The notes below the pieces were generated by a model. That model saw only the letters and a list, made by a program, of their open reading frames with translations, made no database searches and was not told the DNA's origin. This document shows, piece after piece, positions 1 through 64,000 of a stretch of DNA of 64,000 nucleotides. The translations under genes and the position numbers were made by a program. This stretch comes from Advenella alkanexedens (GTDB taxonomy: Bacteria; Pseudomonadota; Gammaproteobacteria; Burkholderiales; Burkholderiaceae_B), in assembly GCF_019132845.1 (NCBI RefSeq), contig NZ_JAHSPR010000002.1, forward strand, positions 124,001 to 188,000, written 5' to 3'. Position 1 is the first letter of the stretch. Each line of letters opens with the position of its first letter.

Positions 1-59
1 GTATCACCCATCGCGGCCGGCTGGTGGAGAGTAAACTTTTCCTGGACCTTCAGCGTTAA
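1..59 (+). CDS. 3' end of an unidentified gene cut by the window edge
   Basis: The third forward frame is open from the window edge to a TAA at 57-59 and would encode a C-terminus ending in LFLDLQR. The REP-like repeats begin 9 bases later, which fits the end of a transcription unit. The visible tail of about 18 residues is too short to assign a family, and the other two frames also lack early stops or are equally short. Treat it as a probable gene end only. Confidence 0.3.
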   Translation, partial: ITHRGRLVESKLFLDLQR

Positions 60-67
60 TAGGCATT

Positions 68-93
68 GGTTCCCACGCAGGAGCATGGGAACC
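68..93. repeat. REP-like palindrome, copy 1
   Basis: An inverted repeat with left arm GGTTCCCACGC and right arm GCATGGGAACC around AGGA. It shares the core GTTCCCACGC ... TGGGAAC with the copies at 115, 163, 30786 and 58.0-58.2 kb. No protein-coding gene covers it. Confidence 0.85.
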
Positions 94-114
94 AGGAAAC
101 GTAATTAGCGGTGC

Positions 115-138
115 GTTCCCACGCGGGAGCATGGGAAC
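115..138. repeat. REP-like palindrome, copy 2
   Basis: Inverted repeat with arms GTTCCCACGC and GCATGGGAAC around GGGA. It lies in the opposite orientation to copy 3, so the two can pair over 20 or more bases and form a REP doublet of BIME type. Confidence 0.85.
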
Positions 139-162
139 CAGGAAGGTCATTCCTCGTTCCTC

Positions 163-186
163 GTTCCCATGCTCCCGCGTGGGAAT
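163..186. repeat. REP-like palindrome, copy 3 (inverted to copy 2)
   Basis: It starts GTTCCCATGCTCCCGCGTGG and is nearly the exact reverse complement of copy 2. An in-frame ATG at 169 lies inside this palindrome, but it is an unlikely start for the following ligase gene. Confidence 0.85.
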
Positions 187-261
187 GCATACATTCTACA
201 AAAACATACTACAATTGCATACAAATTTAATTGCAATCCCAAACAGGACCCACCTCACCCC

Positions 262-1551
262 ATGAAGACAAAATATCAAACCCATTTAGACAGTACGGTT
301 GTACTGACAAGCGCATTGATGTTTTTGTTTGTGGTCAGTCACCAGGGCTTGCCCAGTGGGGTGTTTTATCTGCTGTGCATGTTATCTTTGGTGGTATGGG
401 GTGCCAACCGTAAAAACAGTCAAAACGATTCCACGGTTTATTCAAACCAATACAAAATCCTGTTTATCCTGTGTTCGGTCAATCTGCTGGCTGTGCTGGT
501 ATCCAAAATAGCACATCATCATCTTTCCGGTTCTGAAATAGAAAAAGCCGCGCGGTTTTCTGTAGGGCTGCCCTTGTTGATGCTGGGCATGAAATACATT
601 CCGGTAGAAAAATTGAAGCATTGCCTGTGGGGTGTTTATGCTGCGGTACTGTATGCGTTTGCTTATGTTGTTTATCTGGCTTGGCCAGATTTTGTCAGGC
701 CAGATACGTCTGATGTTTATAATGCAGTGGGCTATGGTGTAATTACCCTGTTGTTAAGCAGTATTACCTTATACTCTATTGGGGTGCCATTAACCAGTAA
801 ACCCCGTTTGGAAAAAAACGCCAAAATCCTCATAGGCCTGCTTGGCATGGCTGGCTTCATGGTAACGCAAACCCGAACCGGCTTGCTGGTTTTGCCAGTG
901 TATTTGTTGTTGGGCATTTTGTTAGCCTGGAAAGATAAATCCCGGGTGAAAATCGTGATTGGCTATCTGGTTAGTATTACCATTATCTTTGCCTTATTGT
1001 TTACCATTCCAATGGTACAAAATCGGGTGGAAGAAGCTAAAAATGAATTTTTGCAATGTATTCATGTTAATCCTATTGCCGACGAGTCTATCTGTATTCG
1101 TTTGCAATTGTGGAACACAGCCATTGATATATGGCAGCGCAACCCCTTAATCGGAACGGGTAGCAATGCGCAATTCAGTAAAGAATTGCAAAACCATAGT
1201 GTTCCAAAAGGCATGGCTTCGCAAACCACTGCCAATGATTTTGGAGAGCCGCATAATGATTATTTGCAGGCCTTAAGCAGTTTTGGCCCATTGGGCGTAT
1301 TAGGTCTGTTGTTTTTATATTTTGCCCCTGCATGGATATTTGTAAGGCGCCTGCTTCAATCCAATCAAGTGCTTATTCGCAGCTTTGCCGCCATGGGGGC
1401 CGCCGTTTGCCTGGGCTTTGCGATGTACAGCATGACCGAGCTCATGTTCCGCGGTATGCGCACGCTTTCTTTCTATACCTTCATGGTGGCGGTATTCTTG
1501 CTGCTTTCTGCCGCCCGGAAAGACAGTCAAGTGTCCGGCAAACAGGCTTAA
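262..1551 (+). CDS. waaL: O-antigen ligase family membrane protein (WaaL/Wzy_C)
   Basis: Predicted 429-residue polytopic inner-membrane protein with about ten hydrophobic helices. Family members join undecaprenyl-pyrophosphate-linked O-antigen to lipid A-core on the periplasmic side (WaaL) or polymerise repeats (Wzy). The Wzy_C signature is in the C-terminal half: a TRTGLL motif near residue 225, then a long periplasmic loop with TGSN and PHNDYLQ around residues 340-390. The open frame extends upstream to an ATG at 169, but that codon is inside a REP palindrome. The ATG at 262 gives a normal N-terminus, although its ribosome site is weak. A ligase role is favoured over polymerase because the neighbouring cluster exports its glycan by an ABC transporter, which needs a ligase but no Wzy. 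This is inference; sequence alone does not separate WaaL from Wzy. Confidence 0.72.
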   Translation: MKTKYQTHLDSTVVLTSALMFLFVVSHQGLPSGVFYLLCMLSLVVWGANRKNSQNDSTVYSNQYKILFILCSVNLLAVLVSKIAHHHLSGSEIEKAARFSVGLPLLMLGMKYIPVEKLKHCLWGVYAAVLYAFAYVVYLAWPDFVRPDTSDVYNAVGYGVITLLLSSITLYSIGVPLTSKPRLEKNAKILIGLLGMAGFMVTQTRTGLLVLPVYLLLGILLAWKDKSRVKIVIGYLVSITIIFALLFTIPMVQNRVEEAKNEFLQCIHVNPIADESICIRLQLWNTAIDIWQRNPLIGTGSNAQFSKELQNHSVPKGMASQTTANDFGEPHNDYLQALSSFGPLGVLGLLFLYFAPAWIFVRRLLQSNQVLIRSFAAMGAAVCLGFAMYSMTELMFRGMRTLSFYTFMVAVFLLLSAARKDSQVSGKQA

Positions 1552-1627
1552 AGCTGACAAGTTAAACGCGTAAGGACTCAAGGGTTTTCAAGTATTGCGG
1601 ATTGAATAACGTTAAAATGAACAATTC

Positions 1628-1646
1628 TGCCCGGTAAAACCGGGCA
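1628..1646. other. Hairpin in the lipA leader
   Basis: A perfect 7-bp stem TGCCCGG / CCGGGCA with a five-base TAAAA loop, 32 bases before the lipA start. No T-run follows on either strand, so it does not look like an intrinsic terminator. It may form in the lipA 5' untranslated region. Confidence 0.5.
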
Positions 1647-1678
1647 TGCGCCAGATAAACTGCAAGGTAAGACATATC

Positions 1679-2659
1679 ATGAGTACCGATTCAGCCGTAA
1701 CACCCGCTTCAAAAAACGCCAATTACGACGCCACCAAAAAACAAAAATCATTTGAAAAAACGTCGCGTATTCCTATCAAGATCATTCCTGCCGAGCGTTT
1801 GAAAAAACCCGACTGGATTCGTGTAAAGGCCGCCGCACCCAACTCGCAATTTAACGACATCAAGCGTATTCTGCGCGAAAACGATATGTTTACCGTGTGT
1901 GAAGAAGCTTCCTGCCCGAACATAGGTGAATGCTTTGGCAAGGGCACGGCCACCTTCATGATTATGGGTGATAAATGTACCCGCCGCTGCCCCTTTTGTG
2001 ATGTGGGTCATGGCCGCCCAGATCCGCTGGATGTTAACGAACCGGCCAACCTGGCCAAATCCATTGCGCAAATGCGCCTGAAATACGTGGTGATTACATC
2101 GGTCGACCGTGATGACCTGCTGGACGGTGGCGCTGGCCATTTTGTTGAATGCATTAACGAAGTGCGCGAACGTTCGCCCCTAACCACCATTGAAGTCCTG
2201 GTACCCGATTTTCGTGGTCGGCTGGAAAAAGCTTTGGACATTTTTGCCCAAGGCGTACCTGATGTCATGAACCACAACCTGGAAACCGTACCCCGTTTAT
2301 ACAAGCAGTCTCGCCCGGGGGCCGATTACATGCATTCGTTAAAACTGCTGAAAGACTTCAAGGCCCGCCACCCGGATGTACCCACCAAATCAGGCTTAAT
2401 GGTTGGCCTGGGTGAAACCGATGAGGAAATTCTACAGGTTATGCGTGACATGCGTGAGCATGATATTGAAATGCTGACTATTGGCCAGTACTTGCAGCCT
2501 TCCGAGCATCACTTGCCTGTGACGCGTTATGTGCACCCCGACACCTTTAAAATGTTTGAGGAAGAGGCGTATAAAATGGGCTTTACCCATGCTGCAGTGG
2601 GCGCGATGGTAAGGTCTTCTTACCATGCGGATCAGCAGGCGCATGCGGCTGGGGTGTAA
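1679..2659 (+). CDS. lipA: Lipoyl synthase
   Basis: A 326-residue radical-SAM enzyme that inserts two sulfurs into octanoyl groups on lipoyl domains (PDH, OGDH, GcvH) in the cytosol. Both cluster signatures are visible: the auxiliary [4Fe-4S] motif C-x4-C-x5-C in [11 protein letters not shown] and the radical-SAM motif C-x3-C-x2-C in CTRRCPFC. The C-terminal RSSYHADQ segment, including the serine ligand, is also typical. An upstream ATG at 1646 overlaps a hairpin stem. The ATG at 1679, preceded by AAGG at about 13 bases, gives the usual family length and is preferred. lipB, the normal neighbour, is not visible; the ligase gene and REP repeats sit to the left instead. An intrinsic terminator follows. 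Confidence 0.97.
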
Positions 2660-2684
2660 ACAGTTTTGGTGATTTAAAAATATA

Positions 2685-2715
2685 AAATGCTCTGCTAAAA
2701 AGCAGGGCATTTTTG
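2685..2715 (+). terminator. Intrinsic terminator after lipA
   Basis: A 12-bp stem (AAATGCTCTGCT / AGCAGGGCATTT, one mismatch) with an AAAA loop runs into a T-rich tail. It lies 26 bases after the lipA stop and separates lipA from the polysaccharide operon. Confidence 0.85.
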
Positions 2716-2983
2716 TTAAAACACGTTTTCCAATTAATAGGTCTGTTTGAAAAGGATCAGTATTAGTGTAAAGTCAGTTATATATATTTACGCTAATTGA
2801 CATTATTGAAAGTCAATCTGATTTATTGTTATCAATTTAGTATATATTTGCGCATTTATTAAATACGGTTTGAATGTATGGGAAATATGTTGGGAATATA
2901 TAAAAACTAGGTAATTGGAATGAGTCGGTTACATTATGGTAAAGTTTGATGTTTCGGTCTCTTGAAAATATGGAAATAGTGTA
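2716..2983 (+). promoter_or_regulatory. AT-rich upstream region of the manC operon
   Basis: This 268-base region is much more AT-rich than the flanking genes and has no convincing ORF. Candidate sigma-70 elements are TTGAAA (2747-2752) with TAAAGT 16 bases on, and a consensus TTGACA at 2797-2802 that lacks a good -10 at the right spacing. I see no GGCGGTAG ops/JUMPStart element. This is the likely start of the long plus-strand operon running to 17067. Confidence 0.45.
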
Positions 2984-4411
2984 ATGAGCTCTAAATTAAT
3001 ACCGACAGTCTTATGTGGTGGTGCTGGTTCACGACTTTGGCCTGTTTCCCGAGAAGGGCATCCCAAGCCCTTTATTCGTTTGGCCGATAATCAAAGTTTG
3101 CTGCAAAAATCTTTTCTTCGAGGATTTTCAATAAACGGTGTCAACGATATTCTTACCGTAACCAATCGGGAACTGTTTTTTCAGACCGAAGATGAATTGG
3201 CAGAGTTGAAGCTCAAGAATATTCGCAGTAACTATATCCTTGAGCCATTTGGTCGTAATACTGCCGCAGCCATTGTAAGTGCTGCCATGTACGTGAAACA
3301 GGAATTTGGGGATGAGGCTATTTTGCTGGTTTTGGCTGCCGATCATCTTATTTCAGATCAAGATGCGTTTCGGGCTGCCGTAGACAAAGCGGTCAAACTG
3401 GCCGAAAGTGGTCGTTTGGTGACTTTTGGAATTAAGCCAACTCATCCTGAAACCGGGTACGGTTATATAGAGGCGAACGGCTCTGATGTTGTCCGATTCG
3501 TTGAGAAGCCAGAGGCGCAAGTGGCTCAGGAATACATGGACTCCGGCCGTTTTTATTGGAATTCCGGTATGTTCTGTTTCCGTGTGGATGCCATTTTGCG
3601 AGAACTTGAAACTCATTGTCCGGATGTTGTGTCGTCAGTCCAGGTTTGTTTGGGGGCTTCCAAGGAGCTTTCAGGAGAAAAGCAAAAACAGCTTAGCCTT
3701 GATGCGGATACATTCCGTCTTGTACCGGATATTTCCATTGACTATGCAGTGATGGAAAAATCAAATGTAGTATCTGTAGTGCCTTGTGATATTGGCTGGA
3801 GCGATATTGGTTCCTGGGCGGCCTTAAGTGCGGTGGGTGAGTCCGATGAAAATGGTAATCGGGTTGAAGCTGAAGCTTTGCTGGAAAATGTAAAAAACTG
3901 CTATATCAAAAGTGAAGAACGTTTTGTGGGTGCCATTGGACTGGAAAACCTGGTTATTGTGGATACACCTGATGCGCTGCTGGTCGCCAATAAGCAGTAC
4001 AGCCAGGATGTGAAGAAAATATATACGACATTAAAAAAGAATGATAATGAGCTTTATAAATGGCATCGTACCGTTTACCGTCCATGGGGCAGCTATACTG
4101 TTCTGGAAAACAGTGACCGTTTCAAAATCAAGCGTCTGGAAGTTAAACCGGGTGGCCGCCTGAGTTTGCAAATGCACCATCATCGTAGTGAACACTGGAT
4201 TGTGGTGAGCGGAATGGCAAAGGTCGTCAATGGTGAGCAAGAGCTGCTGGTGAATACCAATGAATCTACGTACATTCCTGCCGGGCACAGGCATCGTCTG
4301 GAAAACCCTGGTGTGATAAACCTGGTTTTAATTGAAGTTCAAAGCGGAGAATATCTCGGAGAAGATGACATTGTTCGCTTTCAGGATGTATATGGTCGTG
4401 TTGAACAATGA
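2984..4411 (+). CDS. manC: Mannose-1-phosphate guanylyltransferase / mannose-6-phosphate isomerase
   Basis: A 475-residue bifunctional cytosolic enzyme for GDP-mannose. The N-terminal nucleotidyltransferase has the signature GGAGSRLWPVSREGHPKPF at residues 12-30. From about residue 360 there is a type II phosphomannose isomerase cupin (RPWGSY, then the metal-binding QMHHHRSEHW near 395-404 and a later HRHRLEN). The length is normal for the AlgA/WbpW/ManC family. It is the first gene of the D-rhamnose block and feeds gmd and rmd directly downstream. It starts at the ATG at 2984; the ribosome site (GGAAAT) is weak. A phosphomannomutase, needed between the two activities, is not in this window. 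Confidence 0.95.
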   Translation: MSSKLIPTVLCGGAGSRLWPVSREGHPKPFIRLADNQSLLQKSFLRGFSINGVNDILTVTNRELFFQTEDELAELKLKNIRSNYILEPFGRNTAAAIVSAAMYVKQEFGDEAILLVLAADHLISDQDAFRAAVDKAVKLAESGRLVTFGIKPTHPETGYGYIEANGSDVVRFVEKPEAQVAQEYMDSGRFYWNSGMFCFRVDAILRELETHCPDVVSSVQVCLGASKELSGEKQKQLSLDADTFRLVPDISIDYAVMEKSNVVSVVPCDIGWSDIGSWAALSAVGESDENGNRVEAEALLENVKNCYIKSEERFVGAIGLENLVIVDTPDALLVANKQYSQDVKKIYTTLKKNDNELYKWHRTVYRPWGSYTVLENSDRFKIKRLEVKPGGRLSLQMHHHRSEHWIVVSGMAKVVNGEQELLVNTNESTYIPAGHRHRLENPGVINLVLIEVQSGEYLGEDDIVRFQDVYGRVEQ

Positions 4412-4468
4412 TATTTTTACAATCACCTGTTAGTTGTAAAATCAAATTTATAAGGGATATTTAATAAA

Positions 4469-5503
4469 ATGAAAAAGGCTATTATTACGGGTGTTACAGG
4501 TCAGGATGGCGCTTATTTGAGTCAAATTCTGCTTGAAAAAGGTTATACCGTATATGGTACTTATCGTCGAACCAGTTCTGTTAATTTCTGGCGTATAGAA
4601 GAGCTGGGTATCCAGAATCATCCAAATTTTCATTTGGTGGAATACGACCTGACAGATTTGGGTGCCAGTATTTCTCTGGTTCAGAAATATCAGCCAGACG
4701 AAATCTATAATCTTGCCGCACAAAGCTTTGTAGGTGTCAGTTTTGATCAACCCACAACGACAGCTCAAATCTCAGGATTGGGGGCCTTGAATCTTCTTGA
4801 GGCCATTCGTCTGATCAATACTAAAATCCGCTATTACCAGGCAAGTACGTCTGAGATGTTTGGTAAAGTACAGACCATTCCCCAGAATGAAAATACCCCG
4901 TTCTATCCGCGCAGTCCTTATGGCGTCTCCAAGCTGTTTGCGCATTGGATGACAGTTAACTATCGTGAAAGTTACGATATTTTTGGCAGTAGCGGCATTC
5001 TTTTCAATCATGAAAGTCCCTTGCGTGGGCGTGAATTCGTGACCCGGAAAATTACCGACAGCGTTGCTAAAATCAAGCTGGGCAAGCTGGATATCCTGGA
5101 ATTGGGTAATCTGGATGCCAAGCGTGACTGGGGGTATGCCAAGGAATATGTTGAGGGCATGTGGCGTATTTTGCAGGCCGATCAACCAGATACATTTGTG
5201 TTGGCGACTAACCGAACCGAAACCGTTCGTGACTTTGTTCGTCTGGCGTTTAAGGCCGTTGATATCGACCTGGAGTTTTCAGGAAAAGATGAAAACGAAA
5301 CTGCCGTTAATGTTGCTGATGGCAAAGTAGTGATGAAAGTAAATCCGCGATTCTATCGTCCGGCAGAGGTGGATCTGTTAATTGGTGATCCTTCCAAAGC
5401 CAAGGCTATATTGGGTTGGGAGCCAAAAACTTCACTTGAATCATTGTGTGAAATGATGGTCAAAGAGGATCTGCGCCGTAACCAGCAGGGTTTTTCATTC
5501 TGA
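4469..5503 (+). CDS. gmd: GDP-mannose 4,6-dehydratase
   Basis: A 344-residue short-chain dehydrogenase/reductase of the extended type. It converts GDP-D-mannose to GDP-4-keto-6-deoxy-D-mannose using bound NADP. The N-terminus has the family form of the dinucleotide motif, TGVTGQDG (residues 7-14), followed by the YRRTSS segment. The catalytic Y-x3-K is YGVSK at 151-155, with the STSEMFG segment before it. It lies 57 bases after manC and 7 bases before rmd, so the three genes form one pathway block. Confidence 0.95.
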
Positions 5504-5510
5504 TCATGCC

Positions 5511-6431
5511 ATGAAATCATATCAGCCGACTAAGGTTTTAGTAACAGGTGCTTCAGGGTTTACCGGGCAATATGTGGTTCGTGAGCTGAAATCCGCGGGA
5601 TATCAGGTCATCGAGTTGGGCTCTAAAACCGTTTCCCGAGAGAATTATTATCAGGTTGATTTGCTTGATTATGAACAGTTAAGCAAAATAATTACAGATA
5701 TTAAACCCGATTACGTCATACACCTGGCTGCTATTGCCTTTGTTGGGCATGGTGATGTCAGGGCTTTTTATGATGTCAATTTGGTAGGCACCCGGTATTT
5801 GCTTCAGGCACTTAGTGCTCCAGGGCAAAACGTAAAGTCCGTGTTACTGGCCAGTAGCGCCAATGTTTATGGTAATTCGTCCGCAGGTAGTTTGTCTGAA
5901 CAGGCCCCTCCTGACCCGGTTAATGATTATGCAGTGAGCAAGCTGGCCATGGAGTTCATGGCCAGAACTTACCGCAAAAAGTTGCCAATTATCATCACTC
6001 GCCCATTTAACTATACGGGAATAGGGCAGGAGCCATACTTTGTCATTCCCAAAATTGTTTCGCATTTTCGTGAACGCAAAGCTGAACTTGAGTTGGGCAA
6101 TACAGAGGTCTGGCGTGATTTTGGCGATGTGCGGGCGGTGGCAAAGGCGTACAGGCAATTGCTTGAAGTACCGGCCGCTATTGGTAAAACAATAAACGTC
6201 AGTACAGGGAAAGCCACTTCGCTGGGCGATATCATCCGTATTTGTGAGGCTATTACAGGTCACACTTTGACAGTCAAAGTTAACCCTGCTTTTATACGGG
6301 AAAATGAAGTTAAAACATTAACTGGAAACGCCCAGTTGTTGCACTCTTTGATTCCAGATTGGCAACCCACAGACATCAAGCACACCCTGGCCTGGATGCT
6401 GGCGGGTGATGCGGCATCATCACAAGAATAG
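5511..6431 (+). CDS. rmd: GDP-6-deoxy-D-mannose reductase (GDP-D-rhamnose forming)
   Basis: A 306-residue NAD(P)-dependent SDR that reduces the 4-keto product of Gmd. TGASGFTGQYV (residues 12-22) is the dinucleotide motif and YAVSK at about 140-144 is catalytic. The Gmd-Rmd pairing without a GDP-fucose synthase (WcaG) points to GDP-D-rhamnose rather than GDP-L-fucose. Rmd and other epimerase/reductase SDRs look alike, so the call leans on both sequence type and position. The 3' end overlaps the start of the next glycosyltransferase by 26 bases. Confidence 0.85.
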   Translation: MKSYQPTKVLVTGASGFTGQYVVRELKSAGYQVIELGSKTVSRENYYQVDLLDYEQLSKIITDIKPDYVIHLAAIAFVGHGDVRAFYDVNLVGTRYLLQALSAPGQNVKSVLLASSANVYGNSSAGSLSEQAPPDPVNDYAVSKLAMEFMARTYRKKLPIIITRPFNYTGIGQEPYFVIPKIVSHFRERKAELELGNTEVWRDFGDVRAVAKAYRQLLEVPAAIGKTINVSTGKATSLGDIIRICEAITGHTLTVKVNPAFIRENEVKTLTGNAQLLHSLIPDWQPTDIKHTLAWMLAGDAASSQE

Positions 6432-7590
6432 TGAGCCTGTATTGAAAGTTCTTCATGTTTTTAAAACATACTATCCTGATACATATGGTGGCATTGAGGA
6501 AGTGATTTACCAACTGGCTACACATAGTGCACAGTATGGTATACAGGCCGAAGTATTTACGGTAAGTAAAAATGTATCGGTACCGGCTGATGATATGTAT
6601 GACGGTCATCGCGTGCATCGGGTCAAGCAGGATTTTGAGTTTGCATCAACCACATTCTCTCTGTCCGCCTTTAGGCAATTCCGTAAAGTCGCCAGGGATT
6701 TTGACGTTATTCATTACCATTTCCCCTGGCCTGTCATGGACTTACTGCATTTTTCCGGGGGGCATGGAAAACCGTCTGTTGTGACCTATCATTCCGACAT
6801 TATTAAACAGAAATTTCTGTTGCAACTTTATAAACCCGTTCAGCAGCGGTTTTTGAAAAGTGTGCAGGCCATTGTCGCGACCTCTCCCAATTATGCGAAA
6901 AGCAGTGCAGTGTTAAGGGAGTTTCCCAATAAGTTATCCACTATCCCTATAGGTATTGCACCTGTAGCACTTACTGATGAAATTTGGGAAAGAATAAGGC
7001 ACTGGGAAAAAGTGCTTGCGGGACCATTTTTTCTGTTTATCGGTGCCTTGCGTTATTACAAGGGGCTGGATACCTTGGTAGAAGCGGCTGCCAAAGTTTC
7101 TTACCCAATAGTTATCGCTGGAGCCGGTTCAGAAGAGGTTCGCTTGAAAGAGGCTGTACAAAAGAAAGGGCTGTCAAATGTAATGTTTGTTGGACCGGTT
7201 TCTGAAAATGACAAATATGCCTTGTTATACTTGAGTTACTGTTTTGTTTTCCCATCTTTTACCCGTACCGAAGCCTACGGTATTGTATTGGTTGAGGCCT
7301 CTATGTATGGCAAGCCCATGATTACCTGTGAAATTGGTACGGGTACTACATATATCAATCAGGATAAAGAAACTGGCATAGTTGTACCGCCACAAGACCC
7401 TGATGCATTTGCAAGTGCCATGGAACAGTTGTGGAATGCACCAGAGTTGGCAAGGCAATATGGGCATCATGCGCAACAGCGTTATGAGCGCTATTATACG
7501 GCAGAGCGCATGATGCAACGTTATGCTGAACTATATAAAAATGTCTTGATGCAGGGTTTGCCGCGTTCTGAGATTCAAAATAGAGAATAA
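6406..7590 (+). CDS. GT4 glycosyltransferase, WbpZ-like
   Basis: A GT-B fold retaining glycosyltransferase of up to 394 residues. The N-terminal segment LKVLHVFKTYYPDTYGGIEE is typical of A-band WbpZ-type enzymes. The donor-binding E-x7-E signature appears as EAYGIVLVE in the last third. The longest reading starts with GTG at 6406 followed by ATG at 6409, overlapping rmd. A TTG at 6442 would begin exactly at the conserved LKVLHVF segment and is a serious alternative. Its place between rmd and wzm suggests it adds D-rhamnose early in, or during, synthesis of the exported polymer. The linkage cannot be read from sequence. Confidence 0.85.
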   Translation: MMRHHHKNSEPVLKVLHVFKTYYPDTYGGIEEVIYQLATHSAQYGIQAEVFTVSKNVSVPADDMYDGHRVHRVKQDFEFASTTFSLSAFRQFRKVARDFDVIHYHFPWPVMDLLHFSGGHGKPSVVTYHSDIIKQKFLLQLYKPVQQRFLKSVQAIVATSPNYAKSSAVLREFPNKLSTIPIGIAPVALTDEIWERIRHWEKVLAGPFFLFIGALRYYKGLDTLVEAAAKVSYPIVIAGAGSEEVRLKEAVQKKGLSNVMFVGPVSENDKYALLYLSYCFVFPSFTRTEAYGIVLVEASMYGKPMITCEIGTGTTYINQDKETGIVVPPQDPDAFASAMEQLWNAPELARQYGHHAQQRYERYYTAERMMQRYAELYKNVLMQGLPRSEIQNRE

Positions 7591-7605
7591 CCTAAGGAAT
7601 TAATT

Positions 7606-8406
7606 GTGGTCTTTACACAAATGATACACGCCGTATGGAACTACAGGGGTTTCATCAAGGGGAGCGTGAAACGGGAATTCCAGTCCAAATACAGGAATTC
7701 ACTTTTAGGTGCGGCATGGATGGTATTGAATCCGCTGGCAATGATTATTGTCTATACCGTCATCTTTTCCCAGATTATGCGTGCCCGCTTGCCCGGCGTG
7801 GATTTTCCTTATGCATACAGTATTTATTTATGTGCAGGTGTCCTAACCTGGGGACTATTTTCTGAAATAGTCAGCCGTTCACAAAATGTATTTTTGGATA
7901 ATGCGGGTTTATTGAAAAAGTTGAGTTTTCCGAGGTTATGCCTGCCGGTTATTGTGATTGTGAACGCTGTGCTTAACTTCACTATCGTGTTCACCCTTTT
8001 TACGGCTTTTCTTCTGATTACAGGACAATTTCCGGGAATTTATTTTTTGGGTGTATTTCCTGTTTTGATGCTGCTGGTGCTATTTGCCATTGGCTTGGGT
8101 ATGACGGTTGGTGTCTTGAATGTTTTCTTTCGTGATGTGGGTCAGTTCTTTGGAATTGTTTTGCAGTTCTGGTTTTGGCTTACACCTATTGTGTATGTCG
8201 CCAATATCTTGCCACAGTGGGCGCAGAATTATTTGCAACTCAACCCGATGACGCCAATTGTGCAAGCTTTTCAAACAATCCTGGTTCATGCTCAATGGCC
8301 TGACTGGGGTTCGTTGTGGTTAGTGGGAGTTGAGGCGTTGATTTTGTGTTTTATGGGATTGAACTTATTCCGTAAACACGCCGGTGACATGGTGGACGAA
8401 CTGTAA
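7606..8406 (+). CDS. wzm: O-antigen ABC exporter permease
   Basis: A 266-residue ABC-2 type permease with six hydrophobic helices, the inner-membrane channel for undecaprenyl-PP-linked glycan. The N-terminal cytosolic part REFQSKYRNSLLGAAWMVLN is the usual amphipathic/gate-helix segment of Wzm/TagG proteins. A GTG start at 7606 is supported by AAGGA eight bases upstream. The stop overlaps the wzt start as TAATG, a translational-coupling arrangement. Confidence 0.93.
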   Translation: MVFTQMIHAVWNYRGFIKGSVKREFQSKYRNSLLGAAWMVLNPLAMIIVYTVIFSQIMRARLPGVDFPYAYSIYLCAGVLTWGLFSEIVSRSQNVFLDNAGLLKKLSFPRLCLPVIVIVNAVLNFTIVFTLFTAFLLITGQFPGIYFLGVFPVLMLLVLFAIGLGMTVGVLNVFFRDVGQFFGIVLQFWFWLTPIVYVANILPQWAQNYLQLNPMTPIVQAFQTILVHAQWPDWGSLWLVGVEALILCFMGLNLFRKHAGDMVDEL

Positions 8407-9626
8407 TGGGAACAATCACAGTAAATAATCTTGGCAAGGCTTATAAACAATATAAAACGCGCTGGTCCAGATTGGCAGAATGGGTGCTGCCGGGAAAACG
8501 TAAATATCATGACCTGAAATGGGTGCTGCGAGACATTAGTTTTAATGTTGGGGCGGGTGAAGCGGTTGGGATAATCGGTATTAACGGTGCAGGTAAAAGT
8601 ACATTGCTAAAGATGATTACCGGCACCACTCAACCTACTACGGGCAGTATTAATATTGCCGGGCGTGTGGCAGCTTTGCTGGAACTTGGCATTGGGTTTC
8701 ATCCAGATTTTACCGGACGGCAAAATGTATATATGGCCGGGCAATTAATCGGGTATTCCGTAGAGGAAATTTCCAGTTTGATGCCGGCCATAGAGGCTTT
8801 TGCCGAGATTGGTGATTATATTGACATGCCGGTTCGGGTTTACAGCAGTGGCATGCAAATGCGTCTGGCATTCAGTGTTGCTACCGCGAAGCGACCTGAT
8901 ATCTTGATTATTGATGAGGCCTTGTCGGTGGGGGATGCCTACTTTCAGCACAAGAGTTTTGATCGGATTCGTGAATTTAATGGGCAGGGCACAACCTTGC
9001 TGATTGTCAGTCATGATAAAGCGGCCATTCAGAGTATTTGTGATAAAGCGATACTCTTAAACGCGGGACGAATGGCAATGGAAGGGAAGCCAGAGGCAGT
9101 GATGGATTATTACAATGCATTGCTTGCCGATAAAGAAGGTACTAAAGTTGAGCAAAAAATCCAGAAAAATGGAAAAATTCAGACCGTCTCAGGTACCGGG
9201 GAGGTTACCGTTACGGAAGTTCTGTTGCTAAACGAGGCGGGACAGGCTGTTGAAGCGATTGAAGTAGGCCAGAATGTTGTTTTGCAAGTGACGACGACCG
9301 TTCATAAGCCGGTTTCCAGGTTGGTGTTGGGTTATGGTATTAAAGATCGGCTGGGCCAGGTAATGTATGGAACAAACACGCATCATACCCAACAAATTCT
9401 GGAAAATCTTGAAGCGGATAAACAGTGTGTTTTTAATATCAAATTCCCGGCGAATCTGGGACCAGGTACTTATTCTGTTCAGATTGCCTTGACAGGTGGG
9501 GTGACTCATCTTGAGCTGAACTATGAGTGGCGTGATTTGGCACTGATATTTGATGTGGTAAATACGTCCCGAATACTTTTTGCAGGTTCTTCATGGATAG
9601 AGCCTAAAATTGAGGTGGTGATGTAA
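8406..9626 (+). CDS. wzt: O-antigen ABC exporter ATPase with C-terminal glycan-binding domain
   Basis: A 406-residue ATPase partner of Wzm. The nucleotide-binding domain has Walker A GINGAGKST (about 58-66), ABC signature YSSGMQ (about 148-153) and Walker B ILIIDE (about 168-173). A further domain of about 140 residues (roughly 265-400) matches the layout of Wzt proteins with a C-terminal beta-sandwich. In E. coli O9a this domain recognises the modified non-reducing end before export. Having it here implies that the exported chain carries a terminal cap, presumably made by the next gene. The stop and the next start overlap as TAATG. Confidence 0.92.
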   Translation: MGTITVNNLGKAYKQYKTRWSRLAEWVLPGKRKYHDLKWVLRDISFNVGAGEAVGIIGINGAGKSTLLKMITGTTQPTTGSINIAGRVAALLELGIGFHPDFTGRQNVYMAGQLIGYSVEEISSLMPAIEAFAEIGDYIDMPVRVYSSGMQMRLAFSVATAKRPDILIIDEALSVGDAYFQHKSFDRIREFNGQGTTLLIVSHDKAAIQSICDKAILLNAGRMAMEGKPEAVMDYYNALLADKEGTKVEQKIQKNGKIQTVSGTGEVTVTEVLLLNEAGQAVEAIEVGQNVVLQVTTTVHKPVSRLVLGYGIKDRLGQVMYGTNTHHTQQILENLEADKQCVFNIKFPANLGPGTYSVQIALTGGVTHLELNYEWRDLALIFDVVNTSRILFAGSSWIEPKIEVVM

Positions 9627-10849
9627 TGGGAATCTTGTCTTACGCACAGAATTTTGAAGATGTCATGCTTTGGCGGGCATTGCGTCATATTGAAAACGGG
9701 TTTTACATTGATATTGGCGCCAATGACCCTGTTGTTGATTCTGTCAGTCTTGCTTTTTATGAGCATGGCTGGAGAGGGGTTCATGTTGAACCAACGCCGC
9801 AATATGCCGATAAATTACGCTCTTCAAGGCCTGATGAGCATGTAGAACAAGTTGCTATCGGCATGCAGTCCGAATCGATCATATTTTATGAAATTGAAGG
9901 TACGGGTTTATCAACGGTAAAACGTGAGGTTGCCGAGCAACATAGAAAAGATGGCTTTTCTGTTACAGAGACGAGGGTAGAAGTCATACCTTTAAGTGCG
10001 CTTCTTGAGCAGTATGATGAGCATGAAATTCATTGGCTTAAGATTGATGTCGAAGGACTGGAAAAGGAAGTCCTTGAAAGCTGGGCAGATGCACCGGCAC
10101 GTCCATGGATTTTAGTCATTGAAAGTACAAGACCTTCTTCAGCAGAGGTTAATTTCCAGGACTGGGAGGACATAGTACTGAAGAAAGGCTATATATTTGC
10201 GTATTTTGATGGACTGAATCGTTTTTATGTGCATGAGAAGCATAAGGACTTGTTTGCGTATTTTGAAACACCTCCTAATGTCTTTGACCAAGCTATTTTG
10301 AGTGGGACAGCTTCCAATTTTTTATGTGAAAATGTGTTGGGAATGCGCAAGCAGATTGAATCGAGGGCCATTAAGGCAGAAGCAGCGGTCATTAAGGCAG
10401 AAGCAAGGGCCATTAAGGCAGAAGCAGCTGTCATTAAGGCAGAGGCAACGATCAAAGAATTGGAAAACAGGATGGTGGAGAAAGAGGCTTATACCCAGAC
10501 TTTACTTGGGAGCACTTCCTGGAAAATAACAGCACCATTACGTTATACGGGTGAGCAGATAAAACGCTTTAAATCAAAAAGTATCCGGAACAGGATCAAG
10601 ATTTTTGTGGGCAAAACGGCGCATTATATTCTCAGGCGACCCCGGCTCAAACGAATGGCACTTTACATCCTGAATCGTTTTCCGGGACTCAAGGCTCGAA
10701 TATCCCGTTTAACGGCAGGCACCACCGGTATGATGCTTGTTCCGGCTCAATATGTACCCACAAAATTAATACAACTTACACCACGGGCACGTCATATTTA
10801 TCGTGACCTTAAAATTGCCATGGAACAGAATAATAAGGGGAACGATTAA
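9626..10849 (+). CDS. FkbM-family methyltransferase with heptad coiled coil, candidate chain terminator
   Basis: A 407-residue protein. Residues about 20-215 form an FkbM-type SAM methyltransferase domain (FYIDIGAND as motif I, then HVEPTP, and LKIDVEG further on). Residues about 240-295 form a charged helix built from four exact seven-residue units (AIKAEAA type), a textbook heptad pattern. After it comes the STSWKITAPLR segment often seen at the ends of polysaccharide enzymes, then a very basic tail suited to membrane contact. The order wzm-wzt-methyltransferase-large GT matches wzm-wzt-wbdD-wbdA of E. coli O9a. There, a methyl cap plus a coiled coil stops chain growth and sets length. A similar role here is inference. 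The start overlaps the wzt stop and the stop overlaps the next start. Confidence 0.85.
   Translation: MGILSYAQNFEDVMLWRALRHIENGFYIDIGANDPVVDSVSLAFYEHGWRGVHVEPTPQYADKLRSSRPDEHVEQVAIGMQSESIIFYEIEGTGLSTVKREVAEQHRKDGFSVTETRVEVIPLSALLEQYDEHEIHWLKIDVEGLEKEVLESWADAPARPWILVIESTRPSSAEVNFQDWEDIVLKKGYIFAYFDGLNRFYVHEKHKDLFAYFETPPNVFDQAILSGTASNFLCENVLGMRKQIESRAIKAEAAVIKAEARAIKAEAAVIKAEATIKELENRMVEKEAYTQTLLGSTSWKITAPLRYTGEQIKRFKSKSIRNRIKIFVGKTAHYILRRPRLKRMALYILNRFPGLKARISRLTAGTTGMMLVPAQYVPTKLIQLTPRARHIYRDLKIAMEQNNKGND
10367..10450 (+). repeat. Four tandem 21-bp units inside the FkbM gene
   Basis: Four near-identical 21-bp units, each starting GCCATTAAGGCAGAAGCA or GTCATTAAGGCAGAAGCA. One unit equals one seven-residue heptad, so gain or loss of a unit keeps the reading frame and changes only the length of the helix. 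Confidence 0.95.
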
Positions 10850-13833
10850 TGCGCATTGTGATAGATATGCAAGGTGCTCAATCCACGGGATCGCGTCATC
10901 GTGGAATCGGGCGTTACACAATGGCATTGGTGCAAGAGATTGTACGTAATCGGGGGGATCACGAAGTTATTCTTGCCGTAAATGGCTATTTCTCTGATTC
11001 CATAGAGCCAATACGCACTGCTTTTGATAAGCTGTTGCCACTGGAAAATATTCAGGTCTGGAATACCGTCACGCCTACAGCCAAGGCTGAAACGGATAAT
11101 GACTGGCGCCGACACGCCGGTGAACTTCTTCGGGAAGCTTTCCTGGCTGGTTTGAAGCCTGATGTGGTGCTGGTGTCCAGCCTGTTTGAAGGGCTGACGG
11201 ATAATGCTGTAACCAGCATCGCTCAATTCACACGTGATTTTCCGACGGCTGTGATTTTGTATGACCTGATTCCGCTCATCCATCATGAAATCTATCTTGA
11301 GAATCCTGTCGTAAAAGCCTATTATTCTGAAAAAATTGAATTTTTGCGTCAGGCTGACCTCTGGTTGGCCATTTCAGAATCCTCACGGCAAGAGGGTATT
11401 TCCCATTTGGGCTTGTCACGGGATTGGTCTGTCAATATTTCAACAGATGCTGATGGACATTTCCGTAAAGTGCCTGTTTCTGCCGAAGCGGAAAGTGAAT
11501 TGCGGAAAAAATATGGCTTGTATCATCCTTTTGTGATGTACACCGGGGGTATTGATCATCGCAAGAATATTGAAGGTTTAATTCGTTCTTATGCCAAACT
11601 ACCCAAAAAATTGCGCTCATCGCAACAATTGGCCATTGTCTGCAGCATTCAGGCTGAAAACAGACGCAATCTTGAAGCCTTGGCCCGAAAATGCGGTCTT
11701 GAAGAAGATGAGCTGATTCTTACCGGGTTTGTCACCGAAGAAGACCTCGTCAGGCTTTATAACCTTTGTCATCTTTTTGTCTTTCCTTCATGGCATGAGG
11801 GATTCGGCTTGCCGGCTTTGGAAGCCATGCGTTGTGGTGCACCGGTTATTGGGGCCAATACGTCCAGCTTGCCAGAGGTCATTGGCTTGCCAGAAGCTTT
11901 ATTTGATCCCCATTCAGATGATGATTTTGCCCGATTGATGGAGCGGGCCCTGAATGATGAGGATTTTCGCGCCCGACTTGTGAAGCATGGCAAGCATCAG
12001 GCAATGAAATTTTCATGGGCAGAGAGTGCTCGCCGTGCAATTGAGCAGATGGAGCGTCTTGTTGCCCATCAGAAAAGCCAGTCAACGAATAGCGTTCCAG
12101 ACCGCCGCCTTAAACTGGCTTACATTTCACCTTTGCCCCCCGAGCGATCAGGTATTGCCGATTACAGTGCTGAACTGTTGCCAGAATTGGCCAGGCACTA
12201 TGATATTGAGGTTGTGGTTGTGCAGGATAATGTTACGGATGAATGGATCAATGCCAATTGTCCAATACGTACGGTTCAATACTTTACAGACAACGCCAGC
12301 AGTTATGATCGGGTGTTGTATCAGTTTGGCAATTCGGCTTTTCATCAGCATATGTTTGAATTGCTCGGTACTCACCCGGGGGTTGTCGTTCTTCATGATT
12401 TTTATTTGTCGGGCATATCCCATTACATGGAAGCGCATGCCATTGAACCCGCTTTCTGGACAAAAGAGTTATACCATGCGCATGGTTATGCCGCATTTCA
12501 TGACAGATATCATAGCAAGGATGAAGTGGATGTTATCTGGAAGTATCCGTGCAGCCTGAGTGTGGTGCAGAACAGTTTGGGTGTGATTGCCCATTCCCAG
12601 AACTCGTTGCGTTTGGCCAAGCGGTGGTATGGTGATAACGGTGATAACTGGGCAGTGATTCCTCATATGCGTGATCCTCATGTCAATAAAGACAGGGCAT
12701 TGGCTCGTCAGGCATTGGGTTTGGGAGTGGATGACTTCGTTGTGTGTTCATTTGGTATGCTTGGCCCCACAAAATTAAATCACCGCCTGTTGGAAGCATG
12801 GCTGAATTCACGGTTGGGTGCAGACAAAAATTGTCATCTTGTCTTTGTCGGTGAGAATCATCCTGGCACTTATGGGGTAGAGTTGCTTGAGACCATTCGG
12901 AACCATCGTGCTGAAAAAAACATTCGTATCACGGGATGGGCAGATCTGGATCTTTTCCGAAATTATCTTGCTGCCGCTGATATGGGTGTTCAATTACGCA
13001 CTTTGTCACGAGGGGAAACCTCAGGGACGGTTCTTGACTGTATGTGCCACAGTCTGGCAACGATCGTCAATGCCAATGGCAGTATGGCGGATTTGAACGA
13101 GCAGGCTGTCTGGATGTTGTCAGACGAATTTTCCGATGAACAGCTTATCACCGCATTGGAAACACTTTGGCAAGATGGCGATAAGCGGCAGTCCCTGGGG
13201 AAACGGGCAAGGGAAGTCATCCTTGAGGATCATGACCCCCGATATTGCGCGGGACAATACCAGGATGCCATTGAAAACTTTTATAAGTCGGCACAAAATG
13301 GCTTGCCAGGTCTCTTGCCTGCTATTGCAAAAAAATCAGCAACCGCTCAACCAGATACGGAATTAATCGCTCTTTCAAGCCATCTTGCGGATTGTTTTCC
13401 TTTACGGCCCCAAAAAAAGCAATTGTTGCTTGATGTGAGTGGACTGATTGGGAATCGTAAAAACACAGCGATACGAAATACGCTCAGGGAGTGGCTGATA
13501 AATCCTCCTGGTAACTACCGTATCGAGCCCGTTTATGCCTCAGGTGAAAATGAGTATCGGTATGCACGACATTTTTCGGCGGGCCTGATGGGTTGTCCCG
13601 AGCATTGTTTGCAGGACGAACCTATTGAGTTTGCCGTGGGTGATATATTTTTTGTTTTGGACGTACCACAATCTGTACAGACAATGCACAGTGACTTCTA
13701 TCAGACACTGCGTGTGCGGGGAGTGATGATTCAATGTCTGGTTGATGATGCCAGTGGTATTCAACGGCTTCAGAATTTGGGGGGGGATGCCACTTTGTTC
13801 CTTGAAGAAATTCTTGGTGGTCGCGTTTTCTGA
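10849..13833 (+). CDS. Two-domain GT4 glycosyltransferase with a truncated third domain
   Basis: A 994-residue WbdA/WbpX-like polymerase candidate. The first GT-B unit (about 1-415) carries EGFGLPALEAM near 317-326. The second unit begins with KLAYISPLPPERSGIADYS at about 421 and runs to about 800; its donor site is degenerate (GETSGTVLDCM). From about 855 a third N-terminal half begins (QLLLDVSGLIGNRKNTAIR, later EPVYASGENEYRYARHF). This looks like the opening of the third GT unit in larger Burkholderiales enzymes, but it stops after about 140 residues. The protein probably adds D-rhamnose in more than one linkage. Its start overlaps the FkbM stop (TAATG), and the next GT starts 10 bases downstream. 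Confidence 0.85.
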   Translation: MRIVIDMQGAQSTGSRHRGIGRYTMALVQEIVRNRGDHEVILAVNGYFSDSIEPIRTAFDKLLPLENIQVWNTVTPTAKAETDNDWRRHAGELLREAFLAGLKPDVVLVSSLFEGLTDNAVTSIAQFTRDFPTAVILYDLIPLIHHEIYLENPVVKAYYSEKIEFLRQADLWLAISESSRQEGISHLGLSRDWSVNISTDADGHFRKVPVSAEAESELRKKYGLYHPFVMYTGGIDHRKNIEGLIRSYAKLPKKLRSSQQLAIVCSIQAENRRNLEALARKCGLEEDELILTGFVTEEDLVRLYNLCHLFVFPSWHEGFGLPALEAMRCGAPVIGANTSSLPEVIGLPEALFDPHSDDDFARLMERALNDEDFRARLVKHGKHQAMKFSWAESARRAIEQMERLVAHQKSQSTNSVPDRRLKLAYISPLPPERSGIADYSAELLPELARHYDIEVVVVQDNVTDEWINANCPIRTVQYFTDNASSYDRVLYQFGNSAFHQHMFELLGTHPGVVVLHDFYLSGISHYMEAHAIEPAFWTKELYHAHGYAAFHDRYHSKDEVDVIWKYPCSLSVVQNSLGVIAHSQNSLRLAKRWYGDNGDNWAVIPHMRDPHVNKDRALARQALGLGVDDFVVCSFGMLGPTKLNHRLLEAWLNSRLGADKNCHLVFVGENHPGTYGVELLETIRNHRAEKNIRITGWADLDLFRNYLAAADMGVQLRTLSRGETSGTVLDCMCHSLATIVNANGSMADLNEQAVWMLSDEFSDEQLITALETLWQDGDKRQSLGKRAREVILEDHDPRYCAGQYQDAIENFYKSAQNGLPGLLPAIAKKSATAQPDTELIALSSHLADCFPLRPQKKQLLLDVSGLIGNRKNTAIRNTLREWLINPPGNYRIEPVYASGENEYRYARHFSAGLMGCPEHCLQDEPIEFAVGDIFFVLDVPQSVQTMHSDFYQTLRVRGVMIQCLVDDASGIQRLQNLGGDATLFLEEILGGRVF

Positions 13834-13842
13834 CGGTTAAGC

Positions 13843-14976
13843 ATGAAAGTTATACTTAATGTCGAGCCTATACGTTTTCCATTAACCGGGATTGGTCGTT
13901 ACACTTATGAGCTGGCTAAAGCGTTGCGCACATCCTCCTGTATTGATGAGCTGAAATTGTTTTCAGCAACTCGTTTTTTGCAGGAACTGCCGCAATCTGA
14001 TTTGAAAGATAATCCTGTGCATGGACTTAAACGGGTGGTTCAAAAGAGCTATCTGGCCATGGAGGCGTATCGTTTATTGATGCCGTGGCTTCGTTCCAAA
14101 GCCTTGCGTAAGCATGGCGATTATATTTATCACAGCCCCAATTTCTTTCTGCCTGTGTTTCCCGGCAGGAAAGTGGCCACTTTTCATGACCTTTCACCGT
14201 TTACCTGGTCTGAGTGTCACGATCCGGTAAAAGTGCGTTACTTGCAGAAAGAACTTCGTACAACACTTCACAGAGCTGATCGCTTAATCACTGATTCAGA
14301 GTTTACGCGCTGTGAGTTGGCGGAGTTTTCAGGTCTGGCAATGGATAAGATACATGCGGTTCCATTGGCCAGTGCACCCGAGTTTCAGCCTTATCCTGAG
14401 GTTGATCTGCAACCTTTGTTAAAGCGCTATCAGCTTGAGTACCAGGGATATAGTCTTTTTGTAGGAACGATAGAACCACGTAAAAATATCGTGACATTAT
14501 TGGATGCCTATGCGCGTTTGCCTGTCAGCGTTAGGCGCCAATGGCCTTTGATTCTCACAGGCTATAAAGGATGGCAAAGTGAGGCCATTCATGCACGGAT
14601 TAAAGACGCTGAAAGACAAGGGTGGGCCCGATATTTGGGCTTTTTGCCAGCAGAAGATTTACCGGGTTTATATGCGGGGGCAAGGTTATTTGCTTTTCCT
14701 TCCCTATATGAAGGGTTTGGATTGCCTGTGCTGGAAGCAATGAGTTCAGGTGTGCCTGTTGTCTGTTCTGACAGTTCCTCTTTGCCAGAGGTGGTGGGTT
14801 CTGCCGCGTTAATGTGTGCACCCATGGATGTTGAAACGTTAGCCATGAATCTTCTCAAGGGATTGGAAGATAATATTTGGAGAACGCAGGCTGTGACACA
14901 AGGATTACAGCGATCAGCCGGCTTTTCATGGGAGCGGTGTGCGCAGGAAACCATTGCGGTTTATCAGAAGTTATAA
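13843..14976 (+). CDS. GT4 glycosyltransferase, WbpY-like
   Basis: A 377-residue GT-B retaining glycosyltransferase. The N-terminus has LNVEPIRFPLTGIGRYTYEL, the acceptor-side segment of WbpY-type mannosyl/rhamnosyltransferases. KNIVTLLDAYARLP marks the inter-domain start and GFGLPVLEAMSSGVPVV is the donor-binding E-x7-E region. It is full length for the family, with no visible defects. Its position at the end of the D-rhamnose block and its family suggest it builds part of the repeating unit. The exact donor and linkage are inferred only from context. Confidence 0.85.
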   Translation: MKVILNVEPIRFPLTGIGRYTYELAKALRTSSCIDELKLFSATRFLQELPQSDLKDNPVHGLKRVVQKSYLAMEAYRLLMPWLRSKALRKHGDYIYHSPNFFLPVFPGRKVATFHDLSPFTWSECHDPVKVRYLQKELRTTLHRADRLITDSEFTRCELAEFSGLAMDKIHAVPLASAPEFQPYPEVDLQPLLKRYQLEYQGYSLFVGTIEPRKNIVTLLDAYARLPVSVRRQWPLILTGYKGWQSEAIHARIKDAERQGWARYLGFLPAEDLPGLYAGARLFAFPSLYEGFGLPVLEAMSSGVPVVCSDSSSLPEVVGSAALMCAPMDVETLAMNLLKGLEDNIWRTQAVTQGLQRSAGFSWERCAQETIAVYQKL

Positions 14977-15039
14977 ATACTTGATAAACTTTCGTTTTTT
15001 GTAACCGTCTGGTTGATGCGCTTATTTTGAGGAAGGGTT

Positions 15040-17067
15040 GTGATTAAGAATAAGAAAATATTGAATCATTTGGCACTTGGCGTGGCAGCAGCATTTCTTG
15101 CGATCAATATCGGTTTGCTTGTCTGGTATCTGTTTATTGAATATCAACCTGAGTTTCACTCTGATAGTGCGGTTAAGGTTTTACTTGCCAGAGAGATTTT
15201 TGATACCAAAGATTATTTTCCAAATGATTGGAATTATATAAATAATGATCTTTTTGTTTTTTTTGGACATACATTCATTATTCCGCTGCTCGGGTTCATG
15301 CCGGCCGGTTTTACCGTCCATGCTATTTCCGGTTTGATTTTTTCCGTACTGCTATTAAGTGCTATCTGGTTTATTTCAGGTATAACAAATTTAAGTCTTG
15401 CACGCCGTATTTTTATTGTGGCGGTTGCTGCAGCGGGTGTCTCCAGTTTTATGGCAGAAAATCTATATGGGCAGGTCAGTTATGGCTTTGATGTGACGGT
15501 TTGTTGCTATCTGATTGTGTTTGCATGGAAATTTTTTAAATCCAATGGAAAATTTGCGGTTGTATGGGGAGCGGTTTTCTTTCTTCTTGTGACGCTGGTG
15601 TATTGGGAAAATCCACAGAGAGCCACAATAAGTTACGGACTTCCTTTTTTAGCGGCAGTCTGTTGGTTGCTTTGGATGGGGAATGCTGTTGGTCGCCATA
15701 AGCTTTGGCAGGCGCTTGCCATATTCTTTATGGGTATTGGCATTGGTGCTTCGTTGCATTTCTATACTTTATCAGGCGTCATAAACATACTGACAGTGGG
15801 AAATGCGCTTTGGCTTCCCTATAAGCTGATGCTGAAAAATCTCAGCCTGGTGCCTCTGGGTGTTTTATCTATTTTTGGTGGTTTTCCAACGCCAGGCAAA
15901 CCTATGGTTAGTTCCACAGGCGTTTATGAAGCCTTACGGTTAGCGGTTGCCGTTATTACCACTTTATTGGTTCCATGGGCAGTTTATAAGGCTTTTCGTT
16001 ATGCTGACGACGGCATGAAATTCTTTGGCGGTTTTGCTGTCATGGCGTTTGCCGGGGTTTTCTTTATATATATTACGACGACCCTTGCAGATATGAGTGA
16101 CCCGGTTCAGAGTGCAAGGTATCTGGTGCCCTCCCTGTTTTTGGGCTTTATAACGTTATTAATGAGTCCTATAGACCGGGTCAGATCTCCACTTCCGGCA
16201 ATCGGCATGACCTTTATGATTGTTTTCTATCTTGTGAATGGTTATTTGGTTTATCACTCGTCGCCGAAGGAGCGGGCAGAGATGGCATGGGGGCAGCCAG
16301 GCCAATACCATATGCAGCTACAAGACCTTGTGGATTTTCTTGTTGCCAATAAGCTTGAGTATGGTTATGCCACATACTGGAATGCAGGTGTTGTGAGCGT
16401 TTTGAGTGATGAGAAATCATTGGTACGCCAGATATCCATAAAAAACGGGATTCCTGTTCCCGTGCGGCATTTGTCTTCTAACCGGTGGTACCGGCCCTCA
16501 GCGTGGCACGGAGAAACTTTCTTATTGCTGACCAATGAAGAGGCGAAGCATATTAAATGGGATGCCCTTGAGGCATATAATGTGGAACCCATCCGACATT
16601 ATGCAATCAAGGATTTCGAAATTTATGTTTTCAAGGATAATCTGGCCAATCATTTGCCAGGTTGGGATACTCGTTTTGAGACACCCTTTAAATTCGTGAT
16701 GAACGAGCATGCTTCAAAACAGATCGGGCATTTTGACAAGGAGGAACGTGTTCTCGTTGCCGAGCAGGGAGAGTCAGGTGCTTTGCATTATGGACCTTAT
16801 ATTAAGGTTGATCCAGGGCATTACAAGGTGAGTTTTGATATTTTGGCTGCCCATAATCCGGCCGGGGCTGTCAGGCTTGATGTGGTTGGCAACGAAGGTA
16901 AGATGTATGCCGAGACAATGCTGACAGCGAGTGAGCATCCTCAGCCCCTTTATTTCACACTTGATAAGGCACAGATAATGGAGTTCCGGGTATGGGCATC
17001 AGGTAATGAGCGTCTTGTGTTAAAAGGAATAACCATAGAACGCCTGCCATCGGCCAATGCCCAATAA
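15040..17067 (+). CDS. Large GT-C-like membrane protein
   Basis: A 675-residue protein with about eleven to twelve hydrophobic helices in the first 430 residues and a soluble C-terminal part with a beta-rich look at about 560-675. The first loop contains EFHSDSAVKVLLAREI, an acidic motif placed where GT-C polyprenyl-phosphate-sugar transferases hold their catalytic aspartate. Such enzymes transfer a sugar from undecaprenyl phosphate in the periplasm. The start is GTG at 15040, with AGGAAGG only three bases before it, a short spacing. The gene is the last in the plus-strand block, 63 bases after the GT4, and faces the minus-strand cluster. Acceptor and donor are unknown. Confidence 0.6.
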   Translation: MIKNKKILNHLALGVAAAFLAINIGLLVWYLFIEYQPEFHSDSAVKVLLAREIFDTKDYFPNDWNYINNDLFVFFGHTFIIPLLGFMPAGFTVHAISGLIFSVLLLSAIWFISGITNLSLARRIFIVAVAAAGVSSFMAENLYGQVSYGFDVTVCCYLIVFAWKFFKSNGKFAVVWGAVFFLLVTLVYWENPQRATISYGLPFLAAVCWLLWMGNAVGRHKLWQALAIFFMGIGIGASLHFYTLSGVINILTVGNALWLPYKLMLKNLSLVPLGVLSIFGGFPTPGKPMVSSTGVYEALRLAVAVITTLLVPWAVYKAFRYADDGMKFFGGFAVMAFAGVFFIYITTTLADMSDPVQSARYLVPSLFLGFITLLMSPIDRVRSPLPAIGMTFMIVFYLVNGYLVYHSSPKERAEMAWGQPGQYHMQLQDLVDFLVANKLEYGYATYWNAGVVSVLSDEKSLVRQISIKNGIPVPVRHLSSNRWYRPSAWHGETFLLLTNEEAKHIKWDALEAYNVEPIRHYAIKDFEIYVFKDNLANHLPGWDTRFETPFKFVMNEHASKQIGHFDKEERVLVAEQGESGALHYGPYIKVDPGHYKVSFDILAAHNPAGAVRLDVVGNEGKMYAETMLTASEHPQPLYFTLDKAQIMEFRVWASGNERLVLKGITIERLPSANAQ

Positions 17068-17098
17068 AAACTTGCCGGCTTAACGTGTTTCCACCGCG

Positions 17099-17476
17099 TT
17101 ATGTTCGGCTTGCTATGACAGTTCCCACAACAATTAGCACCATTCCTATGGTTTTGTTCATGGTTATCGGTTCATGTAGTAACCATGCACTGAGCAGTAA
17201 AACGATGACGAAATTCAGGCTCATGAAGGGATAGGCATAACTGAGTTCAAATTTCGTCATTGCCGCCATCCATGCCAGAGAAGCCAGGAACGCGGCAAAA
17301 AAGCCGGAAAAGATAGCCGGGTCAAATACGGCCATGATGAGAAACTTGAGTTTCGCAGCAGATGCGACAGGCATCTCACCCAGTTGTACCATTCGCCATT
17401 TAAGGATTAGCTGCCCATAGACGGTGAAGGCGATGGTCGCAAAAATGTAGAGGTGGTCAGTGAAACGAAATGGCAT
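17099..17476 (-). CDS. SMR/EamA-type small membrane protein, ArnE/ArnF-like
   Basis: A 125-residue protein with four hydrophobic helices. It has the EamA/SMR features YGQLILKWRM in helix 1 and SYAYPFMSLNFVIVLLLSAWLLHEP ahead of helix 4 (quoted in two parts: SYAYPFMSLNF and VIVLLLSAWLLHEP). ArnE/ArnF flip undecaprenyl-phosphate-aminoarabinose; a similar lipid-sugar flippase role is inferred from its operon. The frame extends to a TTG at 17524 that overlaps the upstream stop. The ATG at 17476 has AAAGGA at good spacing and yields the normal family length, so it is preferred. It is the last gene of the minus-strand block and converges with the 675-residue GT-C-like gene. Confidence 0.75.
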   Translation of the reverse strand: MPFRFTDHLYIFATIAFTVYGQLILKWRMVQLGEMPVASAAKLKFLIMAVFDPAIFSGFFAAFLASLAWMAAMTKFELSYAYPFMSLNFVIVLLLSAWLLHEPITMNKTIGMVLIVVGTVIASRT

Positions 17477-17520
17477 ATGGTTGATCCTTTGGATTTTGTT
17501 AAGCTTGTGGGGGAGGAAGT

Positions 17521-18468
17521 TCAATAAATGGTGAATTGGTTTGCCGGGTTAAAATGGCCGATGGTTTGAAAAGAGATTTTTCGCCCCAGGAGGGACGCTC
17601 TATCAATCATGTTAAGGATATTGTTGATGAGGGTTTCTTGTGAGTACGATACAAGTGGATGGCCCGGAGTGTTGCGTGATACCAGTTCATCAGGATGCAA
17701 AATAAGCACCATATAAGGTGCTGTTGCAATGAGTTCATTGAATCCCTGAGACCAGATATCAGTACCATAACAGGGGTTCAGGTAACGCAATAAGGCTACT
17801 GAATCGTAAGGAGCCAAAATGGGGGCGACTGACAGTGGCACTTCCAGTATGTCCATTGCGGGGTGCCCGGCAAGACGGTAGTCATCATGACAAGGATGGT
17901 AGGCAAATTGTGGCGTTTTTTGCCAATCCATGCACCAGCCAGCATCATGTTTCACCCGGCCAGGCAGGGCAGAGCTATCAAAGCGAATGCCCAGCTGATT
18001 GAGCACTTGCATGCTGGTATTATCATGGTAGCAATCCCCCATGCGGACACTGTTCAGAGTTGGCACAATGCTTCTAACAGCCTGGCAAGTGTTGAGCAGG
18101 TCTTCATACATGATCCCATTGGCCTGACCGGAAGGTAATTGTGGCATCCAGCCCAATTCATGCCCATCATCATGGATCAGTTTGCCCATGTTATCCAGGA
18201 AACGATTGATAATAGCGAGGCGATCACCGAACTGATGATGAATAAATCGATCAGCCCTGACAAACCAGGTGACTGGCAAAGCACGTTGTATCTGTTGTTC
18301 AAGGAAGGGAATGGTTTTGAACAGGGATTCAAGACCCTGGAAGGTGACTTCCCATGAAGGGGCTGCAGCATGACCATGACCCATTACCGCATCAGTGGGA
18401 CCAACATCAATAGTTAAGTAAACAGGCAGATCTTCAGGGGAAGAGTTGAGCCGGGTGGATATGCTCAC
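17521..18468 (-). CDS. Polysaccharide-deacetylase-like protein with altered metal ligands
   Basis: A 315-residue cytosolic-looking protein without a signal peptide. It keeps the NodB-type layout: an early acidic motif (YLTIDVGPTDA, where NodB has TFDDG), VTWFVRAD as the second strand, then DDGHELGWMPQLP. In active homologues the last motif usually carries histidines (GHE-x-GWHPHL type). Here those positions read M and Q, so the metal-binding histidines seem lost. LHPDEL near the C-terminus is kept. GTG start; it overlaps the methyltransferase stop by four bases. In an Arn-like scheme it would be the ArnD counterpart, but the missing ligands make true deacetylation doubtful. It may be a binding protein or use another mechanism. 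Confidence 0.65.
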   Translation of the reverse strand: MSISTRLNSSPEDLPVYLTIDVGPTDAVMGHGHAAAPSWEVTFQGLESLFKTIPFLEQQIQRALPVTWFVRADRFIHHQFGDRLAIINRFLDNMGKLIHDDGHELGWMPQLPSGQANGIMYEDLLNTCQAVRSIVPTLNSVRMGDCYHDNTSMQVLNQLGIRFDSSALPGRVKHDAGWCMDWQKTPQFAYHPCHDDYRLAGHPAMDILEVPLSVAPILAPYDSVALLRYLNPCYGTDIWSQGFNELIATAPYMVLILHPDELVSRNTPGHPLVSYSQETLINNILNMIDRASLLGRKISFQTIGHFNPANQFTIY

Positions 18469-19118
18469 GTTTTTCTTACCAAAATGGTGAAATCATAAAG
18501 TCCATAATCATGCAGTAATGCAACATTTCTGGCGTATTTGCGCTTGCAGATATCGAAGTAGAGGCAGGGATCCGCATAGTATAAATCATTCTTCAGTTTG
18601 TCTGGATCCGAGTAGGAAGTTAGCATATTGAATGCGAATCCATGACGACTGTATTGATCCAGGACATCAAGTGTATCAAGGATATATGCATGCCACTCGG
18701 TTGGTTCGAAGTCAAACCGCATGCCGAAAATTCCGCTGGCGACCGAGTAATCGGCAATTTCAATATCCGATAAATGGTGGAATTCAACCCGGTCATCGGC
18801 TGCGCTCATTTGTGCTCGGGCAGATGTGACCAACGCATTGTCTGAAATATCATAGCCACGATATTTAACAATATTGTTGTTGTCGGATAACATGTGCCAC
18901 AGGAAGCCATAACCACAGCCTACATCGTTGATCGTAATGCCTGTATCGGGCGCAGACGGTAAAATACGAAGCAGTTGTTCATAGCGGATAGATTGTGATT
19001 CTTCACCGTTCCAGCCAACACCCTGCGGGGAGATGGCGTGACGTTCAAGCTGGTCATTATTGAAGGTTTGGGCACGTTGAATAACAGACCGGTTCTGTTT
19101 CAGGTACTCGTTAATCAT
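18465..19118 (-). CDS. Class I SAM-dependent methyltransferase
   Basis: A 217-residue protein with a Rossmann-type methyltransferase core. Motif I is NDVGCGYGFLWHM at about 74-86, and GYDISDNAL follows as the acidic ribose-binding strand. The C-terminus ends in a beta-hairpin-like DYGLYDFTILVRKT, usual for this fold. It overlaps the GT2 gene upstream by eight bases and the deacetylase-like gene downstream by four, so it is embedded in a tightly coupled operon. Likely acceptor: the amino sugar or lipid-linked sugar made by the cluster (O- or N-methylation). This is inference. Confidence 0.75.
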   Translation of the reverse strand: MINEYLKQNRSVIQRAQTFNNDQLERHAISPQGVGWNGEESQSIRYEQLLRILPSAPDTGITINDVGCGYGFLWHMLSDNNNIVKYRGYDISDNALVTSARAQMSAADDRVEFHHLSDIEIADYSVASGIFGMRFDFEPTEWHAYILDTLDVLDQYSRHGFAFNMLTSYSDPDKLKNDLYYADPCLYFDICKRKYARNVALLHDYGLYDFTILVRKT

Positions 19119-20070
19119 AGTTCTTCCCTTGGTTGCTCAAGTGCTTACCTGGATATATTTCTTTGACGATCATGAGTGGGCGTTGTTTGGTTTCCGAGAA
19201 AACCTTGGCCAGGTAGATTCCGATTATTCCTATGAAAGAAATAATCAAGCCGCCAATCAGCCAGATAGACACCATGACCGAAGTCCAGCCTTCAAGTGAT
19301 GAATTAAAGAAAATACGGTTAAGGATAAGGTAAAACGCGAAGGCACTGGAAACCATGGCCATGATGGCGCCAAAATAAAAAATGCCAAGCAATGGGCGAT
19401 TGCTATAGGAAGTAATGGAGTCTATTAGCAGGGCGATTTTTTTACTTAGCGTGTATGTGGTCGGACTGTTGTCGTGCTTGGTGACGGGAAAGGCTTGCTG
19501 CTTGAAGCCCGTCAATACCCAAAGCGCAGCAATGTCTATTTCACGCTCCTTAAATTGAAGCAGTGCATCGACATATTTACGTGTCATCAGACGTGCGGTA
19601 ACCAGGTCAAAAGGCATTGGCAGACCCGTGAGAAGTCGGGTGGCTTGGTAATAAAGTCGCCCGCTTATTTTGGACATTAGATTGCCTCGACGTGAGGCTT
19701 GTACACCGTAAATGACATCACAGTTATCTTCGAACAGTTTTGGCCAGAACTGTAGGATCCATTCCGGTTCTTCTTCGAGATCGGAGTCGATCAGGAAAAT
19801 GTAATTGCCTGTTGCGTGACGTAATCCCGCCATCATTGCCTGGTGATGGCCGAAGTTTCTCGACAAGTCGACGAGAATAACATTTCCGAATCTGTCACAG
19901 CATTCCCTGGCGATTTCTGCAGAACGGTCCGGGGAACCATCATTGACCAGAATGATTTCAAAGGATTTGCCCAAGAGGCTCATGGCTGCATTCACACGCT
20001 CACAAAATTCAACTACGTAGTCCTGTGATTTATACATGGTTGCAACAATGGATATTTCAGGTACTGTCAT
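19111..20070 (-). CDS. GT2 undecaprenyl-phosphate sugar transferase, ArnC/GtrB/DPM1-like
   Basis: A 319-residue inner-membrane enzyme. The GT-A domain has ISIVATMYKSQDYV, LVNDGSPDRS and the metal-binding region FLIDSDLEEEPEW. Two C-terminal hydrophobic helices (about 235-260 and 270-300) are typical of ArnC and GtrB, which load a nucleotide sugar onto undecaprenyl phosphate. An ATG at 20091 also exists, but the ATG at 20070 lies one base after the ATP-grasp stop with GAGGA upstream and is preferred. The donor is probably the dTDP-amino sugar made by the aminotransferase in the same operon, possibly after acylation. Confidence 0.85.
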   Translation of the reverse strand: MTVPEISIVATMYKSQDYVVEFCERVNAAMSLLGKSFEIILVNDGSPDRSAEIARECCDRFGNVILVDLSRNFGHHQAMMAGLRHATGNYIFLIDSDLEEEPEWILQFWPKLFEDNCDVIYGVQASRRGNLMSKISGRLYYQATRLLTGLPMPFDLVTARLMTRKYVDALLQFKEREIDIAALWVLTGFKQQAFPVTKHDNSPTTYTLSKKIALLIDSITSYSNRPLLGIFYFGAIMAMVSSAFAFYLILNRIFFNSSLEGWTSVMVSIWLIGGLIISFIGIIGIYLAKVFSETKQRPLMIVKEIYPGKHLSNQGKNYD

Positions 20071-20071
20071 A

Positions 20072-21364
20072 TCAGTGGATATCCTCATCATTAACCAAGA
20101 CCTGGATAAGCTGATCCATGTCTTGCATCATTGAGATCATTTGATCCTGGCTGTCGAATGTCAGAATCAGACAGCCGAGCATGTCACTGCCCTGTGAAAA
20201 CCTTTGTACCTTTTCACCGGGTTTGACAAACATTTGTTCATTGACGATATGTGGCTGGATTTTTGGATCGTATTCAACACGTTCAAATATGCCTGGTTTT
20301 TTACTATGGACAGAATAGGTTGCGCTATAACGAAGCCATTGCCTTTCAAGTTGTACATCGTTACCCAGAGCAGACTCGACGGTTGCTGCGATCATATCGA
20401 CCCCGTAAGCATTGGCAATGGCTTCCGGCATCCGGTTGCCACCGTTACGGGGACCGATTTCAATAACAAATACTTCACCATTGGGCAGGTAAAACAAATC
20501 GAAATTAAATGGCCCCTGGCGCATGCCTAATGTACTGAAAATGTCCTGGAGGACGCCAACCGCTTTTTGCTCCTGTGCTTCACTTGCTGAACTGGGGAAG
20601 GTTTCACCAACGGGGGGTGATATACCAGGTGTAAAGTGTTCATCGGCAAATGCATGAAAGATAATTTTTCCATTATGCAAAAAACCTTCACCACAGATTT
20701 GATAGCCTATATAGGGAATCATCTCTTCAATAATGATGTCGCCACTTCTTGAGTTTTCAGCGGCAAGTGCCAGGGCATTTTGCAATTGTTCCTTTTCATG
20801 GACACGGTTAATACCCCTGCTACCACTGGCATCAACCGGCTTGATAATAAGGGGAAGATCCAGTTCTTCAAGAATCTTTGCAGGTAAGTCGGCTTCATTT
20901 TTCAAGCGCTCCTGATTTAAAATCAAGAACTTGGGAGTGAAGTGCTTTTTCTCTTTCTGAAATTGGCGGAATTTGCCTTTATCGGTCAAGGTGATGACGG
21001 CATTGTATGGGTTGCCATTCAGGCCCAGACGTTCGCTGACCCAGGCCGCGGTGGGAGCACCTACATCGGTACCATAGGCAATAACGGCATCAACTTCCTG
21101 CTCTTCGGCCTTATCGCAAATGTCTTGCAAAGCAGTTGTACTTATATCGTAAGAACAATCTGCCAGTTTGTGGCCTGGATTGTGAGGTCGATTATCACAT
21201 GTAATGATTTTAAACCCGGCTTGTCGTGCGTATTTGATCGGTGCCAGTTGTTGGGAGCTGGCACCAAGAAATAATATGGTTTTCGGTGATGAGTCGGATT
21301 TGTGTGTCTCGCTTGATACAGATACCACTGGGTCAGCCGTGCTTTTTGACCTGTGCCTCTCCAT
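20072..21364 (-). CDS. ATP-grasp ligase
   Basis: A 430-residue cytosolic enzyme. The first 120 residues form a PurK/PurT/CarB-like pre-ATP-grasp fold (ILFLGASSQQLAPIKYARQ). The ATP-grasp domain then has LPLIIKPVDASGSRGI, the IIEEMI strand, and the metal-binding pair in FNFDLFYLPNGEVFVIEIGPRNGGNR (residues quoted as FNFDLFYLPNGE and VFVIEIGPRNGGNR). The family forms an acyl-phosphate from a carboxylate and joins it to an amine. In this operon the obvious amine is the 4-amino sugar, so an N-acylation (formyl, aminoacyl or similar) is proposed. The true substrates are unknown. The gene starts 172 bases after wecE but is tightly linked to the GT2. Confidence 0.82.
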   Translation of the reverse strand: MERHRSKSTADPVVSVSSETHKSDSSPKTILFLGASSQQLAPIKYARQAGFKIITCDNRPHNPGHKLADCSYDISTTALQDICDKAEEQEVDAVIAYGTDVGAPTAAWVSERLGLNGNPYNAVITLTDKGKFRQFQKEKKHFTPKFLILNQERLKNEADLPAKILEELDLPLIIKPVDASGSRGINRVHEKEQLQNALALAAENSRSGDIIIEEMIPYIGYQICGEGFLHNGKIIFHAFADEHFTPGISPPVGETFPSSASEAQEQKAVGVLQDIFSTLGMRQGPFNFDLFYLPNGEVFVIEIGPRNGGNRMPEAIANAYGVDMIAATVESALGNDVQLERQWLRYSATYSVHSKKPGIFERVEYDPKIQPHIVNEQMFVKPGEKVQRFSQGSDMLGCLILTFDSQDQMISMMQDMDQLIQVLVNDEDIH

Positions 21365-21536
21365 GAAATGCTCCCCTCTAAAGTTGCATGGGTATTTGAT
21401 ATTGAATTATGTTGTTTTTTTCTAGTAACTTTTTTTACTTATTGTAGCGTATTTTGGCGTGTGTCTTTGCGTTAGGCTTCTCTGGGCAATACCGAGCTTG
21501 GGGGATCCGGGCATTTTGAGGTTCATGACGATAATA
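21365..21536 (-). promoter_or_regulatory. Gap inside the minus-strand cluster with a possible internal promoter
   Basis: These 172 bases separate wecE from the ATP-grasp gene, while all later genes in the block overlap or touch. The half nearer the ATP-grasp gene is AT-rich. Read on the minus strand it holds TACAAT as a -10-like hexamer, but no good -35. A 34-codon ORF near the wecE end has no recognisable features. A second transcription start for the ATP-grasp-to-SMR part is possible but unproven. Confidence 0.3.
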
Positions 21537-22676
21537 TCAACTTACTGCATCACATAAAACTTCAACAATCTTGTCTTGCTGCATGGTAGAAAGACCTACC
21601 CAAAGCGGTAATCGAATCAATTGTTCGGATTGACGAACAGTTACCTCGAGATCGCCATGTGTCTTACAGTACTTTAGGCCAGCGGGTGATGAGTGCAAGG
21701 GGATGTAGTGGAATACAGACAAAATTCCCTGTTGCTTTAATTTGGCTAAAACTTTCTGCCTGTCAATATCCGGTGCGATGAGCACGTAGTACATATGTGC
21801 GTTGTGCTGACAGGACTCAGGCACGACTGGACGACGTAGCACCCCTTTGGCCTCAAGCGTTTCAAGTTGACCGTGATAATGCTGCCAGCTTGCCAGCCGT
21901 TGGGTTGTGATACGTTCGGCTTCTTCAAACTGGGCCCATAGGAAAGCGGCGATCAACTCTCCTGGTAAAAATGAAGAACCTATATCTTGCCAGGTATATT
22001 TATCGATTTCTCCACGAAAGAAACGGCTGCGGTCCGTCCCTTTCTCACGGATGATTTCTGCACGCAGCTTCAAGTCAGGATCATTGACCAATAATGCACC
22101 GCCCTCTCCGGAAATGACATTTTTTGTCTCATGAAAGCTGTATGTCCCCAGATCACCAATACTGCCTAGCGCCCGTCCTTTGTAGTACGACATTAAGCCT
22201 TGGGCAGCATCTTCAACTACCCGAAGGTGGTGGCGTTTGGCAACTTCCATAATGGTGTCCATTTCGCAGGAAACACCGGCATAATGTACTGCGACGATGG
22301 CTCGTGTACGCGGGGTGATCGCTGCCTCAATGAGGGTTTCATCAATGTTCAAGGTGTCGTTTCGAATATCAACGAAGACAGGAACACCACCGCGAAGCAC
22401 GAAAGCATTGGCTGTTGACACAAAAGTATATGAAGGCATGATGATTTCATCACCAGGTTTAATATCCAGCAATAGCGCGGACATTTCTAAAGCAGCGGTG
22501 CAGGAGTGTGTGAGCAATGCCTTGGCTGTGCCGCTTTTTTGCTCTAACCAGGCGTGACAACGTTTTGTGAAGGGGCCATCACCGGCAAGGCTGCCATTAA
22601 GGTGTGCCTCTGCGATGTAATGAAGTTCTTTACCCGTCATATGGGGCCAATTGAACGGAACTTTCTGATTCATCAT
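21537..22676 (-). CDS. wecE: dTDP-4-amino-4,6-dideoxygalactose transaminase
   Basis: A 379-residue PLP enzyme of the DegT/DnrJ/EryC1/StrS family. It closely follows E. coli WecE (RffA): LLTHSCTAALEMSALLLDI, PGDEIIMPSYTFVSTANAF, the long block IDETLIEAAITPRTRAIV with HYAGVSCEMDTIM, VVEDAAQGLMSYYKGRALG, and the PLP-lysine segment SFHETKNVISGEGGAL. WecE transaminates dTDP-4-keto-6-deoxyglucose to dTDP-Fuc4N. The 4-keto precursor is made by RfbA and RfbB, encoded divergently 2-3 kb away. Two ATGs (22676 and 22673) follow AAGGAAGA; the second has better spacing. It would be the first committed step of the minus-strand pathway. Confidence 0.88.
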   Translation of the reverse strand: MMNQKVPFNWPHMTGKELHYIAEAHLNGSLAGDGPFTKRCHAWLEQKSGTAKALLTHSCTAALEMSALLLDIKPGDEIIMPSYTFVSTANAFVLRGGVPVFVDIRNDTLNIDETLIEAAITPRTRAIVAVHYAGVSCEMDTIMEVAKRHHLRVVEDAAQGLMSYYKGRALGSIGDLGTYSFHETKNVISGEGGALLVNDPDLKLRAEIIREKGTDRSRFFRGEIDKYTWQDIGSSFLPGELIAAFLWAQFEEAERITTQRLASWQHYHGQLETLEAKGVLRRPVVPESCQHNAHMYYVLIAPDIDRQKVLAKLKQQGILSVFHYIPLHSSPAGLKYCKTHGDLEVTVRQSEQLIRLPLWVGLSTMQQDKIVEVLCDAVS

Positions 22677-22737
22677 TCTTCCTTTTGTGATCTGCGTTAA
22701 TTATTGCTCATGACATTGCACTGAGCCGGCTTTACCC

Positions 22738-24360
22738 TTATTGAGACTTTTGGGTATTACAACGGCGCCAACTAAGATGAATGTGGCCATATTGCTGGCT
22801 GACAAGCTCTTCCAAATCCCCATCAAAATGTTCTTTGCAGTAAATGGCGAGCAGATCAAACAGGGGTTTGTCAGCAATAATAGGAACACCCTCTTTGGAA
22901 ATCAGTCGCGCAATCATGCCTGTACCGTTTTTTTCTTCAAGAAATGCCCGTGAAAATGGCGCAAGAGTATCTGTTCCCAGACTGTAATGCTGGTATTTCA
23001 TGGCAGACTCTGATTGTTTTAGAACCGGATAAACATTTTCATAAGGAAATGCTAGCCCCCATGTTATAACGGTATGATCCGGGAAACCAGATAGATTCTC
23101 GCGGATTGATTCTGAGTACAGTTGTGCAGCCTTGGAATCAGAGAAAACTTGTATGGTGTTGAAGATTGCTGCTACTACGATCACTACTTGTGCAAAGTAC
23201 CAAGATAATCGCTTGTTTATGTGGTTGGTATTGTGCTCAAGGAAGGGGGCAATTAACATTAAAGCCAACACAGGAATATAAACTCGCAGAATACCGGGTC
23301 GACCAAGCATGCCTAATGCAAATAGGGCCATAAGACAAAGTACCCAAGTTATGAATAGCTTTCGACTTGGTAATATGAAAAACAATAATATGGCTGTCAA
23401 AACGCCAGGTAGCAAAACAGGGTGCGCAAGCGCCTGAATACCTTCCCAACCATTGTTGAGTGAGTTGGGTTGGGCTGCGAGAGGACCCAGTTCGGCTAGC
23501 ATTGCATTTAATGCGGTCGGATTTGCAATAGTCGGATCAGCAAAGAACCATGCTTGAATTAAAGAAATATCGTTCGTACTGTAACTATGTCGTGACAGAA
23601 TTTCCGGATGCTGATTGAGTTGAACGGCCGCGCCAAAATCCGTAAACGGTACACGGGCAGGGTCTAATGCGTTGAATGCCTGCCATTCACTGCCTTGGTA
23701 TGCTTGATAGTCTATAAAGGTGGCAATGCTGATGGCCAGTAAAAGACCGATTGCAGCAGCTTGTGCTGTCCTGTCTTTAAGTAATTTTGACCAGGGCAGG
23801 AATGGTAATGCAATGAGTATGATCAGTAAGAACTCATGATTACGCACAAGGTAACTGCAGAATGCAAGAACACAGCCCGCTGACAAGGCATATTTGTTTT
23901 CCTGTTGTTCATAAAGAGACCAACATGCAATTGCTGCTACAGCAAGCAGGCCGGCATTAATGGTAAATTGAGGGAAAAGGACAGGGCGTACAAGTAAAAA
24001 TAATATTACGAATAGAGATACCAGCCAGCCAATTCCAAATTGGCGTAATACGAATAATATGGCCGTTCCTATTCCGACCAGCGTACCGAGGGTGATGATG
24101 GAATACCCTAATATCCCATTTATTTGAGGGATGGCACGAACAAGATAGCCCCAGACAACATTGGAAAAAACCAAAGTTGGTGAACTTACTGCGGCAAACC
24201 CATAGCCGTGAGCCACCATTGACATGCCGATATCATCGTTTGTATTCCAATATGGCTCAAAGAAAAAACAAAGAATAGATACAAATATTAAGGAAATTAA
24301 AAAAGCCCATAAAATCCGCGAGCTTTTTTGAGACAGGGAAAATCTACTTGCATTGACCAC
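22738..24360 (-). CDS. Polytopic membrane protein, candidate GT-C transferase
   Basis: A 540-residue protein with about eleven hydrophobic helices over the first 400 residues and a soluble tail. After helix 1 it has PYWNTNDDIGMSMVAHGYG, a paired-aspartate motif in the first outer loop. GT-C enzymes hold their catalytic acid there. It has no closer family signature that I can name. GTG start, with AAGGA about 14 bases upstream and a good minus-strand promoter 27-55 bases upstream. It is the first gene of the block. In an Arn-like scheme it would be the ArnT counterpart that moves the lipid-linked sugar to its periplasmic acceptor. A role as flippase or polymerase is also possible. Confidence 0.55.
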   Translation of the reverse strand: MVNASRFSLSQKSSRILWAFLISLIFVSILCFFFEPYWNTNDDIGMSMVAHGYGFAAVSSPTLVFSNVVWGYLVRAIPQINGILGYSIITLGTLVGIGTAILFVLRQFGIGWLVSLFVILFLLVRPVLFPQFTINAGLLAVAAIACWSLYEQQENKYALSAGCVLAFCSYLVRNHEFLLIILIALPFLPWSKLLKDRTAQAAAIGLLLAISIATFIDYQAYQGSEWQAFNALDPARVPFTDFGAAVQLNQHPEILSRHSYSTNDISLIQAWFFADPTIANPTALNAMLAELGPLAAQPNSLNNGWEGIQALAHPVLLPGVLTAILLFFILPSRKLFITWVLCLMALFALGMLGRPGILRVYIPVLALMLIAPFLEHNTNHINKRLSWYFAQVVIVVAAIFNTIQVFSDSKAAQLYSESIRENLSGFPDHTVITWGLAFPYENVYPVLKQSESAMKYQHYSLGTDTLAPFSRAFLEEKNGTGMIARLISKEGVPIIADKPLFDLLAIYCKEHFDGDLEELVSQQYGHIHLSWRRCNTQKSQ

Positions 24361-24386
24361 GAGAAGACGACCATTCCTTTTAAAAA

Positions 24387-24415
24387 ATTAGTGAAATAAA
24401 AGATTTCTTTGTCAG
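24387..24415 (-). promoter_or_regulatory. Promoter candidate for the minus-strand amino-sugar cluster
   Basis: Read on the minus strand: CTGACA, a 17-base spacer, ACTAAT. This matches the sigma-70 consensus at five of six and four of six positions. It would give a short leader before the GTG at 24360. Confidence 0.5.
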
Positions 24416-24575
24416 GTTGAGCATAGCAATTACATGAAACAGTATGGCGGTCATCAGTTTGCAACTGAAGAGACCAAAACGTTTTTTGGGTTTGTGTTTT
24501 TTTATTCAGAATAATTCAACACCCATCTTACTTGCATTTGGTATAAGATACAAGAAGACACATGTTGAAATTTTT

Positions 24576-24596
24576 TTTAAATGATTATCATTAAAA
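24576..24596. promoter_or_regulatory. 21-bp inverted repeat, Fur-box-like operator candidate
   Basis: Left arm TTTAAATGAT, centre T, right arm ATCATTAAAA; the arms match at nine of ten positions. The core ATGATTATCAT agrees with the classic Fur-box core at ten of eleven positions and the 19-bp alignment at about thirteen. It lies upstream of TATAAA (24610-24615), where a repressor could block the rfbB promoter. Confidence 0.4.
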
Positions 24597-24678
24597 CTGA
24601 TTTGAATTTTATAAAAAAGCAAAGTTGCTGATTCAGGGATAGCATCGCATCTTGATCCAAATCACTGTTCTGTAAGTT

Positions 24679-25773
24679 ATGAGTATTATGATAAATCGAA
24701 AAATCTTAGTTACTGGTGGTGCCGGATTCATTGGGTCGGCGGTTGTACGGCATATTATCAATAACACAAACGACACCGTCATTAATATTGATAAACTGAC
24801 TTATGCTGGTAATTTGGATTCGGTTGCTGCGGTACAAAACAATCCGCGCTACCATTTTGAGCAGGTTGATATTTGTGATGCCGAAAAGATTAATGCCATT
24901 TTTAAACAATATCAGCCAACGCATATTATGCATTTGGCCGCTGAAAGTCATGTTGACCGTTCAATTGACGGACCGGGTGTTTTCATCCAGACTAATATAG
25001 TGGGCACTTATACATTACTTGAGGCAACACGCTCATACCTGTCCAGTGTGACGGATGAAGTCAAGAGTAACTTCCGCTTTCATCATATTTCTACCGATGA
25101 GGTGTATGGCGACTTGCATGGTACGACAGACCTTTTTGTCGAAGATACACCCTATTCACCCAGTAGCCCTTATTCCGCCTCCAAGGCATCCAGTGATCAT
25201 CTGGTAAGGGCGTGGGGGCGGACTTTTGGTTTACCTGTTTTAATTACCAATTGCTCAAATAATTATGGTCCCTATCATTTTCCTGAAAAACTGATTCCCC
25301 TGATTATTCTAAATGCCCTGAGTGGCAAGTCATTGCCCGTTTACGGAAAAGGTGAGCAAATACGGGATTGGTTATATGTTGAGGATCATGCAGAGGCGCT
25401 TTATTCCGTCATGACCCAGGCGCAGACTGGTAAAACTTACAATATTGGCGGTCATAACGAAAGAAAAAACATTGAGGTCGTGAAAGCGGTTTGTTCCTTA
25501 CTGGAACAGTTGAGGCCAGTAGTCAATAATCCGCATACGCAACATATCGCTGCCTACACGGATTTAATTACTTATGTGCAGGACCGCCCCGGTCACGATG
25601 CACGTTATGCCATCGACGCAAGTAAAATTCAACGGGAATTGGGTTGGCAACCCAAAGAGACGTTTGAAACCGGTTTACGGAAAACGGTTCAATGGTATCT
25701 GGATAATGAGGACTGGTGGCAACGCGTCAAAGCGGGAACCTATCAGCAACAACGTTTAGGCTTGGGAAAATAA
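24679..25773 (+). CDS. rfbB: dTDP-glucose 4,6-dehydratase
   Basis: A 364-residue extended SDR that makes dTDP-4-keto-6-deoxy-D-glucose with bound NAD. It has TGGAGFIG at residues 12-19, the catalytic [11 protein letters not shown] segment and [10 protein letters not shown] with the Y-x3-K at about 165-169. An in-frame ATG at 24688 is an alternative start. rfbA follows one base after the stop. The product can feed WecE (Fuc4N) or RfbC. Only part of an rhamnose pathway is present, because no rfbD was found in the window. Confidence 0.96.
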
Positions 25774-25774
25774 T

Positions 25775-26647
25775 ATGACAAAAGGAATTGTTTTAGCGGG
25801 TGGTTCAGGAACAAGGCTATATCCTATAACGAAAGGTGTATCAAAGCAGTTGTTACCTGTTTATGATAAGCCTATGGTGTATTACCCTTTGTCAGTGCTC
25901 ATGCTGGCTGGTATCAGAGACATTTTAATTATAAGTACGCCCGAGGATATGCATGGGTATAAGCGTTTGTTGGGTGACGGATCCGATTATGGGATTAATC
26001 TCAGTTATGCCATTCAACCCAGTCCCGATGGTTTGGCGCAGGCATTTATTATTGGTGAAGAATTTATCGGGAACGAGAGTGTCTGTCTGGTACTGGGGGA
26101 CAATATTTTCTTTGGTGAGGGTTTTGGTAATAAGCTGGAGCAAGCCGTAGGGCGTAAAGAAGGTGCTACGGTATTTGGCTATCATGTTCAGGATCCGGAA
26201 CGCTTTGGAGTGGTTGAATTTGATGAGAACTTTAAAGCCATCTCTATCGAAGAAAAACCGCTTCAACCCAAATCGAATTGGGCAGTGACGGGTTTGTACT
26301 TTTATGATAATCAGGTTGTTGACATCGCAAAAAATGTAAAGCCTTCTGCTCGTGGTGAGTTGGAAATTACTACCATTAATCAAATGTATCTGGAGCAGGG
26401 CACGTTAAACGTTGAATTGCTGGGGCGCGGTTTTGCATGGCTTGATACAGGAACGCATGGCAGTCTGATGGAGGCAGGACATTTTGTACAAACCATCGAG
26501 AACCGACAGGGTTTAAAAATAGCCTGTCTGGAAGAAATCGGTTACCGGAATGGATGGCTGTCCAGGGAAGAGTTAATGGAGAAAATCAAACCGTTGGCAA
26601 AAACAGGTTATGGGCAATATTTATTGAGTTTGCTGAATCAAGCTTAG
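25775..26647 (+). CDS. rfbA: Glucose-1-phosphate thymidylyltransferase
   Basis: A 290-residue cytosolic nucleotidyltransferase that makes dTDP-glucose. The N-terminus carries [20 protein letters not shown] and [11 protein letters not shown], the nucleotide and sugar-phosphate binding region. [19 protein letters not shown] is also standard. It starts one base after rfbB (TAATATG). Its stop codon directly abuts the stop codon of the convergent sugar transferase, with no base between. Confidence 0.97.
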
Positions 26648-27931
26648 TTATCTGGCACCAAACCCAGTCAGCATAGTCTTTATAGTTAATAACGTAATGT
26701 AAAAATCCAGTGAGATTGAACAATGTTTAATATAAAAGAAATCATGTTCAATCTTGATCTGGGCCTCTTCAGTATCTGAGGTATATCCATATCGTACCTG
26801 TGCCCAGCCAGTAATGCCGGGTTTTACAACATGACGGTAACTGTAAAAGGGTATTTTTTTGTCATATTCTTCTACAAAACTGGGTTGTTCAGGTCGGGGG
26901 CCAATCAGACTCATCTCGCCTTTCAGAATATTCAAAAACTGTGGCAGTTCATCGATGCGCAATTTTCTTATGATTTTGCCAACTCTGGTCGTTCTGGGAT
27001 CATCCTCCTCGGCAAACACTTCGGTGGATTCTGTCTGAGTATCATGGCGCATGCTTCTGATTTTATACATCCGGAATGGCTTGTTGCCTCTACCAACCCG
27101 GTTTTGACAGAAAATGGCAGGTCCGGGAGACTCCAGTTTTACCAGCAAGGCAGTAATCAGGACCAGTGGCAGGGTGAGGGGAAGTGTCAGGAGTACGACA
27201 ACCCAGTCAAAACTAGTCTTAATAAACTCAAAAAAAGGGGAAGGCAGCAATGAGCCAATGTTGTTTTCAGTCATATGCCTGATTCTGACTCGTCCTGTCA
27301 GGGACTCAAAAACCTGCTCTGAGTTAAGGACTGGAATACGGTTAAGGGCGCATTTTGTCAGAAAACGTTCCCATTCTGGTGTAATACTTTTAAAATCCGC
27401 AACCACGGCATCATAGCGGACATTATTCAGGTTGGGTGTTTCCAGTACTCGAATGTCATGACCTTTTTTACTTAATGAGATCAATTCCTGCGTTTTGGCC
27501 TGATTGGCGACAGCCAATTTGGGCTTACGCATTCTAAAGGTCAGTATGTATTCAATGTGCAACCAGAATAGGGTGGCTAAACCACTGGTTACCAAAATGA
27601 GTCGTGAAATGGGAAACTGAAACAGGAAAGTTGTTAGAATGCAAAATCCGTAAACAGTAATGATTTGTGGAGCCAGCAGGACTGCCGATCTTCCGCCCGG
27701 ATAAGAGTTGGTCAGGTAGTTGCACCAGATGTGTGTGAGTATGAAGGCAATTGAACTAATGATTAAGGCATTGAACTGACCTTGATCAATATGGTAGTAA
27801 GTCTTGAAACCGTAATGAATATAAAAGGGTAATACTACGCACAATATAAAACCCAGCAGCATTGAGACAAAGCGGGAAAGCAGAATTTTTTCATACAGCT
27901 TATGAAAACGTGACTGGGATGTTAAGCGCAT
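26648..27931 (-). CDS. Undecaprenyl-phosphate sugar-phosphotransferase (WcaJ/WbaP type)
   Basis: A 427-residue polyprenol-phosphate hexose-1-phosphate transferase that puts the first sugar-1-phosphate onto undecaprenyl phosphate. There are four N-terminal helices, a short middle region (about 150-225, without a clear NAD motif), one more membrane helix near 240 and the catalytic Bac_transf domain to the end. That domain includes VGRGNKPFRMYKIRSMR, KLRIDELPQFLNILKGEM with SLIGPRPE, and PGITGWAQVRYGY. It may start the D-rhamnan or another glycan of the island; Wzm/Wzt systems more often use WecA, so its client is uncertain. Confidence 0.88.
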   Translation of the reverse strand: MRLTSQSRFHKLYEKILLSRFVSMLLGFILCVVLPFYIHYGFKTYYHIDQGQFNALIISSIAFILTHIWCNYLTNSYPGGRSAVLLAPQIITVYGFCILTTFLFQFPISRLILVTSGLATLFWLHIEYILTFRMRKPKLAVANQAKTQELISLSKKGHDIRVLETPNLNNVRYDAVVADFKSITPEWERFLTKCALNRIPVLNSEQVFESLTGRVRIRHMTENNIGSLLPSPFFEFIKTSFDWVVVLLTLPLTLPLVLITALLVKLESPGPAIFCQNRVGRGNKPFRMYKIRSMRHDTQTESTEVFAEEDDPRTTRVGKIIRKLRIDELPQFLNILKGEMSLIGPRPEQPSFVEEYDKKIPFYSYRHVVKPGITGWAQVRYGYTSDTEEAQIKIEHDFFYIKHCSISLDFYITLLTIKTMLTGFGAR

Positions 27932-28149
27932 ATTGTTAAGAGTTTACCGAAATTTTTGATTTTTAGTGCACTGTAGAAGATTACAATGGCAGGCATATAA
28001 ACTTTCAATTATTGAAATAATATGATTTATGCTAATTATAAAAACACTAGTAATATACCCGTAAATAACACTTGAAGAGATGATAATCTTGAACAAGCAT
28101 AATAATTGGTAATTGTTTTGTGTGATTCTGGGCAAATTTAAAGTTTACT
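27932..28149. other. AT-rich gap left of the rfbB relic
   Basis: Together with the relic this forms a 381-base region with no intact gene between the sugar transferase and rfbC. The left 218 bases are very AT-rich and hold the minus-strand promoter region of the sugar transferase. I see no terminator or further gene fragment in them. Confidence 0.5.
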
Positions 28150-28299
28150 ATGACAATTTTCGTAACCGAGGCTACCGGGTTTATTGGCAATAACTTAATC
28201 CAGGATGGGTTTGGTCAATCAGGCGAGTCTGTCGTGAATATAGATCAGCTCATTTGTGTCTGCATCAGCCAAGAGCGGTCATTAATTGCATCTGCTTAA
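28150..28299 (+). pseudogene. rfbB: Decayed 5' fragment of a second rfbB
   Basis: A 49-codon ORF reading MTIFVTEATGFIGNNLIQD, followed by a segment ending VVNIDQL. This is the N-terminus of a dTDP-glucose 4,6-dehydratase (usual form [15 protein letters not shown] ... VVNLDKL). The glycine motif is damaged (TGGAG reads TEATG), similarity stops at the end of the second strand, and a stop follows 16 codons later. It differs from the intact rfbB at 24679, so it is a relic of another allele. It sits just 13 bases before rfbC, where an older rfb operon would have ended. Confidence 0.75.
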
Positions 28300-28312
28300 A
28301 AATAATTGAACC

Positions 28313-28858
28313 ATGAAAATTACTAAAACCCGCCTTCCCGATGTCTTGCTTGTTGAACCCGATGTCTTTGCCGATGAGCGCGGGTTTTTTATGGAAAGCT
28401 TTAATGCCGGGAAGTTTGAACAGGTTGTGGGACGGCGGGTAAATTTTGTACAGGACAACCATTCCCGTTCCCAGGCCAATGTGTTGCGGGGGTTGCATTA
28501 CCAAATTCAACAGCCGCAGGCCAAGCTGGTAAGAGTTGTTGTAGGCAGGATTTTCGATGTGGTGGTGGACCTGCGTCGCTCATCGCCCACGTTTGGGCAG
28601 TGGGTGGCTGAAGAGTTAAGCGCTGACAATAAACGTCAGGTTTGGATACCTGAAGGCTTCGCACATGGGTTTCTGGTGCAGTCCGAGGTGGCCGAGGTGG
28701 AGTATAAAACCAGTGATTACTATGCGCCTGAACATGAGCGTTGCATAGCCTGGGATGATCCGGAGATTGATATACGCTGGCCATTGACAGCGGCTCCTGT
28801 TTTATCTGCCAAAGACCGGTCAGGAAGTAGCTTGCGTAATAGTGAGTTGTTTGATTAA
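28313..28858 (+). CDS. rfbC: dTDP-4-dehydrorhamnose 3,5-epimerase
   Basis: A 181-residue cupin enzyme that epimerises C3 and C5 of dTDP-4-keto-6-deoxyglucose. The catalytic histidine lies in VLRGLHYQ (H62), and VEYKTSDYYAPEHE contains the active-site tyrosine (about 132). WIPEGFAHGFL is also typical. It is complete and full length, but separated from rfbBA by a convergent sugar transferase and a decayed rfbB. With no rfbD in the window, dTDP-L-rhamnose could only be finished if that gene lies elsewhere. Confidence 0.95.
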   Translation: MKITKTRLPDVLLVEPDVFADERGFFMESFNAGKFEQVVGRRVNFVQDNHSRSQANVLRGLHYQIQQPQAKLVRVVVGRIFDVVVDLRRSSPTFGQWVAEELSADNKRQVWIPEGFAHGFLVQSEVAEVEYKTSDYYAPEHERCIAWDDPEIDIRWPLTAAPVLSAKDRSGSSLRNSELFD

Positions 28859-28896
28859 CCGGCGCTTGATTGATCTTTGGTTTTCCTTAGCCGGAC

Positions 28897-29634
28897 TCAG
28901 GGTTGTTTTTCTTTCTTCACCCGTCGCTTATGCTCTTTTTGCGTCAGGCATTTCATTAAAAACGCGACCAGGCCAATATTGCCTGAAACCGTAACACGTG
29001 GCAGGCCAAACAAATCATCCTCTTTCAGTGCCAGTCCTTTTACCGTTAAAGTGGCATTGGTGTAGCCCGCCTGGCGGGTCATTTCCCTTATCGCCGCAGA
29101 CTCATCTCCATACGGGTAGCAAAAGGCGGTAACCGGTACGCCAAATACGGCCTCCAGGCCGTGTTTGGAAGCTTCAATTTGCTGTCGAGCCTCATCTTCC
29201 GGCAGCTGGGTTAAATGAACATGATCTATGGTATGCGAGCCAATTTCCTGGCCGGCATTGGCCCAGTTCTGGATTTGCTGTTCGTTCATTAGTTCAGACC
29301 GGGGAATGCCTTTTTCAATATCCCAGTGGTTGTGCCCGCCCGGGTGTCCAGCCACAAAGTAGGTAGTGGCGGTAAAGCCCAGTGCCTGCAAAACGGGCAG
29401 GGCGTTGTCGTGCACGTTGGTGTAGCCGTCATCAAAGGTAATGCCAAACACTTTGCCGCTTTTTTTGCCTTCCAGGTAGGGCAGCAGGTCTTGCATGCTT
29501 AGGCCACGGTAACCCAGCCGTTTAAGCCATTGCATTTGTTGCGCAAATTTTTTGGCTGGCACGCACAGGCCACGGTAAGGCGTGCCCTTGGGGGGCATGT
29601 CGGTAATTTGGTGGTACATCAGAATAGGTATCAT
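28897..29634 (-). CDS. NodB-type polysaccharide deacetylase
   Basis: A 245-residue protein with an intact catalytic set: ITFDDGYTN (first motif, about 63-71) and EIGSHTIDHVHLTQL (metal-binding histidines, about 130-144), then CYPYG. There is no clear signal peptide, so it is probably cytosolic or membrane-associated. Its start overlaps the stop of the GT4 upstream by four bases (ATGA), so the two form one unit. Such pairs are seen in LPS-core loci, where an N-acetylated sugar is deacetylated. The substrate is not known here. Confidence 0.88.
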   Translation of the reverse strand: MIPILMYHQITDMPPKGTPYRGLCVPAKKFAQQMQWLKRLGYRGLSMQDLLPYLEGKKSGKVFGITFDDGYTNVHDNALPVLQALGFTATTYFVAGHPGGHNHWDIEKGIPRSELMNEQQIQNWANAGQEIGSHTIDHVHLTQLPEDEARQQIEASKHGLEAVFGVPVTAFCYPYGDESAAIREMTRQAGYTNATLTVKGLALKEDDLFGLPRVTVSGNIGLVAFLMKCLTQKEHKRRVKKEKQP

Positions 29635-30761
29635 GGCGCTAAGGTCAGGCCCAAAGCCTGCCGGTAAGTGTTCAGGGTTTTGTGGGCAAAGGTGTCCAGG
29701 TTAAAGTGCTGTTCGGCCGTTTGGCGGCTGGCCATCGAAACTTCATGAAGCAGCGCTGGGTTATCCAGAATTTCCTGTAGCAGTGTTTGCAAGGCCTGCG
29801 GGTCTTTGGTCGGTACAATCCAGCCGTCTTTGCCATGCTGTATGTTTTCGGGCAGGCCACCGGCGTTGCTGGCAATGGTGGGCAGGCCCAGGGCCATGCT
29901 TTCACGGCAGGCAAAAGACAGCGCTTCTTTGTGTGACAGTACAAAGCCCAGGTCACAGGCCGCCAGAATATCCCGCACATCGTCAACCAGGCCCGGGAAA
30001 ACCAGTTGCTGTTCCATACCCAGGGCTTTGACCCGGTTCATTTTTTCTTCGTTGGGCGGGTCACCGGCCATGATAATGCGGCAGCGGTTTTTAAGGTGTT
30101 CGGGCAGTTGCGATACGGCCTGCACCATTTCCAGCCAGCCTTTTTCATAATCGGTGCCACCGGTGCTGCCCAGTAATATTAGCCCGGTATTTGCGGCTTC
30201 GTTACCCAGCAAGGCCTGGCGGCATTGTTGTTTATGCCGGGCACTGGCGGGTGCAAAATACCAGGTGTCTATGCCATGGTGAATCATGTCCAGCGGGATG
30301 GCCGCATAGGGCGAGTTTTTGAACATGTCCGCCACAAAGCGGCTCACTGCAATGATGCGGTCGGTAGCCAGTTTGGCCCTTAGTGTGTGCCCAAAACTGC
30401 CCACGGGGTGGTCATTGTGTTTGGTAAAGATGATTTTAGGGCGGTGCCGCAGCCCCAGGCAGGCCAGCATGACATGGCGGTGGTCGGCCGAGGCATTCAC
30501 ATGAATAATGTCAAAGTGTTCCTGTTGGATCAGCTTTCTGAGTTGCTTTATTTCGGGCAGGAGCTTGCCAATGCGAGAGTTGAAGCTCTGGTCGATGACC
30601 CGTACATTGGGAACTGCCTGGGCAAAGCGGTACAGGCGGCTGGTGCCGGGGGTGGCCACGAAGCATTCATGTTCAGGCGCCAGCTGGCCCAGTAGGTTGA
30701 GAATATACGTGGCATGCCCGCCGCCATTGCGTTTGTGGAAATTGGTAAACAGGATTTTCAT
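29631..30761 (-). CDS. GT4 glycosyltransferase, LPS-core type
   Basis: A 376-residue GT-B enzyme. The N-terminus is KILFTNFHKRNGGGHATYIL, with the glycine-rich acceptor loop, and the middle part is ILLGSTGGTDYEKGWLEMV. The donor-binding region is LSHKEALSFACRESMALGLP, where the E-x7-E reads EALSFACRE. It is followed by the deacetylase with a 4-base overlap. Together they look like an LPS inner- or outer-core step; the sugar is unknown. Codon choice is GC-richer than in the neighbouring island, suggesting that it belongs to the resident chromosome. This is an impression, not a calculation. Confidence 0.87.
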   Translation of the reverse strand: MKILFTNFHKRNGGGHATYILNLLGQLAPEHECFVATPGTSRLYRFAQAVPNVRVIDQSFNSRIGKLLPEIKQLRKLIQQEHFDIIHVNASADHRHVMLACLGLRHRPKIIFTKHNDHPVGSFGHTLRAKLATDRIIAVSRFVADMFKNSPYAAIPLDMIHHGIDTWYFAPASARHKQQCRQALLGNEAANTGLILLGSTGGTDYEKGWLEMVQAVSQLPEHLKNRCRIIMAGDPPNEEKMNRVKALGMEQQLVFPGLVDDVRDILAACDLGFVLSHKEALSFACRESMALGLPTIASNAGGLPENIQHGKDGWIVPTKDPQALQTLLQEILDNPALLHEVSMASRQTAEQHFNLDTFAHKTLNTYRQALGLTLAP

Positions 30762-30785
30762 TGTTTTAACTTTTGATCACGATTT

Positions 30786-30808
30786 GTTCCCACGCGCCGC
30801 GTGGGAAC
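30786..30808. repeat. REP-like palindrome, single perfect copy
   Basis: A 23-bp perfect inverted repeat: GTTCCCACGC, a three-base GCC centre, GCGTGGGAAC. It is the shortest and most regular copy of the family seen at 0.1 and 58 kb. It lies between the GT4 start and the end of the CNNM gene. Confidence 0.9.
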
Positions 30809-30886
30809 GCGTATGCATACGCAGGCGTTTCCACAAAGAAGGAAAATTCCCCTCTGCGCAGGGGGGGGCGCATAGCACCGGGGTGG

Positions 30887-32206
30887 TTACTCACCATCAA
30901 ACGTACTGTCATCGCTGTCAACAACGATTTCAGACACCAGCACCCGGTCAATACGGTGCTTGTCCATGTCCACGACTTCAAATTTGTAGTTTTCCCATTC
31001 CACGCTTTCGGTTTCAGTGGGAATGTGCCCCAATTGGTGCATGATGAAGCCGGCGATGGTGTGGTAGTCCTCGTCTTCCTCTTCGGGAAATCTGACTGAG
31101 GAAGAAAAAATTTCACGGAAGCGGTCCAGTGAAACACCGCCATCCAACAGCCATGAGCCATCCTTGCGTTGAACGGCATCGGAAACATGATTTTCATTGA
31201 TAGGAATCGCGTGGCCAACCAGTACTTTCAGGATGTCGCGCAGGGTCACCACGCCTTCGACCTCGCCATATTCATTAATCACCACGGCAATTTCAGAGCG
31301 GTTTTTTTGCAGGGCCTCCAGCAAGTCCATGGCGCTAATGGTTTCGGGTACATACAGGGCCGTTTTGGTAATGGCCTGGATGTTGATTTGTTGCTGCTTG
31401 ATTTGTTGTTCGAACAGACTGCCGGCATCTACAATGCCAATAATATTGTCCAGCCCACCCTGACAGACGGGAAAGCGGGAGTAGGGACTGTTGGCAATGC
31501 GTAGCAGGGTTTCTTCCAGCGGCGCATTCAGGTCTATGTAGTGAATGTCCGAGCGTGGTGTCATGATGGTGTTAATGTGTTTGTCGTCCAGTTGCAGGGC
31601 GCGTGCCACAATGTCGTGTTCGGTTTTTTCAAACAGGCCGGCGGTGGCGCCTTCCTTTAACATGCCGCTAATGTCTTCTTCGGTTAATGAGCTGTTTTTG
31701 CTTTGGTCCAGCCGCAAAATTTTCATGAGAAAATCGGTGGAAAACGACAAAACGGCAACAAAGGGTGACACGATACGTGACAGCCAGGTCATGGGCACCG
31801 AGATAAACATGGCCACCGCTTCAGGGTATTGCATGGCAATACGCTTGGGCACCAGTTCGCCCAGAATCAAGGAGGCATAGGTAATGCCAATCACCACAGT
31901 TGCCAGTGAGAGCTCATAGGCATAGCTGCTAATGGGTTGAATATTCAGGAAAAAAGGAGTAAGTCTGGATACGATTGAGGCCTCACCGAAGGCACCGTTA
32001 AAAATCCCGATAAGGGTGATACCAATTTGCACGGTAGAAAGAAAACGGCTTGGGCTGTCTGACAGCTTCAGGGCGGCCGCGGCGCTTTTGCTGCCGTTAT
32101 CGGCTTTGTTTTGCAGGCGAATGCGTTTGGATGAAACAATGGCGATTTCCGACATTGCGAAAAGACCATTGACTAGAATGAGTCCTAAAATGATAAGGAT
32201 ATCCAT
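30887..32206 (-). CDS. CNNM/CorC-family membrane protein with CBS pair
   Basis: A 439-residue inner-membrane protein. Residues about 1-180 form a DUF21 (CNNM) domain with four hydrophobic helices (MSEIAIVSSKRIRL and ILGELVPKRIA are typical). About 200-320 is a pair of CBS domains (MTPRSDIHYID, VVINEYGEVEGVVTLRDIL). The last 90 residues form the CorC/HlyC transporter-associated domain (GGVSLDRFREIF, HTIAGFIMHQLGHIP). Family members are linked to magnesium/cobalt efflux or ion tolerance. Old names such as haemolysin are misleading. It is a single gene divergent from the acyltransferase. Confidence 0.92.
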   Translation of the reverse strand: MDILIILGLILVNGLFAMSEIAIVSSKRIRLQNKADNGSKSAAAALKLSDSPSRFLSTVQIGITLIGIFNGAFGEASIVSRLTPFFLNIQPISSYAYELSLATVVIGITYASLILGELVPKRIAMQYPEAVAMFISVPMTWLSRIVSPFVAVLSFSTDFLMKILRLDQSKNSSLTEEDISGMLKEGATAGLFEKTEHDIVARALQLDDKHINTIMTPRSDIHYIDLNAPLEETLLRIANSPYSRFPVCQGGLDNIIGIVDAGSLFEQQIKQQQINIQAITKTALYVPETISAMDLLEALQKNRSEIAVVINEYGEVEGVVTLRDILKVLVGHAIPINENHVSDAVQRKDGSWLLDGGVSLDRFREIFSSSVRFPEEEDEDYHTIAGFIMHQLGHIPTETESVEWENYKFEVVDMDKHRIDRVLVSEIVVDSDDSTFDGE

Positions 32207-32414
32207 GACTTGTGGGCGGCGTGCCGCTTTAAACTCCTGTAATTTAAAAAATTATTTTACAGGTTTCGGGTAAATTTCGGGGGCTGAAGAAGTTTTCTGA
32301 TATTTAATTGTCTTTGTTTGAGGCAGGATAAATTGTTCTAACCAAATTTTGCCCTTTGTAATATGGGTTAAGATATCTTTCTTTACTGTTGCTGTTTTTT
32401 GGGTGTTGGGCACT

Positions 32415-34400
32415 ATGTCTTTGCTTGTTCCGGTTCATGAGGCTCCCCGTGCCGGCTACCAGCCCGAGGTGGACGGGTTGCGCGCTGTTGCCGTGATGGC
32501 GGTTTTGTTTTTCCATGCCGGGTTTACTGTCTTTGGAGGCGGTTTTACAGGCGTTGATGTTTTTTTTGTGATTTCAGGGTATTTAATTACCCGCATCCTC
32601 ATCGATAATTGCCAGGCTGGTTCCTTCAGCTTTGCCCGGTTTATGGCACGGCGAATTGCGCGTTTGTATCCGGCCCTTTTATTGACCCTGGTATTGTGCC
32701 TGGCTCTGGGCTTTCTTGTTTTTTCTCCGGGTGATTATATTGCATTGGCAGAGTCAACCATTTATGCCTTTTTTTCTATTTCCAATATCAAGTTTTGGCT
32801 GGGTGCGGGGTATTTTGATACGTCTTCAGAAACCAACCCCTTGCTGCACACCTGGTCATTGGGGGTAGAGCAGCAGTTTTACCTGGTTTGGCCGTTTATT
32901 GTTTATGGTACTTGCCGGCTGAATGCCCGCTGGTTACCCTGGGTGCTGGCATTAACCGGACTGCTTTCCCTGCTGGCTTCACAGTGGTATACGCAGGTGG
33001 ATCCTTCCGCCAATTATTTTCTGACACCCTTCAGGGTGTTTGAGTTTGCCATTGGCGGTTTGCTGGTGTTTGCGGTACGCCGTTTTGTGTTGGCCAATAT
33101 CTGGCAGGAATTGATCATGCTGGCGGGTCTTGCGCTGCTGGCATGGGGGGTGTTCGTGTTTGATAAAACCACTGCTTTTCCGGGGTTTAACGGTCTGGTG
33201 CCCGCCTTGGGGGCGGCTTTGTGTATTTTTGCCAGTGGTGCCCGTTATACCGGCTGGCTGCTCAGAAACCGTTGGGTGGTATTTATCGGGCTGATTTCCT
33301 ATTCGGTGTATTTAATTCACTGGCCGCTGATTGTTTTTTATAAGTATTATATTTATCGTCCCTTGATGCCCGTAGAACAATGGGCTCTGGTGATCGTGCC
33401 GCTGTTTTTGGGTTATGCCATGTATGTACTGGTTGAAAACCGTTTCCGACGCATGAATTTGTCCAGCTGGTATTTCAAGGAAATATTGCAGCGGGCAGGG
33501 GTTGTGGCGGTGGTATTGCTGCCGGCATTTTTTATTCTGACGCAAAATGGCATGCCTTTCAGGATGAATACGCAGTTTTCCCAGCATACTTTTGATTCCC
33601 CGCGTTTTCACGAAGAGCAGTATGGGGGTGCCGGATACGGGATGGGCAGTCAAACGCTTGGCGATCCCCGGGCCCTGTTTCATGAGGCGGTTTTTCTGGG
33701 GGACAGTTATGCACGGCAGTTTGCCTATGGGCTAGACCAGGTGTTGGCCGGGCAGGGCGTAAAAATAGACACTTCCTTTGAAGATGGCTGTTTTTTTGGT
33801 CCGGGTTACACCCGCATTCTGGACGGTATTGCCCGCCAGGATTGCCAGGACAGGCTTGATTATGCCTTGCACACCGCTTTCACGAACCGGATTCCCCTGA
33901 TCTATGCAATTAGCTTCCGTAATTACCAAAATACCTTGGGTACCACCGATGGTGAGCGGGTTCGCCTGACGGATGATGCGTACTTACGCTTTTTGCAAGC
34001 CAATTTTGATGCCATCCATGAGCGTATTGGCCTGGATAACAAGTTGATTATTATCGGTACCCCGCCCGGGGCGGGTTCGCAGGCGGGCTTGTCTTCCTGT
34101 GTGGACAGGCCGGCCTATTTACCACTGACTTGTGCCAGATATCTGACATTGCCCCGCGAAAAAGGCAATGCCTGGCACATTAACCAAATGCTGGCTGAAT
34201 ACGCCCGCTCTCGTTTTAATGTGATTTTTATTGATCCTTATGACATTTTGTGTGGTGAACAGCTGTGCCAAACCATGCAGGCGGGACGCTTCCTGTATTC
34301 GGACGGTACACACCTGTCACGCGATGGCTCTTTGCTGGTTAGCCAGGAGATGGTGACAGCCTTGCTGCGTGAATGGGGCTTTGCCCCAGACACGGAATAA
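32415..34400 (+). CDS. OafA/YrhL acyltransferase with C-terminal SGNH domain
   Basis: A 661-residue membrane O-acyltransferase for surface glycans. The N-terminal acyltransferase-3 domain begins EVDGLRAVAVMAVLFFHAG, continues GGGFTGVDVFFVISGYLIT and spans about ten helices to residue 390. The periplasmic SGNH domain has the nucleophile block VFLGDSYARQ and the final DGTHLSRDGS. The frame is open up to a TTG at 32349; the ATG at 32415 fits the family start better. OafA-SGNH fusions O-acetylate O-antigen or core sugars. The D-rhamnan made 20 kb away is a plausible target, but there is no direct link. Confidence 0.9.
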   Translation: MSLLVPVHEAPRAGYQPEVDGLRAVAVMAVLFFHAGFTVFGGGFTGVDVFFVISGYLITRILIDNCQAGSFSFARFMARRIARLYPALLLTLVLCLALGFLVFSPGDYIALAESTIYAFFSISNIKFWLGAGYFDTSSETNPLLHTWSLGVEQQFYLVWPFIVYGTCRLNARWLPWVLALTGLLSLLASQWYTQVDPSANYFLTPFRVFEFAIGGLLVFAVRRFVLANIWQELIMLAGLALLAWGVFVFDKTTAFPGFNGLVPALGAALCIFASGARYTGWLLRNRWVVFIGLISYSVYLIHWPLIVFYKYYIYRPLMPVEQWALVIVPLFLGYAMYVLVENRFRRMNLSSWYFKEILQRAGVVAVVLLPAFFILTQNGMPFRMNTQFSQHTFDSPRFHEEQYGGAGYGMGSQTLGDPRALFHEAVFLGDSYARQFAYGLDQVLAGQGVKIDTSFEDGCFFGPGYTRILDGIARQDCQDRLDYALHTAFTNRIPLIYAISFRNYQNTLGTTDGERVRLTDDAYLRFLQANFDAIHERIGLDNKLIIIGTPPGAGSQAGLSSCVDRPAYLPLTCARYLTLPREKGNAWHINQMLAEYARSRFNVIFIDPYDILCGEQLCQTMQAGRFLYSDGTHLSRDGSLLVSQEMVTALLREWGFAPDTE

Positions 34401-34410
34401 AGTGTTTCGT

Positions 34411-35286
34411 TCAGGTTTTTGCAGGCACTTTTCTAATAAGGCCTTCTTGCGCACAAGAGGCAACCAGATGGCCATGGCGATCAAAGATATTGGCCCGGCA
34501 AAAGCCCCTGGCATTACTGGCACTGGGTGATTCCAAGGCATACAGTAACCAGTCATTCATGTTTATCGGCCGGTGAAACCACATGGCATGGTCGATACTG
34601 GCCATTTGCAAGGAGGGGTTGAGGAAGGATTGCCCGTGTGGTAACAAAGCCGTATCCAGCAAGTGCAAGTCAGAGGTGTAGGCCAGCATGGATTTATGCA
34701 GCAGCGGGTCTTCGGGCAGCGAGCCATTGACCTTGAACCAGACGTGAGAATAGGGGAGATGCGCGCCTGGATTCAAAAGGTTGATGGGGTTAACCGGACG
34801 AATGTCCAGAGGGGGGGCTTGCATGGCGCGCTCTGCCATTGTGGGTGGTAATTCGTTGGCAATGGCCCGGAATAGCTCCACTTCGCTTTGCAGGCTGGTG
34901 GGCGATGGTACGGTTGGCATGGTGGCCTGGTGTTCAAACCCCGGTTCAGCGGCCTGAAAGCTGGCTGACATGAAGAAAATGGGTCGTTCACGCTGGATCG
35001 CCACTACCCGGCGCGCCGAGAAACTGCCCCCATCGCGGATGCGTTCCACTTCATAGCGAATAGGCTCATTGGTATCACCGGGCAGCAGGAAATATGCATG
35101 CATGGAGTGTGCTTCCCGCTTAGGGTTGGCGATAGTTCGGGAAGCGGCCATGAGTGATTGCCCCAGGACCTGGCCGCCAAATACGCGTCCTGAGCCAAAA
35201 AGGTCAACACTTTGACCAAGAAAGGTGTCTTTATCCAGTGAAGTCAGTTTGAGTTGTTCTGTCAGGGATGTAAGTGCTTGATTCAT
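34411..35286 (-). CDS. tesB: Acyl-CoA thioesterase II
   Basis: A 291-residue double-hotdog thioesterase that hydrolyses medium and long acyl-CoAs in the cytosol. It shows FGGQVLGQSLMAASRTI with HSMHAYFLLPGD in the first hotdog, and LDTALLPHG and SIDHAMWFHRP in the second, the latter containing the catalytic aspartate. Length is normal. It is convergent with the acyltransferase, with ten bases between stop codons. Confidence 0.95.
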   Translation of the reverse strand: MNQALTSLTEQLKLTSLDKDTFLGQSVDLFGSGRVFGGQVLGQSLMAASRTIANPKREAHSMHAYFLLPGDTNEPIRYEVERIRDGGSFSARRVVAIQRERPIFFMSASFQAAEPGFEHQATMPTVPSPTSLQSEVELFRAIANELPPTMAERAMQAPPLDIRPVNPINLLNPGAHLPYSHVWFKVNGSLPEDPLLHKSMLAYTSDLHLLDTALLPHGQSFLNPSLQMASIDHAMWFHRPINMNDWLLYALESPSASNARGFCRANIFDRHGHLVASCAQEGLIRKVPAKT

Positions 35287-35614
35287 TGCCGAGTTTAATG
35301 AAATGGGAAATGCAGGAAGTGTAGCAGGTAATGGGGAGAATGTTGATGGGTGTGTCTGCCGGGTCGGCAGCCGTTAAGGTATTGCCGCTGTAAAATGAAA
35401 ATAAAAGGGGTTTTGTAACTTTTAATGTAAGTTTTGGTAAATTGTAGTAAAATTGCTGCAAATTAATAAGTCAATAAATCAAGTGAAGTTTGCGCATTGT
35501 AAGTATGGTCTGTTTGCCCCTTGCTGCTATGGGGCAAATTTTTGTGTTCTCTGCTTAATTACTAATAGGCATCGTTATTTGTAACATGATCATGTATAAA
35601 GGGTTTATGCACTA
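35287..35614. other. Divergent AT-rich gap between tesB and the Bug-receptor gene
   Basis: A 328-base region without an ORF of note. It is AT-rich in the middle and holds one clear intrinsic-terminator shape pointing right (35513-35543), although no plus-strand gene lies before it. See the terminator entry. Confidence 0.6.
35513..35543 (+). terminator. Orphan intrinsic terminator
   Basis: An 8-bp perfect stem TTTGCCCC / GGGGCAAA with a ten-base loop and a T-run right after it on the plus strand. The nearest plus-strand gene starts 72 bases downstream and none ends upstream. It may therefore end a small RNA or act as an attenuator in the leader of the next gene. Confidence 0.7.
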
Positions 35615-36583
35615 ATGCGTTGGTCGCTGTTGTCTGTGCTGGGTGTGCTGTCATTGGCAGGCCATGCCTGGGCAGATCATATTCATCCCGGTAAGGTTCA
35701 GTTTCCGCAGGTGTCAGTGGTGGCGGGTACCCAACTTTCCCAAAACCTTCACGATTTTGCTACGGTTTTTTCCCGTTTTGTACATGAAAAAACGGGTAGT
35801 AATGTGCAAATCATGCAAATGGCCGGGGAAAGCGGCATGATTGGTGCCGATTATGTCTCCCAGTCCGCGGATGACGGCAGTGTTTTTTTGTTTTCAACAC
35901 ACTCAACCCAAAGTGTTAACAGTATGTTGCAAAAAACAGTTTCCTATTCTCCTGAACAGGATCTGGTCAATGTTGGCATGATCGGTACATTTGGGGCTGC
36001 GCTGGTGGTGCCGGTCGACAGTCCATTCCGTACGTTTTCACAATTGCTGGATGCCATTCGTTTGAATCCGCCTGATTACCGTATTGGTTATTACAACAGT
36101 ACCTCGCAGGTGGCGGCCGGTTTGTTCAATTATTATGCAGATGTGAATATAACCGTGATGCCTTATAAAAACCGGAGCCTGCTTTTGCATGAACTGGCGA
36201 TTAATGGCATACAGTTTGCCTTCCTGGATGGTGCCTTTGTGCACGATTTGCTTAAAGAAAAAAAGATCCGTGTGTTGGCCATAACCGGAGATATCCCGGG
36301 TATTGATATGAATGAGGTTGATTTAACCGCAAAACTGCATCCGGACTTTGTCCTGGAGGGTTGGCTTGGTATGGCGGCCCCCAGAAATGTGCCTGGTGAT
36401 GTGGTTTCCCGGATGCGTTCCGTGCTGCGCGGTGCCCTGGCCGATGCCCGTGTCAAGCAGGCCATGCAAAAAACAGGGCTGAAGCCTGTTGATAATGTTT
36501 GTCTGAATATAGAAAAATTCATCCAGCACGATACCGAGCGCTGGCGCAAACGTATTATGCTGGCTAAAATTACGCCCCGTTAG
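35615..36583 (+). CDS. Bug-family periplasmic solute-binding protein
   Basis: A 322-residue exported protein. The N-terminal 21 residues form a signal peptide with cleavage after GHAWA. The rest follows the TctC/Bug fold, with an N-terminal strand VSVVAGTQ, then QMAGESGMIGADYVSQSADD, and the hinge region IGYYNSTSQVAAGLF. Bug receptors bind carboxylates, amino acids or aromatic acids for tripartite tricarboxylate transporters, or act as sensors. No TctA/TctB membrane genes are adjacent, so it is an orphan receptor, as is common in Alcaligenaceae. It may be controlled by the leader terminator upstream. The ligand is unknown. Confidence 0.85.
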   Translation: MRWSLLSVLGVLSLAGHAWADHIHPGKVQFPQVSVVAGTQLSQNLHDFATVFSRFVHEKTGSNVQIMQMAGESGMIGADYVSQSADDGSVFLFSTHSTQSVNSMLQKTVSYSPEQDLVNVGMIGTFGAALVVPVDSPFRTFSQLLDAIRLNPPDYRIGYYNSTSQVAAGLFNYYADVNITVMPYKNRSLLLHELAINGIQFAFLDGAFVHDLLKEKKIRVLAITGDIPGIDMNEVDLTAKLHPDFVLEGWLGMAAPRNVPGDVVSRMRSVLRGALADARVKQAMQKTGLKPVDNVCLNIEKFIQHDTERWRKRIMLAKITPR

Positions 36584-36628
36584 GTTGTGTGGCTGGCACG
36601 GCATATCAAATTTTTAAAACCGGCCGGC

Positions 36629-37114
36629 TTAGTTGTTTGCCCTGATCTCAGCGTGACGTTTTTCCATTTCCTGGCGCAGCTCGCGGCGTTGCTGCGCGGC
36701 AATGAAACGATGTTTTTCTTCTTCCGTTGAAGGAACAAGCTGGGGGACGGCGGTGGGTTTGCCATTGTCGTCAACCGCAATCATGGTGAAATAGCAGCTG
36801 TTGGTGTGGCGCACGAATTGCTCACGAATATTTTCCGTGACTACTTTTATGCCAATTTCCATGGAGGTCTTGCCGGTGTAGTTAACCGATGCGTAGAAAT
36901 TAACCAGCTCACCCACATGAATGGGTTGACGGAACACGACCTGGTCCACCGACAGGGTAACGACATAAGAGCCGGCATATCGGCTGGCACAGGCAAAGGC
37001 CACTTGGTCAAGATATTTCAAAATGGTGCCGCCATGTACATTGCCGGCAAAATTGGCCATGTCGGGGGTCATCAGAATAGTCATGGAAAGTTGGTGTGGC
37101 TTGTTGTGGCTCAT
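36629..37114 (-). CDS. Hotdog acyl-CoA thioesterase
   Basis: A 161-residue single-hotdog thioesterase of the YciA/BACH type. It contains NFAGNVHGGTILKYLDQVAF, with the catalytic aspartate after the histidine-glycine turn, then TLSVDQVVFRQPIHVGELV. The C-terminus is a charged helix (EEEKHRFIAAQQRRELRQEM), usual in this group. A single gene, convergent with the Bug-receptor gene and divergent from yggS. Confidence 0.9.
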   Translation of the reverse strand: MSHNKPHQLSMTILMTPDMANFAGNVHGGTILKYLDQVAFACASRYAGSYVVTLSVDQVVFRQPIHVGELVNFYASVNYTGKTSMEIGIKVVTENIREQFVRHTNSCYFTMIAVDDNGKPTAVPQLVPSTEEEKHRFIAAQQRRELRQEMEKRHAEIRANN

Positions 37115-37226
37115 GTCGATATTGCAGAGGTGGTTTATTTGAAAATTGAATTATACTGAAATTATGGCAGGTGACCGGTGCTGGGGTAAAATTGACCCTG
37201 GTTTTTTTTCTACAGGAGCAGGGGTA

Positions 37227-37913
37227 ATGCTGGCACAACGTTACAAAGAAGTTAAAGACAGGGTGGAGCAGGCCTGTATAAGGGCCGGTCGTGAGCCTGA
37301 CAGTGTACGGATCTTGCCGGTCAGTAAAACCTTTGGCCCCGATGTATTGCAGGAAGCCATTGATGCCGGCCTGCGCCGTTTCGGTGAAAATAAAGTGCAG
37401 GAAATGAAGCAAAAGGCCGAAGTGTTTTCGGAGTATCCCATTGACTGGGTCATTATTGGTTATTTGCAAACCAACAAGGCCAAAGAGGTTGCCCGTTATG
37501 CGGCTGAAGTCCAGTCAATGGACCGTTTGGACCTGGCATTGGCCCTGGACAGGCGTCTGCAGCTTGAAAACCGCACGTTGGATGTGCTGGTTCAGGTGAA
37601 AACCAGCCCCGAGCAAACCAAGACAGGGATGCCTGCCGAAGCGGTTCCGGCCTTTTTGCAGGAATTGAAAGCCATATCAACCCTTCGTCCCATGGGATTG
37701 ATGACGGTTGCGGAAAACAGCGACTCAGAGGCAGCGGTGCGTGCGTGTTTTTCTGCCTTGCGTCATCTAAGGCGGCAATGTCAGGATCTGACCGGTTTGG
37801 CGCTACCCACGCTTTCCATGGGCATGAGCGGAGATTTTGAATGGGCCATCCAGGAGGGCTCAACCGAGGTACGGATAGGCTCGGCCATTTTTGGTCACCG
37901 CAATTACGCTTAA
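37227..37913 (+). CDS. yggS: YggS/PLPBP-family PLP homeostasis protein
   Basis: A 228-residue TIM-barrel protein that binds PLP but has no known turnover; it buffers free PLP in the cytosol. The PLP lysine is in RILPVSKTF (about 33-41), with RRFGENKVQEM, and the phosphate-binding region is TLSMGMSGDFEWAIQEGS. The frame runs 27 codons further upstream to 37146, but the ATG at 37227 has AGGAG at eight bases and matches the family start. Its 3' end is six bases from the convergent regulator stop. Confidence 0.93.
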   Translation: MLAQRYKEVKDRVEQACIRAGREPDSVRILPVSKTFGPDVLQEAIDAGLRRFGENKVQEMKQKAEVFSEYPIDWVIIGYLQTNKAKEVARYAAEVQSMDRLDLALALDRRLQLENRTLDVLVQVKTSPEQTKTGMPAEAVPAFLQELKAISTLRPMGLMTVAENSDSEAAVRACFSALRHLRRQCQDLTGLALPTLSMGMSGDFEWAIQEGSTEVRIGSAIFGHRNYA

Positions 37914-37919
37914 GCCTGC

Positions 37920-38588
37920 TTAGCTGCCGTAGTTTTGCAGGCCTTCCAGGTCTTGTACACAGATGGCCCCGTATTCCACGCTTAACAGGCCGTCTGCTTC
38001 CAGTTTCTTAAGGGCCTGGTTGGCCCGCTGGCGCGAAACCCGGGCCAGGTAGCCCAATTCTTCCTGGGTAATTTCCATGCGGTTGCTAATGCCCGGATAC
38101 AGGCGTGAATTGCATAGTTCGGCCAGACAGCGGGCAATCCGGGCATCGGCATTAAGCAGACGGTCGTGCTCGGCTTTGCCCACAAAGTGTCCCACCCGTT
38201 CGTTCAGCAGGTGCAGCAGGTAGCGGTTGAACGGGATGCTGTTGTCAAGCAGCCATTCAAATGTATGCACGGGCATTTTGGCAATGGTGGAATTGCGCAG
38301 TGCAATAATGTCATATTTGCGTGGTTCCTTTTTCAGCAGGCTGCCTTCACCCACCCAGCCCCCGGAAGGAATGCCAATGAGCGCCGCCACCTTGCCTTCG
38401 GCATTGCCCACCGAAATGCGGATCAATCCTTCAATAACGCCAATCCAGTGATCGGAAGACTCGCCCTTGCGCACAATCATGGCACCAGACGGATAGTGGT
38501 GGACTTTGATGTCCTGTTTGACCCGTTCTTGATGTTCGGGAGTAAGAAGGAGGAACCAGCTGGAGAAATGTGGAGCAAATTCAGTCAT
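37920..38588 (-). CDS. Crp/Fnr-family transcription regulator
   Basis: A 222-residue regulator. Residues about 20-140 form a cyclic-nucleotide-binding-like beta-roll; a long dimer helix follows (NRYLLHLLNERVGHFVG). About 165-215 is a HTH_Crp winged helix (ITQEELGYLARVSRQRANQA is the recognition region). It has no cysteine set for an Fe-S cluster, so it is not a classical Fnr. It is divergent from the acyl-CoA ligase/liv operon across a 201-base region with a 20-bp palindrome, so it probably controls that operon and itself. The effector is unknown. Confidence 0.88.
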   Translation of the reverse strand: MTEFAPHFSSWFLLLTPEHQERVKQDIKVHHYPSGAMIVRKGESSDHWIGVIEGLIRISVGNAEGKVAALIGIPSGGWVGEGSLLKKEPRKYDIIALRNSTIAKMPVHTFEWLLDNSIPFNRYLLHLLNERVGHFVGKAEHDRLLNADARIARCLAELCNSRLYPGISNRMEITQEELGYLARVSRQRANQALKKLEADGLLSVEYGAICVQDLEGLQNYGS

Positions 38589-38655
38589 AAGGACTTACCC
38601 TAGAAGCGGTTGGAATGTCACCATAACGACAGTTAGATTACATTCAACAGGCTAA

Positions 38656-38675
38656 CTTTGCAATACATTACAAAG
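38656..38675. promoter_or_regulatory. 20-bp palindromic operator candidate
   Basis: CTTTGCAATACATTACAAAG. The arms match at eight of ten positions, giving CTTTG-N-AAT-NN-ATT-N-CAAAG. It overlaps the -35 element of the candidate promoter for the acyl-CoA ligase operon and lies 68 bases before the regulator gene start. It is neither a TGTGA Crp site nor a TTGAT Fnr site. Confidence 0.55.
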
Positions 38676-38686
38676 AATAATTAAAT
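38658..38686 (+). promoter_or_regulatory. Promoter candidate of the acyl-CoA ligase/liv operon
   Basis: TTGCAA, a 17-base spacer, then TTAAAT, matching sigma-70 at four of six positions each. It would leave a leader of roughly 95 bases before the ATG at 38790. The -35 is inside the palindrome. Confidence 0.45.
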
Positions 38687-38789
38687 AAGATTGATGTGTC
38701 CGGTTCTGTTATTTCCAATTTAAAGTTTTGTGGGCAATTCAACCAACCGGAAGCAATCATGCTAGAGACACAATATAAAAGGAGGCAAC

Positions 38790-40763
38790 ATGGCGTACGC
38801 TATGTCTGGTACAGGTTCGGAAACGGGCCTGGACACATTTCCTGCCTTGCTGTTGCATCACGCGAACGTTCGCGCTGATAAACCGGCATTGCGTGAAAAG
38901 GATTTGGGAATTTGGCAAACCTTAAGCTGGGCCCAGGTGGCCCGAGAGGTTCGGCAAACAGCCTGCGGCCTGGCCGCATTGGGTGTCAGGAAAAATGATC
39001 ATGTAGCGGTGGTGGGTGAGAACCGTCCCCGCCTGTATATGGCCATGATGGCAGCCCAGTCGCTGGGGGCCATCCCGGTACCTATGTATCAGGATGCGGT
39101 GGCACAGGAAATGGTTTATGTGCTGCAAGATGCCGGAGTGCGGGTGGTGGTGGTTGAAAACCAGGAGCAGGTGGATAAAATGATCGAGATCCACGAACAG
39201 GTGCCTGATCTGGCCCATGTGGTCTACGATGATCCGCGCGGCCTGCGTCATTACACTGATGAATTGCTGCTGTCCTGGGAAAGCCTGCAGGAAAAGGGGC
39301 AAGAGTATGAGAGCGCCAACCCCGATTTTTATCTGGAAACCGTAAACAGTCTGTCGGCGGATGATACGGCGGCCATGTTTTATACCTCGGGTACCACCGG
39401 TAAACCCAAAGGAGTGGTGCTGACCCATCATGCCCTGATCGACCGGGCCCGTGTTATCCAGAGGCTTGAAAACCTGACCGACAAGGAAGAGGTGCTGGCT
39501 TATTTGCCACCGGCCTGGATTGGCCAGAACATGTTTTCCTATACCCAGTTGCTGGTGACCGGTTTTACCGTGAATCACCCTGAGTCACCCGCTACCGTGT
39601 CTATCGATATGCACGATATCGGCCCCACCTATTATTTTTCTCCACCACGGGTTCTGGAGGATTTGCTGACCCAGGTCATGATCCGGATGGAAGACGCTGG
39701 CCGCCTGAAAAAAACCATGTTCAAGTCATGTATGGCGCTGGCAAAGCGGGTGGGTACGCGTATCCTTGATAAAGAGTCGGTAGGTTTATGGGACCGTTTC
39801 AAATATATGCTGGGTGATGTGCTGGTGTATGGGCCGTTGCGTAATGCCTTGGGCATGAGCCGGGTGCGGGTGGCTTATACGGCCGGTGAGGCGATTGGTC
39901 CCGACCTGTTTTCTTTTTACCGATCTATCGGTATCAATTTAAAGCAATTGTACGGATCTACCGAAACCTCGGTGTTTGTGTGCGTGCAAAGTGATGGCAA
40001 CGTGCGGGCCGATACCGTGGGGCCGCCCGTTGAAGGGGTGGAACTGCGGATTGCAGACAATGGCGAGGTGCAAATCAAAAGCCCGGGCCTGTTCAAGGAA
40101 TATTATAAAAACCCCGAGTCCACCAAAGAGTCTTTTACCGAAGATGGCTGGTATCACACGGGTGATGCCGGGGTGATTGATGCCAATGGGCAGCTCAAGA
40201 TTATTGACCGTGCCAAGGATGTGGGCAAGTTAAGCGATGGCCGCATGTTTGCACCCAAATATGTCGAAAACAAGCTGAAGTTTTTCCCGTACATCAAGGA
40301 AGTGGTGGCGTTTGGCGCCAATATGGATTTTGTGTGCGCCTTTGTGAATATAGACCTTGAAGCGGTGGCCAACTGGGCCGAACGTCGTGGCCTGGCCTAT
40401 GCCGGTTATACCGACCTGGCTTCCAAATCCGAGGTTTATGACCTGATTGCCGATTGTATCAATCAGGTCAATATGGATGTGGCCAGTGATGAAATGCTGG
40501 CTGGCCTGCAAATTCACCGCTTCCTTATTTTACATAAAGAACTGGACCCGGATGATGGTGAGCTGACACGTACCCGCAAGGTGCGACGGGCATTTATTGC
40601 CGAAAAATACAAGGTTCTTATCGATGCCCTGTTTGAAGGCCGGCAACACCAGTTTATCGAGACCGAAGTCAAGTTTGAGGACGGGCGTACTGGCAAGATT
40701 TCTGCCGATCTGAAGATTGCCGAAGGCAAAGTGGTTGATGTCAAGATGAAGAAGGTTGCCTGA
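38790..40763 (+). CDS. Long-chain acyl-CoA / AMP-forming ligase
   Basis: A 657-residue ANL-superfamily ligase. The AMP/ATP loop is MFYTSGTTGKPKGVVLTH (about 196-213), with YGSTETS as the adenine motif and DGWYHTGDAG and IIDRAKDVGKLSDGRMF around the hinge. The last is the form found in long-chain ligases linked to LIV transporters in betaproteobacteria. It starts with an excellent site (AAAGGAGG, six bases) and is the first gene of a seven-gene operon. It likely activates a carboxylic acid brought in by the transporter encoded downstream. The chain type (fatty or aryl) is not evident. Confidence 0.9.
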   Translation: MAYAMSGTGSETGLDTFPALLLHHANVRADKPALREKDLGIWQTLSWAQVAREVRQTACGLAALGVRKNDHVAVVGENRPRLYMAMMAAQSLGAIPVPMYQDAVAQEMVYVLQDAGVRVVVVENQEQVDKMIEIHEQVPDLAHVVYDDPRGLRHYTDELLLSWESLQEKGQEYESANPDFYLETVNSLSADDTAAMFYTSGTTGKPKGVVLTHHALIDRARVIQRLENLTDKEEVLAYLPPAWIGQNMFSYTQLLVTGFTVNHPESPATVSIDMHDIGPTYYFSPPRVLEDLLTQVMIRMEDAGRLKKTMFKSCMALAKRVGTRILDKESVGLWDRFKYMLGDVLVYGPLRNALGMSRVRVAYTAGEAIGPDLFSFYRSIGINLKQLYGSTETSVFVCVQSDGNVRADTVGPPVEGVELRIADNGEVQIKSPGLFKEYYKNPESTKESFTEDGWYHTGDAGVIDANGQLKIIDRAKDVGKLSDGRMFAPKYVENKLKFFPYIKEVVAFGANMDFVCAFVNIDLEAVANWAERRGLAYAGYTDLASKSEVYDLIADCINQVNMDVASDEMLAGLQIHRFLILHKELDPDDGELTRTRKVRRAFIAEKYKVLIDALFEGRQHQFIETEVKFEDGRTGKISADLKIAEGKVVDVKMKKVA

Positions 40764-40765
40764 GA

Positions 40766-41560
40766 ATGATGAACGAAAGAGAAAAGCAGATTGGTGATGT
40801 GATCCTGGATATGCAGGGTATTTCCCTGTCCTTTGGGGGTGTCAAGGCACTTACCAATATTTCATTTAATGTTAAAGAGCATGAGATCCGTGCCATTATC
40901 GGCCCTAACGGTGCCGGTAAAAGTTCAATGTTAAACGTGATTAACGGGGTGTATGTGCCACAGGAAGGTGGCATCCAGTTCAGGGGGAATCATTTCAACC
41001 GGATGACACCGCGCCGGGCTGCCGAAATGGGTATTGCACGCACTTTCCAGAACCTGGCTTTGTTCAAGGGGATGAGCGTGCTGGACAACATTATGACAGG
41101 CCGTAACCTGCGCATGAAAAGCGGCATCCTGTCACAGGCATTCCGGATTTTTGGTGCCGAAAAGGAAGAAATCAGGCATCGCGAGTTTGTGGAAAACATT
41201 ATTGATTTCCTGGAGATTCAGGCTTATCGCAAAACCCCGGTCGGGCGTTTGCCTTATGGCCTGCAAAAAAGGGTCGACCTGGGACGGGCGCTGGCCATGG
41301 AGCCCCGCCTGCTGTTGCTTGATGAGCCCATGGCCGGCATGAATATTGAAGAAAAACAGGATATGAGCCGTTTCATTCTGGATGTGAACGATGAATACGG
41401 GACCACGATTGTGTTGATTGAGCACGATATGGGGGTTGTGATGGATATCTCGGATCGTGTCGTGGTACTGGATTACGGCAAGAAAATCGGCGATGGCACA
41501 CCGGCCGAGGTTCGTTCAAATGAAGAAGTGATTCGTGCCTATCTGGGCGTAGAGCATTGA
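40766..41560 (+). CDS. livG: LIV-type ABC transporter ATPase
   Basis: A 264-residue ATPase. Walker A is GPNGAGKSS (about 48-56); the signature is degenerate (LPYGLQKRVDLGRAL, where LSGGQ is usual); Walker B is LLLLDEPMAGMN; the H-loop is VLIEHDM. The long insert between Walker A and the signature and the ending EVIRAYLG fit LivG. Starts two bases after the ligase stop and is followed by livH after seven bases. Confidence 0.92.
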   Translation: MMNEREKQIGDVILDMQGISLSFGGVKALTNISFNVKEHEIRAIIGPNGAGKSSMLNVINGVYVPQEGGIQFRGNHFNRMTPRRAAEMGIARTFQNLALFKGMSVLDNIMTGRNLRMKSGILSQAFRIFGAEKEEIRHREFVENIIDFLEIQAYRKTPVGRLPYGLQKRVDLGRALAMEPRLLLLDEPMAGMNIEEKQDMSRFILDVNDEYGTTIVLIEHDMGVVMDISDRVVVLDYGKKIGDGTPAEVRSNEEVIRAYLGVEH

Positions 41561-41567
41561 GGGCATT

Positions 41568-42497
41568 ATGGGATATTTCTTGGAAACTTTGTTTGGTGGC
41601 CTGATGAGCGGCATGCTGTATGCCTTGGTCGGGCTGGGTTTTGTGCTGATTTTCAAGGCATCAGGGGTGTTTAACTTTGCCCAGGGAGCCATGGTACTGG
41701 TGGCGGCCTTGTCAATGGCACGGTTCTCAACCTGGCTGCCCCAGTGGCTGGGTTTTGAAAGCATGTGGCTGGCCAATATTCTGGCCTTCATCGTCAGTGC
41801 GGTGTTAATGGTGATTATTGCCTGGCTGGTAGAACGGCTGGTTTTGCGTCATCTGGTCAATCAAGAGGCCACCACCTTGTTAATGGCCACTTTGGGCATC
41901 AGTTATTTTCTGGACGGATTCGGTCAAACCCTGTTTGGCAGTTCGGTTTACACGATTGATGTCGGCATGCCCAAAGATCCGGCTTTTATCCTGGACAGTC
42001 TGTTCGAAGGCGGCATTTTAATCAATCTTGAAGACCTGACGGCGGCGGCGATTGCAGCAGCCCTGGTGGCAGCCCTGGCCTTTTTCTTTCAGTACACCTC
42101 TACCGGGCGTGCCTTGCGGGCGGTGGCTGATGACCATCAGGCGGCGCAATCCATTGGTATCCCCCTTAACCGGATCTGGGTCATTGTATGGGTGGTGGCA
42201 GGTATTGTGGCGCTGGTGGCGGGCATTATCTGGGGCTCCAAGTTTGGTGTGCAGTTTACGCTTTCCACTGCTGCGCTGCGGGCTTTGCCGGTGGTTATCC
42301 TGGGTGGGTTGACTTCGGTTCCCGGGGCCATTATCGGCGGGCTCATTATCGGAGTGGGCGAAAAATTATCGGAAGCCTACCTGGGTCCTTATCTGGGGGG
42401 GGGCATTGAAATCTGGTTTGCCTATGTATTGGCCCTGACATTCCTGCTGTTCCGTCCGCAAGGTTTGTTTGGTGAAAAGATTATCGACCGCGTATAG
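41568..42497 (+). CDS. livH: LIV-type ABC transporter permease
   Basis: A 309-residue inner-membrane permease with about eight helices. The start GYFLETLFGGLMSGMLYAL and the segment FKASGVFNFAQGAMVLVAAL are hallmarks of LivH. RALRAVADDHQAAQSIGIPL near two thirds is the cytosolic EAA-like loop that contacts the ATPase. Length and topology are normal. Confidence 0.93.
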   Translation: MGYFLETLFGGLMSGMLYALVGLGFVLIFKASGVFNFAQGAMVLVAALSMARFSTWLPQWLGFESMWLANILAFIVSAVLMVIIAWLVERLVLRHLVNQEATTLLMATLGISYFLDGFGQTLFGSSVYTIDVGMPKDPAFILDSLFEGGILINLEDLTAAAIAAALVAALAFFFQYTSTGRALRAVADDHQAAQSIGIPLNRIWVIVWVVAGIVALVAGIIWGSKFGVQFTLSTAALRALPVVILGGLTSVPGAIIGGLIIGVGEKLSEAYLGPYLGGGIEIWFAYVLALTFLLFRPQGLFGEKIIDRV

Positions 42498-42522
42498 CGG
42501 GCAAGCGTAAAGGAAGTACATC

Positions 42523-43587
42523 ATGTTATATCGTGAAAATGGACAGTTCAAGACCAGTTACCGGGCCGATCAGCAGATCTTTCCCATCCGCCAGGATCGT
42601 GTCCTGATGGTGATTTTGCTGGCTGTTGCCTTTCTGATGGTGCCGGCCCTGGCCAGTGATTATTTGTTAAGTGGCGTTGTTATTCCTTTTCTGATCCTGT
42701 CCCTGGCAGCGATTGGCCTGAATATCCTGGTGGGCTATTGTGGGCAGATTTCACTGGGTAGTGGTGCCTTCATGGCCGTGGGTGCTTATGCAGCCTGGAA
42801 TTTCGGGGTGCGTTTCCCCGAGATGCCCCTGCTGCTGCAGATTCTGCTGGGGGGCTTGTGTTCAACCCTGGTGGGTATCCTGTTTGGCATTCCCAGCCTG
42901 CGGATCCGGGGCCTGTATCTGGCGGTCGCCACGCTGGCCGCCCAGTTCTTTGTCGACTGGACATTCCTGCGGATTCCGTTCTTTACGAACTACTCTTCCT
43001 CAGGCAGTGTGTCGGTACCACCACTGACATTCTTTGGTCTGGATGTGCAAACACCGGTACAAAAATACCTGTTCATTCTTTTGCTGGTGGTCATTATTGC
43101 CCTGTTGGCCAAAAACCTGGTGCGCAGTGCGATTGGCCGTGAATGGATGGCGATCCGTGATATGGACGTGGCGGCTTCGGTCATTGGCATTCGCCCCATG
43201 TATGCCAAGCTCAGCGCCTTTGCGGTCAGTTCGTTCATTATCGGGGTATCCGGCGTGCTATGGGGTTATTTGCACCTGGGCTCATGGGAGCCCCTGGCCT
43301 TTGACCTGAATCGCTCTTTCCAGCTGTTGTTCATGGTTATTATTGGTGGTTTGGGCTCTATTGTAGGCAGCTTCTATGGGGCCGCCTTTATTGTACTGGT
43401 GCCGATTTTGCTTAACCGGATTCCGGCCATGATGGGTATCCCGATTGGCGTGGATACCGCAGCGCACATCGAGCATATGGTATTTGGTGCCCTGATTGTC
43501 TTTTTCCTGATTGCGGAACCGCATGGCCTGGCAAGATTGTGGAGTATTGCCAAAGAGAAGTTGCGGATATGGCCTTTCCCACATTAA
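42523..43587 (+). CDS. livM: LIV-type ABC transporter permease
   Basis: A 354-residue permease, partner of LivH. It has LSLAAIGLNILVGYCGQISL and the SLGSGAFMAVGAYAAWNFG segment, then REWMAIRDMDVAASVIGI as the coupling loop and a C-terminus of LFFLIAEPHGLARLW type. AAGGAAG stands ten bases before the ATG. About nine hydrophobic helices. Confidence 0.93.
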   Translation: MLYRENGQFKTSYRADQQIFPIRQDRVLMVILLAVAFLMVPALASDYLLSGVVIPFLILSLAAIGLNILVGYCGQISLGSGAFMAVGAYAAWNFGVRFPEMPLLLQILLGGLCSTLVGILFGIPSLRIRGLYLAVATLAAQFFVDWTFLRIPFFTNYSSSGSVSVPPLTFFGLDVQTPVQKYLFILLLVVIIALLAKNLVRSAIGREWMAIRDMDVAASVIGIRPMYAKLSAFAVSSFIIGVSGVLWGYLHLGSWEPLAFDLNRSFQLLFMVIIGGLGSIVGSFYGAAFIVLVPILLNRIPAMMGIPIGVDTAAHIEHMVFGALIVFFLIAEPHGLARLWSIAKEKLRIWPFPH

Positions 43588-43657
43588 AAGCTTACGTTTA
43601 ACTGACGTTGTCATTTATAAAAAACAGCATGTATCAATTTCTTCGGAGGAGACCGAT

Positions 43658-44986
43658 ATGAAATTAAGCTTCAAATCCATTACGGCAGCCCTGGCAGTTA
43701 GTGGCGTTTTGGCGACTGTTCCCTTGCAGGTTCAGGCGGCAGAAGAACAGTTTGTGCCCCTGTTTACTTATCGTACAGGCTCATTTGCCCCATTGGGTAT
43801 TCCATGGGCCGATGGCAAGATTGACTATTTGAAACTGATTAATGAGCGCGATGGCGGTGTAAATGGTGTCAAGCTGGCTTTTGAGGAGTGTGAAACCGCT
43901 TACGCGACCGACCGTGGCGTTGAGTGTTATGAACGTCTGAAAAATGCCAAGGGTGGCGCGTCCGGTTTTGACCCGCAATCTACCGGTATTACTTTTGCCG
44001 TGTCTGACAAGGCACCGGTCGACAAAGTGGCGATTGAAACCGTCGGGTATGGTCTGTCTCAATCGGCCAATGGCTCCGTGTTCAAGTGGAATTTCCCGCT
44101 CTTGGGTACTTACTGGACTGCGGCCGATGTGATGATTCAGGATATTGCCAAGAAGCTGGGTGGGGAAGACAAGCTCAAGGGCAAGAAAATTGCCCTGGTT
44201 TATCATGACTCTCCGTATGGCAAGGAGCCCATCCCTCTTTTAAAGGCCCGTGCCGAGGCTAATGGTTTTGAGTTGCAACTGTATCCGGTCACGGCACCGG
44301 GCGTGGAACAAAAATCAACCTGGCTGCAAATTCGTCAGAAACGTCCTGATTACGTCCTTTTGTGGAGTGCCGGTATCATGACGCCGACGGCTATTCGTGA
44401 GGCACAGTCTACGGGCTATGGTCGTGACAAGATTTATGGCATTTGGTGGGCCGGTTCCGAAGGCGATGTGAAAGATCTGGGTCAGGTTGCCAAAGGTTAT
44501 AACGCCATCACCATTCATAATACGGGTGAAAGCAAAGGCAAGATCTACGATGATCTGAAAGCCCATTTGTACGATAAGGGCCTGGAGTCTGGTAAAGATA
44601 CCAAAGGTTCACTGGCCTATAACCGTGGCATGGTCATTTCCATGTTGCAGGTGGAAGCCATTCGCGCAGCCCAGGAAAAATTCGGCAAAGGCCAGCACAT
44701 GACGCCTGAACAGGTTCGTTGGGGCTTTGAGAACCTGAACCTGACCGAAGACAGGCTCAGGGAACTGGGCTTTGATGAAATGTTGCGTCCGGTAAAAACC
44801 TCTTGCGAGAACCATATGGGAGATGACTGGGCCCGCATCATACAGTGGGATGGCAACAAGTTCAACGTGGTGTCCGACTGGTATCAGTCTGATAAGCAAT
44901 ATGTGGATCCGCTGGTCAAATCCGAAGCCGGGAAATATGCCAGTGAGAAAAAAATCACTCCGCGTGATTGCGCTGCCGAGTCGTAA
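43658..44986 (+). CDS. Periplasmic substrate-binding protein of the LIV transporter
   Basis: A 442-residue exported protein, longer than LivK/LivJ. Signal peptide with cleavage after VQAA (residues 1-25). The mature part has VPLFTYRTGSFAPLGIPWADG, a cofactor-less type I binding fold, then CETAYATDRGVECYERLK and KKIALVYHDSPYGKEPIPLL. The frame is open further upstream across the livM end, but GGAGGA seven bases before the ATG at 43658 sets the start. It belongs to the PF13458-type receptors that often bind aromatic or fatty carboxylates or amides. The ligand cannot be read here. A strong hairpin follows the gene. Confidence 0.88.
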   Translation: MKLSFKSITAALAVSGVLATVPLQVQAAEEQFVPLFTYRTGSFAPLGIPWADGKIDYLKLINERDGGVNGVKLAFEECETAYATDRGVECYERLKNAKGGASGFDPQSTGITFAVSDKAPVDKVAIETVGYGLSQSANGSVFKWNFPLLGTYWTAADVMIQDIAKKLGGEDKLKGKKIALVYHDSPYGKEPIPLLKARAEANGFELQLYPVTAPGVEQKSTWLQIRQKRPDYVLLWSAGIMTPTAIREAQSTGYGRDKIYGIWWAGSEGDVKDLGQVAKGYNAITIHNTGESKGKIYDDLKAHLYDKGLESGKDTKGSLAYNRGMVISMLQVEAIRAAQEKFGKGQHMTPEQVRWGFENLNLTEDRLRELGFDEMLRPVKTSCENHMGDDWARIIQWDGNKFNVVSDWYQSDKQYVDPLVKSEAGKYASEKKITPRDCAAES

Positions 44987-45003
44987 GTAAATTGTTGTGC
45001 TTC

Positions 45004-45071
45004 GGGAGGCTGCATGCCCGGTTGCCGTATTGTGCATATGGGGTAACCGGCGTGTGTGAGTGCAGCTTCCC
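45004..45071 (+). other. Long two-part stem-loop between the receptor gene and livF
   Basis: The outer stem GGGAGGCTGCA pairs with TGCAGCTTCCC (one G-T pair). The inner arms are CCCGGTTGCC and GGTAACCGG. No T-run follows and livF starts 22 bases later. It resembles the intercistronic hairpins that protect binding-protein mRNA in other ABC operons. Confidence 0.7.
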
Positions 45072-45092
45072 ACCTGAATTCAGGAAATCTGT

Positions 45093-45917
45093 ATGGAAAC
45101 GAAACAAGAGGCACCAAAGGCCTTATTAGATGTGAATGGTATCGAGGTTATTTATAACCACGTTATTCTGGTGTTGCGTGGGGTATCGCTGGTGGTTCCC
45201 GAGGGCAAGATTGTGGCCTTGCTGGGTGCCAACGGTGCCGGTAAGACCACTACGTTGCGTGCCATTTCCAACTTGCTCAAAAGCGAGCGTGGTGATGTGA
45301 CCAAGGGAAATATCCATTACAAAGGAGAGCGGATTGACAGCCTGACGCCTGCCGATCTGGTCAGGCGTGGCGTGATCCAGGTCATGGAAGGGCGGCATTG
45401 TTTCGGGCACCTGAGCATCGAGGAAAACCTGTTGACCGGTGCCTATACCCGAACCGATAGCAAGGGGGAAATTGCCGCTTCGCTGGATATGGTGTATCAG
45501 TATTTTCCCCGCCTGAAGCAACGTCGTGCCAGCCAGGCCGGTTATACCTCGGGGGGTGAACAGCAAATGGCGGCCATTGGCCGTGCCCTGATGGCCGATC
45601 CCAAAATGATTCTGCTTGATGAACCCTCCATGGGGCTGGCACCACAAATTGTGGAAGAGATTTTTGAGATCGTCCGTGACCTGAATACCCGTGAAGGCGT
45701 CAGCTTCCTGCTGGCCGAGCAAAATACCAATATTGCCCTTCGTTATGCCGACTATGGCTATATCCTGGAAAGCGGCCGGGTCATGATGGATGGTCGGGCC
45801 GATGAGCTGGCCAACAATGAAGATGTCAAAGAGTTTTATTTGGGCATTGAAAGTGGTGATCGCAAAAGTTTCAGGGATACCAAGTTTTATCGTCGCCGCA
45901 AACGTTGGTTGGCCTAG
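45093..45917 (+). CDS. livF: LIV-type ABC transporter ATPase
   Basis: A 274-residue ATPase, partner of LivG. Walker A GANGAGKTT (about 45-53), signature TSGGEQQMAAIGRAL, Walker B MILLDEPSMGLAP and H-loop-region LLAEQNTNIAL are as in LivF (glutamine replaces the usual histidine context). A C-terminal tail rich in K and R (DRKSFRDTKFYRRRKRWLA) extends about 20 residues past the LivF norm. It is separated from the receptor gene by a hairpin, and the next ligase starts nine bases downstream. Confidence 0.92.
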   Translation: METKQEAPKALLDVNGIEVIYNHVILVLRGVSLVVPEGKIVALLGANGAGKTTTLRAISNLLKSERGDVTKGNIHYKGERIDSLTPADLVRRGVIQVMEGRHCFGHLSIEENLLTGAYTRTDSKGEIAASLDMVYQYFPRLKQRRASQAGYTSGGEQQMAAIGRALMADPKMILLDEPSMGLAPQIVEEIFEIVRDLNTREGVSFLLAEQNTNIALRYADYGYILESGRVMMDGRADELANNEDVKEFYLGIESGDRKSFRDTKFYRRRKRWLA

Positions 45918-45925
45918 GAGCAATC

Positions 45926-47215
45926 ATGAGTGAGTTTTTTGATGTATTGGAGCATCGCGATGCCGATGTACGTGAACAGGCTTTGTTTACCGCTTTGCCT
46001 CAGGCTCTGAAAACAGCGGTGGAACGGGCGCCAGCCATTGCCGATCAGTTGCGGGGCATTGAGGTGGAGGGGGTGCATAACCGTATGGCCCTGGCCGGTT
46101 TGCCGGTGATTCGCAAATCCGAGTTGCTCGAGCGGCAACTGGATGCGCGCGCTGCTATGCTGGGTCTGGCCAGGCAGCCGGGCGATGAAATAAACCGTGT
46201 TTTTGGTGGTTTTTCCACCATTGGCTGGGGGCAGGCGTTGCGGGTGTTTGCCTCGCCCGGGCCGATTTTTGAGCCGGAAAGCGCGCGCAGTGATTACTGG
46301 CGTTTTGGACGTGCCCTGTTTGCGGCCGGTTTTCGTCAAGGCATGCTGGTTTACAACTGTTTTTCTTATCACTTTACGCCAGCTGGCTCCATGTTTGAAA
46401 CCGGTGCTCATGCGCTGGGATGTACGGTTTTCCCCGGCGGTATCGGGCAAACTGAGATGCAAGTGCAAAATATTCGCGATCTGGCACCTGATGGCTACAC
46501 GGGAACGCCCAGTTTCCTGCGCCTGATTCTGGAAAAAGCCGATGCCATGGGGGTAGCCTTGCCTTCCCTGAAGCGGGCCCTTTTTTCCGGAGAGGCGTTT
46601 CCACCGTCTTTGCAGAAATGGTTTGCCGACCGGGGCATAGAAGGTTATCAGGCTTATGGGACTGCCGATCTGGGGTTGATTGCCTACGAAACCCCTGCGC
46701 GTGACGGTTTGGTCGTGGCTGAAGATATCATTCTGGAAATCGTGCGTCCAGGCACCAATGAGCCGGTTCCAGACGGTGAGGTGGGTGAAGTGGTGGTGAC
46801 TACGCTTAATCCCGATTATCCGTTGGTGCGTTTTGGTACCGGTGACCTGTCGGCTATTATTGCCGGCCCGTCTGCCTGTGGTCGAACCAATAAGCGTATC
46901 AAGGGATGGATGGGCAGGGCAGACCAGACCACCAAGGTGCGGGGTATGTTTGTGCATCCGAAACAGGTGGCGATGGTGGCCCGGCGGTTTGCCCAGGTCC
47001 AGCGGGCGCGGCTGGTCGTTAGTGGCGCAGTGGGACATGACCAGATGAGCCTTTGGGTTGAAGTGGCGCCCGATGCCGTGTCTGATGACTTGAGGCAGTC
47101 TTTGGTGGATGCCGTGCGCGATATCACCAAGCTGCGGGCGGAAATCGTGTTTGAAAAGCCCGGATTGCTACCCAATGACGGCAAGGTCATTGATGATGTA
47201 AGGTCATATGAGTAA
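45926..47215 (+). CDS. PaaK-like (phenylacetate-CoA ligase family) AMP-forming enzyme
   Basis: A 429-residue ANL-type ligase of the short PaaK form. Parts seen are LPVIRKSELLERQ, YTGTPSFLRLILEKAD, LFSGEAFPPSL, YGTADLGLIAYE and the C-terminal FVHPKQVAMVARRF. The phosphate loop is atypical: GGFSTIGWGQ stands where PaaK has a Ser/Thr/Gly-rich SSGTTG loop, so ATP handling may differ. The start at 45926 is supported by TAGGAG; the open frame begins 21 bases earlier. It is the last gene of the operon before an intrinsic terminator. Its substrate probably overlaps the ligand of the transporter. Confidence 0.85.
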   Translation: MSEFFDVLEHRDADVREQALFTALPQALKTAVERAPAIADQLRGIEVEGVHNRMALAGLPVIRKSELLERQLDARAAMLGLARQPGDEINRVFGGFSTIGWGQALRVFASPGPIFEPESARSDYWRFGRALFAAGFRQGMLVYNCFSYHFTPAGSMFETGAHALGCTVFPGGIGQTEMQVQNIRDLAPDGYTGTPSFLRLILEKADAMGVALPSLKRALFSGEAFPPSLQKWFADRGIEGYQAYGTADLGLIAYETPARDGLVVAEDIILEIVRPGTNEPVPDGEVGEVVVTTLNPDYPLVRFGTGDLSAIIAGPSACGRTNKRIKGWMGRADQTTKVRGMFVHPKQVAMVARRFAQVQRARLVVSGAVGHDQMSLWVEVAPDAVSDDLRQSLVDAVRDITKLRAEIVFEKPGLLPNDGKVIDDVRSYE

Positions 47216-47234
47216 TCGCTAATATGGCCGGGAG

Positions 47235-47262
47235 CCGGCATTGCAGGTGCGATGCCGGTTTT
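47235..47262 (+). terminator. Intrinsic terminator of the acyl-CoA ligase/liv operon
   Basis: A 10-bp stem CCGGCATTGC / GCGATGCCGG with one G-T pair, loop AGGT and a TTTT tail. It begins 20 bases after the last stop codon of the operon. Confidence 0.82.
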
Positions 47263-47281
47263 GTCACCCCGGCATCAGGCG

Positions 47282-47312
47282 ACTGTCAATTAACGATAAG
47301 CAGATTGACAGT
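47282..47312. promoter_or_regulatory. 31-bp inverted repeat upstream of ytcA-mdtNOP
   Basis: Perfect 9-bp arms ACTGTCAAT and ATTGACAGT with a 13-base spacer. There is no T-run, so a terminator is unlikely. The place, 113 bases before the ytcA start, and the spacing suit a dimeric regulator site. No regulator gene is next to the operon. Confidence 0.5.
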
Positions 47313-47424
47313 TGGATAGGGTTGTGGGACTATATCGTGATCAAATGTTACATTGACGATTAGTGCGCCTGATGTCTTTTACAAATCTGTATTTTTCCCA
47401 TTTGCCGTCATAGGGTCTGTAAGC

Positions 47425-47679
47425 ATGCCTCATATTATGACTTGGCTGCTTGCAGCGATGCTCTCGGGTTGCTCAAATGCACCGTCTGTTTATGCTTTCG
47501 GCTCGTATTTTCCTTCCTGGCTGCTTTGCGCTTTTATTGGCATCATCGGAGCAGTGCTGGTCCGGGTGGTTTTTGTTTACCTGCAGCTCGACGATGTTTT
47601 GCCACTTCGCCTTTTGGTCTACCTGTGTGTAGCACTCATTATTGCCATTGTCACCTCGCTGTCATTCTTTTCTACCTGA
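47425..47679 (+). CDS. ytcA: YtcA-family small lipoprotein
   Basis: An 84-residue protein. A short hydrophobic start ends in the lipobox LSGC (cysteine at about 16), so it is a probable lipoprotein. FGSYFPSWLLCAFIGIIGAV and a second hydrophobic helix at the end follow. This matches the YtcA family, which precedes mdtNOP in E. coli. Its function is unknown; it may help assemble the pump. The frame continues upstream to 47353, but the ATG at 47425 keeps the lipobox at normal distance. mdtN starts three bases after the stop. Confidence 0.75.
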   Translation: MPHIMTWLLAAMLSGCSNAPSVYAFGSYFPSWLLCAFIGIIGAVLVRVVFVYLQLDDVLPLRLLVYLCVALIIAIVTSLSFFST

Positions 47680-47682
47680 TTC

Positions 47683-48729
47683 ATGAGTCATCCCATTTCC
47701 TCCAACAAGCATAAAATTGTGGCACGATTGGTAGCAGCCATCATTATCGTGGCTGCCGTTGCGCTGGTCCTGTATTATTACTGGCAGAACAGCCCCTTGT
47801 CGGAAGATGCCATGTTGCAGGCCGATGTCGTGAATATTAGTACGCCGGTACCGGGCCGGGTCGAGAAGTTTTATGTGGTTGAAAACGGCAGGGTAAAGCG
47901 TGGCGATCTTCTGTATACCCTGGATCCAACGGTTTACCGTTTGCGCGTGGAGCAGGCTGAAGCCGAACTCAAGTCAGCCATGGCAGCCCGGGATGCGAAA
48001 CGGCGGCAGATTGAAGCCGAGCGTGCCAACCTGACCGTTGCCAATGAACAGGTAGAGCGTGCGCTTTCAAACCTGAACCTGACCGAAAAAACACTGGAAA
48101 GACTGATTCCCCTGAACAAGAAGGGTTTTGTGACCACCCAGCAGGTGGATGACGCCAGAACGCTGCACCGCGATGCCCAAGTCAGTCTCAGGCAGGCCCA
48201 GGCCCAGGCGCGGGCGGCAGAAAGCCTGGTTGGGAACCTGGAAGCGGCCGATGCCCTGGTCCAGGTCAGCCAAAGCGCGTTGGCTATTGCCCAGCGTGCG
48301 CTGGCCGATACGCAGGTTCGTGCTCCCCATGACGGACTGGTGGTGGGCTTGTCGGTATCATCCGGTGAGTATGTCGCGCCCGACCAATCCTTGTTCACCC
48401 TGATTAATACCGAACAATGGTATGCCACCGCTTTTTTCCGTGAAACCGAGCTGATGGAACTCAAGCCCAATGCCTGTGCGCTGGTTTATGCGCTTGCCGA
48501 TCCTTCCGTGATCATCAAGGGAAAGGTTGACAGCATCGGCTGGGGCGTGAATTCCACCGATATGATTGAGTTGCCTCGTATTTTGCCTGTTGTGCAAAAA
48601 TCCCTGAACTGGGTACGGGTGGCTCAACGCTTCCCGGTTCGGGTGCGTCTGGGGGACGCACCTGAAAACCTGTTGCGTGTTGGCGCATCGGCGGTCGTGG
48701 TGGTAAAAAAACATGACGACGACTGCTAA
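47683..48729 (+). CDS. mdtN: HlyD-type periplasmic adaptor, MdtN-like
   Basis: A 348-residue membrane-fusion protein anchored by one N-terminal helix (about 13-32). It has the split lipoyl domain (ISTPVPGRVEKFYVVENG, then DTQVRAPHDGLVVGLSV) around a long alpha-helical hairpin (about 95-210), followed by a beta-barrel. It bridges the inner-membrane FUSC protein and the outer-membrane factor encoded downstream. Its 3' end overlaps the next gene by 17 bases. Confidence 0.88.
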   Translation: MSHPISSNKHKIVARLVAAIIIVAAVALVLYYYWQNSPLSEDAMLQADVVNISTPVPGRVEKFYVVENGRVKRGDLLYTLDPTVYRLRVEQAEAELKSAMAARDAKRRQIEAERANLTVANEQVERALSNLNLTEKTLERLIPLNKKGFVTTQQVDDARTLHRDAQVSLRQAQAQARAAESLVGNLEAADALVQVSQSALAIAQRALADTQVRAPHDGLVVGLSVSSGEYVAPDQSLFTLINTEQWYATAFFRETELMELKPNACALVYALADPSVIIKGKVDSIGWGVNSTDMIELPRILPVVQKSLNWVRVAQRFPVRVRLGDAPENLLRVGASAVVVVKKHDDDC

Positions 48730-50509
48730 TCGCTTCTGGCCGGTCGTCCTGAATACCGCAAAACATGATTTGCGACCCTTTGACGGGCGCCTGGCGATGG
48801 CCTGGCGGGTTGCCGCCCAATGTGCGCTGGCAGCCTTTGTGTTCATGACTTACGGTATTCCGTTGGCGGCCATCGGATGCTACCTGATCCTGTTCCTGAT
48901 GAAACCCGATAGTGCCGAAAATAGCTTAATGGCGATTGGTTTGACGATTTTGGTGGCACTGGTGGTGGTCATGCTGCTTTATCTGGTTCGCTGGACGATC
49001 GATTACCCCATGTGGCGTCTGGTGGTGATTGCCGTTGGTTCTTTTTTCTTCCTGTATCTGGGCGCTGCGAGCCAGTTGGGGGAAATTGGCAGTGTGCTTG
49101 CCCTGGTGGTGGGTTTTGCCATGACTTTGATTGGCTATGTGCCTTTTGGCGAGGCGGCCACGCGCGCCTTGCTTTATGCCTGGTTGATGACGGTAGCTCC
49201 CATGGGCATTATTGTGGGCTTCAATCTGTTTCTGGGTCGTTCGGCGGTACGCTTGCTGAAATCAGAATTGGTGCAAAGGTTTGAAATGGCGGGGCAGGTG
49301 CTTGAGCAGGCAACGGCCGTTGATGATTTGCATGCGCTATTGCACGAGGGAAATGAAGCCCTGAAAAAACGCGCGGGGAATATCAAACTGTTGCATTTGG
49401 TCTCTACCGCTCAAAACCGTTATTTGGAGGTTGCGATTGATGAGTCGTATCGCCTGATGCTGGCCGTTACAATGCTGGCGGGCAACCTGCCTGAGCAGCA
49501 ACGCGTTGAACTGGCGGCGCAATGTCGTTTGGCTGCCCGGGCTGTGGCAGAAGGATATCCGCCCAATACTGCTTCTGAGGTCAGTATCACGTATGGAGCG
49601 GAGCCTGCAGAAGCCGCCAGACAGGCGCTTGATACGCTTCTGGGACGTTGTGCCTTGCCGGTGGTGCGAGCCGCTAAAGTTCCATTTTTTTTCAAGGACG
49701 CGCTTACCAATCCCAATTATGTGCGATTTGCCCTTAAAACCACAGCGGCCGCCATTATCAGTTATCTGGTCTATGCAGCGATCGACTGGCAGGGTATCCA
49801 TACTGCCATGATCACCTGTTATGTCGCTGCGCTGGGAACCACCGCCGAAACGGTACATAAATTAACGCTGCGTATCATTGGCTGCTTAATTGGGGCTGCC
49901 ATGGGCGTGGCCTCCATCCTGTTCCTGATTCCCCACATGACCAGTATCGGTTCATTAATGGCGTTGGTTTTTGCCGGTATTCTGGTGGCCGGGTGGGTCT
50001 CAGCAGGCAGCGAGCGGATTGCGTATGCAGGTATTCAAATTGGCCTGGCATTTTTGTTAACCATTTTGCAGGGCTTTGGTCCTGATATTCAGATGTCTGC
50101 CGCATCTGACCGGGTGGTGGGTATTTTGTTGGGCAATCTGGTGATGTATCTGATTTTCACCCGGGTTTGGCCGCTTGGCATTGCCTCTACGGTCAATGAC
50201 AAGCTCAATGAGGCCCTGGATGGACTCACGAAAATTTTGGATTCAAGCCACATGCAAGCGGTGACCATGGATGATGTCTCTAAAGTGGTGGCTACCTTGC
50301 ATCAGGCCCGGGAGGCCCTGGGTTTGTCAATGTTCGAACCACGAAATTTACGGCTGGATGATGCGTCCATCGCCCGCCTGAAAGACTTGATTGTGCGTGC
50401 AGAGGCATTGTGTCCCGTTGTGGTGTTCAAACAGCCCGGTCTTTCTTCTGCCACTGCCAGTGCCCTGAATGAGATTGATCAAATGAAGCAATTACTAAGC
50501 AAGAGTTAA
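48713..50509 (+). CDS. mdtO: FUSC-family inner-membrane efflux component, MdtO-like
   Basis: A 598-residue protein with two sets of about five to six hydrophobic helices (about 35-180 and 335-490) separated by a soluble middle and followed by a soluble tail, the FUSC/AaeB layout. The second set starts LTNPNYVRFALKTTAAAIIS, a segment standard for the family. AaeB exports aromatic acids; MdtO is linked to dye and drug resistance. Lying beside an aromatic/fatty acid uptake operon, it could export overflow acids, but this is inference. Confidence 0.87.
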   Translation: MTTTANRFWPVVLNTAKHDLRPFDGRLAMAWRVAAQCALAAFVFMTYGIPLAAIGCYLILFLMKPDSAENSLMAIGLTILVALVVVMLLYLVRWTIDYPMWRLVVIAVGSFFFLYLGAASQLGEIGSVLALVVGFAMTLIGYVPFGEAATRALLYAWLMTVAPMGIIVGFNLFLGRSAVRLLKSELVQRFEMAGQVLEQATAVDDLHALLHEGNEALKKRAGNIKLLHLVSTAQNRYLEVAIDESYRLMLAVTMLAGNLPEQQRVELAAQCRLAARAVAEGYPPNTASEVSITYGAEPAEAARQALDTLLGRCALPVVRAAKVPFFFKDALTNPNYVRFALKTTAAAIISYLVYAAIDWQGIHTAMITCYVAALGTTAETVHKLTLRIIGCLIGAAMGVASILFLIPHMTSIGSLMALVFAGILVAGWVSAGSERIAYAGIQIGLAFLLTILQGFGPDIQMSAASDRVVGILLGNLVMYLIFTRVWPLGIASTVNDKLNEALDGLTKILDSSHMQAVTMDDVSKVVATLHQAREALGLSMFEPRNLRLDDASIARLKDLIVRAEALCPVVVFKQPGLSSATASALNEIDQMKQLLSKS

Positions 50510-50511
50510 GG

Positions 50512-52056
50512 ATGATTAAACAGGCACTTTTTCCTATCCGATTTAATCCAGCCTTAAGGCAGCCGGGTCTTGTTTTGGCAATGTGTATGGTTTTGTCCGG
50601 TTGTGCCAGCGATGCCCTGACGCTGGCACCGGCCTCACCCGATAAACCATGGAAGCCGTCTCCGAAAGATCCTGTTGTTTCTGCTATGACATCTGGCAGT
50701 CCCGAGGTGCCGTCGGGTTTTGGCGTGCCTGTCTTGCCCGAGGTGTCCGTGTTGCCGACGGCCCCCACCATTGACAGTAAACGGGCTTATGGTTTGCCCG
50801 AGCTGATAGATATTGCCCAGCGGGAAAATCCCGATACGCGCCTGGCCTGGAACCGGGCCAGGCAGGCTGCCCTGGCGGTTGGTCTGGTTGAAGCAACTTT
50901 CTTGCCGCGATTGTCCGCCAACGTGATTAGTGGTTGGCAAAAGACGCATACACCGCTTCCTTTGCTGCCGGGTAATCGAAGTATCAATACCGAGTTGAAC
51001 GGTGTCGTGCCAGCGTTGGCGCTTGAATGGCTGATTTTTGATTTCGGACAACGCAGTGCGCTTGCTGAAGGCGCCCGGCAAGCTTCTTTTGCGGCCAATG
51101 TCCTGTTCAATGGTACGCATCAGAAAATTATTCATGAAGTGACACATGCGTATTATCAGTATGGCGGGGCGAATGCGCAAATACAGGTGGCCGATCAGGC
51201 CCTGAAAAATGCACGCCAAATTGCCAATGCTGTTGAAGCGCGTCGCAAGGCCGGCCTGGCCACCGTGCTGGAAACTTCCCAGGCCAATCAGCAAGTGGCC
51301 CAGGCAAAGTTGCGACAGGTGACAGCGCAAGGCAATCAGCAAATTGCATATCAGGCTCTCCTGGCAGCGGCAGGCCTGCCGGCAAACATGCATATTAAAA
51401 TCAGTGCACCGCAAAAAAATACGCTGCCTGGTACCAATACGATGTTAACGGATGAGGCCATAAGGCTGGCCATTTCCCGGCGTCCTGATGTGCTGGCCAG
51501 TTATGCGGCCATGAAAGCCAGTGAGCAGGGGATTACCGCCGCCGAGGCCGAATTTTTGCCGAAGGTGTATCTGGGGGCAGTGGCTGCCACTAACCGGACC
51601 AACTTTGACGTGCGCGGTTTACCTAGCCTGCAGCAGCAAACCAGTTCAAGCAATGTCATCCTGGGCGTGACAATCCCGATATTTGATGGCGGCCTTCGTT
51701 CGGCCCGTTTACATGATGCGCGCATTCAGGCCGACAAGGCTTCTGATGTTTTTCAGCAATCCCAGCAGGCCGCCATGCGGGAAATCATTGCGGCGTCCAA
51801 TATGCTGCGTACGGCATTGGCCAGTCATCAGGCCGCTTCCGAGCTGGTCAGAACCGCGCAGACAACTTACGATGGTGCGCTTGAAGCCTATCGCGAGGGA
51901 TTGGGTACCCTGACGGCAGTCACCATTGCCGATACGGCACTGCTCGATGCACAACAAGCCCGCATGGATGCGAGAACTGCCTCTCAGGTGGCGGCAGCCA
52001 ACCTTGCTTTCATGATGGGTAATATGACTGCGGCACGTGAAAGCTGGATTGAATAG
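50512..52056 (+). CDS. mdtP: NodT-type outer-membrane lipoprotein, MdtP-like
   Basis: A 514-residue outer-membrane efflux channel. The signal ends in lipobox LSGC (cysteine at about 30), so it is lipidated. Two OEP repeats follow (about 95-290 and 310-505), with ITIPI-like segments such as VTIPIFDGGLRSARL and LLDAQQARMDARTASQVAAA. It starts two bases after the FUSC stop and completes the tripartite pump. Confidence 0.9.
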   Translation: MIKQALFPIRFNPALRQPGLVLAMCMVLSGCASDALTLAPASPDKPWKPSPKDPVVSAMTSGSPEVPSGFGVPVLPEVSVLPTAPTIDSKRAYGLPELIDIAQRENPDTRLAWNRARQAALAVGLVEATFLPRLSANVISGWQKTHTPLPLLPGNRSINTELNGVVPALALEWLIFDFGQRSALAEGARQASFAANVLFNGTHQKIIHEVTHAYYQYGGANAQIQVADQALKNARQIANAVEARRKAGLATVLETSQANQQVAQAKLRQVTAQGNQQIAYQALLAAAGLPANMHIKISAPQKNTLPGTNTMLTDEAIRLAISRRPDVLASYAAMKASEQGITAAEAEFLPKVYLGAVAATNRTNFDVRGLPSLQQQTSSSNVILGVTIPIFDGGLRSARLHDARIQADKASDVFQQSQQAAMREIIAASNMLRTALASHQAASELVRTAQTTYDGALEAYREGLGTLTAVTIADTALLDAQQARMDARTASQVAAANLAFMMGNMTAARESWIE

Positions 52057-52105
52057 GGCATGTGAAAAGGCCCTGGTTTAGTGCCCGCATGCGCGTGACG
52101 TGATC

Positions 52106-52441
52106 ATGGGTAAAATCCAATTGCCTGATGAGGCAGATCGCCGTAAAGACATGGATGCCTGGCTGCATCGTCACGGGCAGTTAGGCAGTGATGGCGAATG
52201 TATTGATTTCCAGGCCAGTTATATTGATGATCTGGTCGGTGCTACCGACTATCCCGAGTTTCCCGTGCATCAGCAGGCCGATCTGTTCAAACAATGGCAG
52301 GAAGATAAAAAAGAAAAGCCGACATCATGGGTTTTCGCAATAAGGTTTATCGTTCAACCATTACCGGGACAATGGGGGCCAAACTCCCAAAACCTTGGCT
52401 GGAAATCAAGGATGATTCCCTTGAGGGGTTCATGTCTTTGA
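52106..52441 (+). CDS. Small hypothetical protein, first part of a possibly frameshifted gene
   Basis: Reads MGKIQLPDEADRRKDMDAWL and continues, charged and soluble, to about residue 73 (QEDKKEKPTS). After that the frame turns into low-complexity sequence rich in P, W and Q (PLPGQWGPNSQNLGW) until the stop. A different frame becomes protein-like exactly there (see 52327). I do not recognise the family. Either two small genes overlap by more than 100 bases or one gene of about 118 codons is split by a frameshift near 52327. Confidence 0.4.
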   Translation: MGKIQLPDEADRRKDMDAWLHRHGQLGSDGECIDFQASYIDDLVGATDYPEFPVHQQADLFKQWQEDKKEKPTSWVFAIRFIVQPLPGQWGPNSQNLGWKSRMIPLRGSCL

Positions 52442-52461
52442 AGTTTGAAGAAGTGGTCTGA
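52327..52461 (+). CDS. Small hypothetical protein, second part of a possibly frameshifted gene
   Basis: A 44-codon ORF starting MGFRNKVYRSTITGTMGAKL and ending SLKFEEVV, in the frame shifted relative to the preceding ORF. It is protein-like from its first codon, with no AT/GC bias change. It ends 53 bases before a strong terminator. The family is unknown to me. Confidence 0.4.
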   Translation: MGFRNKVYRSTITGTMGAKLPKPWLEIKDDSLEGFMSLKFEEVV

Positions 52462-52513
52462 TGCGTTTATTGTAATGACGGTGGTTTTGTCAGAATACGC
52501 CTGACGTATATGG

Positions 52514-52543
52514 AAAAAAGGTTGGCCATGGCCAACCTTTTTT
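52514..52543. terminator. Bidirectional intrinsic terminator
   Basis: A 13-bp perfect stem AAAAAAGGTTGGC / GCCAACCTTTTTT around CATG, flanked by A6 and T6. It serves both the plus-strand small ORFs and the minus-strand def gene, whose stop codon it touches. Confidence 0.92.
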
Positions 52544-53049
52544 CAGGCTTTTTCCTTAGCCTGTTTCCTGATTTTTGTCTTGATGCGGTTTTGTTTCAGG
52601 CTTGAAAGATGCTCAACAAAAACCTTACCCATCAAATGGTCCAGCTCATGTTGGACGCAGACCGCCAGCAGGCCATCGGCATCAAACGTGTATTCTTCGC
52701 CTTTTTCATTCAGCGCCTTTACCCTGACCTGGGCCGCGCGTTCAACTTTGTCGTAAATGCCCGGCACTGACAGACAGCCTTCTTCGTAAACCTGGGTGTC
52801 ATCGCTTTTCCAGATGATTTCCGGGTTGATCAGTACGCGAAGTTCGTTGCCTTCTTCCGAGATGTCAATAACCACAACGCGTTCATGAACATCAACCTGG
52901 GTGGCCGCCAGGCCCACACCGGGCGCATCATACATGGTTTCAGCCATGTCCTTGACGAGCTGGCGAATTCGGTCGTCCACCTGTTCAACAGGTTTGGCCA
53001 CTTTGTGCAAACGTGGATCGGGAAAATGAAGAATAGGTAGTAATGCCAT
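52543..53049 (-). CDS. def: Peptide deformylase
   Basis: A 168-residue Fe/Zn enzyme that removes N-formyl groups from new proteins. All three motifs are seen: [17 protein letters not shown] (metal cysteine) and [12 protein letters not shown] (two metal histidines and catalytic glutamate). The frame is open to 53130, but [20 protein letters not shown] is the true N-terminal block and gives normal length. It diverges from dprA. In many genomes def is beside fmt; here fmt lies about 3.7 kb away, with dprA, HMG-CoA lyase and a CDF gene in between. Confidence 0.97.
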
Positions 53050-53333
53050 AGAATAAAATGTGGGTTCAAGTAAAAGACATATCAGCAATATCAATATTAT
53101 AGGCAATTTTTGTGCACTAATAATAACCACCCTGCTTTACACGGGGGATTTTCCGTGCAGGGCAGGCGCAGTCAAATGTGCTTTGTGAGTGCCAGGCAGA
53201 CCAAATTGTCCGTTTTTCCGTTTCTTTATCGTAAATGGTGGCACAATGTCATATTTCAAGTGGGTGTACGGGTACGGCCCTTTCCGTTCTGCTGGCACGG
53301 TAAGATAATGTTTATTTCATTCTTGTTTTTCAA

Positions 53334-54512
53334 ATGTCTTTGATGCGCTCCCAAGAAGAATTGCAGGCTTGGTTAAGGCTGACCCTTGAGCCGGGCGTGG
53401 GTCCCGTAACGGCACGTCAGCTGCTGGCGGTTTTTGGTTTGCCAGAGCAGGTGTTTGCCGCTTCGGTTGGCCAGCTCATGAAATATTTGCCACAAAAACT
53501 GGCGTTGCAGCTGGCAGCAGAGCCTGAGCCTGACATTCAGGGATTAATCCAGAAAACCTTCGAGTGGCTGGCCCGGCCCGGGCATTACATTCTCACGCTG
53601 GCCGACCCTTTGTACCCGAAAGCCCTGTTCGATACGCATGATCCGCCTGTTTTGTTATACGTGGATGGCCGTCCCGAGGTGTTGGCCATGCCGACCATTG
53701 CCATGGTGGGCGCCCGTAATGCCACGATGGGTGGCTGCGACAATGCCCGTGCCTTTGCCAAATACCTGGCTGGGCAGGGCTGGTGTGTAGTCAGTGGGCT
53801 TGCCCATGGCATAGATGCCGCTGCTCACGAAGGTGCCCTTCAGGCACCGGCAGGGTCGGGCAGCACGATTGCCGTGATGGGCACGGGTATTAATCGCCTG
53901 TATCCGGCTGCCAACAAGAACCTGGCCCTGCGCATTCGCGAACAGGGGGCACTGGTGTCAGAACTGCCACTGGACACGCCGGCCGTAGTGCATCAGTTTC
54001 CGCGCCGCAACCGGATTGTGGCGGGTTTGTCCAAAGGGGTGCTGGTGGTGGAAGCCGCCAAACAAAGCGGCTCATTGATCACTGCCCGTCTGGCCGGAGA
54101 AATGGGGCGAGAGGTGTTCGCGATTCCGGGCTCAATTCACTCCCCCTTGTCACGAGGGTGTCATGCCCTGATCCGCCAGGGAGCAAAACTGGTGGAAACG
54201 GCCATGGATATCCAGGAAGAGCTTGCTGGAATCCCGGCAAATAAGCTGACAGCCGATACGGGAATCGAGAGGGTGGTGGGAAAGGGCAGAGGTAAGGGCA
54301 CGGGTACGATAACAGACCAGACTGATGGTTTTGTTCCTGACCCCGAACAGTGTCGTCTACTGGAGCGGATGGGGTTTGAGCCTTTAAGTCTGGATGAGCT
54401 GGTGAGCGATTTGCGTATTGGCGTATCTGAAGTCAGTAGCCAGTTGCTGGCATTGGAACTGGCCGCTTATATTGTGCGTTTGAATGATGGTCGATATCAG
54501 CGTGTGCGTTAG
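53334..54512 (+). CDS. dprA: DNA-processing protein DprA
   Basis: A 392-residue protein that loads RecA on incoming single-stranded DNA during natural transformation. A SAM-like N-terminal part (about 1-70) is followed by the Rossmann core with MVGARNATMGG, VVSGLAHGIDAAAHEGAL, FPRRNRIVAGLSKGVLVVEA and SGSLITARLAGEMGREVFA. A winged-helix C-terminal domain is at about 330-390. It is full length and intact. Confidence 0.95.
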   Translation: MSLMRSQEELQAWLRLTLEPGVGPVTARQLLAVFGLPEQVFAASVGQLMKYLPQKLALQLAAEPEPDIQGLIQKTFEWLARPGHYILTLADPLYPKALFDTHDPPVLLYVDGRPEVLAMPTIAMVGARNATMGGCDNARAFAKYLAGQGWCVVSGLAHGIDAAAHEGALQAPAGSGSTIAVMGTGINRLYPAANKNLALRIREQGALVSELPLDTPAVVHQFPRRNRIVAGLSKGVLVVEAAKQSGSLITARLAGEMGREVFAIPGSIHSPLSRGCHALIRQGAKLVETAMDIQEELAGIPANKLTADTGIERVVGKGRGKGTGTITDQTDGFVPDPEQCRLLERMGFEPLSLDELVSDLRIGVSEVSSQLLALELAAYIVRLNDGRYQRVR

Positions 54513-54605
54513 GTGGTTCAGATTATAATGAAAAGTTGAAAAAAGCCATTTATGGCCCTGAGTGATTATTTTTAAAATGAGCAAACTAAAGGAAGGAAGA
54601 CAGTC

Positions 54606-55523
54606 ATGGCATTGCCGGATAAAGTAAAAATTGTAGAAGTAGGCCCACGCGATGGCTTGCAAAATGAGAAAGAGTTCGTCCCTACCGATATCAAGGTAGC
54701 GCTGGTCAACCAGCTGAGCGATGCCGGTTTTCTGAATATAGAAGCCACTTCTTTCGTATCACCGAAGTGGGTACCGCAAATGGCGGATGGCGCCCAGGTC
54801 ATGGAAGCCATCAAACGCCGGGAAGGCACGGTTTATTCAGTGCTGACGCCCAATATGCGCGGTTTTGAAGGTGCTTTGGCGGCCAGGGCTGATGAAGTGG
54901 TTATTTTTGGTGCGGCCAGCGAGGCTTTCTCTCATAAAAACATCAACTGTTCCATCGATGAATCGATTGACCGGTTCGAGCCGGTGGCCCGAGCGGCCAA
55001 AGAGGCCGGCATTCGCCTGCGTGGCAGCATCAGCTGTGCGCTGGGTTGCCCCTATCAGGGCGAGGTGCCGGTTGAATCGGTGGTGCACGTGGCCCAGCGC
55101 CTGATTGCCCTGGGCTGTGATGAAATTGATGTGGCAGATACGATTGGCGTTGCCACAGCCTCCCAGGTTTACCGGGTCATGTCGGCAGTGACCGAAAAGG
55201 TTGACCCTCGCCAGGTTTCCGGGCATTTTCATGATACCTACGGGCAGGCACTGGCCAATATCTATGCGTCCCTGCAGGCCGGGATTTCAATTTTCCATTC
55301 ATCGGTGGCTGGTCTTGGCGGCTGTCCTTATGCCAAGGGAGCAACGGGTAATGTGGCAACCGAAGATGTCCTGTACATGTTGCAGGGCATGGGCATTGAA
55401 ACCGGCATTGACCTGGATGCCGTTATTACCACCGGACAGTGGATTTCCGATTACCTGAAACGTCCCAATGCCAGCCGTGCCGGCAAGGCCCTGGTGAATA
55501 AGCGGGCCGCGGTGTGCGCCTGA
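54606..55523 (+). CDS. mvaB: Hydroxymethylglutaryl-CoA lyase
   Basis: A 305-residue DRE-TIM metalloenzyme that splits HMG-CoA into acetoacetate and acetyl-CoA, as in leucine breakdown. It has EVGPRDGLQNE (residues about 11-21), the metal site in SGHFHDTYGQALANI, and the family signature GLGGCPYAKGATGNVATEDV with its catalytic cysteine. AAGGAAGGAAG precedes the ATG. No other leucine-degradation genes are nearby. A TATAAT hexamer at 54524-54529 may be its -10, though the -35 is unclear. Confidence 0.95.
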   Translation: MALPDKVKIVEVGPRDGLQNEKEFVPTDIKVALVNQLSDAGFLNIEATSFVSPKWVPQMADGAQVMEAIKRREGTVYSVLTPNMRGFEGALAARADEVVIFGAASEAFSHKNINCSIDESIDRFEPVARAAKEAGIRLRGSISCALGCPYQGEVPVESVVHVAQRLIALGCDEIDVADTIGVATASQVYRVMSAVTEKVDPRQVSGHFHDTYGQALANIYASLQAGISIFHSSVAGLGGCPYAKGATGNVATEDVLYMLQGMGIETGIDLDAVITTGQWISDYLKRPNASRAGKALVNKRAAVCA

Positions 55524-55560
55524 TCTTTTATTTTTTTTGCCTTGTCTTGAAGGGCGGGGC

Positions 55561-55608
55561 AAATGTCTGGCAGGCAAGCCCGCTTTGGATTGTGCCTGCC
55601 CGACATTT
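55561..55608. terminator. Terminator between convergent mvaB and the CDF gene
   Basis: A 16-bp stem AAATGTCTGGCAGGCA / TGCCTGCCCGACATTT with one mismatch and a 16-base loop; the right arm runs into TTTT. It ends at the CDF stop codon. Confidence 0.75.
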
Positions 55609-56561
55609 TAGTGCGGGTCGAAGTGGGTGGTGATATCTAAAATATCTTCATCCACCATCGCCCGTCGACAGGCTTCTTCGGAAATTTCATGTCCTTCGGC
55701 AATGGTCATGTTGGCGGGCAGTTCAAGGTGTACTTCCACCAGGATCATATCGCCCATTTTGCGGGTTTTAAGGTCATGAATGCCCAGCAGGCCGGGGGTA
55801 CCGACCAGTTTGTCGTGAATGCGCTGGTAGGTTTCGGCATCTACCGAGCGGTCTGTCAGATCATTCAGGGTAGACCAGATGAATTTAAGACCCATGCGTG
55901 AAATCATCAGGCCCACGATCAGGGCGGCAACCGGGTCGGCCCAGGTAAAGCCAAGCATGTTGGCCAGAATTCCGATGGCTACAATCAGGGATGAGGCAGC
56001 GTCGGAGCGCGAGTGCCAGGCATTGGCCACCAACATGGACGAGCGCACTTTTTCGGCCTGTGTGAGCAAATACCTGAATAGCAGCTCTTTGCCAACCAGC
56101 GTGGCGAAGGCAATGATAAGGGCAGTGTAGTGTACCTGGGCAATAGGCTTGCCGCTTTGTACGCTTTCGGCCGCTGCCCAGATCATTTCAACACCCACTA
56201 GTAACAATAAAACCCCAATACCCAGGGCGGCCAGGGTTTCAAAACGCTGGTGTCCGTATTGGTGGTTGTCATCGGGCGCCTTATTGGCATGTTTGCTGGC
56301 AAACAGCACGGCAAAATCCGATGCCAGGTCTGACAGGGTGTGAACGGCATCGGCAATCAAGGCTTGTGAATGGGCGATAATGCCAATAATGATTTGCAAG
56401 ACTGACAGGCTAAAGTTAACGGCAACACTGACCCAGGTGCTGATACGGGCTACCCTGACACGCTCATTGTTTTGGGTCAGGGTGGCATTCGGTTTTTTGG
56501 CCGTGGGATGGTGACCAGCCGAAGCGTTGTGTTTAGGGTCGGAATGGGGAAATTGGCTCAT
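55608..56561 (-). CDS. Cation diffusion facilitator (Zn/Cd/Fe/Mn) transporter
   Basis: A 317-residue inner-membrane antiporter with six helices. The metal sites on helices 2 and 5 read HTLSD (in IADAVHTLSDLASDF) and HSRSD (in NAWHSRSDAASSL), the H-x3-D form. The H-x3-D at both helices fits zinc/cadmium type members. The C-terminal domain has VEVHLELPANMTIAEGHEI. The N-terminal 35 residues are histidine-rich (HSDPKHNASAGHH) and could bind metal. Confidence 0.92.
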   Translation of the reverse strand: MSQFPHSDPKHNASAGHHPTAKKPNATLTQNNERVRVARISTWVSVAVNFSLSVLQIIIGIIAHSQALIADAVHTLSDLASDFAVLFASKHANKAPDDNHQYGHQRFETLAALGIGVLLLLVGVEMIWAAAESVQSGKPIAQVHYTALIIAFATLVGKELLFRYLLTQAEKVRSSMLVANAWHSRSDAASSLIVAIGILANMLGFTWADPVAALIVGLMISRMGLKFIWSTLNDLTDRSVDAETYQRIHDKLVGTPGLLGIHDLKTRKMGDMILVEVHLELPANMTIAEGHEISEEACRRAMVDEDILDITTHFDPH

Positions 56562-56705
56562 AATATTGGACTGTGCCGAAAGAAATACTGATTGCCCTTA
56601 CTTTAACTGAATCCACTGAAGATAAGCGTTGATGGCCAGAATTTACGGCATGTAGTGAGTTAAAATCGTTATCATTCAGGATTGTTTGCAGGAAGATAAG
56701 TAATT

Positions 56706-57641
56706 ATGCGAGTTATATTTGCCGGTACCCCCGAGTTTGCCCGTCTGGCCTATGAGGCGATTGTCAACGCTGGACACGAGGTCCCGTTGGTGCTGACCCA
56801 GCCCGATCGTCCTTCTGGCAGGGGGCTGAAATTAACGCCCAGCCCGGTCAAGCAAGAGGCCCTGGCGCAAGGGGCGCAGGTGCTGCAGCCCCAAAGCCTG
56901 CGGCTTGACGGCAAGTATCCTGATGAGGCCCGGCAAGCGCAGCAGGTATTGCAGGCGCTGGCTCCTGATGTGATGGTGGTGGCGGCCTATGGGCTTATTT
57001 TGCCCCAGTGGGTGCTTGATCTGCCCAAATATGGTTGCCTGAATATTCATGCCAGTCTGTTGCCACGCTGGCGTGGTGCCGCACCTATTCAGCGTGCTAT
57101 CGAGGCCGGCGATGCGCAAACCGGGGTGGCGATTATGCAAATGGATGCCGGGCTGGATACTGGCGACGTATTGCTTGAGAAGCGTATCGATATTACCGAT
57201 CAGACCGCTGCCGTGCTGCATGACCAGTTGGCTGCAATGGGTGCCGAATGCATTACCGCGGTATTGGGCAAGCTGGGTACGGGTGAACTCAAGGCTGTGC
57301 CCCAGCCTAAAGAAGGGGTGACTTACGCGGCCAAGCTGGAAAAATCCGAAGCGCCCATTGATATTAAGCAGGATGCCCCAACCATTGCCCGCCGTATTCG
57401 GGCCTTTAACCCGGTGCCAGGGGCAACCCTGCAGCTGCCCGGCCTGAAAGACCCGGTCAAGGTGTGGCAGGCGGTGGCGTTAAATGAAAACACCAGCGCA
57501 GAACCTGGTACGGTATTACGTGCCACCGCTGACGGGGTGGATATTGCCACCGGGCAGGGCGTATTGCGTTTGCTTGAACTGCAAAAGGCCGGTGGCAAGC
57601 GACAGCCGGTCGCGGTTTTTGTAACGGGATGGAAACCTTGA
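56706..57641 (+). CDS. fmt: Methionyl-tRNA formyltransferase
   Basis: A 311-residue enzyme that formylates initiator Met-tRNA with 10-formyl-THF. [17 protein letters not shown] opens the protein. The catalytic block [20 protein letters not shown] (about 110-129) holds the Asn-His pair, and [13 protein letters not shown] follows. A C-terminal OB-like domain lies from about 205. CAGGAAG precedes the ATG. The 3' end overlaps the GtrA-like gene by 13 bases. Confidence 0.97.
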
Positions 57642-58009
57642 ACCGCCGTAAAACAGGGGTTTTGTTTTCAAAATACCTGATGACCGGGGTGCTGAATACC
57701 CTGATTCACTGGGGTGTTTTTTTCCTGGTGTACCGTGTTTTCAGTACCAGCCAGGCTACAGGCAATTTTGTGGCTTTTTGCGTTGCCGTGACCTTCAGTT
57801 TTTTTGCCAACGCCAAGTTTACGTTCAAGTCCAATGCCGGTTTAAGGCGTTATTTATTGTTTGTGTCATTCATGGGAGCGCTGTCCATCCTGGTGGGATG
57901 GGGCGCTGATGCCTTGGGTGCTTTACCTGTTATAACCCTGGCCGCCTTTTCAGGCACCAGCCTGGTACTTGGGTTTATTTACTCAAGATATATAGTGTTC
58001 AGGCCATGA
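57629..58009 (+). CDS. GtrA-family membrane protein
   Basis: A 126-residue protein with four hydrophobic helices. [19 protein letters not shown] and [14 protein letters not shown] are the GtrA signature. GtrA proteins are thought to flip undecaprenyl-phosphate sugars and usually lie with a GtrB-type GT2. Here it overlaps fmt by 13 bases, has no GT partner nearby, and ends next to a REP cluster. The nearest GtrB-like enzyme in the window is 38 kb away at 19111-20070. Confidence 0.85.
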
Positions 58010-58011
58010 TC

Positions 58012-58240
58012 TGCATTCCCACGCAGGAGCGTGGGAACGAGACTGGACATTGGGGGGGCAGTTCAGAGCGTGGGAACGAGACTGGACATTGGGGGGCAGT
58101 TCAGAGCGTGGGAACGAGTCTGAACGAGTCTGAATGGGCCAGGTGGGTCTGTGTCCCCACGCAGGAGCATGGGGACGAGTCTGGGTTCCGTGTGTGTCCT
58201 CGTCCTCGTTCCCATGCTCCAGCGTGGGAACGCCTACGAG
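58012..58240. repeat. Cluster of REP-like palindromes with tandem duplication
   Basis: It begins with a REP copy ATTCCCACGCAGGAGCGTGG near 58014. Two almost identical 38-39 base units follow (58027-58065 and 58066-58103), each starting GAGCGTGGGAACGAGACTGG and ending GCAGTTCA, then a third partial unit. A diverged palindrome with CCCCACGC and GCATGGGGAC is at about 58157-58178, and an inverted copy GTTCCCATGCTCCAGCGTGG at about 58208-58231. This fills the gap between the GtrA-like and HAD genes. Confidence 0.85.
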
Positions 58241-58283
58241 TCACGCACGATTCAACGTTTGCGTGTGAACGTGTGTCTGGCAC

Positions 58284-58913
58284 TCAAGTTAACGCCTTAA
58301 CGATATCTGCCGGTGAGGTGAACAGAAAGTTGGGCTGTTCCTGTTGCAGGGCATCAAGGCTGTTATAGCCCCAGGTGACCGAGCCAACCATGACGTTGGC
58401 TTTGCGAGATGCTTCAATATCACGCAGCTCATCGCCAATCAGCAGGCATTCGGTGGGGGACAGATTGTGTTTCTCCAGCAGTTTGCCCAATTTGGCCGGT
58501 TTGCCGAAAAGATCGGTACCGCACAGGAATTCATGAAAGTAGCGTACATTTGCGCCAAGAATCTGGTGGACATTGATTTCACTGTTTGAACTCAGGATTG
58601 CCATTGGGTATCCCTTGGCATGCAACTGCGCCAGAGCCTCGGGAATACCGTCAAACAGTTCGATATTGGGAGAGGCGTCTTGCATGCGCTGGCGGAACTC
58701 CATCAGGATAGCGGGTGCTTTCCAGAAAGGAATTTGCAGTGTTTGCAAGATTTCGCCGGCTTCCATACTGCGCAAACGGGCTTTTTCTTCGGCTGATGGA
58801 TCCCGGAAGTTATATTTTTGTGCAACACTGCTCAGGATTTCATCGAACCAGGGCAAGGTATTGGCCAGGGTGCCGTCGAAATCGAAAGCAATAATTTTGG
58901 GAAGTCTGTTCAT
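58284..58913 (-). CDS. HAD-superfamily phosphatase
   Basis: A 209-residue HAD hydrolase of the phosphoglycolate-phosphatase type. Motif I is AFDFDGTLAN (nucleophile D about 9-11), motif II is ILSSNSE, motif III has GKPAKLGKL, and motif IV is LLIGDELRDIEASR. The helical cap is of small C1 type. The start ATG overlaps the rimO stop (TAATG). A GTG further upstream would overlap rimO by 19 bases and is less likely. The substrate is unknown. Confidence 0.88.
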   Translation of the reverse strand: MNRLPKIIAFDFDGTLANTLPWFDEILSSVAQKYNFRDPSAEEKARLRSMEAGEILQTLQIPFWKAPAILMEFRQRMQDASPNIELFDGIPEALAQLHAKGYPMAILSSNSEINVHQILGANVRYFHEFLCGTDLFGKPAKLGKLLEKHNLSPTECLLIGDELRDIEASRKANVMVGSVTWGYNSLDALQQEQPNFLFTSPADIVKALT

Positions 58914-60232
58914 TACTTGACGTCTGCCCACAAGTCGTATTCATCGGCATCGGTCACTACCGCGCGCACGAGATCGCCCGGTTTCAGCGTTTTTTCACTG
59001 CTTAGGTAAACACAACCGTCAATTTCGGGGGCATCGGCACTGGAACGGCCAATCGCATCGCCATCTTCGTCAATTTCGTCAACCAGAACGCTAATTTCCT
59101 TGCCGATTTTCGTTTGCAGACGAGCGGCTGAAATGGCTTGCTGGTGCGCCATGAAGCGTTCCCAGCGATCCTGTTTGACATCATCAGGAACAGGGTCGGC
59201 CAATTCGTTGGCGGGTGCGCCTTCGACGGGCGAGTATTGGAAGCAGCCAACCCGGTCAAGCTGGGCTTCACTCATCCAGTCAAGCAGGTATTGGAAATCT
59301 TCTTCGGTTTCACCGGGAAAGCCCACGATAAAGGTGGAGCGGATGGTGAGTTCAGGGCAGATTTCACGCCACTTTTTAATGCGGGCCAGGGTTTTGTCCT
59401 CAAATGCCGGGCGTTTCATGGCTTTTAAAATGCGCGGGCTGGCGTGCTGGAAAGGAATGTCCAGATAGGGCAGTATTTTACCTTCGGCCATTAAGGGAAT
59501 AACTTCATCAACACTGGGATAGGGGTACACATAGTGCAGGCGAACCCAGACGCCCATTTCTGACAGGGCGCTGCATAACTCGGTCATGCGGGTTTTAACC
59601 GGGCGGCCATTCCAGAAACCGCTGCGATATTTAAGGTCTACCCCATAGGCGCTGGTATCCTGGGAAATCACCAGGATTTCTTTCACTCCGGCATTGACCA
59701 AGCGCTGGGCTTCATCCAGGACATCGCCAACCGGGCGGCTGACCAGGTCTCCACGCATGGATGGAATGATACAGAAACTGCAGCGGTGGTTGCAGCCTTC
59801 GGATATTTTCAGGTAGGCGTAGTGGCGGGGCGTTAACTTGATGCCTTGTGGTGGCACCAGGTCGGTAAACGGGTCGTGCTCCAGATTGGGTGGGGCAGCC
59901 TCGTGCACGGCACGCACCACTTCCTCATATTGCTGGGGGCCGGTTACCGCCAGCACACTGGGGTGCACATCGCGAATGATATTTTCTTCCACACCCATGC
60001 AGCCGGTCACAATGACTTTGCCATTTTCGGCAAGTGCTTCCCCAATGGCTTCCAGCGATTCAGCTTTGGCGCTGTCGATGAAGCCACAGGTGTTTACCAC
60101 CACGACATCCGCATTTTCATAGGAGGGGGAAATTTGATAGCCTTCAGTACGCAACTGGGTAAGAATGCGTTCAGAATCGACCAGGGCTTTGGGACAGCCA
60201 AGGCTGACAAAACCGACTTTGGGGTTGGACAT
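58913..60232 (-). CDS. rimO: Ribosomal protein S12 methylthiotransferase
   Basis: A 439-residue radical-SAM methylthiotransferase acting on S12 aspartate. The N-terminal cluster cysteines are in [23 protein letters not shown] and VTGCMG. The radical-SAM C-x3-C-x2-C is [18 protein letters not shown], and a TRAM domain ends the protein. [12 protein letters not shown] separates RimO from MiaB. A TTG at 60241 is an alternative start; the ATG at 60232 is preferred. Confidence 0.96.
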
Positions 60233-60388
60233 AAAAAACAATACCTTTTGAAGGAGCGGGGCTCAACAATACTTTTAAAATCAGCATTTTAACTTTTTTT
60301 TGGAAAATCCGTTCCGTTCAGGCCCCATTCAACGTAAACTGTAAAAAACCTTGTTTTATCAACCCCCTTTTTGAAAGAGGCAGTTGTT

Positions 60389-61279
60389 ATGGAACGTAAA
60401 AAAACAAGTGATTTTTCGCCCGCGGTGTTGAAGGATTTTGATTTATACGTGCATGGCCTGATCAGCCGCCGTGAGTTTTTAAACCGCAGTGCCCGTTTCG
60501 CCGTTGGGGGTGTTACCGCTGCCGCCATTCTGGACAGCCTGCAGCCCAATTTTGCCTGGGCCCAGCAGGTAGCCAAAGATGATAGCCGGATCAAGGCGGA
60601 ATATGTCGAATATCCATCTCCCAAAGGCAATGGCACCATGAAAGGGTATTTGGCACGCCCGGCTAACGCCAGCGGGCCCTTGCCAGCGGTGGTGGTCATC
60701 CATGAAAACCGTGGCCTGAATCCTTATATAGAAGATGTGGTGCGCCGCTTGGCGCTTGAAGGCTATCTGGCTTTTGCGCCTGATGCCCTGGCAGTGGTGG
60801 GCGGCTATCCCGGTGATGAAGACAAGGCCAGGGAAATGTTTGCCAGGCTGGATCCGGGCAAGCGGACTGAAGACATGGTGGCGGCGGCCGAATTCCTGAA
60901 AGCCCATCCCGAGTCCAGCGGGAAGCTGGGTGTGATTGGTTTTTGTTATGGTGGTGGCGTTGCTGGCATTTTGGCGGTACGCATGCCCGATCTGGCTGCG
61001 GCTGTGCCATTTTATGGTGCCCAGCCACCGGCATCGGAAGTGGCGGCGATCAAGGCACCTTTGCAAATCCATTATGCCGGGCTGGATGACAGAATCAATG
61101 CCGGCTGGCCCGCCTTTGAAAAAGCCCTGAAGGACAACGGCAAGACTTATGAAATGCACATGTATGATGATGTGCATCATGGGTTTCATAACGATACAAC
61201 GCCACGATATGATGAAAAAGCCGCCAGTCTGGCCTGGCGACGCTCACTGGATTTTTTTGACCGGCATCTCAAATCCTGA
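60389..61279 (+). CDS. Tat-exported dienelactone-hydrolase-family protein
   Basis: A 296-residue alpha/beta hydrolase. ISRREFLNRSARFAVGG (about 26-42) is a twin-arginine signal with the usual following hydrophobic stretch, so export by Tat is likely. The mature part has VVVIHENRGLNPY as the oxyanion segment, the nucleophile elbow GFCYGGG with cysteine (DLH type), an aspartate in GLDDRINAG and the histidine in DVHHGFHND. The start at 60389 has GAGG upstream; the longer reading begins with TTG at 60371. Substrate unknown; DLH-like periplasmic enzymes are often misnamed carboxymethylenebutenolidase. Confidence 0.87.
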   Translation: MERKKTSDFSPAVLKDFDLYVHGLISRREFLNRSARFAVGGVTAAAILDSLQPNFAWAQQVAKDDSRIKAEYVEYPSPKGNGTMKGYLARPANASGPLPAVVVIHENRGLNPYIEDVVRRLALEGYLAFAPDALAVVGGYPGDEDKAREMFARLDPGKRTEDMVAAAEFLKAHPESSGKLGVIGFCYGGGVAGILAVRMPDLAAAVPFYGAQPPASEVAAIKAPLQIHYAGLDDRINAGWPAFEKALKDNGKTYEMHMYDDVHHGFHNDTTPRYDEKAASLAWRRSLDFFDRHLKS

Positions 61280-61392
61280 CTATCTGGTTTTTTTCTTCAG
61301 ATTTAACATGGGAAAGGGCGGAAAAATCAGTTAAATCAACATCAAGGCGGGTTACACTTGGATTTGTCCGTTTATTTTTTGTCTGTTTCCTT

Positions 61393-62742
61393 ATGACCTC
61401 TTCCGTTGTCGCGCCTGCTTTGTCTGATGTTCTGTTTGCCTGTGCCGGCTGCTTGCGTGACGTCCTGGCAGGCCGTTCTTTAACCGAATCCCTGCAGGAG
61501 GTGCCTGATGAGTTGCGGGCACCGGTGCAGTCGGTTTCATTTTATGTCATGCGGCAGCTGGCAACCGGCCAGGCCTTAAGCGAGCTGCTGCTGGATAAAA
61601 AAGCGCCCAATCGCCTGCTTGAGTCTTTGCTGGTGGTGGCTTTATGCCTGCTGGCGGTTGATGAAAACGAGGAACGGAACAGGGCGCGCCATGTGCCAGT
61701 TTATGATGCACATACAGTGGTGAACCAGGCTGTCAAGGCGGCTGAAAAGCACAAAAAAACCGCCTCATTCAAGGGGCTTGTCAATGCCTGTCTGCGTAAT
61801 TTTCTGCGTAATAAAGCATCGTTAATGCAAGCCATTGCCGTACGCAGTGAGGTGAAATGGGGTTTCCCCAAATGGTGGATTCATCAGGTGCGACAGGCGT
61901 ATCCCGAGCAGTGGCAGGGCATTCTGGCCTCAGCGGCCATACCAGGCCCCATGACCTTGCGTGTGAATACACGGCAAATCAGTCGTGAGGCCCTGCACAG
62001 GCTGTTCAGTGAGCATGGTATTGAGGCGCATGAAACCGGGCATGCCGGTCTTGTGCTGGCGCAGGCCATGCCGGTTAAGCAAATACCGGGATTTGATCAG
62101 GGCTGGTGGTCGGTCCAGGATGCCGGCGCACAACTGGCCGGTGAAATCGTGCCGGTACACAACGGGATGCGGGTGCTTGATGCCTGTGCCGCTCCGGGCG
62201 GTAAAACAGCCCATATGCTTGAACTGGCCGATCTAGACATGACCGTGCTTGATGTGGACAGTTATCGGCTTGCCCGGGTGGAAGAAAACCTGGCCCGCCT
62301 GAAACTGGATGGTCCGCATGTGCACCTGCACGCTGCCGATGCCGCCGACCTGTCGCAGTGGTGGGATGGCATGTCGTTTGACCTGGTGCTGGCCGATGTG
62401 CCTTGTACTGCATCGGGGATTGTGCGCAGGCACCCCGATATTAAATGGCTCAGGCAAGAGGCTGACCTGACCAAAACCGCCACCTTGCAAAGAACAATTG
62501 TGCAGGCTTTGTGGCAAACGGTTGCTCCGGGCGGTTACTTGCTTTATGTAACCTGTTCATTGTTTCCCATAGAAGGACAGGAGCAGGCTCGTTATCTGGA
62601 AATGTCGCTGGCAGACGCCGAGCGGTTGGGTGCACCTGGACAGATTCTGCCGCTGGCGCAGCAGTCGGGCAGTGTTGCGCCGCATGACGGTTTTTATTAT
62701 GCCCTGTTCCGTAAAAAACCGGTATCAGGCAAGCGTGGGTAA
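61393..62742 (+). CDS. rsmB: 16S rRNA m5C967 methyltransferase
   Basis: A 449-residue enzyme. The N-terminal NusB-like domain is at about 10-150 and the catalytic domain has VLDACAAPGGKTAHMLEL (SAM binding), ADVPCTASGIVRRHPDIKW and VTCSLFPIEGQE, where the two cysteines act in m5C formation. The N-terminal domain is full length. It leads an rsmB-DUF4390-ntrY order that is standard in Burkholderiales. Confidence 0.95.
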   Translation: MTSSVVAPALSDVLFACAGCLRDVLAGRSLTESLQEVPDELRAPVQSVSFYVMRQLATGQALSELLLDKKAPNRLLESLLVVALCLLAVDENEERNRARHVPVYDAHTVVNQAVKAAEKHKKTASFKGLVNACLRNFLRNKASLMQAIAVRSEVKWGFPKWWIHQVRQAYPEQWQGILASAAIPGPMTLRVNTRQISREALHRLFSEHGIEAHETGHAGLVLAQAMPVKQIPGFDQGWWSVQDAGAQLAGEIVPVHNGMRVLDACAAPGGKTAHMLELADLDMTVLDVDSYRLARVEENLARLKLDGPHVHLHAADAADLSQWWDGMSFDLVLADVPCTASGIVRRHPDIKWLRQEADLTKTATLQRTIVQALWQTVAPGGYLLYVTCSLFPIEGQEQARYLEMSLADAERLGAPGQILPLAQQSGSVAPHDGFYYALFRKKPVSGKRG

Positions 62743-62748
62743 AGAAAT

Positions 62749-63381
62749 TTGAAGGACGATGTTTTTTCTCAATCTGGATTTCAATGGTTTGGCCGTATTT
62801 TCATGTGGTCGTTTTTAGCCGTTTTCCTGCTGTTACCAGTGTGGTTTTCATATGCCCATCAGTTTCAGCAGGCGCAGCCCGATGCCTGGATAGAATCCCT
62901 TGAGCTGGACAAGGAAAAAGAGAACTATACCCTGTCGGCCAGTATTTCCTTAAACCTTGGAGAGGAAGTGCGCAATGCCGCTGAAAAAGGGGTGCCGCTT
63001 TATTTCACCATCAATATGGAAGTGCTTAAGCCACAGCGCTTATGGTTTGATAAAACAGAATTGACGCAGCAGCATACCTGGCGTATTCAATACAATGCGC
63101 TGTTGCGTCAGTGGCGAATCAGTTACGGAGAGCACTCCATTCCAGAATTGTCGCTGGACGACTCCCTGCAGCATATTATTAACCTTGAAAGCTGGCCAAT
63201 CAATGATCTCGACCAGCTTGATCCCGCCATTAACTATAAAGGTAGATTACGCCTGAAACTGGATACCTCATTGCTTCCGAGGCCCTTTCAGATTAATGCA
63301 TTCAACAGCAGTGCCTGGTCATTATCAACTCCATGGAAAAATTTCACCTTAAAAGTTTCGGACATAAAACCCAGCTCCTGA
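62749..63381 (+). CDS. DUF4390 protein
   Basis: A 210-residue protein with one N-terminal helix (about 16-38; FMWSFLAVFLLLPVWFSYA) as signal or anchor, then a beta-rich domain. WIESLELDKEKENYTLSASI, then VPLYFTINMEVLKPQRLWFDK, and QHTWRIQYNALLRQWRISYG are as in DUF4390. Its place before ntrY is conserved, but its role is not known. The TTG start at 62749 is six bases after the rsmB stop; an ATG at 62803 is another option. The 3' end overlaps the ntrY reading by 49 bases. Confidence 0.85.
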   Translation: MKDDVFSQSGFQWFGRIFMWSFLAVFLLLPVWFSYAHQFQQAQPDAWIESLELDKEKENYTLSASISLNLGEEVRNAAEKGVPLYFTINMEVLKPQRLWFDKTELTQQHTWRIQYNALLRQWRISYGEHSIPELSLDDSLQHIINLESWPINDLDQLDPAINYKGRLRLKLDTSLLPRPFQINAFNSSAWSLSTPWKNFTLKVSDIKPSS

Positions 63382-64000
63382 TTTCATGGCTGGTGAAAAT
63401 CAGCTTCATGATCATTGTGTTGGCGGCATTTGTTTTGCTGGGTTTGCTGGTTGGATCAACCGGGAACACATCGCGTTTTGCCCAGCAGTTTGATTTGCTG
63501 CTGCTGCTTAATGGCGTGTTGGCCCTGGCTTTGTTTATCTGGGTCGCAACACTTACCTGGCGGCTGGTGCGCCAATTGCGCAAGAAAAAGTTTGGTGCCC
63601 GCCTGACCTCCCGGTTTGCCATGGCCTTTGCCGTGATGGCGATTATTCCAGGGGTGGTTATTTATTTGCTGTCGGTACAGTTCATGTCCCGTTCTGTCGA
63701 GTCATGGTTCAATGTCAAGGTTGACCGGGCACTTGAGTCGGGGCTGGCCCTTGGGCGGGCTTCGCTGGACAGTCAGGTGGCAGATTTGCTGGCCCGGGCA
63801 AAAGCCATGTCCAGTGATCTGTCACGGGTATCCGAGCAGGAAATGCCGATGGAACTGACGCGATTGCGTGAGGCTAATGGTGTTGGTGAAGCTCTGGTTT
63901 TTTCAGCAGCGGGTAATCGTGTTGTGGCATTTTCCACGTCAAATTTTGGCAGTTTGTTGCCCTCCATGCCGCCGGCCAGTATTGTGAACCAGCTCAAGCT
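63333..64000 (+). CDS. ntrY: NtrY-like sensor histidine kinase, 5' part
   Basis: Open from the ATG at 63333 to the window edge, giving 222 residues. It shows two N-terminal helices, a linker rich in R and K (RLVRQLRKKKFGARL), then LTSRFAMAFAVMAIIPGVV with a third helix and SVQFMSRSVESWFNVKVDRAL, the start of the periplasmic sensor part in NtrY. The kinase domains are beyond the edge. The 49-base overlap with DUF4390 may mean a later start. NtrY/NtrX controls nitrogen and redox responses. Confidence 0.88.
   Translation, partial: MEKFHLKSFGHKTQLLISWLVKISFMIIVLAAFVLLGLLVGSTGNTSRFAQQFDLLLLLNGVLALALFIWVATLTWRLVRQLRKKKFGARLTSRFAMAFAVMAIIPGVVIYLLSVQFMSRSVESWFNVKVDRALESGLALGRASLDSQVADLLARAKAMSSDLSRVSEQEMPMELTRLREANGVGEALVFSAAGNRVVAFSTSNFGSLLPSMPPASIVNQLK

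Follow-up and report, generated by a model that had tools for sequence, protein, structure and literature searches.

The window (the whole 64,000-nucleotide stretch analysed) carries seven minus-strand open reading frames (ORFs) between positions 24360 and 17099, and the ORF calls placed all of them at the coordinates and on the strand given by the first-pass annotation. The rfbB and rfbA genes, starting at 24679 and 25775 on the plus strand, are divergent from this block. The block and its relevant neighbours are as follows.

7606..9626, plus strand: Wzm-Wzt polysaccharide ABC exporter with a Wzt_C domain (PF01061, PF00005, PF14524)
15040..17067, plus strand: second GT-C-like membrane protein, 675 aa, labelled from the neighbours of its homologues; convergent with the SMR gene
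17099..17524, minus strand: SMR/EamA-type predicted flippase of a lipid-linked sugar, 141 aa (EamA 37 bits, cut-off 28.2)
17521..18468, minus strand: distant NodB-like protein, 315 aa, most CE4 metal ligands apparently absent (weak match to a PF01522 protein)
18465..19118, minus strand: SAM methyltransferase, 217 aa (Methyltransf_12, below cut-off)
19111..20091, minus strand: GtrB/ArnC-type polyprenyl-phosphate glycosyltransferase (GT2), 326 aa (PDB GtrB 5ekp, PF00535)
20072..21364, minus strand: ATP-grasp ligase, 430 aa, predicted to N-acylate the 4-amino group with an amino acid (ATP-grasp Pfams)
21537..22676, minus strand: WecE-type dTDP-4-keto-6-deoxyglucose aminotransferase, 379 aa (TIGR02379 656 bits, cut-off 434.85)
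22738..24360, minus strand: GT-C-like membrane protein, 540 aa, candidate periplasmic transferase (PMT_2 E 2.9e-4, below cut-off)
24679..25773, plus strand: RfbB, dTDP-glucose 4,6-dehydratase (TIGR01181 514 bits, cut-off 365.1)
25775..26647, plus strand: RfbA, glucose-1-phosphate thymidylyltransferase (TIGR01207 518.1 bits, cut-off 360.65)

Neighbouring ORFs overlap at four junctions, by 20 bases (ATP-grasp and GT2), 8 bases (GT2 and methyltransferase), 4 bases (methyltransferase and NodB-like gene) and 4 bases (NodB-like and SMR genes); these lengths come from mechanical calls, and true start codons may differ. The overlaps suggest that the genes form one operon. A scan for promoter-like sites (16, against 16.5 expected) and terminator-like sites (4, against 8.3 expected) gave counts at or below expectation and was dropped as evidence. 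All seven genes are syntenic in a congener (genome G254, locus L053) with 85-100% identity, and the order WecE, ATP-grasp, GT2, methyltransferase, NodB-like is kept in a Polyangiaceae record from another phylum (L156), where the SMR gene lies on the opposite strand. Because of this synteny and shared order, the block is more than a chance arrangement. The full set including the NodB-like gene is rare, and was found in the window, G254 and L156.

The GT2 matched GtrB best among PDB entries (5ekp, E 1e-47), with residues 11-318 aligned and the membrane part included, and ArnC (9hwj, E 1.6e-35) formed the second-best group. Profile searches gave PF00535 at 1.1e-28, 137.2 bits to the ArnC model NF007986 against a cut-off of 529, and similarity to PgfS. 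The 5ekp match predicts that the GT2 is the polyprenyl-phosphate glycosyltransferase of a three-component (Gtr-type) system. The position of GtrB D157, the proposed catalytic acid according to an excerpt of PMC4728340, is, as we read the alignment, occupied by Thr in the window GT2 and in three relatives (alignment A2), which counts against a Gtr-type reading. For the SMR protein ArnF was the best NCBIfam match (52.9 bits, cut-off 99), and ArnE scored 37.9 bits (cut-off 92); there is a single SMR gene in the block and no ArnE/ArnF pair. The methyltransferase fell below all cut-offs (best 28, against 30). The first-pass annotation had described the block as an Arn-like lipid-sugar modification system. 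Its proposal of lipid loading by the GT2 and flipping by the SMR protein is supported by the GtrB/ArnC-type and SMR/EamA family assignments; in other loci GtrA would do the flipping. Membership of the Arn pathway itself was rejected: the GT2 and SMR scores are below the Arn cut-offs, the aminotransferase is WecE, and neither the 540-aa membrane protein nor the NodB-like protein matched the ArnT or ArnD families in Pfam or NCBIfam.

To follow the cassette across genomes, contigs were searched with a GT2 profile, and of 532 confirmed matches the best 80 were taken, giving loci from many phyla. Among these 80, WecE was present at E<1e-50 in 50 and not seen at that threshold in 30, some of which lie on truncated contigs; in one locus (L219) WecE reads as two pieces. 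The 50 WecE-bearing loci held as acylating gene WbqC (34), GNAT (5), ATP-grasp (5), both WbqC and ATP-grasp (1) or none (5), and as flippase SMR (17) or GtrA (16), with none seen in 17. A gene for a predicted small flippase, as expected of a Gtr-type system, is present in the window and in 33 of these 50 loci; homologues of the window SMR protein itself were found inside WecE-GT2 loci of other genomes. Immediate neighbours were read in 76 of the 80 loci, the other four being left out as their GT2 was not read as the best ORF. Directly upstream of the GT2 was WbqC in 36 of the 76 and ATP-grasp in three, one of which (L155, titled a Ruminiclostridium metagenome-assembled genome) repeats part of the window almost letter for letter and is probably mis-binned; it was counted among the 80. 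The methyltransferase followed the GT2 directly in 17 of the 76; in L109 and L112 the protein at this place is about 50% identical to that of the window. The run RfbA-RfbB-GT2-GNAT-SMR-WecE occurs in Halobacillus, Lentibacillus and three Virgibacillus records. Searches among relatives, which yielded hardly anything outside the window's own genome and G254, would have pointed to a one-off, and the GT2 profile overturned this for the core of the cassette but not for the NodB-like gene. The synteny check first proposed is thus little informative among relatives alone, but linkage of WecE, GT2, acylating gene and flippase in other genomes was borne out.

The proposed supply of precursor to WecE by RfbBA is supported by family assignment, RfbB, RfbA and WecE all scoring above curated cut-offs. 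RfbBA may additionally serve dTDP-L-rhamnose; rmlC is inside the window and rmlD elsewhere in the genome. WecE scored only 199.2 bits against the ArnB model NF008658 (cut-off 631), and matched PDB 6blg at E 1.4e-150. Compared with 6blg, its loop after HETKN is one residue shorter, which might alter the product. This loop was classed in WecE loci of a phylum sample (58 genomes, own genome set aside). Of 57 loci 51 could be classed, and six (L121, L131, L134, L135, L149, L150) were left aside because filtering of overlapping ORFs hid their WecE or its loop was not read. An ArnC/GtrB-like GT2 was present in the fetched stretch of 22 of 29 short-loop loci, against one of 22 with the E. coli enterobacterial common antigen (ECA)-type loop (Fisher p 1.8e-7, relatedness ignored); outside the dominant family f79 the short-loop count was 8 of 12. 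Among readable WecEs of the GT2-anchored loci (best 80 of 532), 43 of 46 had the short loop and three (L213, L217, L232) the long one. Judged from these sequences, the short loop is no strict marker of GT2 loci.

The ATP-grasp protein matched PF13535 and other ATP-grasp Pfams above cut-off, which places it in that fold family, and LAL_C2 below cut-off; its PDB matches were 4dim and the L-amino acid ligase 3vot. ATP-grasp genes also lie directly upstream of the GT2 in L156, L167 and L056, and in L167 (Verrucomicrobiota) the related protein also carries, as a fusion, a lysine-2,3-aminomutase-like (KamA-like) domain. This fusion and the 3vot similarity hint at the substrate, and the most likely role of the enzyme is to add a lasting amino acid. 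The first-pass annotation had put it in the place of the ArnA formyltransferase, as a possible N-acylating substitute. A transient protecting role of the formyl kind was rejected, because WbqC or GNAT substitutes for ATP-grasp in loci where the NodB-like gene is absent. Among 61 relatives, 51 had some ATP-grasp match, close only in the own genome and G254, the next by E-value being 22% identical; in the phylum sample one of 11 non-own matches (L056) lay within a WecE-GT2 cluster and the others elsewhere. In a tree of 19 sequences the window protein grouped with L156 (99/98), with L167 (97/91) and, at weaker support, with L056 and L196 (87/98). The same set took in L058 and L065, whose loci showed no such GT2, and ATP-grasps of other GT2 loci (L208, L211, L212; L183) fell outside it, so the slot has probably been filled by ATP-grasp proteins more than once.

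'Deacetylase-like' proved the weakest label of the seven. A distant NodB link stood: one PF01522 protein matched at 27.8 bits, and hhalign gave 92% across the middle and C-terminal part. No Pfam family was matched at E<=1, and no NCBIfam model. By MAFFT alignment, in both the window and the L156 protein one Asp of motif MT1 is kept and the other absent, and both His of MT2 are absent (TIDVG and GHELGWMPQ in the window, TADIG and GHEVGWLPQ in L156); motif roles follow an excerpt of PMC10967932. The residues expected of a CE4/NodB deacetylase, an Asp and two His at the metal site and a catalytic Asp, were thus not recovered as a set, in an alignment that is uncertain because the profile matches span only the middle and C-terminal part. 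A single-sequence AlphaFold model (pLDDT 33.6) was uninformative on the fold. Relatives were scarce: the own protein and one weak short match in 250 genomes of the order, the own protein and one weak CE4 protein in a 398-genome phylum sample, none confirmed on viral contigs and none on plasmids. Deacylation of the ArnD type is therefore unsupported, given the missing Pfam match and the apparent absence of most metal ligands.

These observations bear on whether the block is a true Arn analogue, in which the ATP-grasp acyl group is temporary and is removed by the NodB-like protein after lipid loading, leaving free-amine Fuc4N on lipid A or core. The gene types do parallel ArnB, A, C, D, EF and T, ArnF and ArnC rank high among the SMR and GT2 matches, ArnT heads the structural matches of the 540-aa protein (below), and among the loci compared the NodB-like gene occurs only alongside ATP-grasp (window, G254, L156). 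Against this, the NodB-like protein appears to lack one MT1 Asp and both MT2 His, the GT2 and SMR protein miss the Arn cut-offs, and the block sits within a Wzm/Wzt polysaccharide locus. Moreover, the NodB-like gene was found in L156 only among the GT2 loci (best 80 of 532), and the other relatives would therefore be without this deacylase. We consider such an analogue very unlikely.

Transfer by a GT-C-like protein rather than a Wzx/Wzy type, as first proposed, agrees with the model of the 540-aa protein (pLDDT 69, medium confidence). Its eight leading Foldseek matches were GT-C enzymes (ArnT, DPY19, PglB, OST and EmbB, ArnT first), all of them weak (E>0.02, none at E<=0.001; TM 0.2-0.37 by query length). 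With this model and a sub-threshold PMT_2 match, the protein is a candidate GT-C. An N-D-D near the N-terminus is invariant in a six-sequence alignment, and homologues occur in L164, L175, L176, L188 and L199, loci that also hold the GT2. The 675-aa protein had no Pfam match at E<=1, and its homologues (E 1.6e-30 and 1.3e-40) adjoin WbqC-WecE-SMR in L217 and L232, which makes it a candidate alternative or additional transferase.

The adjoining locus contains, besides Wzm/Wzt, genes for GMP_PMI, Gmd, an initiating transferase of family PF02397 and one or more GT4-family proteins (10849-13833), and synteny with G254 extends over the whole Wzm/Wzt locus around the block. From this proximity the polysaccharide that Wzm/Wzt exports would be the most likely acceptor; lipid A in that role found no support. 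GT-C enzymes modify proteins too, and the sugar might instead be destined for a pilin, flagellin or S-layer protein, as PglB and DPY19 among the Foldseek matches and the PgfS similarity of the GT2 could suggest. The position of the block inside a polysaccharide locus conserved as a unit argues against this, and we think it distinctly improbable. Alternatively, a cytoplasmic transferase could use the WecE product in an ordinary repeat-unit pathway, the GT2, GT-C and SMR proteins serving another sugar; the GT4-family and initiating transferase genes would fit, as would RfbBA if it also feeds rhamnose. This is unlikely, since the GT2 belongs to the membrane-anchored GtrB/ArnC group and in many loci is found together with WecE, an acylating gene and a flippase.

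We therefore favour, as probable, three-component periplasmic glycosylation of the Gtr type. The donor would be a 4-amino-4,6-dideoxyhexose, most likely Fuc4N, that bears an N-acyl group. A Gtr-type rather than an Arn reading is preferred because the scores of the GT2 and SMR protein fall well short of the cut-offs for ArnC and ArnF and because the core recurs with exchanged acylating gene and flippase. The family assignments, the tight packing of the genes and the recurrence of WecE, GT2, acylating gene and flippase are seen directly in the sequences; from them we infer every reaction and the sequence of steps, the stereochemistry of the sugar, its acyl group and its acceptor. RfbA and RfbB would produce dTDP-4-keto-6-deoxyglucose, which WecE would aminate at C4, and the ATP-grasp ligase would join the amine to an amino acid or similar carboxylate. 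The GT2 would transfer the sugar onto undecaprenyl phosphate, the SMR protein would flip it, and the 540-aa GT-C protein (or the 675-aa one) would attach it to the exported polysaccharide as a side branch. At some step the methyltransferase and NodB-like protein may act on the sugar or on its acyl group, by trimming or decoration. Similar predicted cassettes with a swapped acyl-adding enzyme occur in several bacterial phyla. More speculatively, and rather doubtfully when taken as one joint reading, these would form a phylum-crossing modular undecaprenyl-phosphate-Fuc4N class in which an exchangeable N-acyl slot (GNAT, WbqC or ATP-grasp) tunes surface polysaccharide charge; the ATP-grasp version would add an amino acid cap, which in one lineage would be a beta-amino acid supplied by the fused aminomutase-like domain. 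This cap would subsequently undergo methylation and perhaps cyclisation by a NodB-like protein that works without metal.

If the favoured reading is true, WecE (mostly short-loop), a GtrB-type GT2, WbqC, GNAT or ATP-grasp, SMR or GtrA, and a GT-C protein would be a genomic signature from which acylated 4-amino-sugar side branches could be predicted, and a testable function would be proposed for WbqC and for a subgroup of ATP-grasp proteins. Among the open-licence PMC papers that the literature searches listed, none was seen to describe a three-component system for Fuc4N.

The closest known parallels are the GtrA/GtrB/Gtr(type) and Citrobacter youngae pentofuranose systems, in which, according to an excerpt of Kelly et al. 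2024 (PMC11127046), a lipid-linked-sugar synthase, a small flippase and a GT-C enzyme modify the finished polysaccharide after polymerisation. The window differs in that the cassette's own genes would make and acylate its donor, a dTDP-derived 4-amino sugar, and in having an SMR protein as predicted flippase. The Arn pathway for Ara4N-lipid A likewise has an aminotransferase, an ArnC-like GT2, SMR proteins and a GT-C-like protein, and in both an amino sugar is predicted on undecaprenyl phosphate. The window, however, has WecE in place of ArnB, no ArnA in the block and no canonical ArnD-like residues, and its sugar would be different and its acceptor probably so. With WecE/WecD of ECA it would share the dTDP-Fuc4N branch, and a GNAT (L110) scored weakly against the WecD model (26.5 bits, cut-off 219). 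In ECA synthesis Fuc4N goes to Und-PP-linked lipid III, which is then handled by Wzx/Wzy; unlike the window, 21 of the 22 WecE loci with the ECA-type loop lacked the GT2. Also close to the window are WbqC (PF08889) cassettes such as those of L109 and L112, with WecE 68 and 76%, GT2 54% and methyltransferase 50% identical, the last also found in 23 of 47 WbqC-bearing loci (best 80 of 532). In these two cassettes a multi-TM protein and WbqC lie between WecE and the GT2, WbqC replaces the ATP-grasp ligase, and the NodB-like gene is absent.

ORF calling placed the seven genes of the minus-strand block, and the divergent rfbBA pair beside it, where the first-pass annotation had put them. As called, neighbouring genes in the run of five from the ATP-grasp gene through the SMR gene share 4-20 bases. 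The surface-polysaccharide locus of the window (G000:C13:124001-188000, from a 3.0-Mb genome) is syntenic in the congener G254, and the seven block proteins are 85-100% identical between the two. These were the only genomes of the genus (10 searched, including our own) with the GT2 at E<=1e-60. In the congener locus (L053), the polysaccharide deacetylase gene and rfbC are separated by an additional 253-aa gene (G254:C37:30286-31047) without counterpart among the window ORFs. A near-identical copy of rfbA-rfbB-GT-C-WecE-ATP-grasp-GT2 was found on a contig titled Ruminiclostridium sp. MAG (L155), which is probably mis-binned.

WecE, RfbB and RfbA exceeded their curated cut-offs, and the loop after HETKN in WecE is one residue shorter than in the related structure 6blg. 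The GT2 aligned over almost its whole length with GtrB (5ekp, E 1e-47) and more weakly with ArnC (9hwj, E 1.6e-35), and it retains the DxD motif. Asp157 (D157) is the proposed catalytic acid of GtrB, according to the available text of PMC4728340. An alignment of the window GT2 with three close relatives, read by eye, gave the following feature at that position.

19111-20091, minus strand: GT2, with Thr165 at the position of GtrB D157, and Thr also in the three relatives

Judging from these sequences, the Thr is possibly a subfamily feature. The closest PDB structures to the ATP-grasp protein were 4dim and the L-amino acid ligase 3vot, and the SMR protein resembled ArnF/ArnE with a score under the cut-off.

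The 540-aa GT-C-like protein matched PMT_2 weakly, and an N-D-D near its N-terminus was invariant in an alignment of six homologues. Its structure model was of medium confidence (pLDDT 69, pTM 0.69); the top eight Foldseek matches were all GT-C enzymes (ArnT, DPY19, PglB, OST, EmbB), with none of 166 matches at E<=0.001. A 675-aa protein (15040-17067), which looks like a membrane protein by eye, gave no Pfam match. Because its homologues adjoin WbqC-WecE-SMR in L217 and L232, the 675-aa protein could be an additional transferase of this type; the full row in L217, from Sulfurospirillum, is 675-type membrane protein, GT2, WbqC, WecE and SMR.

TIGR02379 scored over its cut-off in 58 of 398 phylum-sample genomes, and the neighbourhoods of the 57 others (own set aside) were compared. 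The loop class was readable in 51. An ArnC/GtrB-like GT2 (E<1e-20) was present in 22/29 short-loop loci, whereas only 1/22 loci with the enterobacterial common antigen (ECA)-type loop had one (Fisher p 1.8e-7, relatedness ignored). A single family, f79, accounts for 17 of the 58 genomes; without it the figures were 8/12 and 1/22. The GT2 was missing from seven short-loop loci, three of which (L114, L119, L120) are represented by short stretches of sequence.

Scanning genome contigs with a GT2 profile gave at least 592 matching stretches; at least 532 were confirmed, and the best 80 of these were kept. WecE (E<1e-50) was present in 50 of these best 80, with a short loop in 43, a long loop in three (L213, L217, L232) and four unread. 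The acylating gene in these 50 was WbqC (34), GNAT (5), ATP-grasp (5) or WbqC plus ATP-grasp (1), with none seen in 5; the flippase was SMR (17) or GtrA (16), with none seen in 17. Among the 76 readable loci of the best 80, the immediate upstream neighbour of the GT2 was WbqC in 36 and ATP-grasp in 3, and the immediate downstream neighbour was the methyltransferase (MT) in 17 and GNAT in 6. The exchange of one acylating gene for another next to a single type of GT2 argues for N-acylation of the 4-amino sugar by the ATP-grasp protein and for retention of the acyl group. Five records from Halobacillus, Lentibacillus and Virgibacillus (three) (L218, L219, L222, L225, L226) carry an unbroken RfbA-RfbB-GT2-GNAT-SMR-WecE run, a putative minimal Gram-positive version of the cassette; WecE reads as two separate parts in L219.

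The ATP-grasp gene lies immediately before the GT2 in the window/G254/L155 group and in L156 (Polyangiaceae), L167 (Verrucomicrobiota) and L056, whose ATP-grasp proteins are 55%, 32% and 27% identical to that of the window. Matches at E<=1e-15 occurred in 12/398 genomes and, without our own, 1/11 (L056) was in a WecE-GT2 cluster; most relatives are located outside such clusters, which counts against an ATP-grasp lineage dedicated to them. At the WecE-GT2 locus of the Verrucomicrobiota MAG, one 792-aa ORF (L167:6508-8886) joins the ATP-grasp to a KamA/lysine-2,3-aminomutase-like radical SAM domain (TIGR03822, 1.2e-34, 119.9 bits, cut-off 396), and this fusion points to an amino acid as the ATP-grasp substrate. 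Elsewhere among glycan loci, an Amidohydro_2 gene adjoins the ATP-grasp gene in L060, L063 and L211 and shares its locus in L183; a methyltransferase similar to the window MT also adjoins it in L063. A plasmid search returned a 36% identical ATP-grasp on Brachyspira hyodysenteriae plasmids, the listing annotating a radical SAM/SPASM protein under the match.

The NodB-like protein gave no Pfam family at E<=1, and among the compared loci its gene was confined to the window, G254 and L156. A two-sequence profile matched one PF01522 protein in 2557 ORFs of the compared loci (L067, 27.8 bits; hhalign probability 92%), both matches spanning the middle and C-terminal part only. CE4 enzymes hold their metal by an Asp and two His (available text of PMC10967932). 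The MAFFT-aligned motif positions read TIDVG/GHELGWMPQ in the window, TADIG/GHEVGWLPQ in L156 and SVDVD/GHEIALHGEHH in L067, so that, with the N-terminal correspondence set by alignment and eye rather than by a scored profile match, the first two retain one Asp and apparently lack the second Asp and the two His. A metal-dependent, ArnD-type deacylation by this protein is unsupported. The same text records one NodB-fold enzyme that works without metal, and other chemistry is therefore possible.

We infer all reactions of the proposed pathway. Neighbouring genes encode GMP_PMI, Gmd, a GT4-family enzyme, and the exporter proteins Wzm and Wzt, the latter carrying a Wzt_C domain; an ABC-transporter-exported polymer is therefore at hand as the likeliest acceptor. 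Lipid A is without support in this role. N-acetylglycyl and hydroxybutyryl-alanyl groups are reported on Qui4N in the available text of PMC3210612, and an amino-acyl cap therefore has precedent among 4-amino-4,6-dideoxyhexoses. Literature searches confined to open-licence PMC papers listed no description of a Fuc4N three-component system of this kind. As set out in the available text of PMC11127046, three-component systems comprise a lipid loader, a flippase and a GT-C enzyme; the window set, with its candidate GT-C protein, matches this concept, and is probably a three-component glycosylation system carrying its own acyl-aminosugar branch.
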